Positions 1 through 64,000 of a DNA stretch of 64,000 bases are shown in pieces; the first letter of the stretch is position 1; every line of letters starts with the position of its first letter. The notes under the pieces were generated by a model. That model saw nothing but the letters and a program-made list of their open reading frames with translations, ran no database searches and was not told the DNA's origin. This stretch comes from Pseudoscleropodium purum (lineage: Eukaryota; Streptophyta; Bryopsida; Hypnales; Brachytheciaceae). The position numbers and the translations under genes were made by a program. The stretch lies in NCBI GenBank assembly GCA_963969395.1, contig OZ017797.1:40424001-40488000 (forward strand). The letters run 5' to 3'.

Positions 1-729
1 GTACTTCTAGTGTCATCTTCCTGACTGCCATAGACTGCTTTCCAAAAAACTGATTAGTTAGCAGAATTGAAGTATGTCATCGTCCAAATTATGGCAGAAC
101 TTGTCTAAAAAACCTGAGTTACTGGCAACATGACTACATGTACATTTTGTAGCTAAAAATCTAAAAGTAAAGCTCAATGAGCTCTTGGATTCTTATATGC
201 ATTACCGACTGAAAATCTTTGTTACAAGTAGATATTTCCAGTTTCTACTTCGAGAATAAAATGACGCTATGCAGTGGAAAATGATAGTATTGAGAGGGAC
301 AGTGGTTACATTCCCACAATGATACGAAAGCCAAGGAACTGGGAACAGATTCGCCCAAGTTCATCATTCATTTCATGCATGCCAACGACTTAGATTGATG
401 AATTCTTTGCTTTCAATGAGAAGTTGCAACAGTAACTTCGAACAATTGCATCGACAAAAGAAATGTCAATTTGACTGGATCACTGTTAAGCACCTGTGCA
501 AATGAATGTGTGAAAGCAACTTCCAACAATCACAAGTTGAGAAAGCAACTTAGAGCAACACTTGCAATTGTAACGATAAAGAAATGTCATTGAGAGAAAT
601 TCATTGCAAGCACCTGTCCATTACGCCAAACAAATGTTTTAAAACAGCATTCCATAATATGCCATCAAAACCGCGTCGTCGTCACAAACTCCTGCTCCCA
701 CTTGTGAAGCAGCTTTTTCACTTGAATGG
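1..729. other. Sequence with no recognised gene
   Basis: No coding frame of interest, RNA gene or repeat was recognised. It lies downstream of the minus-strand NAC gene and probably holds its 3' untranslated region and terminator. Confidence 0.5.
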
Positions 730-2437
730 TTACTGGAAGTGATTCTGCAGTCCTTGAATTTGCAACAGAGATTGCCGTGCAGGGAGAGCAGAGGAGGAAT
801 GCAACCATGGCGATTCACGGGCAATCGAACTGCTGTAATTCCACTCCAACTGGTTCACGGAAAAGAGCGACGACGTCGACGTCGACAAGACAGGTAGCAG
901 ATCATCTCGCATGGCGAGTGGCGACGACCACATGCTGGCTATCAGCCACCGATCAAGGCTCGCTGACATGGTGGGGTTCAGATGGCTGCTACTGCAAGCA
1001 GCGTGATCCTTCACCCGCTCGAAGACATCTGGAAAAACATCCTGTTGCTGAACTCCAGGAGTGCTGGTTGCAACTCGTATTTGCGGCGAGTTCATGTGGA
1101 ATGATCGCCCAAGTCGGTCCTCGCCTTCCATCAGCTGCGCCAGTCGAGCGTCGACGGACTCGAGCTTCTCACGACAGGGATACACCACCGACGACAACGT
1201 GCCGGTTTCCATCTTGACGCTCGCCGTTGGCAAGGTGCGTGACGCGTCTTGCTGTTGCTGCGAACTCGCAGACGTGGTGGGACTCCGGATTTCGTGATTT
1301 CGGGTGTGTGTTCGCTCGGTGGCGCAAATGGCGTCTTGAATGGGCCGCTGGTTGAAGCTGGGGAGTTTCGGCGACGATGGCGATGTTGGGCTCGGTCTGG
1401 AAGTGGACGCGCATGGCGAAGCGTTGCGAAGGATTGAATCCCTCTCTCGGCCACCGGGATTTCGGAATTCGGTAGTGAAAGTTGATGATTCGGCACCGAG
1501 ACCCTCCTCCATCGTCAAATTAAACCCTAGAGTTGCGGTGCAAGGCTGAGGTGCTGGCTTCCTGTAGATTCGACACAATGCCACTTCCCTCTGGACCCAC
1601 GACATAAAATGCAGACCACCGAACCATGGATAGATGGAATCAGTTTGGGTGTACGTCAAGGATTCAAACGTGTTCTCCAAGCAATGACACAGTTTAGTCA
1701 ACATGATTTGAAATCTCTACGAGAAACCGAACACTTACTTTCAAACTTGCACTCAGAACCACATATGGTCAGATTTGCAAACAAAAGTTAAAAAAGGATT
1801 TGCAGAAAGTTGCAACAAAACAGAAAGTTACGTTCGAGGGATGGCAAACTTTGACATCCTTTGGAGTTTCAGTGCAGCGACTGTCCCACTTTGGAGGATC
1901 TGAGAAGGGGCTGCCGGCAATCAATCTTACCGGATCCTTGAGGCTGCGGAGATGCTGCTCGTTCTGGGGCAGGCGGTACTCGTTCATGATCCACTCCGTC
2001 TTTCTCCCCTTAGGCGCTTTCCCTGTGTAGAACACGAGCGTCTTCTTGAGCCCGATGGCTTTGGCGTCGTGTGCGCGGCGCACCTGTCGGTCCGTGCCCG
2101 TGGCCTTCCAGTACCCGGAGGCCGTCACACGGTTGGGTCTTGCTCCGTTGGGGTATTTCCTGTCCCTAGGGCAGAAGAAGAGCCACTCGCGTTCGCCTTG
2201 CATTAACGCCATCGCCGGCAGCTCCCAGGGGTCGTAGCGGTACAGGTCCAGCACGTTGATGAGCTCCACTTCCAGACGCGGGCTCCCCACCACCATGCTG
2301 CGCAGGTAAAAACCCACCAGCTCCTCTTCCGTGGGGTGGAACCGAAACCCAGGCAGGCTCGCCACATCGTACACTACTTGCGAAGGTCCTTCTTGATCAC
2401 CCTGAGCCACTGGACATGTTGCCCCACTGGTCTCCAT
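730..2437 (-). CDS. NAC-domain transcription factor, two exons
   Basis: Plant-specific nuclear DNA-binding transcription factor. Exon 1 (2437-1931) starts at ATG and codes for 169 residues. It carries NAC subdomains A ([13 protein letters not shown] near residue 28), B (DPWELP), C ([18 protein letters not shown]) and D ([20 protein letters not shown], then NEYRLP). Reading past residue 169 leaves the family, and a donor GTAAGA lies there. An acceptor after 1591 resumes in phase 0 with [10 protein letters not shown], which is subdomain E (usual form WVLCRIFKK). Exon 2 (1590-730) adds about 286 residues of low-complexity, Ser/Thr/Gln-rich tail, as expected of a NAC activation region. The total is about 455 residues. 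Most angiosperm NAC genes carry an extra intron inside the domain; here the domain is cut only once, between D and E. The A/B region (FYLRSMVVG) resembles the NAC035/LOV1 and FEZ-like groups, but subgroup placement is uncertain. Further splicing of the tail cannot be excluded. Confidence 0.88.
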
Positions 2438-4246
2438 GGCTCATGGGAAGCACTCGTCCGATCCTTACACTCTAGACCAGTGGTCACAAATGTGGCTAAA
2501 TGGAGCAGACTAAAGCTTCTACCAAACGTATCCTTGATTCGATCGATCTACAAAGAATGAGAATAACAGCGTGTTAAATGTGAATTTTAGCACATTTAGC
2601 AGTGTTTTCAGCAATCTTGAGCTCATTGTGAGAATCCCATTTGGGACCACTGCTCTAGACCTCTCAAAGCATAGTTACGAAGCACAACCTCGTTCTCTAA
2701 CTCAGCGTCAATTTGCACGTTTCTCAATTACACAACGATCTGACGGGTTACATGCAACTCCAAGAACGAAGAATGTTGCAAAAGAACAGTTGAAACAAGA
2801 ACCCCCGTACAACTACTTAGCAAAAACGCAGTCCCAATCACTTCAATCTCGAGTAGATATTTCGTCGGTTCACGCCTCAAATTACTGCATTCCTAGTTGC
2901 TTCTAATACCAACATTGTTCACAGCATTGTTGTCTCCGGCTGTTCTCAGAGCACATGTACACGGGGCCGGAGCTAGTAGATCTGCACTGGGTTTGAGCGA
3001 ATTGTGCCAAGAGATCGATGCAGTGGGGACTGGGCTGAAGCTTCAATCTGTCTCCCATCCGTGGAAGTCACGTGAGATCATATCTGCCAAATTTCGCGAA
3101 GTTCTGAGGGCACCATGCAGTCAGATCTGTTATGCAGCACCGAGCGCGCGCGCGAGAGGTTTTATGAGTTCGGAGACGATGGCAAGGACTCGAGTGCAAG
3201 CTCGGAAAGGCTGCGACGAGCTTGAAGAATGTATCATGAGTACGTCATGATTGTGGCAGGCGTAATCGGAGCTAGTTTACATTCAGGTATGATAGACTGA
3301 TAGTTCAATTCGCGGACCATGAGTTCTTGACAGTCGGTGCAAAAAGTTGCCTGGCTGGGATTGACTGGAGCTCCAGCTAACGGAAGTGATGAACACTGGC
3401 GAAGCTTAGCTACAGCAGCTTAGCCCGCTAGCTCGCTAGAGTCGACGCGCCCGACACACTGCTCTGTGGCATGGAAAGTGGATTCAGCCTAATTATTGCT
3501 CATTACTGTAACGAACTGGGGTATTGATTGATAACTCTTGGTTTTCTCAGGACGTTAATTAAAGTGGGCCCTGGCTGACGAGTGAATTTACCTATGCGGA
3601 ATATGCGGAAAATATAGGAATTTTTTATTTGCCACCCATGATAAAATTTGGAAATTTTGAATTCATCGTTGGAATTTCATCGTTGAATTTTGAATTCAGA
3701 GGCCTCCAGAAAAACTTCAGGAAGTGAGGAAACCAGAATTATCTAAGCTTCAGCATAAAATAGGGGGCAATTTTTAAACACTTTGTATGACCACTTTAAT
3801 GTCTTATTTAGTTTTTGCCGAGGGAGCACAAATGTTTCCTATTACCTTAGTGCAAAGTATTAGAATTTGTAACAAAGCTCACCATGATTCTCTAATATAG
3901 TACTTGCTCTAAACTAGGCACCTCAAAAAGCACCAGTTTTTTGTGTGTAAATAGTTATTAGATTAGTCACATTTTTATATTTTCTTGTTGGCAAATGAAA
4001 AGAGGTTTGAGCACACCAAAGAACATGACATTTGTATACAATGTACAACAGTTATGAAGGGTCAAAACTTTTTTGGATTAGGTTCTAAAATTGTTTCTTC
4101 ATCAAAGGCTCATATCGACTTGACAAATGTTTTACAAGTCACGAAGGCTATTTTAGACAAGGGGTGCTTGGAGGGATACCCACCTTATATTTCATGAACA
4201 ATGTGCCTCTATCTTTAGAGAGATGTTTTCAACAAAGGGTTTAACA
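2438..4246. other. Intergenic region upstream of the NAC gene
   Basis: No gene was recognised. The first ~1.1 kb has near-average base composition and may contain NAC promoter elements, though I saw no convincing TATA box. From about 3600 the sequence becomes AT-rich and holds a copy of a dispersed repeat. A 70-codon frame at 3985-4197 has no ATG start and no family resemblance. Confidence 0.5.
3625..3775 (+). repeat. Dispersed AT-rich repeat, copy 1 of 3
   Basis: Shares the block AAATTTTGAATTCAT and, about 100 bp later, ACAAAATAGGGGGC-like sequence with copies near 15045-15170 and 21985-22145. Spacing and order are kept in all three. No coding capacity or clear ends were seen. Confidence 0.45.
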
Positions 4247-4512
4247 CATTAGAGGATTTTAGGGCCCTCGGGAGGGTTGTTTCAAGCAAGTGCATCGTGA
4301 ACTTCTCCCCCTACAATTTTTTGGTAACGGCTATTCCCAACGAAAAAAATTTCAATAAAAAAATTAATCTTGAAATGAAAAAATTAAATTAAATTAAATC
4401 ATTTAAAAATATATATTTTTTCAAACGTAGCAGTCATTGTGTCACATCTATAGGGTTGTTCCCGTAGTTTGGAAACTCACAACCCTCCCAAGGGCCTAGA
4501 AATCCTCTAATG
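4247..4512. mobile_element. MITE with CATTAGAGGATTTT terminal inverted repeats
   Basis: The left end reads CATTAGAGGATTTTAGGGCC and continues CTCGGGAGGGTTGT. The right end is its near-perfect inverse (ACAACCCTCCCAAGGGCCTA, then GAAATCCTCTAATG). The 266-bp unit has an AT-rich centre with AAATT repeats and no ORF, as in a non-autonomous MITE. A relative lies at 7826-8119. The target duplication is not resolved. Confidence 0.7.
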
Positions 4513-7394
4513 ATTTTATAAAATTGGTGGAATTGCACATTGATGAAAACTTGGAATTGGTTGAATTAGAGCCTAATAATTCTTAGCAACATTTTTTAGC
4601 CTATCAGGCAATCCAATGGAGAATAAAAAATGTCCTTGAAGTGGAGTGTGGATTTTGGTCTTTATCCACCATTTGTACAATCAAAGCATGTAAAATTGAC
4701 CAACAAACAAAACTTGACTTTGTAGCCTAAATGTAGTCTACAAGTGCTTGGCAAGCCTTTTCATTAGAATAGTAGATCTAGTAGGTTGAAACATTCCAAA
4801 AAAATCCTAAAGTCACTTTTTGTGGAAGATTCATTTAAAACCAAGTCTTAGGGGTGTAGATAGTTATTTATGAATTAAGCCTAAAACAATAGACAGGCCA
4901 AAAATGGTCTTTGCTTGACAATCTAGCACTTCTAAGAGAGAGAAAAAAATTTAATCCAAATTTTTGTAGAGAGACTTAGTTAAGCACTTTTGCAAAAATG
5001 TTGTGTTGGAAATCTTCTTTGTGTGGTATTGTTGATTTTTCTACATAGGAAGAAGCTTAAATCCATGGATCACTATATAGTGTATTTTGGCAACTTCAAA
5101 CTCCTTGCTATTGATGTGAATTTGAACCATAAAAATGATTTATTTTGAATTTGAAACCACCTAATTAAATGAAGCTAATGGAGCAAAGTTTCTACTTCAA
5201 CTTGAAAATTTCTTAAATTTCCAAAATTTAATATTTTTTGTAGTTTATACTTTTGGCCTATAGCTACAATCTACTAATTTTCTAATTATAGAAATACACA
5301 AGTAACATTTTTGTTGCATGATCTTTTCAATACAATATACACCCATGGAGAAATCTTCAAATTCTTTTGAACTGATCTTGTATCTCATATGAATTTTCCA
5401 TACATTTTCCTTAAAAAATCACAACAATTTCAAACTCTTGTGAAATATCTAAAAATTCTATAATTTATAGGATGACATGTGATTTCATCTTTGAATTTTT
5501 TTTTTTTAAATTTCAAGAGTAAATACCATAATCACAATATGGGAATATATATATATAGTAGAAGGATTTTGTAGTTCATTTTTGTAATTATGGGCCCAAC
5601 TTTTTATGGTTGTGGTTGTTGCTAAGCACTTTGCCAAGGTCAATTAAATTGGAAGTTGTAAATTAAATTTTTCTCAAAGCACAAAAATTTTGTTTGAAAA
5701 CTATAAGTTTTTAATTTATTCTGGCAAACATTGAAATTTCATCAATGTTGAAAAAAGATACATCCCCACCACCACACATATGGGCAATTCTAGGAGAATA
5801 TAAAACACCATAAATTAGGACTATGAGGAGAAGATCTAATTCAAGTACCCTTTATAACATGAATAGTCTTATATTAGTGATTCCACTTGTATCAAAGCCA
5901 ACTAATACAATGTCTCAAGTGGTTTTCCCGTATAATGCATCCATAGTTGGTGAGATGAATTCAAATAAATTGTTCAATTTTTTCAAGATCCAACTTTTGA
6001 TGAAATATAATGCTTTAAAACTCTTGGCAAGAGTTTTAAATTAACAATTATATCTAACAATTTTAAATTATTAGTAGTAATGCTCTAATTTTTTTTATAA
6101 CTATAGTTCCAATTTTTTGTTTTTCTTAATATTTCAATATAAGATCACCCATATTATATCTTTTTTCACTTCTTCCAAAAATTTAGATGAGAAAAATATA
6201 ATACATTAATATATTAATCATATATTAACTAAATATTAGACTTTTTACTTTATATTTTTTTAAATAACTATTTTTATATTTTTTAAATCACACAAAATTC
6301 AATTACGATTTTTTCATACAATGTGGATACAAATTGATGCTAGAATAGAATATAAAAACAAACTCAGTTTTCTAAAATATTGCTTTGAAATTAGAAGTTT
6401 GTACAACATGATTACTTTTTGATATACCATAGCAAAAAAAGAACATTGTTTGAGAACTACATTTCTTGTTTATTCATATGTTTCAAACCAAATAATGTAT
6501 ACAACCAATTTTTTCTTCATAAATTTTCCCAATAATCTTACTTGATTAGGATTCTAACTCCTTCAATAATAAGAGAAAAGTTTGAAAAAATAGATGAAAT
6601 CACTAAAAAATTCTCAAAAAATATTAGATTCACAAATATTATGATAAAAGCTACAAATATTAACTAATTTTGTAAATGAATGTATGAGTTGATGATTCTA
6701 TCCATTTTTTCCTTATTTTCATACATTTCAAGGTGTATATGCTCTACCACTAAAAAATTCAAATAATTTGTTGGATATACATGATTCTATAAAATATTCA
6801 TGCACTTCAAAAATTTCTATAACTAATTGAGAAACTAGATTTTTCAAACAAATTTTTGACATGTTAAAGTATAGGTAACCTAGTTGTGTAAAATGTTTTT
6901 CTAAATTTTTTTTTTTAAATTCATAAAATTTATTAGTAAAAAAAGATTATAGTATCAGCAAAAAAATTCAAAATTCTTAAGTAAGTGAAATGAGAATTAT
7001 TTTTGGAATTTTTTTGGTAGAATTTCACAAAGTGATTTTTTTTTTTTTTTTTTAATTCAATGAAATCTTACAATTGGTCAATTTCTTACCACAAAATTCC
7101 GAAGTGAATATTCATTCCACTTTCTAAAGAATCTTGAAAAAGATTTACTTATATTAAAAGGATTTTTTTTCCACTAATTAATTTGACTAAATTATGTTTT
7201 TAAATAAAAAACTGTTTTGAAAAATTTGAAATTTTGTTTTATACAAATGTGTTACTTGTACCACAACATGTCCAAGATTTGCTCATAACCTCTAATTTCT
7301 CGATTAGCTATGACAGTTTTTGTAACTGTGCAAGACATTTGAGAGCTACTGCACTTGAAGCAAATTCAAATTTGATATCAATGATAGACTAGAT
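4513..7394. other. AT-rich intergenic DNA
   Basis: Strongly AT-rich with many poly-A/poly-T runs. Short frames, for example 5823-6044, show no recognisable protein. I see no gene here. Confidence 0.6.
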
Positions 7395-8332
7395 TAACTC
7401 CTAAATGCCTGAGGCACCAAAATTTGGTGTTTGCAAAACTTTGAAGTTAAATCAAACCTAACTAGTTGCTACTTTTAGTAATGTATATTTTTGAAAGATT
7501 CTTCTTAAAGTCTAGTTTTAGTATCAAAAATCCGATCTTGAAAATAAATGATAGTGATTTTTCTATTCAAGATTTTGTGCAAGGGTACTCATTGCAATCT
7601 TGACTCCCCGTAGTGTTGAGAGAGCTCTTATAAATGAGCCTCAAATATACTAGGACTTGAAGAAAAAATCATATTCAAAACTCATGTAAAAAAATTGTAG
7701 AGTAGATTTTGAGAAGCCATAAATTGATTGGGGTTATTCATGTTAGGCCCTTAAACCTCATACTTTTTTGGTCACCAACTTTTTAGGCTTGACTTATGAA
7801 AAGTGAATTGAAAATTTTTAATAGTCATTAGAAGAGTTTTGGAGGGTCCAGAAGCCTGTATTGGGCTTGTTCCCCCACAATTGTTCTCGGTAGCGAGTAG
7901 AATGGCCCGCTGTCAGAATTTTCTTTTTCATAAAAAATAAATAAATAAAATTTAGTCTCCAAATGCAAAAAGATAAAATTTAAAAATTTAAAAAAAAATT
8001 AATTGGTCAATGATGTGGTAGGGGCTCGGCCACGTCAGACTATTGCGTCGAACCTGTTCCTTGCATTCGCAAGCTGTGATAACTCGCAGGCATCAGGACA
8101 CCCCCAAAATCTTCTAATGTTTAACACCTTGACAATCAAACGTTATAATCTTCCAACTTATAAGTGATATTGTTTTGTTTTTTCTTCCTATGTGATCTCT
8201 AACATGTCTAGTTTGAATTTGTATAGTTACAATTCAAAAAATTTGATATGACTTATCAAAATGTTGTCTTTTTGTTCAATTTAGAGCAAATTTCTAGAGA
8301 CTCAAAACAGGCCTTGGGCATTTAGGGGTTAA
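7395..8332. mobile_element. TTAACCCC-family repeat element with nested MITE
   Basis: The left end TTAACTCCTAAATGCCTGAG matches the inverse of the right end (TTAACCCCTAAATGCCCAAG on the other strand), about 17 of 20 bases. TAA flanks both sides, as in PIF/Harbinger-type insertions. Its interior is non-coding and is interrupted by the MITE at 7826-8119. It belongs to the family listed at 12243, 17375, 23901, 26646, 59492 and 60737. Confidence 0.6.
7826..8119. mobile_element. MITE with CATTAGAAGA terminal inverted repeats
   Basis: The ends are CATTAGAAGAGTTTTGGAGG and its inverse (CCCCCAAAATCTTCTAATG). It is 294 bp, non-coding, and moderately GC-rich near the ends. The terminal pattern resembles that of the element at 4247-4512, so the two are probably related subfamilies. 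It sits inside the TTAACCCC-type element. Confidence 0.65.
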
Positions 8333-8690
8333 CATATTTCAAATTGAAGAGGCCATCTAACTTGTGACTAGGCTAAGATACCATTTAGTGCATGGTGAAG
8401 TTTGCAAAATAATTTCATTTAAGTGGTGCATGTCCATGTGTAATCATGTGACTATTTCATTCAGGTTAATACCCCCTAGATCACTCAATACATGTAGTGT
8501 CCTGAGGGCCACTTCACACATAGGCCAAAGGTCGAGAGTTCGTCGGCCTCTACCAATTAGATTTCAGAAAACCCCAACTTTGGCCTCTTGACCCTTCACA
8601 CAAGGCGGCACAATCTAAAGTCCGTCGCCCTCCAAATTGCTTACATGGCAACCCAGCTCCTACATGGCAATGGCCTCATGACGGATTCTT

Positions 8691-8735
8691 GACCAGAGTT
8701 TGGATTGCCACTTTTTGGCGACCCAAACTCTGGTC
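8691..8735. repeat. Perfect hairpin in transposon left subterminal region
   Basis: GACCAGAGTTTGG is followed 19 bp later by its exact inverse CCAAACTCTGGTC. It lies between the left terminal repeat and the first gene of the Harbinger element and may be a transposase binding site (inference). Confidence 0.75.
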
Positions 8736-8848
8736 GAGAGTCCATCGAATTTAAAAAACAAAAACAAAAAAACTAATAAAATCTTAGCCATTGGATTGGA
8801 AGGACTGTTTTTCCTAAGGTCAAAAGGAAGATGCGCCTTCTTCTTCCT

Positions 8849-8870
8849 CTCTCTCTCTCTCTCTCTCTCA
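8849..8870. repeat. CT microsatellite
   Basis: About eleven CT units, just upstream of the Myb/SANT-like pseudogene, in its probable leader. Confidence 0.9.
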
Positions 8871-8947
8871 AATGTCTTGGTAGAGGTCTTTTTTTTACAA
8901 TTTTTTGTTGTGTGTTGTCTAACAATTTTTTTTTGCAAGTAGAGAAG

Positions 8948-10260
8948 ATGGACCATTTTTCTGAAAACCCTTTTTTTTGTAGCCAAATGGCTTTTATGGG
9001 GTCGGAAATTTTTTTGACTTCAAGTTCTTATGGAGCATTTCAACCTTTTTCAACTCAAGTTGGAGATAAAAGTGTAGAAGAAAATCAAGAGACAATTGTG
9101 GAAAGAGTAGAAGAGAAGGTTGTTGAAGAAGCAGATAGTGAGATAGTAGGGTCTTCTAAAAAGAGAGGTGTTCCTAAACAAAAGGTTGCTCCGAAGAAAC
9201 AAACAACTTCTAAAAAGAAGGTAGCAGTGAAAATTGAAGGAGAAGCTAAAGGAGAAGAGGCAAATCAAATGTAGGAGGACTTGAAGGTGCTTCAATTGAT
9301 TGCATTGAAGGGAGAGATGGAGCCTGAATTTGTTCGAAACAACAAAAAACAAGGTATATCTGAATTTTTTACCCTAATTTACAATTTCTTGCAAAAGGTT
9401 GAGGATTGAGGATTGGGGCCTAAAGGCCTTTGCCTTTGCCTTCGCCTTTGCCGCGCGCACATGCCTGGCCACCACGGCCCCCCTTTCCCCCCACTGGACA
9501 TCGAAATGGGATGTCGCCGGTGGGGTTTGAGCCTACTCTCCACCACCACAATGGAGAGACATTCCATTACATGGACTATTCCCTCCACCTACTCTCCTCA
9601 ATGTCCAAAGCCAACAAACTTTCTCATTTGTACCTTACATTCGTTACATAGTCTTCTTTCACAGTGAGAGCATGTGCTGTCATTGTTATTTCTATGCCAT
9701 TTTTGACTCCTTTGCCCTATTTTTTGATTGTTTTGCTTGTAGGAATTGACACTTGGGTGAGGCTTCATGCTAGAATGATTGTGATGCTACCAAAATTTAA
9801 CCTCATTGTTGTGGCATGCCGTAAGAAATTCAAGACCATTTTCAATGCTAACAATGAGGACAAAATGGCCAATGGTATTTTGGGTAATAATTGACAAGAG
9901 AGCAAATTCTATGATGCTTTAGATGAATAGTATCACCAAGCCAGGCAAGTCATGAAATATGTCTCCACTACAACAACAGATCATAGACAAATCCAAAGCA
10001 ATTTAGCCCCGGATGGAGATGGAGATGAAGATGGAGATGGAGAGAGTGCACCAACATCAACAACAAATTCTACACCAACGGCAAGAACAATTTTGTCTAC
10101 ACCAACATCAAAAGGTAAACAAAATTTTCATGATATAGCCATTCAAATTTTTGAGAAAATGGCAGAAACTAGTACCGGTTTGATGAAAAACTTTGAGAGA
10201 ACCAATGAACTGCTAGAAAGAGTAGACCAACAATTTGATCATTTGATCAATAAGTTGTAG
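8948..10260 (+). pseudogene. Harbinger Myb/SANT-like DNA-binding protein, broken
   Basis: This is the second protein of PIF/Harbinger elements, which helps bring the transposase to DNA. Exon 1 (8948-9353) starts at ATG (MDHFSENPFF). It has a Lys-rich linker and then the start of the trihelix-like domain (LIALKGEMEPEFVRNNKKQ). An intron with GT at 9354 and AG at 9742 joins in phase to GIDTWVRLHARM, then CRKKFKTIF and KFYDALDE. The C-terminal part (about 9952-10260) ends in a helical segment (FEKMAETSTGLMKNFERTN) usual for this protein. In-frame stops near 9272, 9892 and 9928 break it. At least two (before EDLKVLQL and in DE-stop-YHQ) fall where the family has Trp, consistent with TGG to TAG decay. 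Confidence 0.78.
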
Positions 10261-10385
10261 GGAATTATGTGCTACTCTTCATCTAAGCTATAGTCATCAT
10301 CACTGTAGCTACATTTTTCCCACTACAGATTTGATTTTTTGGCCAAATGACCTCTATAAAATGTTTCGGTGAGTAATAGATAAAC

Positions 10386-11677
10386 TCAAGTTGAATTAGC
10401 CAACATTTTCTTCATTTTCTCTTGTTGCTTTGCCTTTGTTTCTTCACTTGCGGGATTTTCTTCACCTTGTGAATTCTTTTTCTGTAATTCCCTCATTTCC
10501 CTCAATGATGACTCTAAAGAATGAAACATGTCCATCTCCTGCAATTTTCCTAGTGTTGTGTTCACTTTAGCTTGTAGTTCTTTTTCTACTTCTTTTGCCC
10601 ATTCCATACAAAAATCATCATTTTCCAGAATACACAGATTGTAGAGATACAAACAGGTCGTAACTATGTCAGGCACATTTTGGAGTGGCATGTCAATCCT
10701 TTTCAATAGTATGCGCCATCTTCCTTTTAGAATGCCAAATGCTTTTTCCACAGCCATAAGTGTGCTTGATTGGATAAAATTCTAATGTGCTTTTTTCCTT
10801 GGCAATCCTTCCTTTTCACCCTTGAATGGCGAGTAAAACCAAGGTCTCATAGGATATGCAGCATCACCGATAAATCTGTAAGGTAAAAATGCTCCTCTCA
10901 TAGTCCTCTTTCCAATTTCTGATTTCTGAAATAAGGCCCAATCATGAATCTAGTCGGCCCATCTAAAATCATAATCCCAAAATTTGCAATCAGCATCTAC
11001 TACCGCTTGTAGTAAACACGAATAATATCCCTTTTGACAATAATATGCTACCGGATCATGGGATGGTGCTAAAATAGGATGTGGCTACCATCAATTGCTC
11101 CTAGAATAAGCAAAATCTCATGTAGTGCTTCAAAACCGTTTGCTATTTTCTTCATCAAAGCAAGAGTGGGTTTAGGGAAAACTAATGGTCTCAAGTAAAT
11201 CCTAATTGCTTCACAACATTGCCACACAATGATGGAAGTTGTACTCAATCCTATACCAAATAAATCACCAATCATTTGCAATGAATTACCCGTTGCTAAT
11301 CAAGAAAGAGTAACTGCAATCCTTTTCTCCACACTAATACTTCCTCTCAAATTTGTATCCTTCTTCAAAACAAGTCCGAAAAGAGTACATAAATATTGAA
11401 ATGTAGATGTACTCACCTTCATTCACTTCCAAAATTCACAATTTGAATATGACCCCATCAATGTATCTTGAAGAAAACCTCCATATCTCTAAAATTGCCA
11501 ACATTTTCTTTGAGAATTCACCCTCCGTCTTTGGGCAATAAAAACTACCATCATCATCATTTGGGCATTTTGTTCAAAAATTTCAAGTTTTTGCAATGCC
11601 CAAATGCCCACAATGACACACTTCATGACCATGAAAACCGAAAGTAGAACAAGAATGTGTTCCTTCCTAGAATCCAT
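10386..11677 (-). pseudogene. PIF/Harbinger DDE transposase, broken
   Basis: A DDE_Tnp_4-type transposase that would cut and paste the element. Going 5' to 3' on minus, the fragments are an N-terminal part near 11677-11489, then IGDLFGIGLSTTSI and LILGAIDGSHI (first catalytic Asp, near 11100), then WDYDFRWAD and FIGDAAYPMRPW (second Asp, near 10860), then VEKAFGILKGRWRILLKRID (catalytic Glu, near 10750) and a coiled, charged C-terminus ending at 10386. All three acidic residues are readable. Several in-frame stops and probable frameshifts separate the fragments, for example after GSHILF and after FRWAD. The gene therefore no longer makes a full protein. Confidence 0.85.
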
Positions 11678-12242
11678 GGTTAAAGAAGGTGAGAGGAAAA
11701 TTCAGAAACTACATGGACTATTCATGCAAAGAGAGATGGATACAAGCCAAACAAATGGTATGGTTTGGACTTTGGGTTTGGCCTTTGGAGGCTTCACACT
11801 ATGGCTGGCCAAAGACTCTATTTCTGATTTTTATTTTTTTTATTATCATTTATTGCCCATTTCTTTGGACTCTCGCCCAAAGTTTGGCCATGAACTCCCA
11901 CAACCTCTTGACTTAGTTGGCCCGTGTGTGAAGTGCCCTTGAGTCTGCCTGCAACTCCTTTTGTTCCCACTGTTGTCTATTAGAGGCTTCTCTAAAGGAT
12001 TTGGAAAGGAGAAAGGAACATCAATCCCTTTTGACAATTGTACACTTGGAAACCTTTATAATCATTCTTTAGTACTCCTAAGTGAGTCTAGTTAATTTCT
12101 GTAGTTTTACTCAAATTAAAAAATTTATAGAATTTTTCACCAAAGTTTTTTCAATGTTTTCAAATTGCAAATAGATGTTTATCTAATTCCACCAACAAGC
12201 TAACTTTGAACTAGCTTATGTTTTTCTCCAAAATGTTAATTT

Positions 12243-13690
12243 TAACCCCTAAAGGACCAAGCAACATTTTTTGGCTACATAGAAATTTTGGACAAGTGCG
12301 TATGACTAGAGATTTCTATATTTTTGGTCCAAATTTTAATAGAAGGTGAGGACAAGTAATATGTTTCATATGCTCTAAATTTCATGACATTTGAAAATAT
12401 GAGTCAAAATTTATAGCCTACTATGTTATTCTTTTTATAACTGAGTAGTTTGGGCAGATAAAAATAATCACTTTTTTCATAAACAACAATTTGAAATTGG
12501 TTTACTAAAATTATATATGCATAAAAAGTTTTGAATCATTCTATTTTGATCAATGAGTCAAAAGTTATGTGTATTTTTTTTGTTTGCAAGCAATTATGGA
12601 TTTTCTACTCTAAAATAAACTTTGAAATCCTTTATCTTACCCAATTTTCAATATTATTGGAAAAAAATAAAATCATAGGATGTAGATTGTTTATTACAAC
12701 ATTTCAACCATTGAAATTGGCATTTTTCAATTCTATATTTAACTCCTAAATGAATTTGGGTATGTTTTTACCAAAACTGCTCTAAAATTGTCATTTTTAG
12801 TACAAGTACCAAATTTTAAAAACAAAACATTTTTGAACACATATAACTATAGGATCTTGTAGTATGCTGGTTTGAAAAGATGTACAAAAAATTTCAAAAA
12901 TTTCCACCATGTAAATTGAAGGATATTAGTATTTGAAGTGACAAAAATCATTTTTTTGGCCTTGCAAAAATTTGGATAGTTGTACATCATAAGGTCACAT
13001 TTGTATGAAAAAATGTCTAAAATAGTGGTTATTATTTCAATTCATTCTTCAAGTCAAGTTGGCTACATACTTGAAAATTTTGGAAATGTACAACATATAG
13101 GAAAAAAAATAGTAAGTAGAAAGAAGGAAAAAATGATTCAAAATACTAAAGTATTAATAATTTATTTATGGAATTGAAAAATGCCAATCCCAATGGTTGG
13201 AATGATGTAATAAACAATCTACACTTAGAGTTTTTGTTTTTTTTTCCAAATATATTGAAAATTGAATTAAATAAAGGACTTTGAAGTTAGTCACAGAGTA
13301 GAGATTCAATAATAACCCACAAACTCCCACAAACTATAAAACTCCTCATAAATTTTGACTCATTGATCAATATGGAATGAATCAAAGCTTTTCAAAAAAA
13401 TATAAATATAGAGAACCAATTTCAAGTTTTAATTTCTTAAAAAAGTGATTTTTAAAGAAGTTTTTTTTGCTACCTAGGTTGCCCAACAAGTAATGAAAAC
13501 ATATATTATACAATAACTTCTTAACCATGTAATTAAAAGTTATGAAAATTATTGGGCCTAAAAGCTACTCCTTGGACATATGTTGTGTTCAAATTTCAAA
13601 AAATAAAATAAAAACTCCATTTGGCTATGAGTGCTCCTAAAATTGCTATGTTGCCAAAAAAATATAGTTTGGGAATTTAGGGTTTAAATT
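12243..13690. mobile_element. Long foldback element, about 1.45-kb imperfect palindrome
   Basis: It begins TTAACCCCTAAAGGACCAAG, then CAACATTTTTTGG. It ends with the inverse CCAAAAAAATATAGTTTGGG, then AATTTAGGGTTTAA. The two arms match almost along their whole length. 12430-12560 pairs with 13350-13480 (both contain GATCAATGAGTCAAAA in mirrored order). 12660-12735 pairs with 13165-13235 (GTAGATTGTTTATTACA). The arms are about 450-500 bp around a ~400-bp unpaired centre. No real coding frame was seen. It belongs to the TTAACCCC repeat family. Confidence 0.75.
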
Positions 13691-15424
13691 CTTAATAATT
13701 TAATATTTTGAATCATTTTCTACTATTACCTACTTACTATTTTTTTCCTATTTGTTGTATAGTTCCAATAACGCAATATTATATACTTAACCCATGCAAT
13801 TGCAATAACACAATATTATATATGTTTTTCATTTATATTTTTTTCTCTTAAAATGCTTTAAAATTATAAAATTATATTTCTCATTTTAATTTTTTTCTTA
13901 TAAAAAATTCCAATTTATAATAATATAACCTATAAATGATATGATTTTATTTTTCCATCAAAATTTATGAAAAAAAAATATGAATAAGAAATATTTCTTT
14001 GACTAGCCAAAAATATGAAAATTTTATCTATCAATAATATAAAAGGAGAAATTCAGTTTAATAGTGGAATTTGACTTATAGATTTTTGCCAAAGGTATCT
14101 AGTGGATGTAAAAGATAAAATGATTAATTGAGAATTTCTTACACTAATTTGTAGTGTTATTTATACCTCTTGAAAGGATTTCAAATTAATTGGATTATTT
14201 TTGCTATTTTTACTTATTTACCTTTTACTTTTCGCTATGGAATTATAGCAATGACAATTTAATTTTTCATTAAAGAAACTAAAGTTTTTCATAGTATTAG
14301 ACAATTTATAGTTTCACATAATAAAAATATAGGATTGATATTTAAACACAATTTTATAGGCTCAATTTAGCTCAAATATAATGTTTGACTATTTGTCAAT
14401 GGATTTGGTCACGTAGGGATTAAAATACTAATATTTTGCATATTAGTATATTAATATAAGAATCAAATTAATGGTTATTTTTAAATTGATAATGTCTTAA
14501 ACAATTTAATACACTATTATCATCAAATCTTAAAAGTTGAAATAGTACAATTGCTACAAGAATGGAGATATATATGTACAAAAATATTGTATCTTTTATT
14601 CTAGAATATTGAGTTTTCCAATAATATAGTGCTTTTTATATTGCTTCGTGTATAATCATTCAAATGAACATTTGAGCATGGTTTCTAATTATAATAAATT
14701 GTTTAAATTTCTATTGGATCTTATTGGCAATTCAAAGAGTATTGTAACAATGGAATAGGGTCAAGGGAAATTAATTATTTAAAAAAATACCAAAAACAAA
14801 ATAAATTGAACAAGTGAAATTACTAAAATCAGCAAGAATTAAATCAATTGTTGAAAACCAAAAAATTAAGTGTTATTTGGAAAGTCCCAAATAGCCAAAA
14901 TACAGTCCAGAGCCTAGTACAATTATAGGTATTCAATACTCCTAGTACCAATCTATCATTTGAACATCTACCATCCAAAACATGTGACATTAAATCTTGT
15001 AGACAAAATGGGCTCCATAGGCTCAACTTACCTTAAGGAAAAACACAAGAATCTTTATTCTTCACACAATTTTCTTTTGCAAATTTGAATTCATATTAAT
15101 AATCAAAGACCTCATAATATCTTAATGAGGTCTAAAATACATGCTAGACAAAGCTCAAAATAGGGGATTTTTTTTTTTACTTTTACCCTTGGAGAACCCC
15201 CAAATTACCATGTTGGGCTTTTTTGTGGGTAAGATTTAATGTCTTGCATCCTAGACATTTTTTTATGGCAAAGTGGAGATATTGTTAGTACTTCATTGAT
15301 ATTTAGGGATCATGATGGGTAGAGAGTTTGTTTTTATAATGAATATCATTGTCCATCATGAATCTTTAAAGGGTATGGGATGATTTGAAGATAAGAATTT
15401 GACTTGTCATTGTCAAAATGTAAA
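13691..15424. other. AT-rich intergenic DNA with dispersed repeat copy 2
   Basis: Very AT-rich. Around 15045-15170 it holds the second copy of the dispersed repeat (AAATTTGAATTCATATTAAT ... CTCAAAATAGGGG). No gene was recognised. Confidence 0.5.
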
Positions 15425-15802
15425 AATTGTGTTTAAAGTAGAATTTCAAACCTCATTTTGGCATAGTAGAATATCATTAAAAAAAACTTTGAATTAAGAA
15501 AAGTTGGGAAATTAAACTAAATTTCATTGCCAAAAATACTTTTGTAATTTTGAGCCTTTAAAAAAGAGTTATAGAAGAAAATTTAAGAGGATGTCTGAAA
15601 ATTTAAAAAAAAAAAAAAAAAAAAAATTCCAACTCCTCTATAAACTTTGTTCATTCATTTTGATTTGAGGCTCATACTCTTGCACAAATTTTTAGAGATG
15701 AAATTTAGCTTGATTTTACACATTATCTTGAAGCAAAGCTTTTTGATAAAATATTATTATACATTGCCTGAATTAGATCTGAAATTTTACTTTGAACACA
15801 AT
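15425..15802. mobile_element. Foldback MITE-like palindrome, copy 1
   Basis: The left arm starts ATTGTGTTTAAAGTAGAATT and the right arm ends with its inverse (AAATTTTACTTTGAACACAAT). Pairing continues inward past a GAGCCT / AGGCTC pair to a poly-A centre near 15605-15627. It resembles the palindrome at 29245-29579, sharing CTCATTTTGGYATRGTA on the outer arms. Non-coding. Confidence 0.6.
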
Positions 15803-17374
15803 TCTTGGTTTTGACTATGCATGGTCGAGCTCCTACTAAACTTAACTTTATGTATCCTACATGGGTTGTTTTACCTACTACTACTCTACTTGTTTAAAGA
15901 TCTTGTCTTCTCTCTTCTTATTGTATTGAATTTAATTAGATAATTGGCATCAATGTGCTAACCTTGACTTAGTGCTTTGGTCTATGAAATCTTTTTGACA
16001 CATATTTTGTGGATACTATATGAATAAAGCTACAAAATATTGATTGAGCACTCAATATAAGTATATGCAAAATTGACATTAAAGTATGATATGGAGAGAA
16101 TGTAATTTTAGGATATAAATTAGACTTCAAATAGAGAATGGGGGATAATTTTTTGTGAAATGTCTAAGAAAGAAGTACTTCATAACTAACTTTTCTTATT
16201 TCACTCTTGTTTTCCTATTTTTCTCTTTCTCTCTTTTCCCCCGTTTTTTTACTTTCATTTCCTAGTTGAATTTCAACAACAATTTCAATAAAAGGACAGC
16301 AAAAATTTGACAACTTTGAAATATAAAAAAAATATTCTAATAGTTTTGGTCACCTTTAACATTGGAAAGTGGAAAAAGCACCATTCAAATAGACATGTTT
16401 TTGTTTTGTTGTTCAATGAGGTCAATTTTATTTACTTGAATAAAACTCCAAAAGATCAATTAGAAAAATTTTATTTTGTGTTTTCAAATTGCAACAAGAA
16501 TCCATTTCCTTCAATAAATGCTTTCTAGAAATAGAAATTGCATTCACGATAGTAGCTAACATTAGAAAATGAGTAAAAAGGAACAACCAATCTTTATTGG
16601 GATGAGCAATCACACAAGAAATTTGGCAAGACAACATCAAAAGGTAACATACCTTCCTCTTATAATGCAAAATGCAAGTAACCATAAAACCTCATTGATT
16701 CCAAGATATGCAAAATTCTATGTCATCTTGAGCTTTGCTCAATCTACATTTATGGGTTTTAGTGTAATTAAAGTAAAGACCGATTCCTTTTCTCCTTCAA
16801 CAACATTGGACCAAATGAATTTTCCAATGCACTTGGTCACTTGTCTACAAATCCCCTCAAGATTTATATAATTTTTTCTTTATACATCATAGCTTCTCAA
16901 AAGACACTTGCATGTTGTATTCATACTTATAAATATTGACTCAATAATTTTTAAAGTGGTGCGGTGTTTTGCAAGGGTGGTGTTTGTAGCAATACATCAT
17001 CATAGGTGCCATTTTGGAAAATAATATTATAATGGATTTTGTAAAATATAATTATTTTCAAAATAGTTTAAAATAAAACTAATTAGAATGAATGAAATAG
17101 ACAAAAATCATCCCATTGATTTTTTCCTAAGTAAACTAGTTGATTGCTTCATTTGGATGGATTCATTAGGATAACTACATATAAAGTGAACCTCTCTTCA
17201 AAATCAACCCCTATTTTTTGAAAGAAAAATAAACAGGGAGGATTCCCCAAATGGTGTGTATAACAAGGCCAAATGTTAAATGAATCTTGAGTAGTGTGCA
17301 ACTCTATTCCTAGAACTTGATTTGGAAGTGGCCACTCTTCAAGTGATCGATTCTGAATGCACTTTGTGTTGTTT
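15803..17374. other. AT-rich intergenic DNA
   Basis: Short frames (16307-16871, both strands) have no recognisable family features. Nothing else was seen. Confidence 0.55.
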
Positions 17375-18294
17375 TAACCCCTAAAAGACCAAGGCCTTTT
17401 TTTTTTGCCAAAAACACTCAAAACTGCCATTTCTATGGCAGAAAGTAAAAAAAAATTCTAATTTTTTTTTCACATCTAACCATAGTATCTTTCACCTAAA
17501 TATTATGAAAATGTGTGGGAAAAATTTCAGAATTTTTGACCACATAGATTGCATGATATCTACATTTAAAGTAGAAAAAACAAGTTTTTCAGCACATTGT
17601 GGGATTAGGTTTTTTAACTTTGAACATTTTTTACTTTAATTTTTTGCATTGTAGCATTTTGAGCTTTAAATCTTTATAGTACAAAATTGAGTTGAGAGTT
17701 TGGAAAAAATTCAAAAGATTTTTAAAAACTTAATTTTGATTCTTTAAAAAATTGCTAAGTAGAAATAGGTATGAGATAGAAGGAAAGTCTAAAATATTCA
17801 TATCTCTAAAATGAAATTAAAATTTACTAATCGCAATGGTGAGATTGTTCTAGCAAAAAAGATTGACCGTGTGAATTTTTTTTTTAAATTGTAAAAATTG
17901 CATTTAGAAATGAATCCTACAAGTTATTTTTTCAAGAAGATGCTCTAGTTGCCCAAAAAACAAGATTGTTCATAACTTTGTCATAAAAATGGAAAGAATC
18001 AAAGTTTCACATGTACACAAAAATATAAACTATGAGAAAAAAAATTAAAAAATTAAAAAATTATAATTTTTGAAATTTTTTTTGCTACCCCCCCTCCCTT
18101 GTTTTGAGCTTATTTGGGGAATAATTTTTGTTTCCGGGCACCAATTGAAAAAAAAAATTATATTCCCGTGAAGCTAATCGGTTTTTCTATCTTCAAAAAA
18201 AATTTCAATAAATAAGGAAAAATTTCAGCCTGTAGATACCTGCGTAAAATCCCATTTGTCCCTCAAAGGGACAATGGTCCTTTAGGGGGGGTAA
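17375..18294 (+). mobile_element. TTAACCCC-family element, 0.9 kb
   Basis: It is flanked by TAA on both sides (17375-17377 and 18292-18294). The ends are CCCCTAAAAGACCAAGGCC and, inverted, CCCCCCTAAAGGACCATTG. Near the left end it has CAAAAACACTCAAAACTGCC, which recurs inverted at the end of the copy at 59492-60417. The right-end block ACAAATGGGATTTTACGCAG (read on minus) is also shared with that copy. No ORF, so it is a non-autonomous element. Confidence 0.75.
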
Positions 18295-19716
18295 CTTCTC
18301 TCTATTGTCATTTCTTCATGTGCATTACATTCATTTTGGCATCACCTACATGACACTTTTAGCACTTTTCTCCTTGAATTTTTGAAAATTTGTAACAAGT
18401 TCACGATGTGTCCAAAAATGATGGAACCACTTGCAGTTTGATTCATAGTCCTCTAGCAATGTGCAAAAACTGTTACTCCGTATTCATTTTCTCCAGCACA
18501 TTGGATGTGTCCCAGAGCTTATCCAATCCAATCCATTTTAGGTGTACGTGTAGTTCCCATAATGCGTTTTTGAATGCATTATCAACTACTGCTATTCATG
18601 AATGTAATTAATACACGTGGCTGGCTCTGCTCCAGTCGGTCAGGCAGTTCAGTGAGTTAAGTTAGTTCGCTAACGAACGGAGTCTGATGATGGTTCAGGC
18701 ATAATACCTTAAGGGCCTTTACCGGCCAAAGAAGTGAAGTTAGTAAGTTTACTCGTAAGTTCGTGCCTTCACTCAGGCCTCCCCTCAGTCCACTGCTGCT
18801 AGTGGGCTCAGAGCCAACTGAAACGCTTGAGAGCCAGCCCCATGATGAAACTTCGGAAACCCAGGGGGCTATCATGACGGCGTCTTCAATGGGACCGGCA
18901 CACTGGGCCTGCAAATAAAGTTCCAAATTACTTGGCGCAGGCTGGTAATTATAGAGAACTTGAAATTGCTATCATTCGAAAGCCGGCACATCCAAAAGTA
19001 CTTGGAACAGGCACCAAAAAACAATCAAAAAAACCCAATCCAACATTGAACCATCAAAAGGAAAGCTAAAAACACAAATATTATAGAGGCCCTGGCAAAT
19101 CACACTTGACAAATATTTAGAGGGCAATTGACTCCCTGGTTGGGTAACCAAAAGAATATAACAAGGAACTTGGGAACAAGGGCAACTATGCTTTTGCTAA
19201 CAATAACAACAACTTCCATCACAGTTTGGGACCACTCTCTCTTTACACGAACTTAGTTCGGCTTGGAGAAGTAGTGCCTTGATGTCTTCTAATCACCATC
19301 ACTTACCTTGAAGAATTGAAAGTGTGCCACTCACAAAGACACTCCTTGGATTTCTTGTGTTAGTAGGAACAAATGAAGCCTGCCTACTCAAGGAACCATT
19401 CAATATGCATGTAGAAATTCAATTTATTCTACAAGAACAATGCCCTAGGGGCTAAGAAGGTCCTTTGATCCCTCAAGGACCAATGGGTAGTCTAAACTTC
19501 CAAAATTGTGAAGATGTATTATAAAATGAAGCTTAGAATAATAATTTAATGATAACTTTCAAACAATAGTTGTAAAATGTGATTTATAGATTTTATCCAT
19601 ATGGCCAAATTAACTAGTATACAAACCGAAAATTTTCTATAAAATTTGAAGTCCCAAAATATAAAACACTTCTTGAAATTGATAGTAGATTGTATATTTG
19701 TGATTTTCACAAAATA

Positions 19717-19722
<6 letters not shown>
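18295..19722. other. Intergenic, moderate GC
   Basis: About 18480-18960 has more balanced base composition than its surroundings. The longest frame (18657-18926, minus) shows no family motif or ATG-context support, so I do not call a gene. It could be an old gene remnant or a non-coding transcript. Confidence 0.4.

Positions 19723-19768
<46 letters not shown>
19723..19768. repeat. AT microsatellite
   Basis: An uninterrupted run of about 23 AT/TA units. Confidence 0.95.
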
Positions 19769-19770
<2 letters not shown>

Positions 19771-21794
19771 CTTGAAGTTCAGAATATTAAATTCTAGTCA
19801 TGGTAGTTATTGAAGATTTTCATTTTATTTATTTTTGTTCAAGTTGTTATTGAAGGGTCGTTTTTTGAATTGAAAGGGTTCTTTTGGAGGCTAGACCAAC
19901 TTACAAATATTATCCTTTGATTAACAAAATATTAGCAAAGCAAAGTCTTTAGGAACCTTCAAAAAAGTCAATGGATGAAAAAATACATTTTTGTGTGCTT
20001 GGGATGAGCTTGCATTTGTCCATTTTTCAAAATTTGAATGCCTCATCTTTTAGGGTAAAGGGATATGAAAGCAAAAGCACGCCAATTGTACTCAAAATGG
20101 CCATGTCATTGGCATGATTTGCCAAAGCTACTAAAATTTATTGTCTATTTGCTTGCTTTTAATGGGATTTATTTCAATATTTCAATGTTTAAATTTGAGT
20201 TTTGTTGTACATAATCAAAGTACTTTTAGATGCATTTCCAATGATAAAAAATTCCAAATTTTAACTATACAACATTCAAAAATTGGAAATGCATTTGACA
20301 AGCTTATGTGCCAATCCCATCAAAGATGCTTTATACACTACAAGGTCAAAGGTTTGTGAATGGATAAAGAGTTCTTATTCATATTGAAAATGGATGATTT
20401 TCACCTAGTTGTTTTTCATCTATTATTTTAAAAGTTAAAATTATGTCTATGCCATGTCATCATACAAATTTCAATTGTTTAGATTATTGGCCTTGGATAA
20501 ATGGGGAGGAAGCTTTGCATCAAGAGAAGTTACATGTGAGGATGTTTGAGGAAGACCTTACACAAAATTCAAGCTAGGAAGTTGATAAGACCACTTATAG
20601 GATGGTGGCTTTTTTTGGACAACCTACTTTAAATTTTACAACGAAAGTGGAGAATCTTATATAAACCTCAAATATTTGGTGGTAAGAATTTCATATCCAT
20701 GCTTGATTCTTTTTAAATTTTGAATAAGCTATTGAGCTCTAACGAAAGTTGCTAGAAACATAAAGTTGTTTTTGAGTCAAATGGGATACTATTGGAAGTA
20801 CTATAAACTCTACAAAAATACAAATACAAATTAAAAAATCTTGAAAAATTATTAGGACACTTCTCAAATTTAGACACAAAAATATTTTTTCCAAAACTCA
20901 TTGATATAAATAAGTGAATGAAAAAATTCAAGAAATAGACACTTTGATGTTTGGAATTTTAGAAAGCAATTTCTCCTTTCCAACAATTACATCTCAAGAC
21001 TTTAATTGATTAGAATTTTGTGATATATACAAAAATGTAAATGAAGCACAACTTGAGGATGTGTAAGATATAACTTTTAATATTTTGAAAGAAAAATATT
21101 TACTTAATATAATATTATTTGGTGACCACAAATGGCAGTTTTTAGCTACAAACTTTCTTTGAAGGGCAAAAAATAACAATATAATCCATCAAAATGCTAG
21201 GAATGGAAATTTAGGAAATTTTAGTATGGGGCAATCATTGAGGTGGAGGGAATTTTGAAAGAAAGAAAAGGTTGATGAAAAGAGGTGATGCATGATGAAG
21301 AATGCTTGTTTTTTGGTCAAAACTCTTGACAATAGGGAGATTTTCCAATGTAAATGCATGTTCAAAAATAGATGAAATTTGTGATCAATTAATGAAGAAT
21401 CCTTAATCACCAATTATGAGGTAAGATTTTCTTGCTTTTTGAATGGGACATTTTCTGTTGGAGGGGGAGTACAAAACTAATAAATGGCTTTGCAAAATAT
21501 GAAATTATTATGTGAAATTATCATTCAAGGTTTATAATAGTTACAAGTTATATCTTTATTGGAAATATAATGCATATAGAATGTTCTAGAAATCACCCAT
21601 CCTATGGGTGGGATAAAAACTAGGGCAAGTAATTCAAGCAATCATCCCTAGAGTAATTTGTACAATTAGGCTAACACAAAAGATTTAAATTCTTCTTAAC
21701 AATTGTAGGGGAAGTCCAATGAAGTCCAATTGAATGAGTTTCAAATGAGTTCTACTAGAAAGGTGGTGTAATTTAAATCTCAAATTGGCAACAT
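19769..21794. other. AT-rich intergenic DNA
   Basis: No gene was recognised. The segment 20484-20620 resembles the DNA just after the polygalacturonase stop codon at 48963-49110, sharing GCCTTGGAT, GGGGAGGA and GGCTTT-like blocks in order. Confidence 0.45.
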
Positions 21795-21926
21795 ATAAGG
21801 TTTGTGCACCTAAAATTGACACTCTCCTATCTACAACTATCCAAGACTTTAAGATTTCAATTGTAGACGGGTGTAGACAGGTGTCACGATTAGAAGAGAG
21901 TCACTTTTGAGGTGTACAAACCTTAT
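21795..21926. repeat. Short inverted repeat (hairpin)
   Basis: The arm AAGGTTTGTGCACCTAAAAT, then TGACACTCTC, pairs with the inverse ending at 21926 (AAGGTTTGTACACCTCAAAA on the other strand). The ~30-bp stem has a few mismatches and a ~65-bp loop. It could be a small MITE or a hairpin RNA precursor. Confidence 0.55.
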
Positions 21927-21984
21927 TCATTTTACAAGCAAGATGCTAAAAATGTCCTCTAAAGTAGGGTCGATTTATCTTTGG

Positions 21985-23900
21985 AAAAAATACATGAATT
22001 TTTCATTTTTCACACATGATAAAATTTGCAAATTTTGAATTCATATTTGCAATCAAAGGCCCCAATTAAATTAGAAGAATGTGAACAACATAGAATTAAT
22101 ACAACACAAAATAGGGGGCTTTTTCTTACAATTATCCAAAGGTTGAAAAATTGTTTATTTACTATATTTTTCTTATATGAGATCATCTCTATATTTATAA
22201 CATGTAGACCAAAATTGGATGTCAAAAGATTCACAAATATGAAAATATTTTAATCTACCAACATATGTAGTTGTGAGAATGATTTTAAAGATATACCAAA
22301 AACTAGTATTGAGGTAACTTGAACACCTCGTGCTTCTATGGTGAATTATCTATCTTATCCAATCATTTAATATAGAATTTTTTCCAAAAAATCAATGACA
22401 TCTAAATTTGAAAGTGTCCACAAATTGTTTCATCTAAAAGAATTCACTTCTTTCAAAATTGTGTACCATACATGCATGAAGGAACTTTCTTCTTGTAAAT
22501 ATCAATACTTGTATTTTGAGTTTAACATTATGGAGATTGACATGCAATGAAGGACAAATACTTATTTAAGTGGAGGAATCTAAGGGCTTTGAATGTCATG
22601 AATGAGTGATGAATGAGCAAGTGAAGGCTTATTTGAGTGAATTTTTGAAGTGGTGCTTAATTCATTTTGAATTGATTCTAGTTTCATTTAGAAGTTTTGC
22701 TATTTGGTTTATTGACAATTTAGAACTTTGAGTGGGGAACTCTTTGAGCGATTAGCTTATCTAAATAGAATCTAATGTGATTTGCGAAGGATTTGCTAAG
22801 GATTGGTGTTGAAAAGGTTAAAGAGAATTGAAGAGAGTAGTTATTAGATATCTAAATAACATTTTTTAGGATCTAATTACCATTGTAAAATTTGTAGACC
22901 ATGGTAGTTTCAAATGAAAATCATGCTTGCATTGTAGGTTTGAGTGAGGCATGGACTATAGGAGTGAAGATTGTATACATTTTTGGAGTCTTTGATCAAA
23001 ATAGTTGAAAGGTTGGTCAAGAAATTTCAAGAAGACTAAGTTTACAAATGCAAACCTTATAGTAGAAGTTCTAAGAAGCTAAGTGACAAAGATTTTCACA
23101 CTGATGTACAATTTTCAAGAACTAACCATTGCTTGTTGTTTTCAAAGATTATCAATGTTTGTCCTACTCACATGAGTAAAAGTATTATTCCTATTGTCTT
23201 ACATGGAAGTGGCATTTTAGATAAATTGTAGTAAAAAAACTTTCCTTATACCATGTCATACATCTTAGTGATTTCTTTTTGAAGAAAAGTATTGTAGATG
23301 GGGTGTAGAAGAATAGAAGTTTGTTGTTTGGACTAATGAATCTACCTTTGAAAATAAGCCAAAATTATAGACAAATTCATTTTGAGAATTGCATGTGAGC
23401 TTTATTCATTAAGTTTTATAATTCCTACTTCTAAAAGTGAATTTTTTTAATGATTGGAGCTCATTTGCTAGAAGGAAAAAGTCAAACCTTGTCTTTATGC
23501 CTAAATTTCATTGTTGTGCTAAGGATTTTGCGGAATTGGTCTATGATGGGCAATTGCTTGTGGAAGATGGTGCACTTGTATATCAAAGCAAATTATTTAT
23601 GTAAAGAATCATGGAAAAAAATATGACTTATTGAAAAGCTCCATTGGCTTGCAAACTTTTATGATCTAAATCTAGTAAAGAAACTTGGGAATATCCTAAA
23701 AGATGATGTCCAACATGGCTAGACATGCCCTAGAAACTTAGGGGAGTTAAATGTAGTTATTGAAAGAGAGTGGAGGTCAATTAATGGTACATAGCTCTTT
23801 GATTTATGTCATTCTATACCCTCTAGGTAACAAGCAATGATTTTTATTATCTCCATTTTTGTGAATCTTTTGTCCCCAAAATTTGGTATACATGTTATTG
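21985..23900. other. AT-rich intergenic DNA with dispersed repeat copy 3
   Basis: 21985-22145 is the third copy of the dispersed repeat (GATAAAATTTGCAAATTTTG, then AATTCATATT, later ACAAAATAGGGGGC). The rest has no recognised gene. Confidence 0.5.
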
Positions 23901-24330
23901 ACCCCTAAAGGACCAAGTTGTGTTTTTTGGCAACATAGCAAATTTGGGCAGCTCACTACAAATGGAGTTCTTTTTTTTGTACAGAAATTTTTATAGAACA
24001 TATACCTAAGGAGTAGCTTCATGGCTTGACAATTTTCATAACTTTTGACTATATGGTCAAAAAGTTATTGCATGATATGTGATTTTCATTGCTTGGCAGG
24101 CAAACCAGACACCTCAAAAAATTCTTTAAAAATAACTTTTAAGAAAAATAAAAACTTGAAATTGGTTCTTTAGGTTTATGTAAGAGTGAAAAGCTTTGAA
24201 TCATTCCATTTTGAATAATGAAATGAAAGTTACAAGGAGTTTTAGTTTGTAGGTAGGTATGGAGTCTTTGAAAACATACAAACTAGACTAGTATATACAA
24301 CTTTTACACAAAATTTATTGGAAACAAACA
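23901..24330 (+). mobile_element. TTAACCCC-family element, left arm only
   Basis: It starts ACCCCTAAAGGACCAAG, then TTTTTTGGCAACATAGCAAA. The next ~400 bp match the left arm at 26646 and, inverted, the right arm of the foldback ending at 13690. Landmarks are GGAGTAGCTT, CATAACTTTTGACTA, AAGTTATTGCATGATATG and TTTGAATCATTCCATTTT. No matching right end was identified, so it may be truncated. Confidence 0.6.
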
Positions 24331-26645
24331 TGGTAAAAAGAAGAAACAAGCCGCCAAAGTTCACTATAATCCTAAAATGTTGAGGTTTTAAACTTCAAAT
24401 TGCTCCTAAACATTCAAAACAACTTGGATTGACATGAAAATTTTACCACACTAACTAGACTGCAAGGGGAACATAATTCAACTATTTTTACTTTTATTTT
24501 TTTTATTAAAAACAAACATTTGATGAAGGAGATACATGCCCCCGAAGTTGCAACCATCAATTGGAGTTTGGTGGACTCAATTGAACATGTGAACTTCAAT
24601 TGGCTTACAAAAATCTGTACATCTTGGATTGATCTGAAAATTTTACCACTTAAACTTGAAGAAAGAGTGCAAATTTTTCAACAAGTTTTTTGAATTGGGG
24701 CATCAAATGCAAAATTACAGCACTTTGAATTGAACTTGAAACTATGTTAGGAATCCCTAGGGTGTTTAGGGCTTGCAATAAACTTTGGTTTACAATTGGG
24801 TTTGAATTGAATGGAAACGTACAATGGATCATTTTTAGACTCACTGACTCCATTCAAAGGCATGCTTAGGATGGTTCTTAAACTCCTTGTCTCCATTCAA
24901 TGACATGTTTTGATTGATTAGAGTTACACCTATGAGCATTAGCAGGGACCTAGGCACCTCTAACTTTGAAAAACCATATCTTATTCATTTCAAGTCAAAA
25001 AATTAAAATTAAAATTTCCACTATTGTGTTCCTCATTCCTCTTTCTCCCACGAAAATGTAAAAATCTTGAGGTCCAACCATTTTTGCACAGGGATCTTTT
25101 TCTTTCCTCTCTTAGGTGAGTGCTTTCTGAGCCTTCTACCTTCCCAGTTCCCACTGCTGGACTTGTGCTGTATGTGCACCTAAGTTGCAGCAATTGAAGC
25201 TTCTCCCGGCACGATGCACGATGAATGAAAAATTAAAGCTCGTGTTGCAGAGAGACCACCGACTGCAATTCAGTTGAGCCCAGAGAGAGGATGATGAAGA
25301 CGGAACTCAAGTTGTATTCTAGCTGGAAGGCTTCCCACCGCACTCTGAAAGGCTGACAGACGACAGAGCTCGCTTTTTGGAAAACAAATCTTGAGCTAAG
25401 TTACCTGAGGAGGGAGGGACGGGAGCAGGCTCAGTTGCTCGTAACTGAAGAAGTTATGGTCGAACTGAACTGCATTCTTCAGCTCTCAAGTAATTTACAT
25501 GAATGGATAGCAGTGGAGTGAGGCTCTCAAGCCAACAAACAGTTATTTCCTTCTGGAAATAATGCAAAAAGCATGGTAATGGAGACGGACCAAACGTAAA
25601 CGTATGTTTCGAATGCACTCCAAGGAATCAATTACTTGCTTTGGTGGAGTTGTCCGAAGCATTCATTGATCCTTCGACTAATCAACACTTTTCATAATAG
25701 TCATTCATATTCTACAACAATGATAGAAGCACATCATTTAAATCAATGATAATATAAAAGATATTGCACTTATCATTAGTTGAAAATGATCAATTTCATA
25801 TGATTGTTTTGTTTACATTGTTCATTTGAATGAATGTTTTTCATCCTTCAAGCAATGTAAATGCATTTGATAGAAGTTCATCGTTGAATTTTGATGCAAA
25901 AGGAATGTCATCACCACAAATCAATCCATAATCTTGCATTGCATTCAAACAATGGCTATGAAAAAGTTGAGGTGGCACTAAGAAATTGATTCGAGTGATT
26001 CAATTGTGTAGCTAGGGGTAGTTTTGTATCGGAATCTTGAACAATGACAAATAAGTTTTGATAGTGCTTTGGGTATCTTCATAATCTTGGATAGATTGTT
26101 GGATGGTTGCATATTGAATGCTCTTTTTAGTAGGTATTGCATTCATCCCAACCTTCTACCTTGTATATGCATCTATAGTCTATAGAGTTGAAAAGAAATG
26201 ATGTCAATGTCTCTTTTCACATAGGATGGCTATGACAAATCCTTCAAACCTTCAAGAATGAAAGAACACACATTTGGATAATTTTGTAGTAATGCTACAT
26301 ACATCTTGAATTGACATATACAATAATTTTTAAAATTAGTTCATAGAAAGATTTTCTTGTATCTTTATATTAGTCTTGTATCTTTAGGTATCACCCTTGC
26401 CACACTTTGAATCAAGATAAATGTAAATATAAATATGATTAGTATATCACACCCTAATGCCCATAAGATTTCAAGTACTATTCATATGCAAATAAAAAAT
26501 CTTTTAATTTTTTATATAAACTAAAGGCATAGTCAACCTCTACATCATTAAAATTGGCACTTTGACCATAATTCTAATCATCAAATTTAATTGGTGCTCC
26601 TCTCAGAATTACTACTAAATACAAAAGTTAACAAAAATGTTATAC
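24331..26645. other. Intergenic DNA, partly moderate GC
   Basis: 25000-25660 is less AT-rich than the surroundings. A 67-codon minus frame (24990-25193) has no family features. No gene is called. Confidence 0.45.
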
Positions 26646-27536
26646 TAACCCCTAAAGGTAAAAGCTACATTTTTTTGGCAACATAGTGATTTCAAGCAAC
26701 TCACTACAAATGGAATTTTTAATTTTTTTTCTTTGAAAATTCCACACAATATGTGCTCAAGGAGTAGCTTTGAGACCCAAAAATTTCATAACTTTTGACT
26801 ACATGGTTAAGAAGTTATTGCATGATATGTAATTTTCATTGCTTTGTGGGCAACTTCAATAGCTAAAAAAACTCTTTGAAAATTGCTATTTAAAAAAATA
26901 AAAAATTGGAACTAGTTTTTTAGATTTATATATGTGGGAAGCTTTGAATCATTCCATTTTCATTAACAAGATCAAAACTATGAGGAGTTTTAGTTCGTAG
27001 ATAGGTAGGAGTCTCTGAAAACCATACCTACCTTGAATTAAACTAGGTGGGGTAGAAAAAAATCCACATAAACTTGAATTTTTTGATTAATTAATTAATG
27101 ATTTCAATTTTTAATTTTATAGATTTTGATTCTATATGAAAAGATTTGATTCATTCCATTTGGATTTGTGATGTGAATGTTATGGAGCATCCTATTTTGT
27201 GGGCAATCAAAGTCTCTTATTGAAAGAATAACATATATGATTCATTTTTTAGTTCAATTTTTGAATTTTTTAAAAACAAAAAGTTCCGTGGGATTAATTT
27301 TGATTGGTAGAATATTGTAGTGTAACATGGCTTTCGTTTTTCCATTAATTCATTGATGTCAAAACCAAATTTCTATAAAAATATTAAGAGACAAATTTGT
27401 GGAAAATAAGTAAGAGTTTTGTCGTAAACTTCACTAATAAGGGGCCAATGTTAGAAGGGTTTTGAATTCATAACCAACATACTTAGAATGTTAAGAGTTA
27501 CTGCAACACATGAATCTCACCATTTGACATTCTATA

Positions 27537-27758
27537 CACTACTAGAGAAAAGGGTGTTTTAACTGAGTTCTTAAGTATAGTCTTAGACTTAAGATTATAA
27601 GTAATGACCTTTACAAAGATTTTCAATAAAAATTTACTAGAAATACATGTGTTTTTAGTAAAATTTTACTGAAAATCTCCTTATAGATCAATACTTATAA
27701 TCTGATGTCTAGGATTATACTTTAAAACTCACTTAAAACACCCTTTTCTCTTGTAGTG
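27537..27758. mobile_element. CACTA-type MITE with ATA target duplication
   Basis: A 222-bp element with ends CACTACTAGAGAAAAGGG and the inverse of CACTACAAGAGAAAAGGG. Pairing runs inward for ~90 bp (GTGTTTTAACTGAGTT / GTGTTTTAAGTGAGTT). It is directly flanked by ATA at 27534-27536 and 27759-27761. The CACTA start and 3-bp duplication are the hallmarks of the CACTA (En/Spm) superfamily. No ORF, so it is non-autonomous. Confidence 0.88.
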
Positions 27759-27789
27759 ATATATTCACATTCTCTGTCTATATATTCAA

Positions 27790-27902
27790 TACCTTGAACT
27801 ATTAACAATGCCATTAATATATAAAAGTATTACTTCTAGTACTTTAAACTATTAGCAATGCCATTAACAAATAAATGAATCATTGCTAGTACCTTGAACC
27901 AT
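27790..27902. repeat. Short tandem repeat, about 50-bp unit
   Basis: About 2.3 units of AGTACCTTGAACTATT, then AACAATGCCATTAA, with diverged spacers. Confidence 0.65.
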
Positions 27903-28631
27903 TTCAAAGCACACTTCTTCATGTCAACGATAAACAAAATTATAATAATTAAATTATTTATGCTTTTACGATTCTCTTAAATTTAAAAGGACATGGCATT
28001 TTGATCACAATGAAGAAATGATAGATTATGAAATAATTACAAGACTACAAAATTGAAATCACCATTATTTCATATTACAAGTGTAAACAAATCATTTTGA
28101 GTGAAAAAAATAACTATTTCATCATTGCAAAGACAAAAGCCATGTCATACTACAATAATCTCACTATTAGGATTTGTATGTTTTAATTCTATATTAGAGT
28201 TATTAATGATATATGTAAATCCTTTATCACATACCTTCTTTCACTTAACAATTTTTGAAAGAATAAAACTCACTTTATGTTTTTAAATTTAAATATTTTT
28301 ATATTTTCAACTCAATTATTCATGATAATTTTTTTAGTTAAAAATCTATAGATAAGTGCAAAATTTTTAAGTTAAGAAGATTCAAAGTCTCATGAACAAG
28401 TTTGCTACAATTTTTCTAAATATCAATTTTTTATTTTCAACTCATTTATATTGAAATCTATGCAATTAAAATGCTTCAAATTTTTTCAGACATTTTCATA
28501 CTAATCTAATGGAAGATCCTACAATTAGATATGCAAAAATATCATTAAATTTTTTTTTGTTCTTTGCACTAGCAATGACAATTTTGAGTGACATTTTTTC
28601 ATGAAAAAAAAGTTGTTGGGACCTTAGGGAT

Positions 28632-29244
28632 TGACTATATGATCCATAGTATATTTTGATTAGATTGTAACAAACTCACTCACTTGTGAAATAAAATCAC
28701 TTGTAAAATAATTGACAATCCACTCCTCATCACATTTACATTTTTTGAGAAGTTGTTTTGACTACAATTGATATGAAATGTTGACATAGTACATATATTT
28801 GATGTCATCAATATTAGTATTCCATATCCCATATCAATTCCTACCCTTGTACATCATATGGTATTAGTATTCCATATACAATGTTTTTGTGTATTTTATA
28901 TATAATAGTTTGTATCAATATTAGGTAATCATGGCAATATAAATATTTATATCAATGTAAGTCCCCACATCAACATTTTTTTGTTTTTTAAGATCGGCAA
29001 TAGGAAAAGGGGGTTCAAATTTCCCCCATTCCAGATCAACAATTGAGATTCAGAACCGTGGAGGTTTTCCAAGAAAATTTTAATCAATGGCTAGGGTTTT
29101 TTGATGATTTTTTTTACTGAATTTTCCTCTTCTAGATCGATGAGTATAGATTATTTTATATGAGAAGGGGTCCAAGCACAAAGTTGTGCCCATCTTTTTT
29201 TTTTCTTACATTGGTTACATTATCAAATCAAAACAAATAATTGA
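28632..29244. other. AT-rich intergenic DNA
   Basis: No gene was recognised. TATTAGTATTCCATAT occurs twice (near 28815 and 28865). Confidence 0.5.
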
Positions 29245-29579
29245 ATTCAAAACTGAGTTTTAGATCTCATTTTGGTATGGTAATATTTTTTTTCAAAGCA
29301 TATCCAAATAAAAAAATGTTGCAAGTTAAATTCAATTTGTCTCAAAAAGTCCATTTGTTATTTAGAGCCTCCAATCAAAAGTAACAGACCAAATTCAAAG
29401 AAGGCATTCAAAAACGTACTTTCCAAGACCTCTTTGAATTTAGTATATAACTTTTGATTTGAGGCTCCAAATCACAAATGGACTTTTAGAGACAAAATTG
29501 AATTTATTTCTTAGTTAGACATGTTTTGAAAAAAGAAGATTTACTATGTGTAAATGAAGTCTGAAATTTAGCTCACAAT
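29245..29579. mobile_element. Foldback MITE-like palindrome, copy 2
   Basis: The arms pair around about 29405. TCCATTTGTTATTTAGAGCC on the left matches the inverse of the block near 29470-29495 (TCCATTTGTGATTTGGAGCC on minus). The outer arm carries TTTTAGATCTCATTTTGG, similar to the palindrome at 15425-15802. Non-coding. Confidence 0.65.
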
Positions 29580-29884
29580 GGTATAATTCCTTTTGACTTG
29601 ACTCCTACATATTCTATAGTGATTGTTGCACCCCTTACCACAAACTCCTCTTGTAAGGAACTTGCATTTTTTTTCCATGCATGGCAATTGTTGACTGACT
29701 AGTAAAACTTTGTGATAAAGATATAGTGAAATTTGTGTAGAGATTTCTATTAACAATGTTAAAAAATGTTAAGTATTTGTTATCATGAAATTATATGCCA
29801 AATACTTTTCCTTGCTTCAATTAATTAAAATTGGAATAAGGTATAGTTGAACTTATGAATTTTCAATTGATGGAAAGAAATGAG

Positions 29885-30130
29885 ACACATGCCCATCAAC
29901 TCCATTCCATTTATATTTACTATTGAAGGTTAGGCATGTGCTTGATGTCATAGTTTTATATGTCTATCAACTCAATTTGATTCCATTTTGTATTTATTGC
30001 AGAATGTTAGGTATGTGTTTATACCCTTCATTCCATATGCCCATCAACTCTACTTCATTTTGTATCACTTCATTTTATATATATTATAGAAACATAATCC
30101 CTTCATTCTATTTGATTTCTTCACTCATTC
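29885..30130. repeat. Degenerate tandem repeat, about 75-bp unit
   Basis: About three diverged units, each with a form of TATGCCCATCAACTC, then TTCATTTTGTAT and GTTAGGYATGTG. Confidence 0.55.
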
Positions 30131-31376
30131 CATATTCAAGAAGATTCAGCATATGCTCAACCCATAATTATAAATCATTTAATGTCCATATTCACTTTAT
30201 CAAGTGCCTATTATAACCACAAAGTTATATGGTTGATTGCTTCACTTTATAAAACTATGTATTAAATATTTTTTGCTTCAATTAAAATTGTATCAAGGTG
30301 TTGGTGGCCTTACTACTTCTATACAATGTATATTTCATGTAATGTTCTAATGTTAACAATCTATTGATTATTTATTATATCCAATGGGTTAGATTTATAC
30401 CTTACCTCTTCATTTTTATTTGATGTTTATTGAAACCAAAGGATTAAGTACATGCTTGACCCCCACTCTATTTGAAGTTTATTGTAACCAAGATTCTAAA
30501 GAATATGAACACTTTTGAAAAAATCACGAATATAATATGGATTGAATTATTTTACACAATCATGATGTGCAATATGTTTTTTTTAAATACATATTATTGA
30601 ACATAGTTGTATTTTAGACCCCTCCAAATACACATAATCATTTGCACTTTCTTGTCTTTCATTTCATCTATATGTGGATATTGAATAATCACCTATATGA
30701 CCCTAAACCACTACAAGTATTCAAGAGCAACTATTTAGAATTGAATTTTTTCTTAAGTTACAAGTTTATTATAAAATTTAAAATTTATAACTTACTAAAA
30801 TATAAAATGGTATTTAAAACATATCCAACTTCAAAGGGAGCATGTTAAGTGGAGTTTAATGGTAAAAATAATTATCCTATGCTTTCAATTTTGAAAAGTC
30901 ATAAATATTTTACCAAGTATTTAAAAAGTATAAACCAACTTGAATTGATTTCTTCTTAAGGAGAATAAAAAAATTGATTGTTTGGACTTCCCATCTATTA
31001 GGAGAACAGAAAGTGTCGGTTTTGGGTGCTTCTAACTTACCTTATTGTGGCATCGTGCAATATTTACACACTCCGAAACAGCCTGAGGATCCGGGTATTA
31101 GACCTAATCTATACCCGCTCACCCTCCAGGTCATCAATATCAGGCGCTGGTCTTGGAAACCGCAGACTAGGATTCAGTCTCCATGACTGTCCCGGTGTTT
31201 GGACTCCATTGCTTGCCCGTAGTTTTGCACCCGATTCATGGGCTTCGTCTGCGAAGCCGAATCCCTCTGTTTTCACCACTTTGCTTCTGCTGTTCCTGGT
31301 GTCCCTGCTCTTGTTGCGGATTCGCAGCGATCGGGTTTCCGACGCTTGAGGTGTGGCCGAATTGGCAACAGCAGCG
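30131..31376. other. Intergenic region and SEC23 leader
   Basis: AT-rich up to about 30960. Base composition then becomes balanced for the ~350 bp before the SEC23 start, which probably holds its promoter and 5' untranslated region. No TATA box is obvious. Confidence 0.5.
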
Positions 31377-36050
<4,674 letters not shown>

Positions 36051-39000
36051 TGTTTGCAGTAATCTGCGGGGAGCTATTCTCTGTATGGGAGAATTACCAC
36101 AGATCTCAGGATTGTAGGGCTTGTACGTACTCATCCAAACAGACTGTTTGTAGAATGGGAAACGGAGTCTGAAATCCTTACTCAAGGATTTGGGCAACGA
36201 CTGGCTTGGTGGTGGACACTCTCACTGAACCATGATCATCACTATCGCCAAAATCAAAGCTTGCAAGAATATAGAGGTATTATTCCATATGACTGGCTTA
36301 GAGGTGTCCAAACTGAGCAGGACTTACTGCTCGTTGCTTGTGCAGTTGGTCGAAGGTGTATACGTGTATAAATTTCAAGTAGATCTGAAACTTTTTCTTA
36401 ATGCAGTAGGCAGTGGTTTAGAGTTTGTTTCTTATGTGGCTATCAGGGTATATCTAGGGTTTAAGCTTGTATAAAATTCAGAGAATTGGACTGGAAAGTT
36501 ACTGATAGGGGAGGGGTTATGCAACAGATATGATCTGGAGGATTGTGGGAGTGAAATAAGGAACTTAGATACTGTAGAATTTTGTCATTCAGAGCACCTT
36601 GATACCATATTTGGGCGGAGCTATTCTAGTTAAGTCCAATCTGGATCATTCAATAGCTCATGCCTTATGGATCAGTAGAAATTGAAAGTCAAGTTCAAGG
36701 ACATACGAGGTTGCAACCACTGTAAGCTTTACTTGAGGTGCTTGGATTAACTTACTCGAGAGCCTGCTTGAATATGAACGAGTCTGTTGGGCAACAATTG
36801 CCCATTTAATAAATATCAATAATGCATTTTTTGGAGGATGAAGTCGGTTCCTGTAAAGGGGTGTACTAACTTTCAGGCATTCAAACCGTAAGTGAGTTTA
36901 ATCGTGTGTACAGTCTGTTATGCCTTACTCAAGATTTGTAGATGAACTAGTGGGTTATGGAGATGGAAGCATACTGTAGATGCTTTCTACAACCTGAGCT
37001 ACAATGTGCATCCTGGTCCTACTCTATTTGGACTTGCATCGATTGGAGATTGCGAAACTAACACTGTCCATCCTGCTTCTACCCTATTTTTCACCTAAAA
37101 TTGTCCTTGTATGTACTCCATTAAACTCATAAAATAAACGACTCTAGTGCAATATGTCATTGCAAATCAAATGAGTTACAGTTTTTGGATGATTGGATTA
37201 TGCAAAATAAGTGAATGACTTGGATGAATTATGAAAAAGTCCCATGTCAAAAGAAATTACTTGGAATTCCTTTGTCCAAGGGTTTTTTCTATAATTCCTA
37301 GGAAACCTTAGCAATAGAATGATCTTTGGGATGAGTAAAGAAATTTTGCTATATGTCTTGACATTCAAGTATATGATCATAGGCCTATCATTTAAAGATT
37401 AAAACATGTTGTTCATTTGGTGTGAAGAATTTCATTTATTGATGGTAATTTCTTAGAAGCTAAAAGATGATAAAATTTTGGGATTAATGTGGCTTTGATG
37501 AGAATCTATGTACTTTAATGTGATTTTTAGTTGGAAAAAACCAACATCATATTATTGTACAACTTTCTATACTCACTAATATAAAAATTTGGGGGGTTGA
37601 TTTTAGAGGTCAACTAGAGGCTTATTTATATAGTTTTTAACTACCTCATTTTTGTGGATTACATATTTTGCTTTAATAAGAATTTTTTTATGAATATCTA
37701 GTTATGCCTCACATGAAATTGACTAATGAAAATGTCTTCTCAAGTAATGTACCATTGTATCTAATAGGCTTAGCATTCTCTATTGAATAACTAGTTGAAG
37801 TTGAGAAATGTGATCCACCAAGTGAATAGAAATAGAAATATTCATTTTTTCTATACATATGTCTTTGAAAAAATGAAATCCCAAAATTATACTCCTTTTT
37901 GAACTTGAAGGTAGAGGCTCCTTGTGAATCAACTTCTTTCATAGTAGAAATCTTGAATGCAAGTCTTGCCCATGTAGGCCATTGTAACCACACGTATATA
38001 TATTTTTTACAATGCTATTGGAGGAAAACATTGTTGCCTTCCTATTCAAAAATATTAAGAATTATAACATCTATTTTAAAAACATTTTATGTTGGCCCAT
38101 ATTATACTCATTGAATTTGAAAATGATATACAATTTTATTCTTGATAAACCATTTTACCAAGAGCATAGATATGAATCATGTTCAAGGAGGGAGAATCTC
38201 TATGAATAAGCTTAGGGTTGGTAAAATTATTCATCACAAGTAAAAACTTGTACTGTACAGTCAATTAGTGCGGTTAAAACTCAATTTCATAATTAGTGTA
38301 GTCAGTCGGCTCAGACCGGTTCAGTTGAGCCCACCCGTCTGTTCAAACGCAGGCGCTGAAGGACACGCCTCTGACTTCGGACGGGCGGGCGGAAAGTTTG
38401 CGCAAATCCCCTGTTCTCATCAAGTTTCCCAATCCAGAGCGAGAGAGCGAGAGAAGAGCTGCATTGCACTGCGAGTGCGGGAGGACCATAGGTTGCACAG
38501 GATCCAAGCCTTCTGCACTTTGTTTCTCTCTCTAGATGGTAACCATCTGCCCCTCTCTGTTTTCCATCTGCCTCTCTCTGTTTTCTTCACGCATTTCTGT
38601 CTCCTTAGGGTCCGATTGGAAGAAGATTCGTGGGATTGGCGATGTATTTCGAATTCCATTCAGAGGTGGGTTTGAGGGGTCGGAGGGGTTCATGAGATGG
38701 GTTTCAAACTTTTACTTGTACGTCTGCGAGACAAATGCAACTCTTTTTTGAAAGAAAAACTGTGGATTTGTCTGGAGAACGAGGAGCTGCTTGGGGTCTG
38801 TAATTTTGAGGGAGCTCGGAATACTGCTCTTGATCGTTTCGGTACAGTGACTTTTTTGTATAGAGATTTGTCCAAGGGCGAAGCTCCTAAACCCCTAAAT
38901 TTCTGTGAACCTCAAAATCTCTAAACCACCGCCTGCGTCCTCCGAATCCCCTCGCAATACATTCGATACGCAGTGGCATCGATGCTTTTCTCAGGGGAAT

Positions 39001-39454
39001 TCTAGCTTCTGAACTCGGTTTAGGGTTTACAGAATGATTGTATTTCCCCTTTTGCGAGGCATGAAGCTCCATGTGGGCGGTACCCTAATTCTGTGTGCGA
39101 TGAATTGGGATTTTTCGCGTTTCTTGGTATCGTAAATTAGCGTCTATTCGATACTTTCCCATGATTGGATCTGTAGAATTAGGATTTTGAGTTTTAGTGA
39201 TTAGGTCTCTGGAATTTTCTACAACAAAATTGAGCTGGAAATTTGGTTTGGTAGGCATGGATTTAGGGTTACTTACACTTTCGTGGTATTTTGTTTTGTG
39301 AAGGTTTAAGCGCGTGTCCTAAACCGTATTAATGATGAAACCATACACTGTGCGGGTGCTGCTGCGGAGGCGGATCAGAATCTAGCTGAAGGGTTTTTCA
39401 TTGCGGATCGGAGAGTCTTAAAAAAAATCTGGTATTATTGAGTCTGGTTTTTCG
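36051..39454. other. SEC23 3' region and BCCIP upstream region
   Basis: 36051 to about 36850 probably includes the SEC23 3' untranslated region. 37100-38260 is AT-rich with no gene. From about 38270 the composition rises toward the BCCIP start. 38430-39454 may contain its leader, perhaps with a leader intron, but no splice pair is certain. CCTCTCTGTTTTC occurs twice near 38552-38586. Confidence 0.5.
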
Positions 39455-42400
39455 ATGGCGGCTCTGGGGAAACGGAAGGCTGTGAAGTCGCCAAGTCCTT
39501 CGTCGTCGGAAGACGAGGAGGAAGAGGCCCTGAACGGGAACGAAGGCGCGAGTGGCTCTGAGGAACTAGACTCAGACCTCAGCACCGACTCAGAGAATGA
39601 GCTCAACACTAGTAGCGATTCCGACCATAGTTCTCAGCCTTCCCAGGTATTTATTCATCACTGCATTTTTATACAAAACTGACCACTGAGAAGTCTCGCT
39701 TAGAAACACAGGATAGAGAGATTATGAAACGGGAGCAAATGCTAGTTCAACTATTGAACGGCGGGGTCAATGTCAAGCAATCCTGTAATGGAGCAACTCA
39801 GCATTGTGATTCCATGGATTCTATTATAGTCTTGTACTGCCTATTGCACCATAATAGTGTCCGTTTTAACGATTAATGTATCCCGCTGTGTTCTTGCAAC
39901 GAATACCTCTTACCATGCGACACTCAATTGGCAAGCGAAGCTTTTATAAGGTTGAGGATATTCCTTGCACACTTTAAGCATTTTAATCAAATTTATAAGA
40001 ATGCGATTATTGGGAGATCAGTATCGAACTCTGGACAAGAGATAAATCTGTGAAGTCAATTATTATCGCTTTCTCCGAATGTAACCTGCAAGATGAATGA
40101 GCTCAATACTAGTAGCCATTCCGACCGAAGCTTTCAGGCTTTCCAAAGATTCAGTCATCGCTGCACTACAGAATATAACAGACCACTGAGAAGCCTGGTT
40201 TAGAAAGTGAGGTTATGAAATGGGAGCTAGTCTGGTGTTTCTGGCTATTGAGTGGCAGGGACAATGCCAAGCAATCCTGTAACGGAGCAGCCCAACGTTG
40301 TGATTCACTCAATCTGAATGCATTTTACTGTAGTCTTAATGCTGCCTATTGCTCCATAATTTAGTCCGTTTTAACGATTACTTCATTCCGCTGTGTTCTT
40401 GCAACGAATACGACTTTTTCACTATATTTCTTACTTCCTAGAACAAATACTTTCAGTTGATACTTAGTGTATTTTAACTTCATATTACGAGTACTTCCCC
40501 ACTTTCTAAGAAGTCCGACCAAGTGGTAGTAATAGATGCGTTGGTGTTAGCAAGAGGGGTTGGTATAGGAGACGGGATCAAGGTCCTTAACGGTTTTAGT
40601 ATTCTCTACCTTACTCATTGACTGTCAGTTACGTGTGACGAATCATGTACTGACGTGATTGTGTGGTTTAAAACTTGGACTGGCTCAGGACTTCGTGAAC
40701 GTGGACTTTGAATATTTTGATCCGAAACCAGATGATTTTCATGGTATCAAGGCGCTGCTGCGCACGTACCTGGATGATGAAGTGTGGGACGTCAGTGCGT
40801 TCACGGATTTAGTATTGGCACAGACTACGGTGGGCACTGTGGTTAAGGCTGGGGAAGATGACAGTCCTATTGGACTTCTTACTGCTCTCAACCTAGCCCG
40901 CTATCAGGTTGGAATCCTCGGGGCAATCTCTTTAAAAAAAATCTTTATTATTTCTGATTAGTGCATCAACAATATGTCCCTCCTATCACAGCCTTCTATG
41001 ATCGCCTCTTTTAGAAATGTCTTGCACTTTTAAAGGGAGCCGTTTATTATGTTCATGTTTGAAGGTAAAATATTTCTAGTGTTTCGAATACCTATTTTTA
41101 TGCACTGATCGTTGAGGACTTGGTGGTTTATGGCTTACTTCTAAACTTCCGAAGTCTTGATTATTAATGCAGAAAAGTAGTTGCATGACTGAGATTCATA
41201 AATATTTACGCGTCAAGAGCGCTCACAAGGCGGAATCGGCTTTATTGGAGGACTTGTGGGGTAAGCAAGCCCATGAGACCGCTCTTTTGATAAGCGAGCG
41301 CCTAATCAATGTGCCTCTCGAGCTGGCTCCTCCTTTGTATCAAGGTCTATTTGAGGAGGTGGCTTGGGCTACCGAAGATGAGGTAAGTCCAATTGGACTG
41401 TGGGAATGTAAGTAGCCGTGGACTGGAATATTTGCTGAACAGGAATTTTTGTAACTTGCACAGCGTTGGTAGTTCGTGAGTAAAATCCTTTCTGGCTGCA
41501 TTCTGTAGTTCGAGAATTTTATTATTCTGATGAGTTTTTGACGAGTTTAGGTTAGTGCTGAGGGCAAATTTTCGGATCTGATGCTTTCCTACAAATGTTG
41601 TTCATAGACTACTCTGTGACATGTTTTTCTGTGGGTGCAGCCTACGCAAGAGTTACAAGACTCTTTCAAAATCAAGACCTACTTGTATTTAACGAAAGTT
41701 TTTGAAGAGGTATCGAAGGAAAACAAGGGTGAAAACAAGGAACAAACTAAAGTGAGCCACTCGCAACTACTGTTGAGCAGTCTAGCTAACGAGTAGAATT
41801 TTAGCACTGGAAAATTTGCTTTAACTCTGTCTAATATTTGAGAGTTCATTTGTACAAAGGTTATTAGTTATCTCCACAAATCATGGAATTTTGTGCTGCA
41901 TTTTATTTAGTTTACAAGGTTTCTTATGAAGGTTAGTAATGACTGAGTCCCTTTGCTATGCCATCAAGTGTTTTCTCGATCGATTCTTTCTGTGCTTCGT
42001 GAGCCAAAATTAAAGAGCTCGTAATCTACTTTTTTACTAATTTCCATCATTATTAACAGAAGAAAAAGGAAGATTCAGCAGCCACTGGAGAGCTTATATA
42101 CATAAAACCGGAGGATGAGATTTTGCATCAGGTATTTTGTTTTTCATCACGTGTGATGTACTGAATTGCATAGTGGAATGGGCCGCTGTATCTAGACCAA
42201 TTCATGGCCCACAAGTTTAGTCAACCCACTCAAGTCGAAATCAGATAGGAAGGACTTTTATCTTGGTAGATTTCATGTGTCTTGCTCCGATTTTCATGTG
42301 TGTAACCGGATGGAGTTTCTAGATTGATGATTTTCTTGAAATGAATATGTCGTGGCCTCACTCATTTTCAGAAGCCCGTTATGGAAATCAATCATTTACT

Positions 42401-43124
42401 CAATACAACTTCCTTTGTAACAATTTCGTGACGGTTGCAGCTAAGTTCTTGGTCCTTCTCCTTCCCAGTGACGGGGGAATCTGCAGCCGCCCGAGAGGTA
42501 CAGTACCACTGCCTTCTATTGAAGTGTTTGGCTTTGTCTACTTGTGGAAGTTGTGTTAGGGCGGAATATGTATGTAGTGATCAAGCGGCCAATCGCAAGT
42601 GTCTACCCCAAATCGATTTTTAAAATTTTTATAAGTCTCTTTACAATCCGTAGTGCAATCCTCAGTTTAATCCTTGGCATAATACTTACTATCTCAAAAA
42701 TTCAAAAGCCTTATTTGTCAAATTCAGCATGCCTCTATCCCTCTAGACATCTGTTGAAATTCTACTAATCATATGAAATTCATGATCGACCACAACATGC
42801 TAATATTACGTTTTAACGCATCTCTCATTATTTTTTAGCACCAATGCTTTCGAAGTTTTCAAAAAATTGCTTTCGCTGTTTGCTTGGGGTTAGAGACAAT
42901 TGGCTATGTCTTAGATGTCTATGGACATTGACATTATTGTTGTCGGCAGTACTCTCGCAAAAGATGCTGTGGAAAATGTTATATTTGTGTGTTGGTAGCT
43001 AACAGTGAGCACAACTGCAATTTTATTGCAGACAAAAGGTTTGCAGCAACTGCGGTTAGTCTTGGCCATTGAAGCCAAGTATATTGAGAAGTATCAAACA
43101 CAACTGAAGAATTTTGTCGAATAG
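39455..43124 (+). CDS. BCCIP/BCP1 family protein, seven exons
   Basis: Homologue of yeast Bcp1 (nuclear chaperone/export factor linked to ribosomal protein uL14) and human BCCIP (binds BRCA2 and p21). The plant role is little defined. Coding exons: 39455-39646, 40689-40907, 41173-41382, 41641-41751, 42060-42131, 42441-42497 and 43032-43124. All junctions are phase 0 with GT/AG borders, giving 317 residues, close to the ~310-330 usual length. The N-terminal 64 residues are acidic and Ser-rich (SSEDEEEEALNGNEG). The core has VNVDFEYFDPKPDDFHGIKA, LLRTYLDDEVWDVS and LAQTTVGTVVK, then LLISERLINVPLELAPPLYQ and the GLFEEVAWATEDE box, then LSSWSFSFPV and LVLAIEAKYIEKYQTQLKNF near the end. All are family signatures. 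ATG 39455 starts the acidic leader. Intron 1 (1042 bp) contains a duplicate of its own 5' border region. Confidence 0.92.
39595..40412 (+). repeat. Tandem partial duplication of BCCIP exon 1 end and intron 1
   Basis: 39595-39907 and 40094-40412 are diverged copies of the same ~315-bp stretch. They share GAATGAGCTCAA, ACCACTGAGAAG, AAGCAATCCTGTAA, GTCCGTTTTAACGATTA and GCTGTGTTCTTGCAACGAAT in order. Copy 1 contains the last ~50 coding bases of exon 1 and its donor (CCCAG|GTATT). In copy 2 the donor reads TTCCAAAGATT, so it has no GT and cannot be used. Confidence 0.85.
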
Positions 43125-44186
43125 CAGCAGGGTCTCATTGCTAGGTTTAAGTCACCACCGAGTGGGTGAGTGGCTTCTGGCCTCTTTGTGTTTGAGACTA
43201 TTGATCCTAGTCCATCATATCGTTCCTCAAGAGGTAAAGCTTAAAGGGAATATTCATGTAGTCCCCCACCCCAATTTTGTTTTCTATTTTTTATCTAGAA
43301 TATGGATTTTGAAAGATTTTGGCTGATATGATCTTGATCACCTGGAAATTGATCATTCGTATCAAAGGACCTATTTATTAGTGTTTCCTCAAGTAGTCCC
43401 TATTGTACAGTACGATGCGTCCAAGGCTATGAAGTGTTTGAATCCAAGAAGACTTGCAAGTGTTCTTTGATTGAGATCCCAAAGTAGCCGGCGATGTGTA
43501 GGGAGTTAATTTCACGTTCGTCAGAAGAAACGACTCCCTACCCTTGCGTATATAACTTACTGTTTCTTCTGTTTTCTTTGCTTCCGTAGCTGCAGTTCTC
43601 TCAGTTTGTAATATTTCTTGGTAATGAAATGAAGGGACTAGAGGTCTGTTCTCACTTGGTGTTAAAGAGTGTTGTTACTGAGGGTTTGAGAGATGAATTT
43701 AGGTGGACTGAATTCATATTGGAAACATCACCCCTAACACCAAATGTGATCATACCCTTAACATTACATTAGATATTGGTCACTGAACCTGTGCATGGAA
43801 TTTGGAAAAATTGCAACCATCTGTCGAGGAATTTCACACTTTGTGACTCTAGGAGGATTCTTGGGATTCTGTCAGTACCTTTGAACAGTGTTACAGTATG
43901 TTTTTTAGACCACGAGCTTGCTACTGAATGATTAGGGATTGTTGCTTCTCACCTTCCGCTACCAGCCCACCTACAGTAAGCTAATTAGCCTTGTTAGTAG
44001 GGGTGCAAAATTTAGTGTCACTAGAAAGTGAACTCTTGTGGGAACTGGTACGACGCAGTAACTTATTAATTCAGCCTACAGCAATTCAATTCTTTTACAA
44101 ATAAGCTTAGTGTGATGTTGGCAAATTTATGACACATCGGTATCCTCTTTAGGCTCTTTGGCTGCCCTGCCCCACACTATTTTTCT

Positions 44187-44210
44187 TGTACTGTACTGTA
44201 CTGTACTGTA
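44187..44210. repeat. TGTAC pentamer tandem repeat
   Basis: About five copies of TGTAC in a row. Confidence 0.9.
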
Positions 44211-44248
44211 GACTTGATATTAGCTTTTTTATATGGCCGGACAGTTCT

Positions 44249-44366
44249 GCATGAGTACTTTTTCTTTGTGATCTTTGTGGGGATTGCAGGTCAGCATGAG
44301 TACTCTTCTTCTGAGATCTTTGTGGGGATTGCAGGCCGTCTGCATGAGTACTTTTTTGTGTGATCA
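44249..44366. repeat. Tandem repeat, about 46-bp unit
   Basis: About 2.5 units of GCATGAGTACTTTTTCTT, then GATCTTTGTGGGGATTGCAG. Confidence 0.8.
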
Positions 44367-45339
44367 GGAGCTTCTGTAGAGTGCCATTGCCATTCCCGAG
44401 GTGTCAGGCTCATGTGATTGGGAACTAATGAAATCTCGTTTCCATGACACATCACCCCACAGGACAGGAATCTGTAGAGTGGGAACATTTCCGAGAGCTT
44501 CTAGTTTGCTATCACACCCAGACTCAGCAAATTAGAAGCTAGATTAAGCTGAAATTTTAGTGTTTAAAGAGAGATTTTAAGTCGAAATTTTAGTGTTAAT
44601 ATTGGTATAGTAATGTCACTTCAAATGTCATAATAGTTTAGTAATGTCATGAGTATTTATTTGGTATTACACTAGTTTATGATCTTGCATATGATAACAA
44701 TATTAGATTCTCCTTTTTATGTAATGTGGAATGAATGGAAGGTTTTTTGGTCTATGTGGTGTCTTTAGTGGAAACCATCCTCAATATATTTTATTTCATG
44801 TTGACCTTTAGTTTCTATGTGTTTAGTTGAAAAAAGGTGAAAGATTCTTGCTTCAAGCAAAGTGATCTTTCTAAAAGTTTTATGAATCAAGAAGGAAGTT
44901 TCAAATAAAGTAGTGAAGTATACTAATAGGAAAGAGAAGAAACACAACCATGATCCTATATTTGAAAAATCAAAATATGATTTGGAAGTTGTTATAATTG
45001 ATTATGAGCTTCTAAATTGAAATATCTATCTTTTAAATTAGATAATATGTAGTTGTTTATTTTAACAAAAAAATAAAGAGTTAAGTTACACTAAGTCTTG
45101 TTCTTGAATTTCACTTTGCTAAAAGTAAAAAAAACTTGCTAATAACTATTCATGTCATTATTAATTAGATTTATCCTATAGTCTTTCTCCAAAATAAAGT
45201 CAAAACACTTACTTTGAATGATTATAAATATATTTTTTATTTAATAAAAAAAGATTTTATAGATGATACTACATATTTGTGAATTTTGTAACATTGTTGA
45301 CATTTGATTTGCAATACTTATTTACAATATTTATTAATC

Positions 45340-48300
45340 ATGAAAAAATCTTACTTTGTGTTTTATAAATTATTTTTGTTAGGTTTATTATGCGTTGCAT
45401 GTTATTCTATCAGTGTTGTAGATGCTAGAATTCATCATCAACTAAGTGATGAAGAAGAAAACAAACCAAAAGAAAAAAAGAAAAAAAAGTATGAATGTTT
45501 AGAACCATCATCATCACCCTCTCAATCACCACCATCTTCATCACCATTGACACTACCATCTTCATCACCATTGACACCACCATCTTCATCACCATTGACA
45601 TCATCATCATCATCACCATCACCATTGTTGTCACCATCTTCACCACCACAATCTATGCCACCATCATCTTCACCTAGTTCAAATGTTTTGGATTATGGAG
45701 CTATTGGTGATGGCAAAATTGATGATACTAATGTAAAATTTCTCTATTTTTTTCAAACTTATAAAAGTTTTTCCTCAACTCATATTTTAATTTTGTTTCA
45801 ATTGCATTTAAATAGGTTGTTATATACTAGCAACTAGTTCAAAATTGTTAAACCTTGTAAAGTATGTACTTTTTTTGTGCAACTATTCACTAATTGACAT
45901 GTTGGGTGTGACTAACTAATTACTACAAGATTGCTTTAAGAGGGTTAATAAAGATAAGACCAACAAAAAATAACAAAGGAACTAATATTAATTGTAATAC
46001 TTCATTGTCTTCTTTTTTTTAAAGTCCTAAATTTGTTGTAGAGAGTTGGTTGTAAGGCTATATACTTATCCACTTAAATAATAAGTTCAATGATTGAAAT
46101 TAAAATAAATTCAACCAAATCGTTATTTTTTAAATTAATAGATTCCCAAGTGGATTGAACATTTGTCAACCAAATTATAGCCTTATTGTTACTAGGTTGG
46201 TAATAGAGTTCTTTTGTTCTAAGTTTTTGATATAAATTGTTTAGAATTTTTTTGAAAATAAAAAAAATAAACAAGGAAATTTTGGATTTTTTTTTAATAT
46301 TCAAAACAAATCACACATCTGAATTTTTTATTTAGAAATGACACTTGAAGTGGTTTTTGACCAATTTTTTTACAAATAAGCAAACTTTTTAGTAAGTTTA
46401 CTCTTGGCAAATTTGTCATGATTTTTTTGAATTTGATTAAATTAGTATATTATTTTGTTTTAGCATTAAATTTTCATTGAAAATTAATAATTTAAATAAT
46501 TCTATATCTTATTCAAATATTGAACTGAATGCAGGCTTTTCAAAAAGCATGGGAAGATGCATGTAATGTTAAAGGTGGAAATTTGCTAGTCCCATTTGGA
46601 TACAACTTTTTAGTTGGTTCAATTATTTTTGAAGGCCCATGTTGTGGTGAAACTACTTTTTTGGTAAGTTTTCATCATCATTTATCATTTTATATAATTG
46701 TTTTAGAACTATTCATAAATTAAATCATTCGTAAATAAATAAATATAATATTTATTTCTAATATCTTCATTTATTTCTTGTATTGGTACCAAAATTTTTA
46801 TAAATGAATTTAATCATCAATTTGAAAAGTTAGATACTTGATTACTTATCACCTATTATTAATAATAACCTTTGATGCATTAGATCTATTAGAGCAGTTT
46901 ATTAAAATAATTGCCTATTATTTGTCAAAGTGCCAACATTGCTATTGGGCTACAAAAACTAAATGAAGTTTCTAACAACCAATAGAAAAGTTTATATTAA
47001 TATTGATTAAAAATATTTTTTAATTTTATTTTAAATTATAAAATAAGCATTTTTTTTCTATAATTTTGCTTGTAATCCAAAGAATTGTTGAAACTTTGTA
47101 TATATAAGCTTCATGGAGAAATTCTAGCACCAAAATCACCAAGTGACTGGGGAGATATTGAGGAATATAAAAAATGGCTCAAATTTGAAGAAATTTCAAA
47201 TTTAATTTTTAAAGGTGAAGGAAGTATCAATGGAAGAGGTGAAGATTGGTGGTCCTGCAAAAAAGAAAGATCTTGCAAAAGGGCTCCAAGTGTAAGCAAT
47301 TTTCTTAAAAACTAACTAAATATTGCATTTGTAATTTTTTTAAATTCATTTTATTCAAATTAATATAATGGATTTTTTATATTAATTACAATTTAGTAGT
47401 CATTATTATTCTTTAGTGTTAATTATAAAACACATGTGTGTCATGTGTATTTACAGGCTGTGAGTTTTGACAAATGTGACTATTGCACAATCACTGGCAT
47501 TAAGTTTATTGATAGTCCACAAATTCACTTTGAGTTTTTGCACTCAAATTATGGTTTAGTGGATTCAATTACTATTAATGCACCTGGAAAGAGTCCAAAT
47601 ACAGATGGAATTCACATCCAAAAATCCACCTTTATTGATGTACAAAATTCTTTTGTTGAAACAGGTAAGTTTTTTTTTGGAAATTATCTTATATTATTTA
47701 GAAAATATCATTTTTGCAAATATATATCACTAACTAATGCAATGTGGTTGTCTTTGATTAATAATCTAGTTGAAGCTATATCTAGTTTTCTTTTGCTTAA
47801 GGTTAAGAGCCATACAATTACAAAATATGTTGTCTCTAACCATTTATTTTGGGAATTTTTTTTAATACATATCATTTAAGATTATTTCATAGTAATATCA
47901 TGCTGTGAACAAAATCTATTTTGTATTATATAATTTTATCTCCAAGCACAAAAGAATGTTCATAACTGTTATTATGTTTACATTGCAGGTGATGATTGTA
48001 TTTCAATTGTATCAGGTTGTCATGATATTAAAGTCATGAATATGTATTGTGGAACAAAATGTCATGGTATAAGGTATTTTTAAAGCATTTATATAAAATA
48101 ATTTGATTATTATTGATTATTGTTTAATTATAAACATCACTATTCAATTTTTTTTACACCTAAAATATGAATTGAATTTGCAGCATTGGAAGTTTGGGAA
48201 AGGATGGAGCAAAGGCTGAAGTATCAAATATAGATGTTAAAAATTGTACTTTAGAAGATACAACTAATGGTTTGCGTATCAAATCATGGCCGGTACATCT

Positions 48301-48942
48301 ATACTTTTAAATCTTCATATTCACTTTTTAATTACTATAAATACTTTCAAGTTTAAAAAGAAAAAAAAGACTATATAAGATTTTCTAATTGTAATGTTAT
48401 TTAAAAATTTTGTGTATAAATGATGTGATTAGCTATAATACTTTGTCACTAATGTGGGATGTAATATGCATATTAGGGAGGAGAAGGCTATGCACGAGAT
48501 ATTACATATTCAAACATTACAATGAAAAATGTTGAAAATCCAATTATCATTGATCAAGATTATTGTCCTGATGTACAAGGAGAATGTGAAGATTCGGTAT
48601 GTAAAAGAAGAACTTTAACTCATTTAGTTGACATAATCTAATGTTTCTATTATATTCTTAAGGTTTAATTATCAATCTTTAGTAAACTCACATGTTCCTT
48701 ATTTGTTTTTGCAGTTGACAGGGGTGAAGGTTAGCAATATTGTTTATAATAATATTATTGGAACTTCTGCAAGTGAAGAAGCTATAAAATTTGATTGTAG
48801 TGAAAATGTCCCATGTGAAGGAATTTCCCTAAACAATGTGCAACTCAAACACTTTGAATCTGGAAAAGACACCACATCAAGTTGCACAAGTGCTCATGGC
48901 ATTGCAACACAATCTATTGAACCTTCTAGTTGTTTAAAGTAA
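45340..48942 (+). CDS. Secreted polygalacturonase (GH28), eight exons
   Basis: A pectin-degrading cell wall enzyme that hydrolyses alpha-1,4-galacturonan in the apoplast. Exons: 45340-45732, 46535-46663, 47109-47291, 47457-47664, 47989-48073, 48184-48292, 48477-48596 and 48715-48942. Phases all agree, giving 484 residues. ATG 45340 begins a clear signal peptide (MKKSYFVFYKLFLLGLLCVA). A Lys/Glu stretch and a ~65-residue Ser/Pro/Thr linker with repeated SSSPLT precede the fold (NVLDYGAIGDG). Catalytic motifs: NTDG (Asp285), GDDC (Asp306/Asp307), CHGIS with His330, and RIK (Arg364). All catalytic residues are present. The usual GHG is CHG here (TKCHGISIGSLG). Paired Cys near the C-terminus are kept. 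The Ser/Pro linker is longer than in typical plant enzymes and may anchor the protein in the wall (inference). Coding DNA is AT-rich like its introns, unlike SEC23. Endo or exo action cannot be decided. Confidence 0.93.
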
Positions 48943-49376
48943 TAGATTTATTACCAAAATATATTATTAGCCTTGGATTGAAGGGGAGGAGGCTTTCTAT
49001 CAAAAGAAGCTATCATGAGGAAGTTTGAGTTGCTATCTTATTTGAAGAAGAAGCCAATGCTATAGAAAAAGACCATTTGTAGTTCTATTATTGTTCTAGT
49101 AGTTGGATGGTGAAATTTATTTTTTAATTATACAATGTACTGTCAAGGGAGTTCACTAGATAAAGGATTTACTACCCATCTATGTTTGATGGGTATTTTA
49201 TGAAGGATATTTTTTTTGCACTAGCAATTTAAAGCATTGGAGAAATATATAATTTTGTTATTCTACCTTTTTGCACTAAATTTCAATTATTTATAAATTA
49301 TTGAATACATTTTATAGTAATACTATTGTACATTTTGTTTTCTCGCAACATTAAAATTTCTATTACAAGTTAAATA
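48943..49376. other. Polygalacturonase 3' flank
   Basis: Probable 3' untranslated region and spacer. 48963-49110 resembles 20484-20620. It ends at the presumed left terminus of the hAT-type element. Confidence 0.5.
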
Positions 49377-49480
49377 CAGGGTTGTCAAATCGGACACTTC
49401 AGGGTCACCGGACGTCCCGGACGGATGGACAAAACGGACGGATAGACGGACTTGTCCAACCCTAAGCGGACACTTCGGGC
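49377..49480. repeat. Presumed hAT left terminus with CGGAC repeats
   Basis: The terminal CAGGGTTGTCA is followed by GGACACTTC. CGGAC or GGACGG recurs at least six times within 80 bp, then GCGGACACTTCGGG. Short subterminal repeats of this kind are where hAT transposases bind. Confidence 0.5.
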
Positions 49481-49571
49481 AGGAAATTCTGCCCCTAATC
49501 AAAATTTTCCCTACTCCTGACCGGAAGTGTTTGACGTGGCCAGCCACGTTGCAATCAGCGCGCTGACGTAG

Positions 49572-49716
49572 AGGCGGGGACGTACTTAGGTTTGGGCGGG
49601 GACATCATGGTGAGGCGGGGACTTACTTTTGTCTGGGCGGGGACGTCATGATGAGGCGGGGACGTACTTTTGTCTGGGCGGGGACGTACTTCGGTATGGG
49701 CGGGGACGTATTCGTG
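49572..49716 (+). repeat. GGCGGGGACGTACT array A
   Basis: About seven copies of GGCGGGGACGTACT or close variants (GACATCATGG, GACGTCATG), spaced about 20 bp. It lies downstream of the hAT genes, near the presumed left end, and reads GGCGGGGACG on plus, as in array B. Very CpG-rich within AT-rich DNA. Confidence 0.85.
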
Positions 49717-50414
49717 TCTAGGCGTGTTTGGGGTTATTCTAAAGTCTTCTATATTATTTCCGAAAAGACAATGCTTTGCTGACCTTTTAATTACTCTACC
49801 TACTTTGATCAAAAAAGATATCTGAGTGAATGTTTTGGTGCCCCATTTGTTATCCTCTAAAGTAAAATACTTTAATTACCAAACCATTGTTAGTCACTAT
49901 TTATGGATGATCTCTTTTTTCTCCAAAGGACTACACAATTTTATTTCTTGTTTTAAAAAAAAATAGAAAGTGATTGCTTTTATGGCCCCTTGGGCTTTGG
50001 TTACCTTAACTCCTGCTTTTGATAGAAAAAAAAAAGAAGTAGTCAATGCTTACATACACCACTACTTTTATATTCCAATTATCTACAATTCTATGAATTC
50101 ATTAAATTATTCATTTCATGAGAAATTAATACATTTCACTTTCCTGAGTTTCCTCTTACAAAGTCATGGCTATGGACAAGATAATTCAAATGCATCACAC
50201 AACATCAAGCTACAAGCAATATATATACATGTTTCTTTGCGAAAAACACAAATAATCTGGGATTTCGTCCATACATAATCCGATAACATGACTATGAAAA
50301 TGAGACTTCCAGACTTTGTCAACTTGTGCTCCTGTCATATTGTTACCTCACAACTTACTACTCATTCTTTACACATAGGTCATTTTAAGAATTGCCTACA
50401 TGTCCTACGTGTGC
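49717..50414. other. Element interior downstream of the acidic ORF
   Basis: AT-rich, no gene recognised. It probably includes the 3' untranslated region of the hAT transcript. Confidence 0.45.
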
Positions 50415-51833
50415 TCATGGTTCGCCTACATCTTTGAAACGACTTGATCGGCGAACTGCTTGAGTAGAAGGGCCTGCTCGCTCAACATGGCGAATGAGCA
50501 AATCGTCGTCATCCGGGGCTTCGTCACAGTCCTCGTCGTACTCATCATCCCCGTCTGCATAATCTTCACTTCCAACATGTTCATCTCCGTCTGTTTGTTG
50601 ACCTTCAAACTCTGAGTTCTCATTGCGGACCTCCGTGATTCTATTTCCACCACTACGGTTCAACCGCAACATTTTGTGTCTTCTAGCATCTGGGTCCTCC
50701 GCATCAGAATTTATAACTGGGCCTCCAAGAATCACAAATGCTGGGATTGAGGATGTAGGTCCCGGAGTATAAGTCTGCAAAAATGGCAATACTTGTTGCT
50801 CAGCTAACCTGACTCCGACTCCACGATGCGGACGTTTGCGAGCTATTGACACTGTGTCTCCGTGTTCTCCATCATTGTTTCTTCCTCCACAACCACTACA
50901 ACCACCACGACCACCACGACCACCAGAATCGCGAGTAGTATATTGACCCACCGCATGGACTACAGTGCTTTCAGAGGGTCTACCATCTGCTCCGATATTG
51001 GGAGCATTATCCACTACGACATTTCCATCTCCCACTAAGCATAACCCTTCTTGAAAAGATTTGGGATTGGAATTTCCAGATATATTCGGAGAAGAATGTT
51101 GCCGAGGGGGCACAAACGTACGATGCTCTTGCATTGTACTAGGAATTGCTACAGAAGAGGGTGGATGGATACGATCGACTCCTCGAGCGCCTCCTCTGTT
51201 CCGTACACGTTGGACATCAAATAGCCTCAGAATATTACCAGTTGGTTCAATTATGTCGATGGTCTCGCTTGTCCTTGTATTTTCGAGGCTCGCTCTCAAA
51301 TGTCTATGTACATCTGCGTTGACGTTGTTAGGTCCGCCCAGCTTGTTGTCGCTTACAATCATTGGAGCATCCTCAATAGGCCCTTCATGGTCTAGAACTG
51401 TAGGGTTTGTGCCATTTCCTCCATTTCCACCATTTCCACCATTTTCATCATCTCTATTTTCACGATTGTTTTGAGGTGGAGGAATGTCATCATCATTGTC
51501 TTCATCGTTGTCGTTGTCGTCATTTTGAACATTGTCATCTCCAACTATGGCTTCATCCTCTTCTACAGGAAAAACAAAAGGATCTACTTCATTACCAATT
51601 TCATCTTCTTGTTCTTCCTGATGTATAGGAGATGGACTAAGACGAGGATTGGGAGCCCAAGGTCCCCAAGCTTCATGACGAATGTTGTCTTCCATATCAT
51701 CTTCTTCCCCGTAATAGTTTCTTGCTTCTTCGCGGTGGTCCATGTCTCGCCCCCAACCATGTAGGTTTGCTTGGGGTGCAGGTGGTGGCCGATTCGCTTC
51801 CATGTCGTCTTCTTCTTCTTCTGCCGCTAGCAT
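50415..51833 (-). CDS. Acidic low-complexity ORF 2 of the hAT element
   Basis: 472 residues from ATG 51833, overlapping the transposase stop by 7 bases (ATGCTAG). It has no recognised domain. It is very acidic (EEEEDD at the start, then DNDNDEDNDDD near residue 110, and an acidic C-terminal third). It has a GGN repeat (GGNGGNGGNG), an RGG-like run (RGGRGG) and a short conserved-looking block (LAEQQVLPFLQTYTPGP). The join to the transposase contains a direct duplication ATGCT-ATGCT. Removing one copy would make the two frames one, so this is most likely the former C-terminal extension of the transposase split by a 5-bp slip. Translation by re-initiation at the overlapping ATG is the alternative. 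The open frame over 472 codons argues that the split is recent or tolerated. Confidence 0.65.
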   Translation of the reverse strand: MLAAEEEEDDMEANRPPPAPQANLHGWGRDMDHREEARNYYGEEDDMEDNIRHEAWGPWAPNPRLSPSPIHQEEQEDEIGNEVDPFVFPVEEDEAIVGDDNVQNDDNDNDEDNDDDIPPPQNNRENRDDENGGNGGNGGNGTNPTVLDHEGPIEDAPMIVSDNKLGGPNNVNADVHRHLRASLENTRTSETIDIIEPTGNILRLFDVQRVRNRGGARGVDRIHPPSSVAIPSTMQEHRTFVPPRQHSSPNISGNSNPKSFQEGLCLVGDGNVVVDNAPNIGADGRPSESTVVHAVGQYTTRDSGGRGGRGGCSGCGGRNNDGEHGDTVSIARKRPHRGVGVRLAEQQVLPFLQTYTPGPTSSIPAFVILGGPVINSDAEDPDARRHKMLRLNRSGGNRITEVRNENSEFEGQQTDGDEHVGSEDYADGDDEYDEDCDEAPDDDDLLIRHVERAGPSTQAVRRSSRFKDVGEP

Positions 51834-53935
51834 AGCATCAAATTCTCGATGGCGGTTAGGTTCATCGACTGAATGGGTCCAAGTTCATCCGGATCCGAAT
51901 CCTCTGATACGTTGTTCAAATCATACCAACGAACTGGATCTGCTCCAGGTTTTTGACGAAGGACGCGACTGTTGGTATAAATGTACACCAAAGTCTCAGC
52001 CTTCTCCACTGCTAGACGATTTCTGTTCCTGTTGTGGACGAAGGAATACATACTGAAATTTCGTTCACAAGACGATGTTGAACATGTAAGGGCTAAAACA
52101 CGCTTCGCAATTTTGGACAAGAAGCAATCTCCAATTGCTTTCCACCATCGATGTGGAAGTAACTTTGCTTCCCGAATGTCCAGTGATGCGTCAGGACTAT
52201 AGGGTCCTTCACCCTCCACGTATTGCACATATTCTTGTATGACGTCATCAAAACGCACACCCACCACATCCTTCATTTTTTGAACAACCCGATGTAGTGC
52301 ACGAAGGGCCGTTCCATCTTCCCTTAGAGCTGGGTTGTCCTTGATATAAGGATTCAACAATGCCCCAGCATAGTGCACGTCGGTAAAGAACATGTTCCAC
52401 CTCTCCTCAAATGTCTCTTCCATGACCGTAGCTAGGTGATCCGGAAGGAAGAAAGGACCCTCTCTGAGCTGAAAAACATGTCGTCGCAACCTGTGCATTG
52501 TGATCCATGCCTTGCCCATAGCTGGTTCCCGTCCATCAAACACACACAAGGCCTTCAAAACGTCTTCCACAATGAACACGTAATTTTTACACCTCTGCCA
52601 AAATGTTAAATCATCAATGGTATTCAGTACGCACATTGCGTCCCTCCGGTTCTGCGGTCCGTTTTGCCTATTCCGAAGTGCTACAACATAATTTTGGACT
52701 CGTGGTTGTCCTCCCAACTGCTCCAAGACAGGTTTTAGTGTCACCAGTCGTTGCAACATGAGAAAGTGCGAAGCAAAACGAGTTTTAGCCGGTACTACAA
52801 GTTGCAAGTTTGGACTCAACTCCCGGAAAGTTGACATTGTTGCATGGTGATTTCTGATATAATTGCACACTGTCTTTGCCCTTGCTATTAAATCTTTGAA
52901 ATCCGGCAACTTGGCCCAATCTTCAAGCAACAAATCCAGTGCATGTGCCGCGCACCCTTGCTTAAAGATGTGCGGATATGTGCGAACTACGTCATCCATT
53001 GCACCGAGCATGTTACTCGCATTGTCTGTACAAATTTGATTTATATTATTGGGACCCACTTTCTCGATGAAGGTTTTCAATTGGTCTGCTATATAGACCA
53101 TTGTCTTGTTCTGCCCTGTAGTGTCGATGGACCCCATAAACACATCACCTGCGGGACATGACATCATGACATTCATGAGAGGCCGTCGATTTACATCGTC
53201 CCAACCATCCGTGCAAATCGTTACCCCATAATTTTTTACTGCAAAACTTGTTTTTGCAGATATCTCATTCTCAATCTGTAGCTTCTTCGGTTCAATCAAG
53301 TTTGTTCTCAATTGGTGGTACGAAGGTGGAGAATATTCAAATCGTGCCAAAGAAGTTGCCTTGACTGCCTCAATGAAAGCAGGATTTCTTGTAATGTTGA
53401 AGGGTACATTTGCCTCATAAAAAAAGCTTGCCCACTTTTCATCCAACTCTTTCCTCTTTGCAATGTTGAAGGCATCTATCATTTGTTGTTGATGTAATGA
53501 TCTTGATCTTGTGAAATTCGATGCTGCTTCATTGTTTGATGTTGGTAGTTGGTCTTCATTTTCATTTAGAACCTCCAAACGCCTTCTTCCCCCTCTTTCT
53601 CCTTCATTCCGAGCATGTTCGTTTATATTTTCCGTGGCAACATTTGGAGCTGCTACGGATGGATCGCTCGGAATTGATTCACCGTCGTGTGGGTCCTCCA
53701 AATTTGTGCGTTGTGGAACAAATCCAGCGCAGTTGGCAAATTTATGTCTCACCGCTCGAGGTATTTTGGAACACACTGCTCGCTCACTTTTTGCTTTATA
53801 AACGTAGTGTACAAAAGCACGCTCCCGTTTGTAAGCCGTTGTCCCGCCACAAAAGACACATGTGACTTTAGATCCATCAATAGAGAAATCATACCACGGT
53901 TCCCACTCTCTTGTGGTTTTTCGATTTGTCGCCAT
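51827..53935 (-). CDS. hAT transposase with BED finger and hATC domain
   Basis: A cut-and-paste transposase of the hAT superfamily, 702 residues from ATG 53935. A BED-type zinc finger lies at about residues 10-70 (CVFCGG, then HYVY and a later Cys). A DUF659-like region follows (FNITRNPAFIEAVKA). The RNase H fold has Asp243 (TDGWDD), Asp304 (ICTDNASNMLGA), a Cys/His pair (GCAAHALDLLLEDW) and TRFASHF. The C-terminal hATC dimerisation domain contains the catalytic Glu624 (STSSCERNFSM). All key residues are present and the frame is open, so this copy may be active. Upstream lie a TATA-like box (54159-54170) and array B. The stop overlaps the start of ORF 2. Confidence 0.92.
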   Translation of the reverse strand: MATNRKTTREWEPWYDFSIDGSKVTCVFCGGTTAYKRERAFVHYVYKAKSERAVCSKIPRAVRHKFANCAGFVPQRTNLEDPHDGESIPSDPSVAAPNVATENINEHARNEGERGGRRRLEVLNENEDQLPTSNNEAASNFTRSRSLHQQQMIDAFNIAKRKELDEKWASFFYEANVPFNITRNPAFIEAVKATSLARFEYSPPSYHQLRTNLIEPKKLQIENEISAKTSFAVKNYGVTICTDGWDDVNRRPLMNVMMSCPAGDVFMGSIDTTGQNKTMVYIADQLKTFIEKVGPNNINQICTDNASNMLGAMDDVVRTYPHIFKQGCAAHALDLLLEDWAKLPDFKDLIARAKTVCNYIRNHHATMSTFRELSPNLQLVVPAKTRFASHFLMLQRLVTLKPVLEQLGGQPRVQNYVVALRNRQNGPQNRRDAMCVLNTIDDLTFWQRCKNYVFIVEDVLKALCVFDGREPAMGKAWITMHRLRRHVFQLREGPFFLPDHLATVMEETFEERWNMFFTDVHYAGALLNPYIKDNPALREDGTALRALHRVVQKMKDVVGVRFDDVIQEYVQYVEGEGPYSPDASLDIREAKLLPHRWWKAIGDCFLSKIAKRVLALTCSTSSCERNFSMYSFVHNRNRNRLAVEKAETLVYIYTNSRVLRQKPGADPVRWYDLNNVSEDSDPDELGPIQSMNLTAIENLMLC

Positions 53936-54158
53936 CACAACTTACAAGTTGGAACTCCTCACTTGTGCTTGTATTGTCTTCTACAACTTTGTACCTGTAA
54001 AAGTAGTTAGCGTTGGTTCCCTACTTGAACTAATTTTTACATCACCTCAGCCGAGAACCAAGGCCGCTTTCCACCCAATAAACTCTATCAAGGAGCTCTG
54101 AGAGGTCCGAGAATGATGTGGTCCAGGGGAAAACGTGCCTTTAGTTCTGCCTACTCGT

Positions 54159-54170
54159 CCTTATATACTC
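54159..54170 (-). promoter_or_regulatory. TATA-like box of the hAT transposase
   Basis: GAGTATATAAGG on minus, about 220 bp before the transposase ATG and directly beside array B. Confidence 0.65.
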
Positions 54171-54200
54171 CCTCCTGGTGGCTGGTAGAACTCCACGTAA

Positions 54201-54985
54201 GGGCGCGGACGTACTATACAAGGGCGGGGACGTACTTGTCAGGGCGGGGACGCTAGGGCGGGGACTCAGGGACTCCTGACTCCCGCACTCCCGACTCCCG
54301 ACTCCCGCCCCAGAAGGCGTTCGGGCGAAGACGTCAGGGCCGGGACGTACTTGACAGGGCGGGGACGCTAGGGCGGGGACTCAGGGACTCCCGACTCCCG
54401 CCCCAGAAGGCGTTCGGGCGAAGACGTCAAGGCGGGGACGTACTTGTCGGGGCGGGGACTCAGGGACTCCCGACTCCCGCACTCCCGCCCCAGAAGGCGT
54501 TCGGGCGAAGACGTCAGGGCGGGGACGTACTTGTCAGGGCGGGGACGCTAGGGCGGGGACTCAGGGACTCCCGACTCCCGACTCCCGCCCCAGAAGGCGT
54601 TCGGGCGAAGACGTCAAGGCGGGACGTACTTGACAGGGCGGGGACTCAGGGACTCCCGACTCCCGCACTCCCGACTCCCGCCCCAGAAGGCGTTCGGGCG
54701 AAGACGTCAAGGCGGGGACGTACTTGTTAGGGCGGGGACACTAGGGCGAGGACTCAGGGACTCCCGACTCCCGCACTCCCGACTCCCGCACTCCCGCCCC
54801 AGAAGGCGTTCGGGCGAAGACGTCAGGGCGGGGACGTACTTGTCAGGGCGGGGACTCAGGGACTCCCGACTCCCGCACTCCCGATTCCACGCGTCAAGGC
54901 GTTCGGGCAAGGACTTCAGGGCGGGGACGTTGGGGCGGGGACGTATTTTTGTATGGGCGGGGACGTAGTCACGGGGACGCTAGGC
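54201..54985 (+). repeat. GGCGGGGACGTACT array B, complex GC-rich tandem repeat
   Basis: About six units of roughly 90-125 bp. Each holds GGGCGGGGACGTACTTG, a GGCGGGGACTCAGGGACTCC block, variable runs of CGACTCC/GCACTCC, and CCAGAAGGCGTTCGGGCG, then AAGACGTCA. GGGGACTCAGGGACTCCC is itself partly palindromic. Read along the transposase gene the motif is AGTACGTCCCCGCC. Many ACGT cores (bZIP-type sites) and CpG sites are present. Confidence 0.9.
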
Positions 54986-55449
54986 GGGGGAGAGATTCAA
55001 ATCAGTTTTGGGTTTCCCTCCTCAAAACCTTCGAGGGAAGACATTTCAAATACTTGTACTTGCACTCTACAGCTGCCCCCCATTTTTGCAGATTTCCTAA
55101 GATATGAAATATTCAAGCATTAATTACTCATTCACTACATCATTCTAAATATCAAAGATAGATGCTACAAAAAATGCGGTTTTAGTATTTAAGAAATTGT
55201 GTATAACAAATCAATTGAAGAAACGTTGAATTCGTCAAAAATGGGAAACATCAAATAAATTACGCGTGAATTGGAAAAAAATGACAAAGAGAATTGCAAC
55301 AACATTAAGGATTGGACAAAAATATGTAGAATCCATAGAGAGACATTGCAACTGGTTTTTTAAAAGGAAGGCTATACATTTAAAAAGTGGCACAAAAATG
55401 GAAGGAAGAAATGAGAGAATAAAAAAATGGTAGAATATATGGGTGTAAG
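54986..55449. other. AT-rich spacer
   Basis: No gene recognised. Lies between array B and the minisatellite. Confidence 0.5.
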
Positions 55450-56390
55450 AAATGAACGGTTTATCGAAATGAAGGTACATGAAGAAGTTAGAGAACCAAA
55501 AAAAATAACTACGAGATGCATCACATGGAGGAAGACATATAAGTTACAGAATCAAATGAAAGAAATTTCGGGATAAAAATGTGAGGTGAGACAGATGATT
55601 TAGAGAATGAAATGAAAAAAATAATCGAATAATCATGTAAGGGGAGATAAATAATTCAGAGAACCAAATAAAAAAATACTGAAATAATCATATGAAGGTA
55701 GATAAATAAGTTAGACAAACAAATGGGCAAAAAATTGGAATAACCGTATAGGGGGGGGGGAGATAAACAAAAGAGAGACTCAAATAAATAACAAATTGGA
55801 CTAACCAAGAAAGGGGACATAAACAAAAGAGAGACTCAAATAAATAAAAATTTGGATTAACCATATGAGGGGTTATAAACAAAAGAGAGACTCAAATAAA
55901 TAAAAAATTGGATTAACCATATGAGGGGTTATAAACAAAAGAGAGACTCAAATAAATAAAAAATTGGATTAACCATATGAGGGGACATAAACAAACGAGA
56001 GACTCAAATAAATAAAAAATTGAATTAACCATATGAGGGGACATAAACAAACAAGAGACTTGAATAAATAAAAAATTGGATTAACCATATGGGGGGACAT
56101 AAACAAACGAGGGACTCAAATAAATAAAAATTTGAATTAACCATACAGGGGGACATAAACAAAAGAGAGACTTGAATAAATAAAAAATTGGATTAACCAT
56201 ATGTGGGGTTATAAACAAAAGAGAGACTCAAATAAATAAAAAATTGGAATAATTTAACGACGGGATATAAGCTATAGAAACAAATGAAGAAAATAACGGA
56301 ATTACCATATATGGGGATATAAAAATGTTTGAGAATCAAATGAAAATTTGTTGGACTCATCATACAAGGGTTGAAATTGAATGAAATGTG
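55450..56390. repeat. Minisatellite, about 57-bp unit
   Basis: About nine well-kept units between 55760 and 56260, each with AAACAAAAGAGAGACTCAAA, then TAAATAAAAAATTGG, ATTAACCATATGAGGGG. More diverged units extend on both sides. AT-rich and non-coding. A run of ten G lies near 55752. Confidence 0.88.
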
Positions 56391-56432
56391 AGCATTTTTT
56401 ATTGTGCTGTGAAATGGTTCAGGATTTAGGCT

Positions 56433-56455
56433 AAGGGTTTAGGGTTTAGGGTTTA
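56433..56455 (+). repeat. Interstitial telomere repeat, TTTAGGG x3
   Basis: AAGGGTTTAGGGTTTAGGG, then TTTA: about three plant telomere units, too few to be a chromosome end. Confidence 0.8.
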
Positions 56456-56644
56456 ACAATTTTTTTTATTTATCCTTTTAACTATTAGTAATGTTAATTT
56501 ATTTTTCTCTTGGATGATGGGAGCTTCACGGATCTTTGACAACTCACATGAAATAAAAGATGAGTGACATTAAATGCAAGGTACAAGGTAAATCTTCCAA
56601 AATCTTTTTTTTTTATTCTAATTTTCTCCACCTACCACCAGCGA
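56456..56644. other. Short spacer before array C
   Basis: AT-rich, with no recognised element. The sequence changes sharply to CpG-rich at about 56640. Confidence 0.5.
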
Positions 56645-56790
56645 CGAGTACGTCCCCGCCTTGGACAAGTACGTCCCCGCCCAGGGCAGAAACGTCCCCG
56701 CCTATTTTGAGTACGTCCCCGCCCTGACATCGAGTACGTCCCCGCCCTGACAGCGCGGACCAGCAGTATATATGCGCGTCCCCGCCCTTT
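56645..56790 (-). repeat. GGCGGGGACGTACT array C (reverse orientation)
   Basis: Copies of AGTACGTCCCCGCC at about 56647, 56670, 56711 and 56735, plus the shorter ACGTCCCCGCC near 56691 and GCGTCCCCGCC near 56777. The orientation relative to the downstream gene equals that of array B relative to the transposase. Confidence 0.88.
56765..56776 (+). promoter_or_regulatory. TATA-like box of the RING-H2 gene
   Basis: AGTATATATGCG about 130 bp before ATG 56903, inside the end of array C. Confidence 0.6.
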
Positions 56791-56902
56791 TAGCAACTGC
56801 CTCACAAACTCCCGTGTGCTCCACCTCTAAGCTGGTTGCCTAGGCGTCCTTGTGAGGTCCTTTTTATATTACGCTCTTTACTTCAACCCAAACCGCCGTG
56901 TG

Positions 56903-59011
56903 ATGGACCCTGCAGTGAAGATGACGAAGGCCGAACGAGACAGAACAAGAAAGAGGACTGGACAGAAGCAACGGAAACGGATGAACGTTTTAAACAATCC
57001 GTTGAAGTTGGCATTCAGGGGATGGGAAGATGAACCTGATCCATGGAATATGGACACTTGTGCCAATTACATTGAATGGTGCCACATTGGCAAGTCTTTT
57101 CCCATAGCCCGGCACAACTATCACCGTCGCTTCCACAAGGCCAATTTGAGGTTCTGTACCGACGACGCATTTAAGAATCGTTGTATTGAAGTCTATCAAG
57201 TGTTATACGATAGACCAACGGTGGAACGCAATGAAATTAACCTTTTCATTGCAAGAGGGGTACATGCAGAGGTCAAGCTAGGGAAGAGGGTGGATTGGTC
57301 AACCATCAAGGAGAGAGGTTCCAAAATAAAAGTTCTTCATTCCACCAATGGATTGATTCCAATGGGTGTACGAAGGTACCCTAACGGCGGATTGGGGTTC
57401 GTGAGGCCACTAACTGAGTTGCCCCCTAACACATATGTAACCAGTGACTCTTCTCCTGATGATGACTCCGACGGGACGCGCACTCCACCGCGTGCTCTAG
57501 GTAATAGAGTGGAACATCGGGTGAAAAGAAGAAGGGAGAAGGAAATGAGCACAGAAGAAGTTGTCTCGGAAGCAGTTTTAAATGACCGACTACAAGATTC
57601 AATGGAAGTAGAAGATCTTCGGCTACCAAATGAAGCTGTCGAAAGTGAAGAAGATACAATCCCAGCCTTGAAGAGTAACCTCAACGAAAAAAGAAAGGAA
57701 ATTCAAAACTTGTTAGAAGACACTCACAAGTTGAAGGTCGAGATCCAACAAAAGAACGATGTCATTGACCGACAGTCCCAAGAAATTGCCCGCCTTACAA
57801 GAGCTCTACAAGCTGGTAATGTATTCAGCGAAGGCCACGTTGGTGAAGGTCTGCACAAAGTTGGTCACCCATCTCACTTTACTGTAGGTGCCGAAGAGCT
57901 AGAAGTGCTTCGTGGAAAAAATGTCGAGCTCCAGAAACATTTGGATGCATTGGTGTCACAGTATTATGAGTGGAAGTTGGCGTGTGTATTTACTGTGGAC
58001 AAGAACCGACAAATGGGAGCAGAATTGAAGAAAATTGCCAATCATTATGCAGTGCACAATCAAGAACGTGTTTTTGGCTTAACATCATGGGAACTAATGG
58101 ATGAGTTATTCTCGGACAAAATGGAGACCAAAGTTGGAGTTGGAAATCAGACCATCATTGATTGGCCTCAAAATGGGTGGGATTTTGAAAATGAAAGGTC
58201 TGCCCATGTGACTAAACCGAGTACATTGTTGTGGCCAAAACCACCAAGCTTTGTGTTCGATGGTACACAATGTCCAATGTGTTTGAATGCCTTTGGCCCC
58301 GAAGGTGGATTCCAATTGGGCACATGTGAGCATTTGTATCATCCAATTTGTTTGATTGCATTAATGGTCAATCGAAGGCGTTGCGTACTTTGCAAGGCTC
58401 CTTTCCATGAGCGTTTGTACAAGCTATTTGGCTTGTACGAGCATATGCCGCCAAGCTGGGAATTTGATGTAATGAATGCTCCAGATCATCCACAGAAATG
58501 GGGAGAAGACCTCATTTGGAATTGGCGTTATAAGTATCACTCTTTAGAGGTCTCTGGGCTTTCCAACAACTGGGGATGGGAATCAAACCCAACTGAAGTT
58601 GTTCGTGTGTGCCACAATTTGATTAAAGGCACGGATGCTATTAGTGAAGGAAGAAGAAATTTCTTCTACCAATGCTTCAATGGCTATTGGGATGGAAATG
58701 AGCATCAATTTCAATTTGGACCACATCCAAAGGGTTGGATTTGGGGCAACGACGGACAACGTATCACCGATGACGACGGAGTTCAACTTGTGGATCCTGG
58801 TGAATATGTACCTCCTACCGCACGAGAAAGAGTGATGATGTCTGAATCTGAATGGAGAGAGCAATTCAAAAATGATGCTGTAGACTTCTTGCTAGAAGAA
58901 CACAGTCCGGGAACTCGTATAGCTCTTCAAGAACTTCAACAATCTCAAATTCTGAGGGGCCTACTGGAGGAGGATGGACCAGCAAGACGAACACACGGTG
59001 CAATGCGGTGA
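56903..59011 (+). CDS. RING-H2 protein of unknown family, repeat-associated
   Basis: A single-exon ORF of 702 residues from ATG 56903. This start matches the paralogue at 62063 (MDP/MDT, then MTKxERD). Residues 1-165 are a basic, well-conserved N-terminal domain of unknown fold (TKAERDRTRKRTG, CANYIEWCHIG, RFHKANLRFC, NLFIARGVHAEV, GKRVDWSTIKERGSKIK). An acidic/basic linker follows, then a coiled coil at about 255-305 (LNEKRKEIQNLLEDTHKLK). The RING-H2 finger lies at about 457-498 (CPMC, then CEHLYHPIC and CVLC), so it probably works as a ubiquitin E3 ligase (inference). The C-terminal part is rich in Trp and Gly (SNNWGWESN, PKGWIWGND), unknown. The gene is GC-richer than its flanks, and its upstream array and TATA box mirror those of the hAT transposase. 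It could be an element-borne accessory gene or a captured host gene. Confidence 0.8.
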   Translation: MDPAVKMTKAERDRTRKRTGQKQRKRMNVLNNPLKLAFRGWEDEPDPWNMDTCANYIEWCHIGKSFPIARHNYHRRFHKANLRFCTDDAFKNRCIEVYQVLYDRPTVERNEINLFIARGVHAEVKLGKRVDWSTIKERGSKIKVLHSTNGLIPMGVRRYPNGGLGFVRPLTELPPNTYVTSDSSPDDDSDGTRTPPRALGNRVEHRVKRRREKEMSTEEVVSEAVLNDRLQDSMEVEDLRLPNEAVESEEDTIPALKSNLNEKRKEIQNLLEDTHKLKVEIQQKNDVIDRQSQEIARLTRALQAGNVFSEGHVGEGLHKVGHPSHFTVGAEELEVLRGKNVELQKHLDALVSQYYEWKLACVFTVDKNRQMGAELKKIANHYAVHNQERVFGLTSWELMDELFSDKMETKVGVGNQTIIDWPQNGWDFENERSAHVTKPSTLLWPKPPSFVFDGTQCPMCLNAFGPEGGFQLGTCEHLYHPICLIALMVNRRRCVLCKAPFHERLYKLFGLYEHMPPSWEFDVMNAPDHPQKWGEDLIWNWRYKYHSLEVSGLSNNWGWESNPTEVVRVCHNLIKGTDAISEGRRNFFYQCFNGYWDGNEHQFQFGPHPKGWIWGNDGQRITDDDGVQLVDPGEYVPPTARERVMMSESEWREQFKNDAVDFLLEEHSPGTRIALQELQQSQILRGLLEEDGPARRTHGAMR

Positions 59012-59491
59012 CTTCGTTTGGACTCCAATGAAGATGATATTCCAATGTCCGGGACGCATGACACCGAGGCCGGTACAAGTGGTACCGCAAATAGCCTAGT
59101 TCATTTGGACTAAGTGCACTTTTGCGTACTTCAAGCATTTGGAAAAATGTAAATATATAGCTATGTAAAGGCTGCTAGTTTTTATCTTTTTAGCTACTAT
59201 TATATGTGTGGAACTTTGTTTGATTACATTGTTGACTTTGTCCAATTTTTCAATACCATATTGTGCGACACATATGAAATAAAAATGCTCTTTTTATGAC
59301 CTACGTATTACTTTCATTTTTAAAGTTTAAGGTGCATACAACTGGAAATGATTTCTTGGTAATGCAACTTTAGAATGTTTTTGGTTTCTTGAATCCCTGA
59401 GTCCCAGCCCAACGTCCCCATCCAAGTGTCCAAAGTCGAATCATGACACCTTTGAAGGAGTTTGGGGGTTTGGGAGTTATGAATTCAAAAA
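59012..59491. other. 3' flank of RING-H2 gene with hAT-like terminus
   Basis: AT-rich 3' region with AATAAA near 59278. At 59395-59454 it contains CCCTGAGTCCCAGCCCAACG, then CCAAGTGTCC, and ends GACACCTTTG. Read inward from 59454 on minus this is CAAAGGTGTCA, then GGACACTTGG, similar to the left hAT end (CAGGGTTGTCA, then GGACACTTCA). It may be the right end of an element. Confidence 0.45.
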
Positions 59492-60417
59492 GTCCCATTG
59501 TTCCTAAGGGAGACAAATGCATTTTTGGGCAAGTATGTACGGGCTGAATTTTCGTCCAGATTTTTCACAATGCCTTTTTTCAGAGAAAAAAATTGATAAG
59601 CTTCATGGAAATATAATTTTTTTTCAATAGGTGTATGGGAACAAAAATTATGCCCAAATAAGCTCAAAATAGTGGACAAGAGGCAATTCGGTTAGCCAAA
59701 AATTTTTCGGCATACTTTGAATTTTTTCTGCGGAATTTTTTTTCTCATAGATTAAATTTTTGTCTATCTGGAAAGCTTTGATTAATTTCATTTGGATTTG
59801 TTATGAGGAAGTTATGGACATTCTAGTTTTTCTGGCAATTACAGCATGTTCTTGGAAAAAACGACTTGCACGATTCATTTGTCAATGCATGCTTTGCATT
59901 TTTTCCAAAAAAAATAAATTTGCGTGGTTTGATTTACTTTGTAGAACAATCTTCCTATCGGATTAGTGCATTTTAATTCCATCTACCCCATATTGATATT
60001 TTAGGTTTTCATTTTGTCTAGTACATATTTCTAGTTACCAATTGTTTTAAGAATGAAAATTAAGTTTTCATTTTTTTTTTTTTTTCTTTGGACTCTGAAC
60101 TCTAATCTCCACTATGAAGATTTAAAGCTCGGAGCTTTGTAGTGCAAAAATTTTAAGTTGAAAATGTTCAAAGTCAAAAAATCCAGTTGCTCAATGTGTG
60201 GAAAAGCTTGCTTTTTCTACTTTAAACGCAAATATCTTGCAATTTATTCAATCACAATTTTTGGTTTTTTTCCCACACTAGTTTATACTAGTCAGGTGTA
60301 ATATCCTACGGTTAGATGTGAAAATAAATGAATTTCAATATTTTCTTAGTCTTTGCTATAGAAATGGCAGTTTTGAGTGTTTTTGGGCTAGATAAGGCCT
60401 TGGCCCTTTAGGGATTA
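59492..60417 (-). mobile_element. TTAACCCC-family element, inverted 0.9-kb copy
   Basis: An inverted relative of 17375-18294. Its right end on plus, GGCCTTGGCCCTTTAGGGAT, is the inverse of the family start, preceded by GGCAGTTTTGAGTGTTTTTG as in that copy. Its left end GTCCCATTGTTCCTAAGGGA, then GACAAATG, matches the far end of that copy. Non-coding. Confidence 0.72.
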
Positions 60418-61148
60418 CACTTTAACTCACAAAAAACGGGAGCTATTCAATTCATAAGGAATGTGCATACAATACAAATACACACCTAAAAAATTAAAAT
60501 GGCACTGTATACATATGAAATGTCTAAAAGTTTGCAAAAGAGCAAAATGAATTTCTTATGAATGCAAAAGTTTGACAATTAGATCACAAAATAGAATTAA
60601 AAAAGTAAAAAAAGTAAAAATTATATTGAAAGACACATTTCAATGTACACATTGCTGGATTAGAATTCACGCCCTAATTAATATTTATATGAATTATGTA
60701 ATTTAATTTTTTTTCTAAATTTTTTATTTATTGCATTAACACCTAATGGACCAGGGTTATTTTTTAAAAAGACATTGTGCAAAAAGCCAATTTTTGGGTA
60801 TGTTATTAAAAATTCAAAAATTCAAAAAGAATTGTTTCATAAAAAATTCAACCAAACATCCTTGAAGTTCAGTACTTTACAAAAGTATGGTCAAGATATG
60901 AGATGTTTAAGTAAAAATAAGTATGAACCCTAAACCAACACAATAAATGTATATGAAATGAAGCAATCCAATTTTGCAAGTGACACGTCTTTAGCCAAAA
61001 ATAATTTTTGTATTTTGGATGGGTAATACCGTAGAATATGAATATATTGATAAAAATTGTCTCATTACATGAGCACAACTGTACAGAACTAAAAAAGAAC
61101 ATGAAAATTTAAAAACCTCGAGATAGCTATGTAATTGGATATTGCTAA
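60418..61148. other. AT-rich spacer with partial TTAACCCC-family end
   Basis: At 60737 TTAACACCTAATGGACCAGG resembles the family end, without a confirmed partner. No gene recognised. Confidence 0.45.
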
Positions 61149-62063
61149 CTAATTCCTTGATGTAGCAAGCTCTAAAGCATGTTCCAATCGTGCAATTTCT
61201 TGTCTGAGATTGTTGATGACTTGGTTCTTTTCTTCCAACACCGCCCTCGACGTGTGCTTGTAATCGTGCAGACGATTAATTTCTTCGTGTTTTTCAGCAA
61301 GTTCGTTCCTCAAGGCCGAGATTGTATCATATACATTTCTTCTATTTTCAGTGGGTTGTGCGTAAACTTCCTCGTGCACTTCATTTTGGATTTCATGTTG
61401 AGGTTGAGGATCTCGAGCATATTGTAGGGCCCTCCTCCGCCTACCACGTTGTTCCCCTTTGGCCGTTAGAGGACGCGGTGGAGTACGTGCTCCATCTGAA
61501 TCGTCATCCGTCGTAGAATCCTCGGTGTCATCATGAGCTGTAGGGGGATTTACGATTGTCTTCAAGTGCCCCAACCCACCTTTGGGAAACGTTAGAACAC
61601 CCATTGGAATTAGTCCATTGCTTGGATGAGGAACTTTTATTTTGGAACCTCTCTCCTTGATGGTTGACCAATCCACCCTCTTCCCTAGCGTGACCTCTGC
61701 GTGTACTCCTCTTGCAATGAAAAGGTGAACTTCATTGCGCTCCACCTTCGCTCTATTGTAAAGGACTTGGTAGACTTCAATGCACCGATTTTTGAATGCA
61801 TCATTCATGCAATATCGCAAATTTGCTTTGTGGAAGTATTGGTGGTAGTGGTGTCGTTCTTCAGGAAAGGCCTTGTCGATGTGACACCACTCAATGTAAT
61901 CCGCACACGTGTCCATGCTCCACGGGTCCTGTACTTCCTCCCACCCCTTGAAAGCAATTTTTAATGGATTTCGTAAAACATGCATCCGCTTCTTCTGTAC
62001 CTGTCCACTTCTCTTTCTTGTTTTATCTCGCTCGTTTTTCGTCATCCGTGGTGATGTGTCCAT
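61149..62063 (-). CDS. Paralogue of the RING-H2 protein lacking the RING
   Basis: 304 residues from ATG 62063 (MDTSPRMTKNERDKTRKRSG). It is closely similar to residues 1-180 of the protein at 56903-59011: CADYIEWCHIDKAF, YFHKANLRYC, NAFKNRC-like and LFIARGVHAEV motifs, then GKRVDWSTIKERGSKIK, which is identical. It keeps the acidic linker (DDTEDSTTDDDSDGARTPPR) and the coiled coil (LRNELAEKHEEINRL) but stops right after it (ELATSRN). The RING and the Trp-rich C-terminus are absent. It could be a truncated copy or a functional short form acting through the N-domain and coiled coil (inference). Its 5' leader also resembles that of the long gene (CCACCTCTGAGCTGGTTG versus CCACCTCTAAGCTGGTTG). 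This is stronger evidence for a common origin than coding similarity alone. Confidence 0.8.
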   Translation of the reverse strand: MDTSPRMTKNERDKTRKRSGQVQKKRMHVLRNPLKIAFKGWEEVQDPWSMDTCADYIEWCHIDKAFPEERHHYHQYFHKANLRYCMNDAFKNRCIEVYQVLYNRAKVERNEVHLFIARGVHAEVTLGKRVDWSTIKERGSKIKVPHPSNGLIPMGVLTFPKGGLGHLKTIVNPPTAHDDTEDSTTDDDSDGARTPPRPLTAKGEQRGRRRRALQYARDPQPQHEIQNEVHEEVYAQPTENRRNVYDTISALRNELAEKHEEINRLHDYKHTSRAVLEEKNQVINNLRQEIARLEHALELATSRN

Positions 62064-62190
62064 CGCACGATGTTTGTGCAACAAAAATGACGTGGAATGT
62101 GATTTAGGGCCCACTGAGACGCCCAGACAACCAGCTCAGAGGTGGCGCACGAGGGAGTTCAGAGGGCAGAAAGTGAGGAGGCGGGCACGG

Positions 62191-62202
62191 CCTTTTATAC
62201 CG
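62191..62202 (-). promoter_or_regulatory. TATA box of the short paralogue
   Basis: GGTATAAAAGGC on minus, about 130 bp before ATG 62063 and directly beside array D. Confidence 0.72.
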
Positions 62203-62221
62203 GGGAGCGCGGACGTCAAGG

Positions 62222-62325
62222 CAGGGGCGGGGACGTACTCGCATCCAGGGCGGGGATGTACTGGGTATAGGCGGGGACGTACTCGCGACAGGGCGGGGAC
62301 GTACTCGCGGGGTGGGCGGGGAAGT
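62222..62325 (+). repeat. GGCGGGGACGTACT array D, shared by two divergent genes
   Basis: Four copies of GGCGGGGAYGTACTSG plus a final GGGCGGGGAAG, spaced about 22 bp. It lies between the TATA boxes of the minus-strand short paralogue and the plus-strand kinase-like gene, so it could act as a bidirectional promoter. Confidence 0.88.
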
Positions 62326-62340
62326 GGTTTTTGCCTTCCC

Positions 62341-62348
62341 TATATATT
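62341..62348 (+). promoter_or_regulatory. TATA-like box of the kinase-like gene
   Basis: TATATATT about 150 bp before ATG 62495, just past the end of array D. Confidence 0.55.
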
Positions 62349-62494
62349 TTTTTTTTGCTCATTTTGACATTGCCAGGCCTTCACTTTTAGCCTCACGTGT
62401 TAGTTCGCGATTTGCGGCCTATACAGTGAGTCGGAGGGTGCACAGGTGTGGCGCTTTATTTGTACGGGAGATTTTCGAATTTTTTTCGAATACT

Positions 62495-64000
62495 ATGGCT
62501 GCATCAGGAAGTGATTCGACGGGGAAACGCCCAATGGCTTGGGACTTGGATGTGCCCATCGAAGAAATAGTTGTTGCTGAGCAGAGCACTCAACCGTCAT
62601 CATCTTCGAATCCGACATCATCAAGTCATAAGAAAGTAAAACCGGCGCGACCCGATTGGCCTCCGATAGAGTACACACAAAAGGCACGATCAATAGGTGT
62701 GGATTTTTATCGACGACGAAGTTTAGCAATGTTGGAGAGGGAGTACGTCAACAAGAACGAAAATGGTTACCATGAACTCTTGGAGAAGCTACGTTACGAG
62801 ATTGAAGTGACTATGGAATCATCTGAAGACTTCAACAATTACCAAGATTATTGGTTAGCTTCGGAGTGGCTTGAAAAAACTGTGAAGGCTTTGGCAACAA
62901 ATATCGTGACGCAATGGCGTTACGATGCTAATAAAAAGGAGAATAGAACTGACTGGGATGTTGTAGACGAGGAACTTTTTGAAAAACTATCGATGATCGA
63001 GACATTTTGCCAAGGTTTTTCAAAATCACGGGCACGAGGAAAATTACCATGGAAGGAATCGATGGAGAATGCTGTATTGACGCACTGCGTTAGTGGAACG
63101 TTTCAGTGGCTTGACAGCTCAATAAAAGTTGTACAGATGTCGGGATTTACAGCAGAAGGAGGGTATGGGACTGTGATGAAGGTGCACATCACAAGACTGA
63201 ACAACATGCCAATGTGGATGGATTTTGCCGAGAAACGTCTCAAAGAAGAGAATCAGAAGAAAAAACGTTTGGAAATCATAAATGAGGCTGGAGGATGTCC
63301 CGTGAAGCATCCAGGCATCATCAGACTTTCGTATTTGAATCCCAAAACAATGGCCGGTTATTCGTTGTGGTGGAATGGTGGATCTTTGGCAAATTTTTGG
63401 AAGAATATGGACAACAAGGTTTCTGAGGTGCTGGAAATCGAAGACATTGTTAAGCAACACGACTCAGAGCTGAGCAAAGCACAACTGGAATGGGTTGCAA
63501 CGTATAGGAAAAATCGCGTTGCATTGGCGTTGTCCTTGCTTGTGACAGTCTAGAAATGTTACAATGAGAACTACATGCACAACGATTTATCTCCATCCAA
63601 TGTGTTGCTACATTTTGACCCTTGGAAGAAGAATAGAATATACATTGGTATATGTGATTGGGGAATATCAAGCCAAGTTGTGGAGAAGGAGCCATCAAAA
63701 TATGGCTATGACAGCATGGAAAAGCTAGCGAAAGTGAAGCAGGTGAAAAAATTTGTTGCTCCAGAATTGTTCTATGTATACGGAAGTATAGGTTCAGAGA
63801 ACTCGCTGGAAGTGATGCAACGAAGGCATCTGTATAGTGTAGCAGCTGATACATATTCCGCAGGATGGATAGCACAAAAGATTTGAAATGAGGAGTGGGA
63901 TTCCTAGTACTTCGTTAAAGAAAAATGCATGAATTATGCATTACTTAAAACACATCTTCAAAGCTTGCAGAAGGAAGATGTGAATGATCGGGCAACTATA
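62495..64000 (+). pseudogene. Kinase-like gene with in-frame stops, runs off the window
   Basis: Starts at ATG 62495 (MAASGSDSTGKRPMAWDLD) with a ~200-residue N-terminal region of unknown type (WPPIEYTQKARSIG). A protein-kinase-like domain follows: Gly loop EGGYGTV near 63160, a possible VAIK-like DFAEKRL, WWNGGSLANFW in place of the hinge, catalytic loop YMHNDLSPSNVLL (HND for HRD, Asp and Asn kept) near 63575-63610, CDWGISS (DWG for DFG) and VAPELF. A TAG at 63551 lies just before the catalytic loop, and TGA at about 63884 and TAG at about 63905 follow, so it is broken. The 52-base gap from the nearest GT is too short for a normal intron around the first stop. The 3' end lies beyond 64000. 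I do not recognise the kinase family. The promoter-side array is shared with the short RING paralogue. Confidence 0.72.

What the first reader, a model, noticed from the sequence alone, without database searches (positions are those of the whole stretch)
49377..64000. One GC-rich motif array next to TATA boxes marks the 5' ends of four unlike mobile-type genes
GGCGGGGACGTACT (or its inverse) is tandemly repeated before the hAT transposase (54201-54985), the RING-H2 gene (56645-56790), its short paralogue and the kinase-like gene (both 62222-62325). In each case a TATA-like box lies beside it. The motif also recurs at the far hAT end (49572-49716). For the hAT, RING and short-paralogue genes the orientation relative to transcription is the same (AGTACGTCCCCGCC). 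Unlike proteins sharing one regulatory repeat suggests one mobilising system that carries or captures genes, or a regulon driven by an element-encoded or bZIP factor.
Basis: partly seen in the sequence, partly recalled or inferred. Interest (0 to 1): 0.85.

Follow-up and report, generated by a model that had tools for sequence, protein, structure and literature searches.

The report
Four-gene hAT transposon with motif arrays
The repeated 14-letter motif sits near both ends and before every gene of a single large jumping gene (a hAT transposon of about 16.5 kb) that carries a transposase, two related accessory genes and a protein kinase, which suggests a transposon that runs its own small gene-control circuit.

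Summary
Window 49377-64000, plus 1,869 bases beyond the window, is ONE hAT transposon of 16,493 bp (TIR CAGGGTTGTCAAA, 8-bp target duplication GTTAAATA). The hAT, RING, short-paralogue and kinase genes are its four genes. The genome holds 30 left and 30 right ends (up to 3 mismatches), which pair into 30 elements of 15.8-34.3 kb with none left over; 24 of 30 have a perfect 8-bp duplication. The 12 elements whose interior I read have the same five motif arrays in the same order and orientation: both subterminal regions, transposase promoter, RING promoter, shared short-paralogue/kinase promoter. On contigs C1-C40 all 99 exact motifs lie inside elements; 355 other places were not listed. A TATA box lies 12-35 bp below the nearest motif in 35 of 36 gene-by-element cases. 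In the window copy spacers differ between arrays as much as random sequence, so the motif itself is what is kept. Most likely an element-encoded DNA-binding protein (the transposase through its CCHC finger, or the coiled-coil accessory protein) binds all five arrays, for transposition and for control of the element's genes, as VANC does for VANDAL elements. Binding and expression are untested. New variant of a known kind.

The parts
49369..49376 (.). 8-bp target-site duplication GTTAAATA (left copy; the right copy follows the element beyond the window)
49377..64000 (+). the hAT element, part inside the window; it ends 1,869 bases beyond the window (G000:C41:40489869, L010:7869); whole length 16,493 bp
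49377..49389 (+). left terminal inverted repeat CAGGGTTGTCAAA
49573..49712 (+). array 1, left subterminal motif array (6 motifs at <=2 mismatches), motif reads inward
50415..53935 (-). hAT transposase gene (DUF659 + hAT dimerisation region, conserved CCHC positions near the N-terminus); frameshifted here into ORFs of 702 and 472 aa; open over 1167 aa in another copy
54162..54167 (-). TATATA, 232 bases before the transposase ATG, 34 bases below the nearest motif
54202..54969 (+). array 2, transposase promoter array: motif embedded in tandem repeats of 87-116 bp; copy number varies between elements
55548..56252 (.). unrelated A+T-rich 56-bp tandem repeats between the transposase and RING promoters
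56647..56746 (-). array 3, RING-gene promoter array (4 motifs at <=2 mismatches; spacing mostly 21, some 40)
56767..56772 (+). TATATA, 136 bases before the RING-gene ATG, 20 bases below the nearest motif
56903..59011 (+). RING-finger gene: N-terminal domain without a Pfam family, coiled coil, RING; 702 aa here, 736 aa in two of seven copies checked
61149..62063 (-). short paralogue, 304 aa: the N-terminal domain and coiled coil of the RING protein without the RING
62194..62199 (-). TATAAA, 136 bases before the short-paralogue ATG, 26 bases below the nearest motif
62226..62305 (+). array 4, between the divergent short-paralogue and kinase genes (spacings 21-23, some 46)
62341..62346 (+). TATATA, 154 bases before the kinase ATG, 35 bases below the nearest motif
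62495..64000 (+). protein-kinase gene (runs past the window end); in-frame stops in this copy; 525 aa and open in two of seven copies checked

Best explanation
This is one large, four-gene hAT transposon family with uninterrupted gene frames. Shown: its ends, target duplications, gene set, five motif arrays, 30 paired copies. Inferred: the GGCGGGGACGT(ACT) arrays are binding sites of a DNA-binding protein that the element itself encodes. Near the two ends the arrays serve as subterminal repeats that gather the transposase; at the three internal places, just above the TATA boxes, the same protein or an element-encoded partner (the coiled-coil/RING protein and its RING-less paralogue) switches the element's four genes together, most likely as an activator that counters silencing. 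RING and kinase would then act on host proteins or on the regulator itself (ubiquitination, phosphorylation).
For: Element: 13-bp TIR; 8-bp duplications perfect in 24 of 30 copies and with one mismatch in 4 of 30; transposase with DUF659 and hAT dimerisation region and invariant hAT-like residues (D243, D304, C328xxH331, E624; signature recalled). 30 left and 30 right ends pair completely. Arrays: same five, same order and strand in 12 of 12 elements read at the internal places; left array in 30 of 30; at least one right-end motif in 29 of 30. In the window copy all motifs lie outside the four gene ORFs. The motif is kept while spacers differ: in the window copy between-array identity of the seven bases after the motif is 0.28, random 0.29, within-array 0.46; each array has its own spacings (22/19; 20-22, 14 and about 100; 21/40; 21-23/46; 18). 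That is what binding-site selection gives. TATA between nearest motif and ATG in 35 of 36 cells, at 20-35 bp in 34 of 36; chance per place about 0.025. CCHC positions C26, C29, H43, C55 conserved in the transposase family; the Hermes BED domain is a CCHC finger that binds subterminal repeats (PMC10368747, passages). VANC proteins bind element-specific short motifs in dense same-orientation arrays in non-coding regions (PMC5735166, passages). Silencing pressure is likely: 320 of 366 single-copy changes in the four genes are C>T or G>A, in CG, CHG and CHH contexts.
Against: No binding, expression or methylation data. The motif's own CpGs are changed to TG or CA at least as often as coding CpGs (46 of 606, against 163 of 3105), so the arrays show no protection from methylation decay. 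Pfam calls no zf-BED in the transposase. [quoted passage not shown] The tips carry GGACGG-rich repeats that the arrays lack, so the transposase could bind only the tips and another factor the arrays. Open frames run mechanically across array 4 (61915-62367 in the window; in copy C40b in frame with the kinase), so that array's non-coding status is inferred. 355 of 455 motif places were not listed, so exclusivity outside C1-C40 is inferred from counts. The 20-35 bp TATA interval was chosen after seeing the data, and copies are not independent.
Confidence: 0.65

Rival explanations
1. The arrays are bound by a host transcription factor (for example one that reads GTAC or ACGT cores, such as SBP or bZIP proteins; recalled), which the element uses for tissue- or stress-specific expression; no element-encoded regulator exists.
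For: Position 12-35 bp above TATA boxes is that of an ordinary upstream activating sequence; the motif contains ACGT and GTAC cores (sequence).
Against: It does not explain why the same motif, inward-facing, lies near both ends in 29 of 30 copies, nor why the exact motifs on C1-C40 occur only in this family (99 of 99).
Confidence: 0.2
2. The internal arrays are leftovers: the element is a fusion of smaller hAT elements, each of which brought its own subterminal array, and the internal arrays do nothing now.
For: Arrays of the same motif lie at the ends and inside; composite hAT elements occur (recalled).
Against: No TIR (<=2 mismatches) lies inside 7 of 9 elements, and the other two, both longer copies, have one each, more than 1 kb from an array. 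Each internal array sits just above a TATA box. Spacers and spacings differ between arrays, so they are not recent copies of one end.
Confidence: 0.1
3. The arrays act only in transposition: internal sites help the transposase to bridge or loop a 16-kb element, and the promoter position is a by-product of the arrays lying between genes.
For: hAT transposases can need several subterminal sites (PMC10368747, passages); 30 of 30 paired copies are at least 15.8 kb, none a short deletion derivative.
Against: A near-constant distance to a TATA box at all four genes is not expected from a looping role.
Confidence: 0.1
4. The motif is a common satellite of this genome that happens to lie here.
For: 455 exact matches in the genome.
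Against: One match of the reversed control; 99 of 99 places on C1-C40 inside elements; no exact motif in the fetched flanks of 9 elements.
Confidence: 0.02

Closest known systems
hAT superfamily (Ac/Ds, Hermes, Tol2)
   Same: 8-bp target duplication, short TIR, transposase with hAT dimerisation region, conserved CCHC positions, subterminal repeats
   Different: 16.5 kb and four genes instead of 4.6 kb and one transcript for Ac; arrays also at the internal promoters; no short non-autonomous copy found with these end patterns, whereas 903 Ds-related elements are counted in maize B73 (PMC3260210, passages)
VANDAL elements with VANC anti-silencing proteins (Arabidopsis)
   Same: multi-gene DNA transposon; short element-specific motif in dense, same-orientation, expanding and contracting tandem arrays in non-coding and upstream regions (PMC5735166, passages)
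   Different: VANDAL is a Mutator-type element (PMC13317346, passages); hAT domains here; binding and demethylation unproven here
En/Spm (CACTA) with TnpA
   Same: an element protein that activates the element, correlated with DNA demethylation (told in PMC10398659, abstract and passages); binding to subterminal repeats recalled
   Different: other superfamily: CACTA ends and 3-bp duplication (recalled)
ToxhAT and Starships (fungal cargo transposons)
   Same: large transposon with non-transposase genes; ToxhAT is called a 14-kbp transposon (PMC12506042, start of abstract in a listing)
   Different: there the extra genes are host-adaptive cargo (listing); here the four genes are the same in the 9 copies read in full and share one motif

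Membership tests
hAT superfamily | 8-bp target-site duplication | tested here: met
   perfect in 24 of 30, one mismatch in 4 of 30, none recognisable (6 of 8 differ) in 2 of 30
hAT superfamily | short terminal inverted repeats beginning CAGGG (recalled as typical) | tested here: met
   13 bp at both ends of 9 of 9 elements with 0-1 mismatch
hAT superfamily | transposase with hAT C-terminal dimerisation region | tested here: met
   PF05699 5.1e-09 and DUF659 1.8e-36; both in 22 of 22 aligned members, the query and 21 of 73 hits; weak match to Hermes structures, E 3e-4
hAT superfamily | catalytic D/D/E with CxxH (signature recalled) | tested here: met
   D243, D304, C328xxH331 and E624 are invariant in the 22 aligned sequences; their assignment to catalysis is inferred
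hAT superfamily | N-terminal BED zinc finger | tested here: inconclusive
   C26, C29, H43, C55 conserved but Pfam zf-BED not called in any of 22 at E <= 0.01
hAT superfamily | transposition | not testable with these tools
   target duplications show past insertion only
VANDAL/VANC system | Mutator-type transposase | tested here: not met
   hAT domains instead
VANDAL/VANC system | element-specific motif in dense non-coding arrays | tested here: met
   specificity complete for C1-C40 only
VANDAL/VANC system | element protein binds the motif and removes methylation | not testable with these tools
   no binding or methylation data
Pack-type gene capture by transposons | cargo is a copy of host gene fragments and differs between copies | tested here: inconclusive
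   all four genes align in 9 of 9 elements read in full; search for host parents of the kinase gene did not complete
Starship | tyrosine recombinase captain (recalled) | tested here: not met
   no such domain among Pfam matches of the element's proteins

The most novel reading that the evidence does not exclude
A gene-rich hAT lineage that encodes its own regulatory circuit: one element-specific cis-motif joins both ends and all promoters, read by an element-encoded factor that counters silencing, with a RING ubiquitin-ligase-like protein, its RING-less antagonist and a protein kinase as host-directed effectors. The whole set is needed in cis, which would explain why 30 of 30 paired copies are full length and no deletion derivative was found. 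It would be the hAT counterpart of VANDAL/VANC, evolved independently.
Probability: 0.3. Interest if true: 0.85.

Novelty: new variant of a known kind. Interest (0 to 1): 0.62.

Why it matters
hAT transposons are usually thought of as one transposase gene plus many short passengers. Here a hAT lineage carries four genes, two of them signalling-type (RING, kinase), with one cis-motif joining transposition ends and promoters. If an element protein reads that motif, it is an independent case of sequence-specific self-regulation or anti-silencing by a DNA transposon, best known from VANDAL and Spm, and a compact motif-plus-protein pair that can be tested directly. Relatives of all three protein families are in public sequence data: best near-full-length hits 53% (RING), 61% (transposase) and 59% (kinase) identical; whether those relatives are joined in four-gene elements could not be seen.

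Tried and rejected
Satellite: rejected for C1-C40. Separate small mobile units: rejected, one pair of ends around all four genes. Bacterial genomes: three weak kinase-like matches of 22-33% identity, not pursued. Purifying selection inside the genome: not visible for transposase and RING (non-synonymous to synonymous ratio, scaled by sites, of one copy against six others: 1.73 and 1.00; short 0.83; kinase 0.41), which fits dead copies decaying; selection was judged only from conservation among foreign relatives. Arrays spared from methylation decay: not so. Fold of the RING protein as a whole: low confidence, pTM 0.34; its best structure matches are RING domains but at E about 0.5. Fold of the short paralogue: mean pLDDT 81, no match. 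Host identification: a NAC-domain gene and named charophyte relatives of the transposase point to a land plant or close kin; eleven large contigs hold about 312 of 313 Mb; a moss is my guess, untested. Rfam: no match in the window. Listing of all 455 motif places and search for host parents of the genes: not answered by the tool.
Full report
CHECK. The 14-mer is present as described: 23 matches with up to two mismatches in the window, 0.04 expected. In the whole 313-Mb genome there are 455 exact matches (218 + 237) against one for the reversed control. The 100 listed places come in clusters about 16-20 kb long.

WHAT IT IS. I fetched the window's surroundings and eight other clusters. The shared unit begins at window 49377 and ends 1,869 bases past the window. 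It starts and ends with CAGGGTTGTCAAA in inverted orientation and is flanked by the 8-bp direct repeat GTTAAATA. The other copies have the same ends and other 8-bp duplications: perfect in 8 of these 9 elements, one mismatch in the ninth. A 40-base left-end pattern finds 30 places and a 36-base right-end pattern 30 places at up to 3 mismatches, none with reversed controls. They pair without remainder into 30 elements, median 16,558 bp, 15,815 to 34,301 bp. End pieces of the 21 others give perfect duplications in 16 of 21, one mismatch in 3, none recognisable in 2. So 24 of 30 are perfect. These are hAT insertions. Eight copies are 97.2-97.9% identical to the window copy over pieces longer than 1 kb.

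GENES. Four, each a single open frame in at least one copy; one of the seven copies checked has all four open. Transposase on the minus strand, 1167 aa where open, with DUF659 and the hAT dimerisation region and a long low-complexity tail; the query and 21 of its 73 hits were aligned and 22 of 22 have both domains. RING protein on the plus strand, 736 aa: a conserved N-terminal domain, coiled coil and RING; of 21 aligned members (19 of 31 hits, the window protein and the short paralogue, which has no RING) 15 match zf-RING_2 at E <= 0.01, the window protein below the curated cut-off. Short paralogue on the minus strand, 304 aa: the same N-terminal domain and coiled coil without RING, 56% identical where aligned. 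Kinase on the plus strand, 525 aa: Pkinase 3.6e-10; the query and 23 of 51 hits were aligned and 24 of 24 match it; K247, HND 362-364, N369, DWG 388-390 and APE 422-424 are conserved, so it looks catalytically able. One of the 51 kinase hits is the window's own protein. In the window copy the transposase is frameshifted and the kinase has stops.

ARRAYS. Nine elements read in full and three more read at the internal places and ends, 12 of 12, have the same five arrays: left subterminal (motif inward), transposase promoter, RING promoter, short/kinase divergent promoter, right subterminal (motif inward). All 30 left ends have at least two motifs, and 29 of 30 right ends at least one, at up to 3 mismatches; the C42 copy shows none on the right within about 420 bases, and one C47 copy only one. 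The fetched flanks of the nine elements hold no exact motif. The listing stops at 100 places; its 99 places on contigs C1-C40 lie in the seven elements there and equal the 15 + 84 exact motifs counted in them, so exclusivity is complete on that part (about 29% of the genome, taking the list to be in contig order). For the rest, 455 divided by 14.0 per element (126 in 9) predicts 32.5 elements and 30 were found: consistent, not proof. Core of the motif, from 303 instances: GGCGGGGACGT, then a looser ACT.

WHY THE MOTIF AND NOT THE REPEAT UNIT. The five arrays have different spacings and, in the window copy, the seven bases after the motif are no more alike between arrays than random sequence of the same composition (0.28 against 0.29; within arrays 0.46). 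A motif kept in unlike surroundings at five places is the mark of a binding site. Spacings of 21-23 bp, about two turns of the helix, would put neighbouring sites of arrays 1 (in part), 3 and 4 on one face; the right array has 18.

PROMOTERS. Between the nearest motif and the ATG lies TATATA or TATAAA in 35 of 36 gene-by-element cells: at 34, 20, 26 and 35 bp for transposase, RING, short and kinase, with one cell at 12 and one without. The chance of such a box 20-35 bp below a random point in the element's non-coding part inside the window is 0.022-0.025, so four of four is unlikely by chance; the interval was chosen after the fact and copies are not independent.

AGAINST A PURELY NON-CODING ARRAY 4. 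A mechanical 150-aa ORF runs across array 4 in the window, and in copy C40b the open frame of the kinase extends upstream through it (711 aa). The TATA box between array and kinase ATG makes me read the array as promoter, but this is inference.

SILENCING. Of 366 changes private to one of nine copies in the four genes, 320 are C>T or G>A, spread over CG (126), CHG (82) and CHH (112) contexts. This looks like the trace of cytosine methylation, so the host probably silences the family. The motif's CpGs are changed at least as often as the genes' (46 of 606; 163 of 3105), so nothing suggests protection of the arrays; the motif figure counts only instances with up to 3 mismatches.

MECHANISM. Shown: one element, its ends, its genes, its arrays, their place relative to TATA boxes, a decay pattern of the methylation type. 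Inferred: an element-encoded protein binds the arrays. Candidates are the transposase, whose N-terminus has conserved C26, C29, H43, C55, as the CCHC BED finger of Hermes reads subterminal repeats (PMC10368747, passages), and the coiled-coil proteins. Of 38 GGACGT words in the window copy 30 lie in the arrays, 4 in the tips (one palindromic GGACGTCC near each end, counted on both strands) and 4 elsewhere; this slightly favours one reader for tips and arrays, while the tip-specific GGACGG repeats speak for a separate one. Whether binding activates, de-silences or represses is open; I favour activation against silencing, by analogy to VANC and TnpA (PMC5735166, passages; PMC10398659, abstract and passages).

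KNOWN OR NEW. Literature searches listed no title or abstract start that describes a multi-gene plant hAT with RING and kinase genes; many subscription papers are not in that library, and only listings and a few passages were read. Membership in hAT is firm; likeness to VANDAL/VANC is functional only.

Noticed in passing
genome G000, 30 element intervals: No short deletion derivative or solo end turned up with these end patterns (<=3 mismatches): all 30 paired elements are at least 15.8 kb. hAT families usually have many short passengers.
   Followed up: partly
G000:C45:9243607-9277907 and C47:19614558-19643675: Two copies are swollen to 34.3 and 29.1 kb, presumably by nested insertions; interiors not read.
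   Followed up: no
element C40f about 13529 and C41b about 13995: Two longer copies hold an extra internal TIR-like sequence with 2 mismatches, perhaps a nested, more distant hAT relative.
   Followed up: no
G000:C48:646389-662665 and G000:C49:5080114-5096075: These two elements have paired ends but no recognisable target duplication (6 of 8 bases differ), as after recombination between copies.
   Followed up: no
window 55548-56252: A second, A+T-rich 56-bp tandem repeat of about nine units lies between the transposase and RING promoters; role unknown.
   Followed up: no
window 61915-62367 (+); element C40b 12932-15067: An open frame crosses motif array 4; in copy C40b it is in frame with the kinase (711 aa), so an N-terminally extended kinase is conceivable.
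   Followed up: no
window 1769-2437 (-) and 31377-32048 (+): Host genes: a NAC-domain (NAM) protein and a Sec23/Sec24-type exon, which point to a land plant or close kin.
   Followed up: partly
RING and short proteins, residues about 20-170: A well-predicted, mostly helical domain (pLDDT mostly above 90 over residues 31-130 of the short paralogue) with no Pfam family and no solved-structure match, aligned across 32 sequences.
   Followed up: partly
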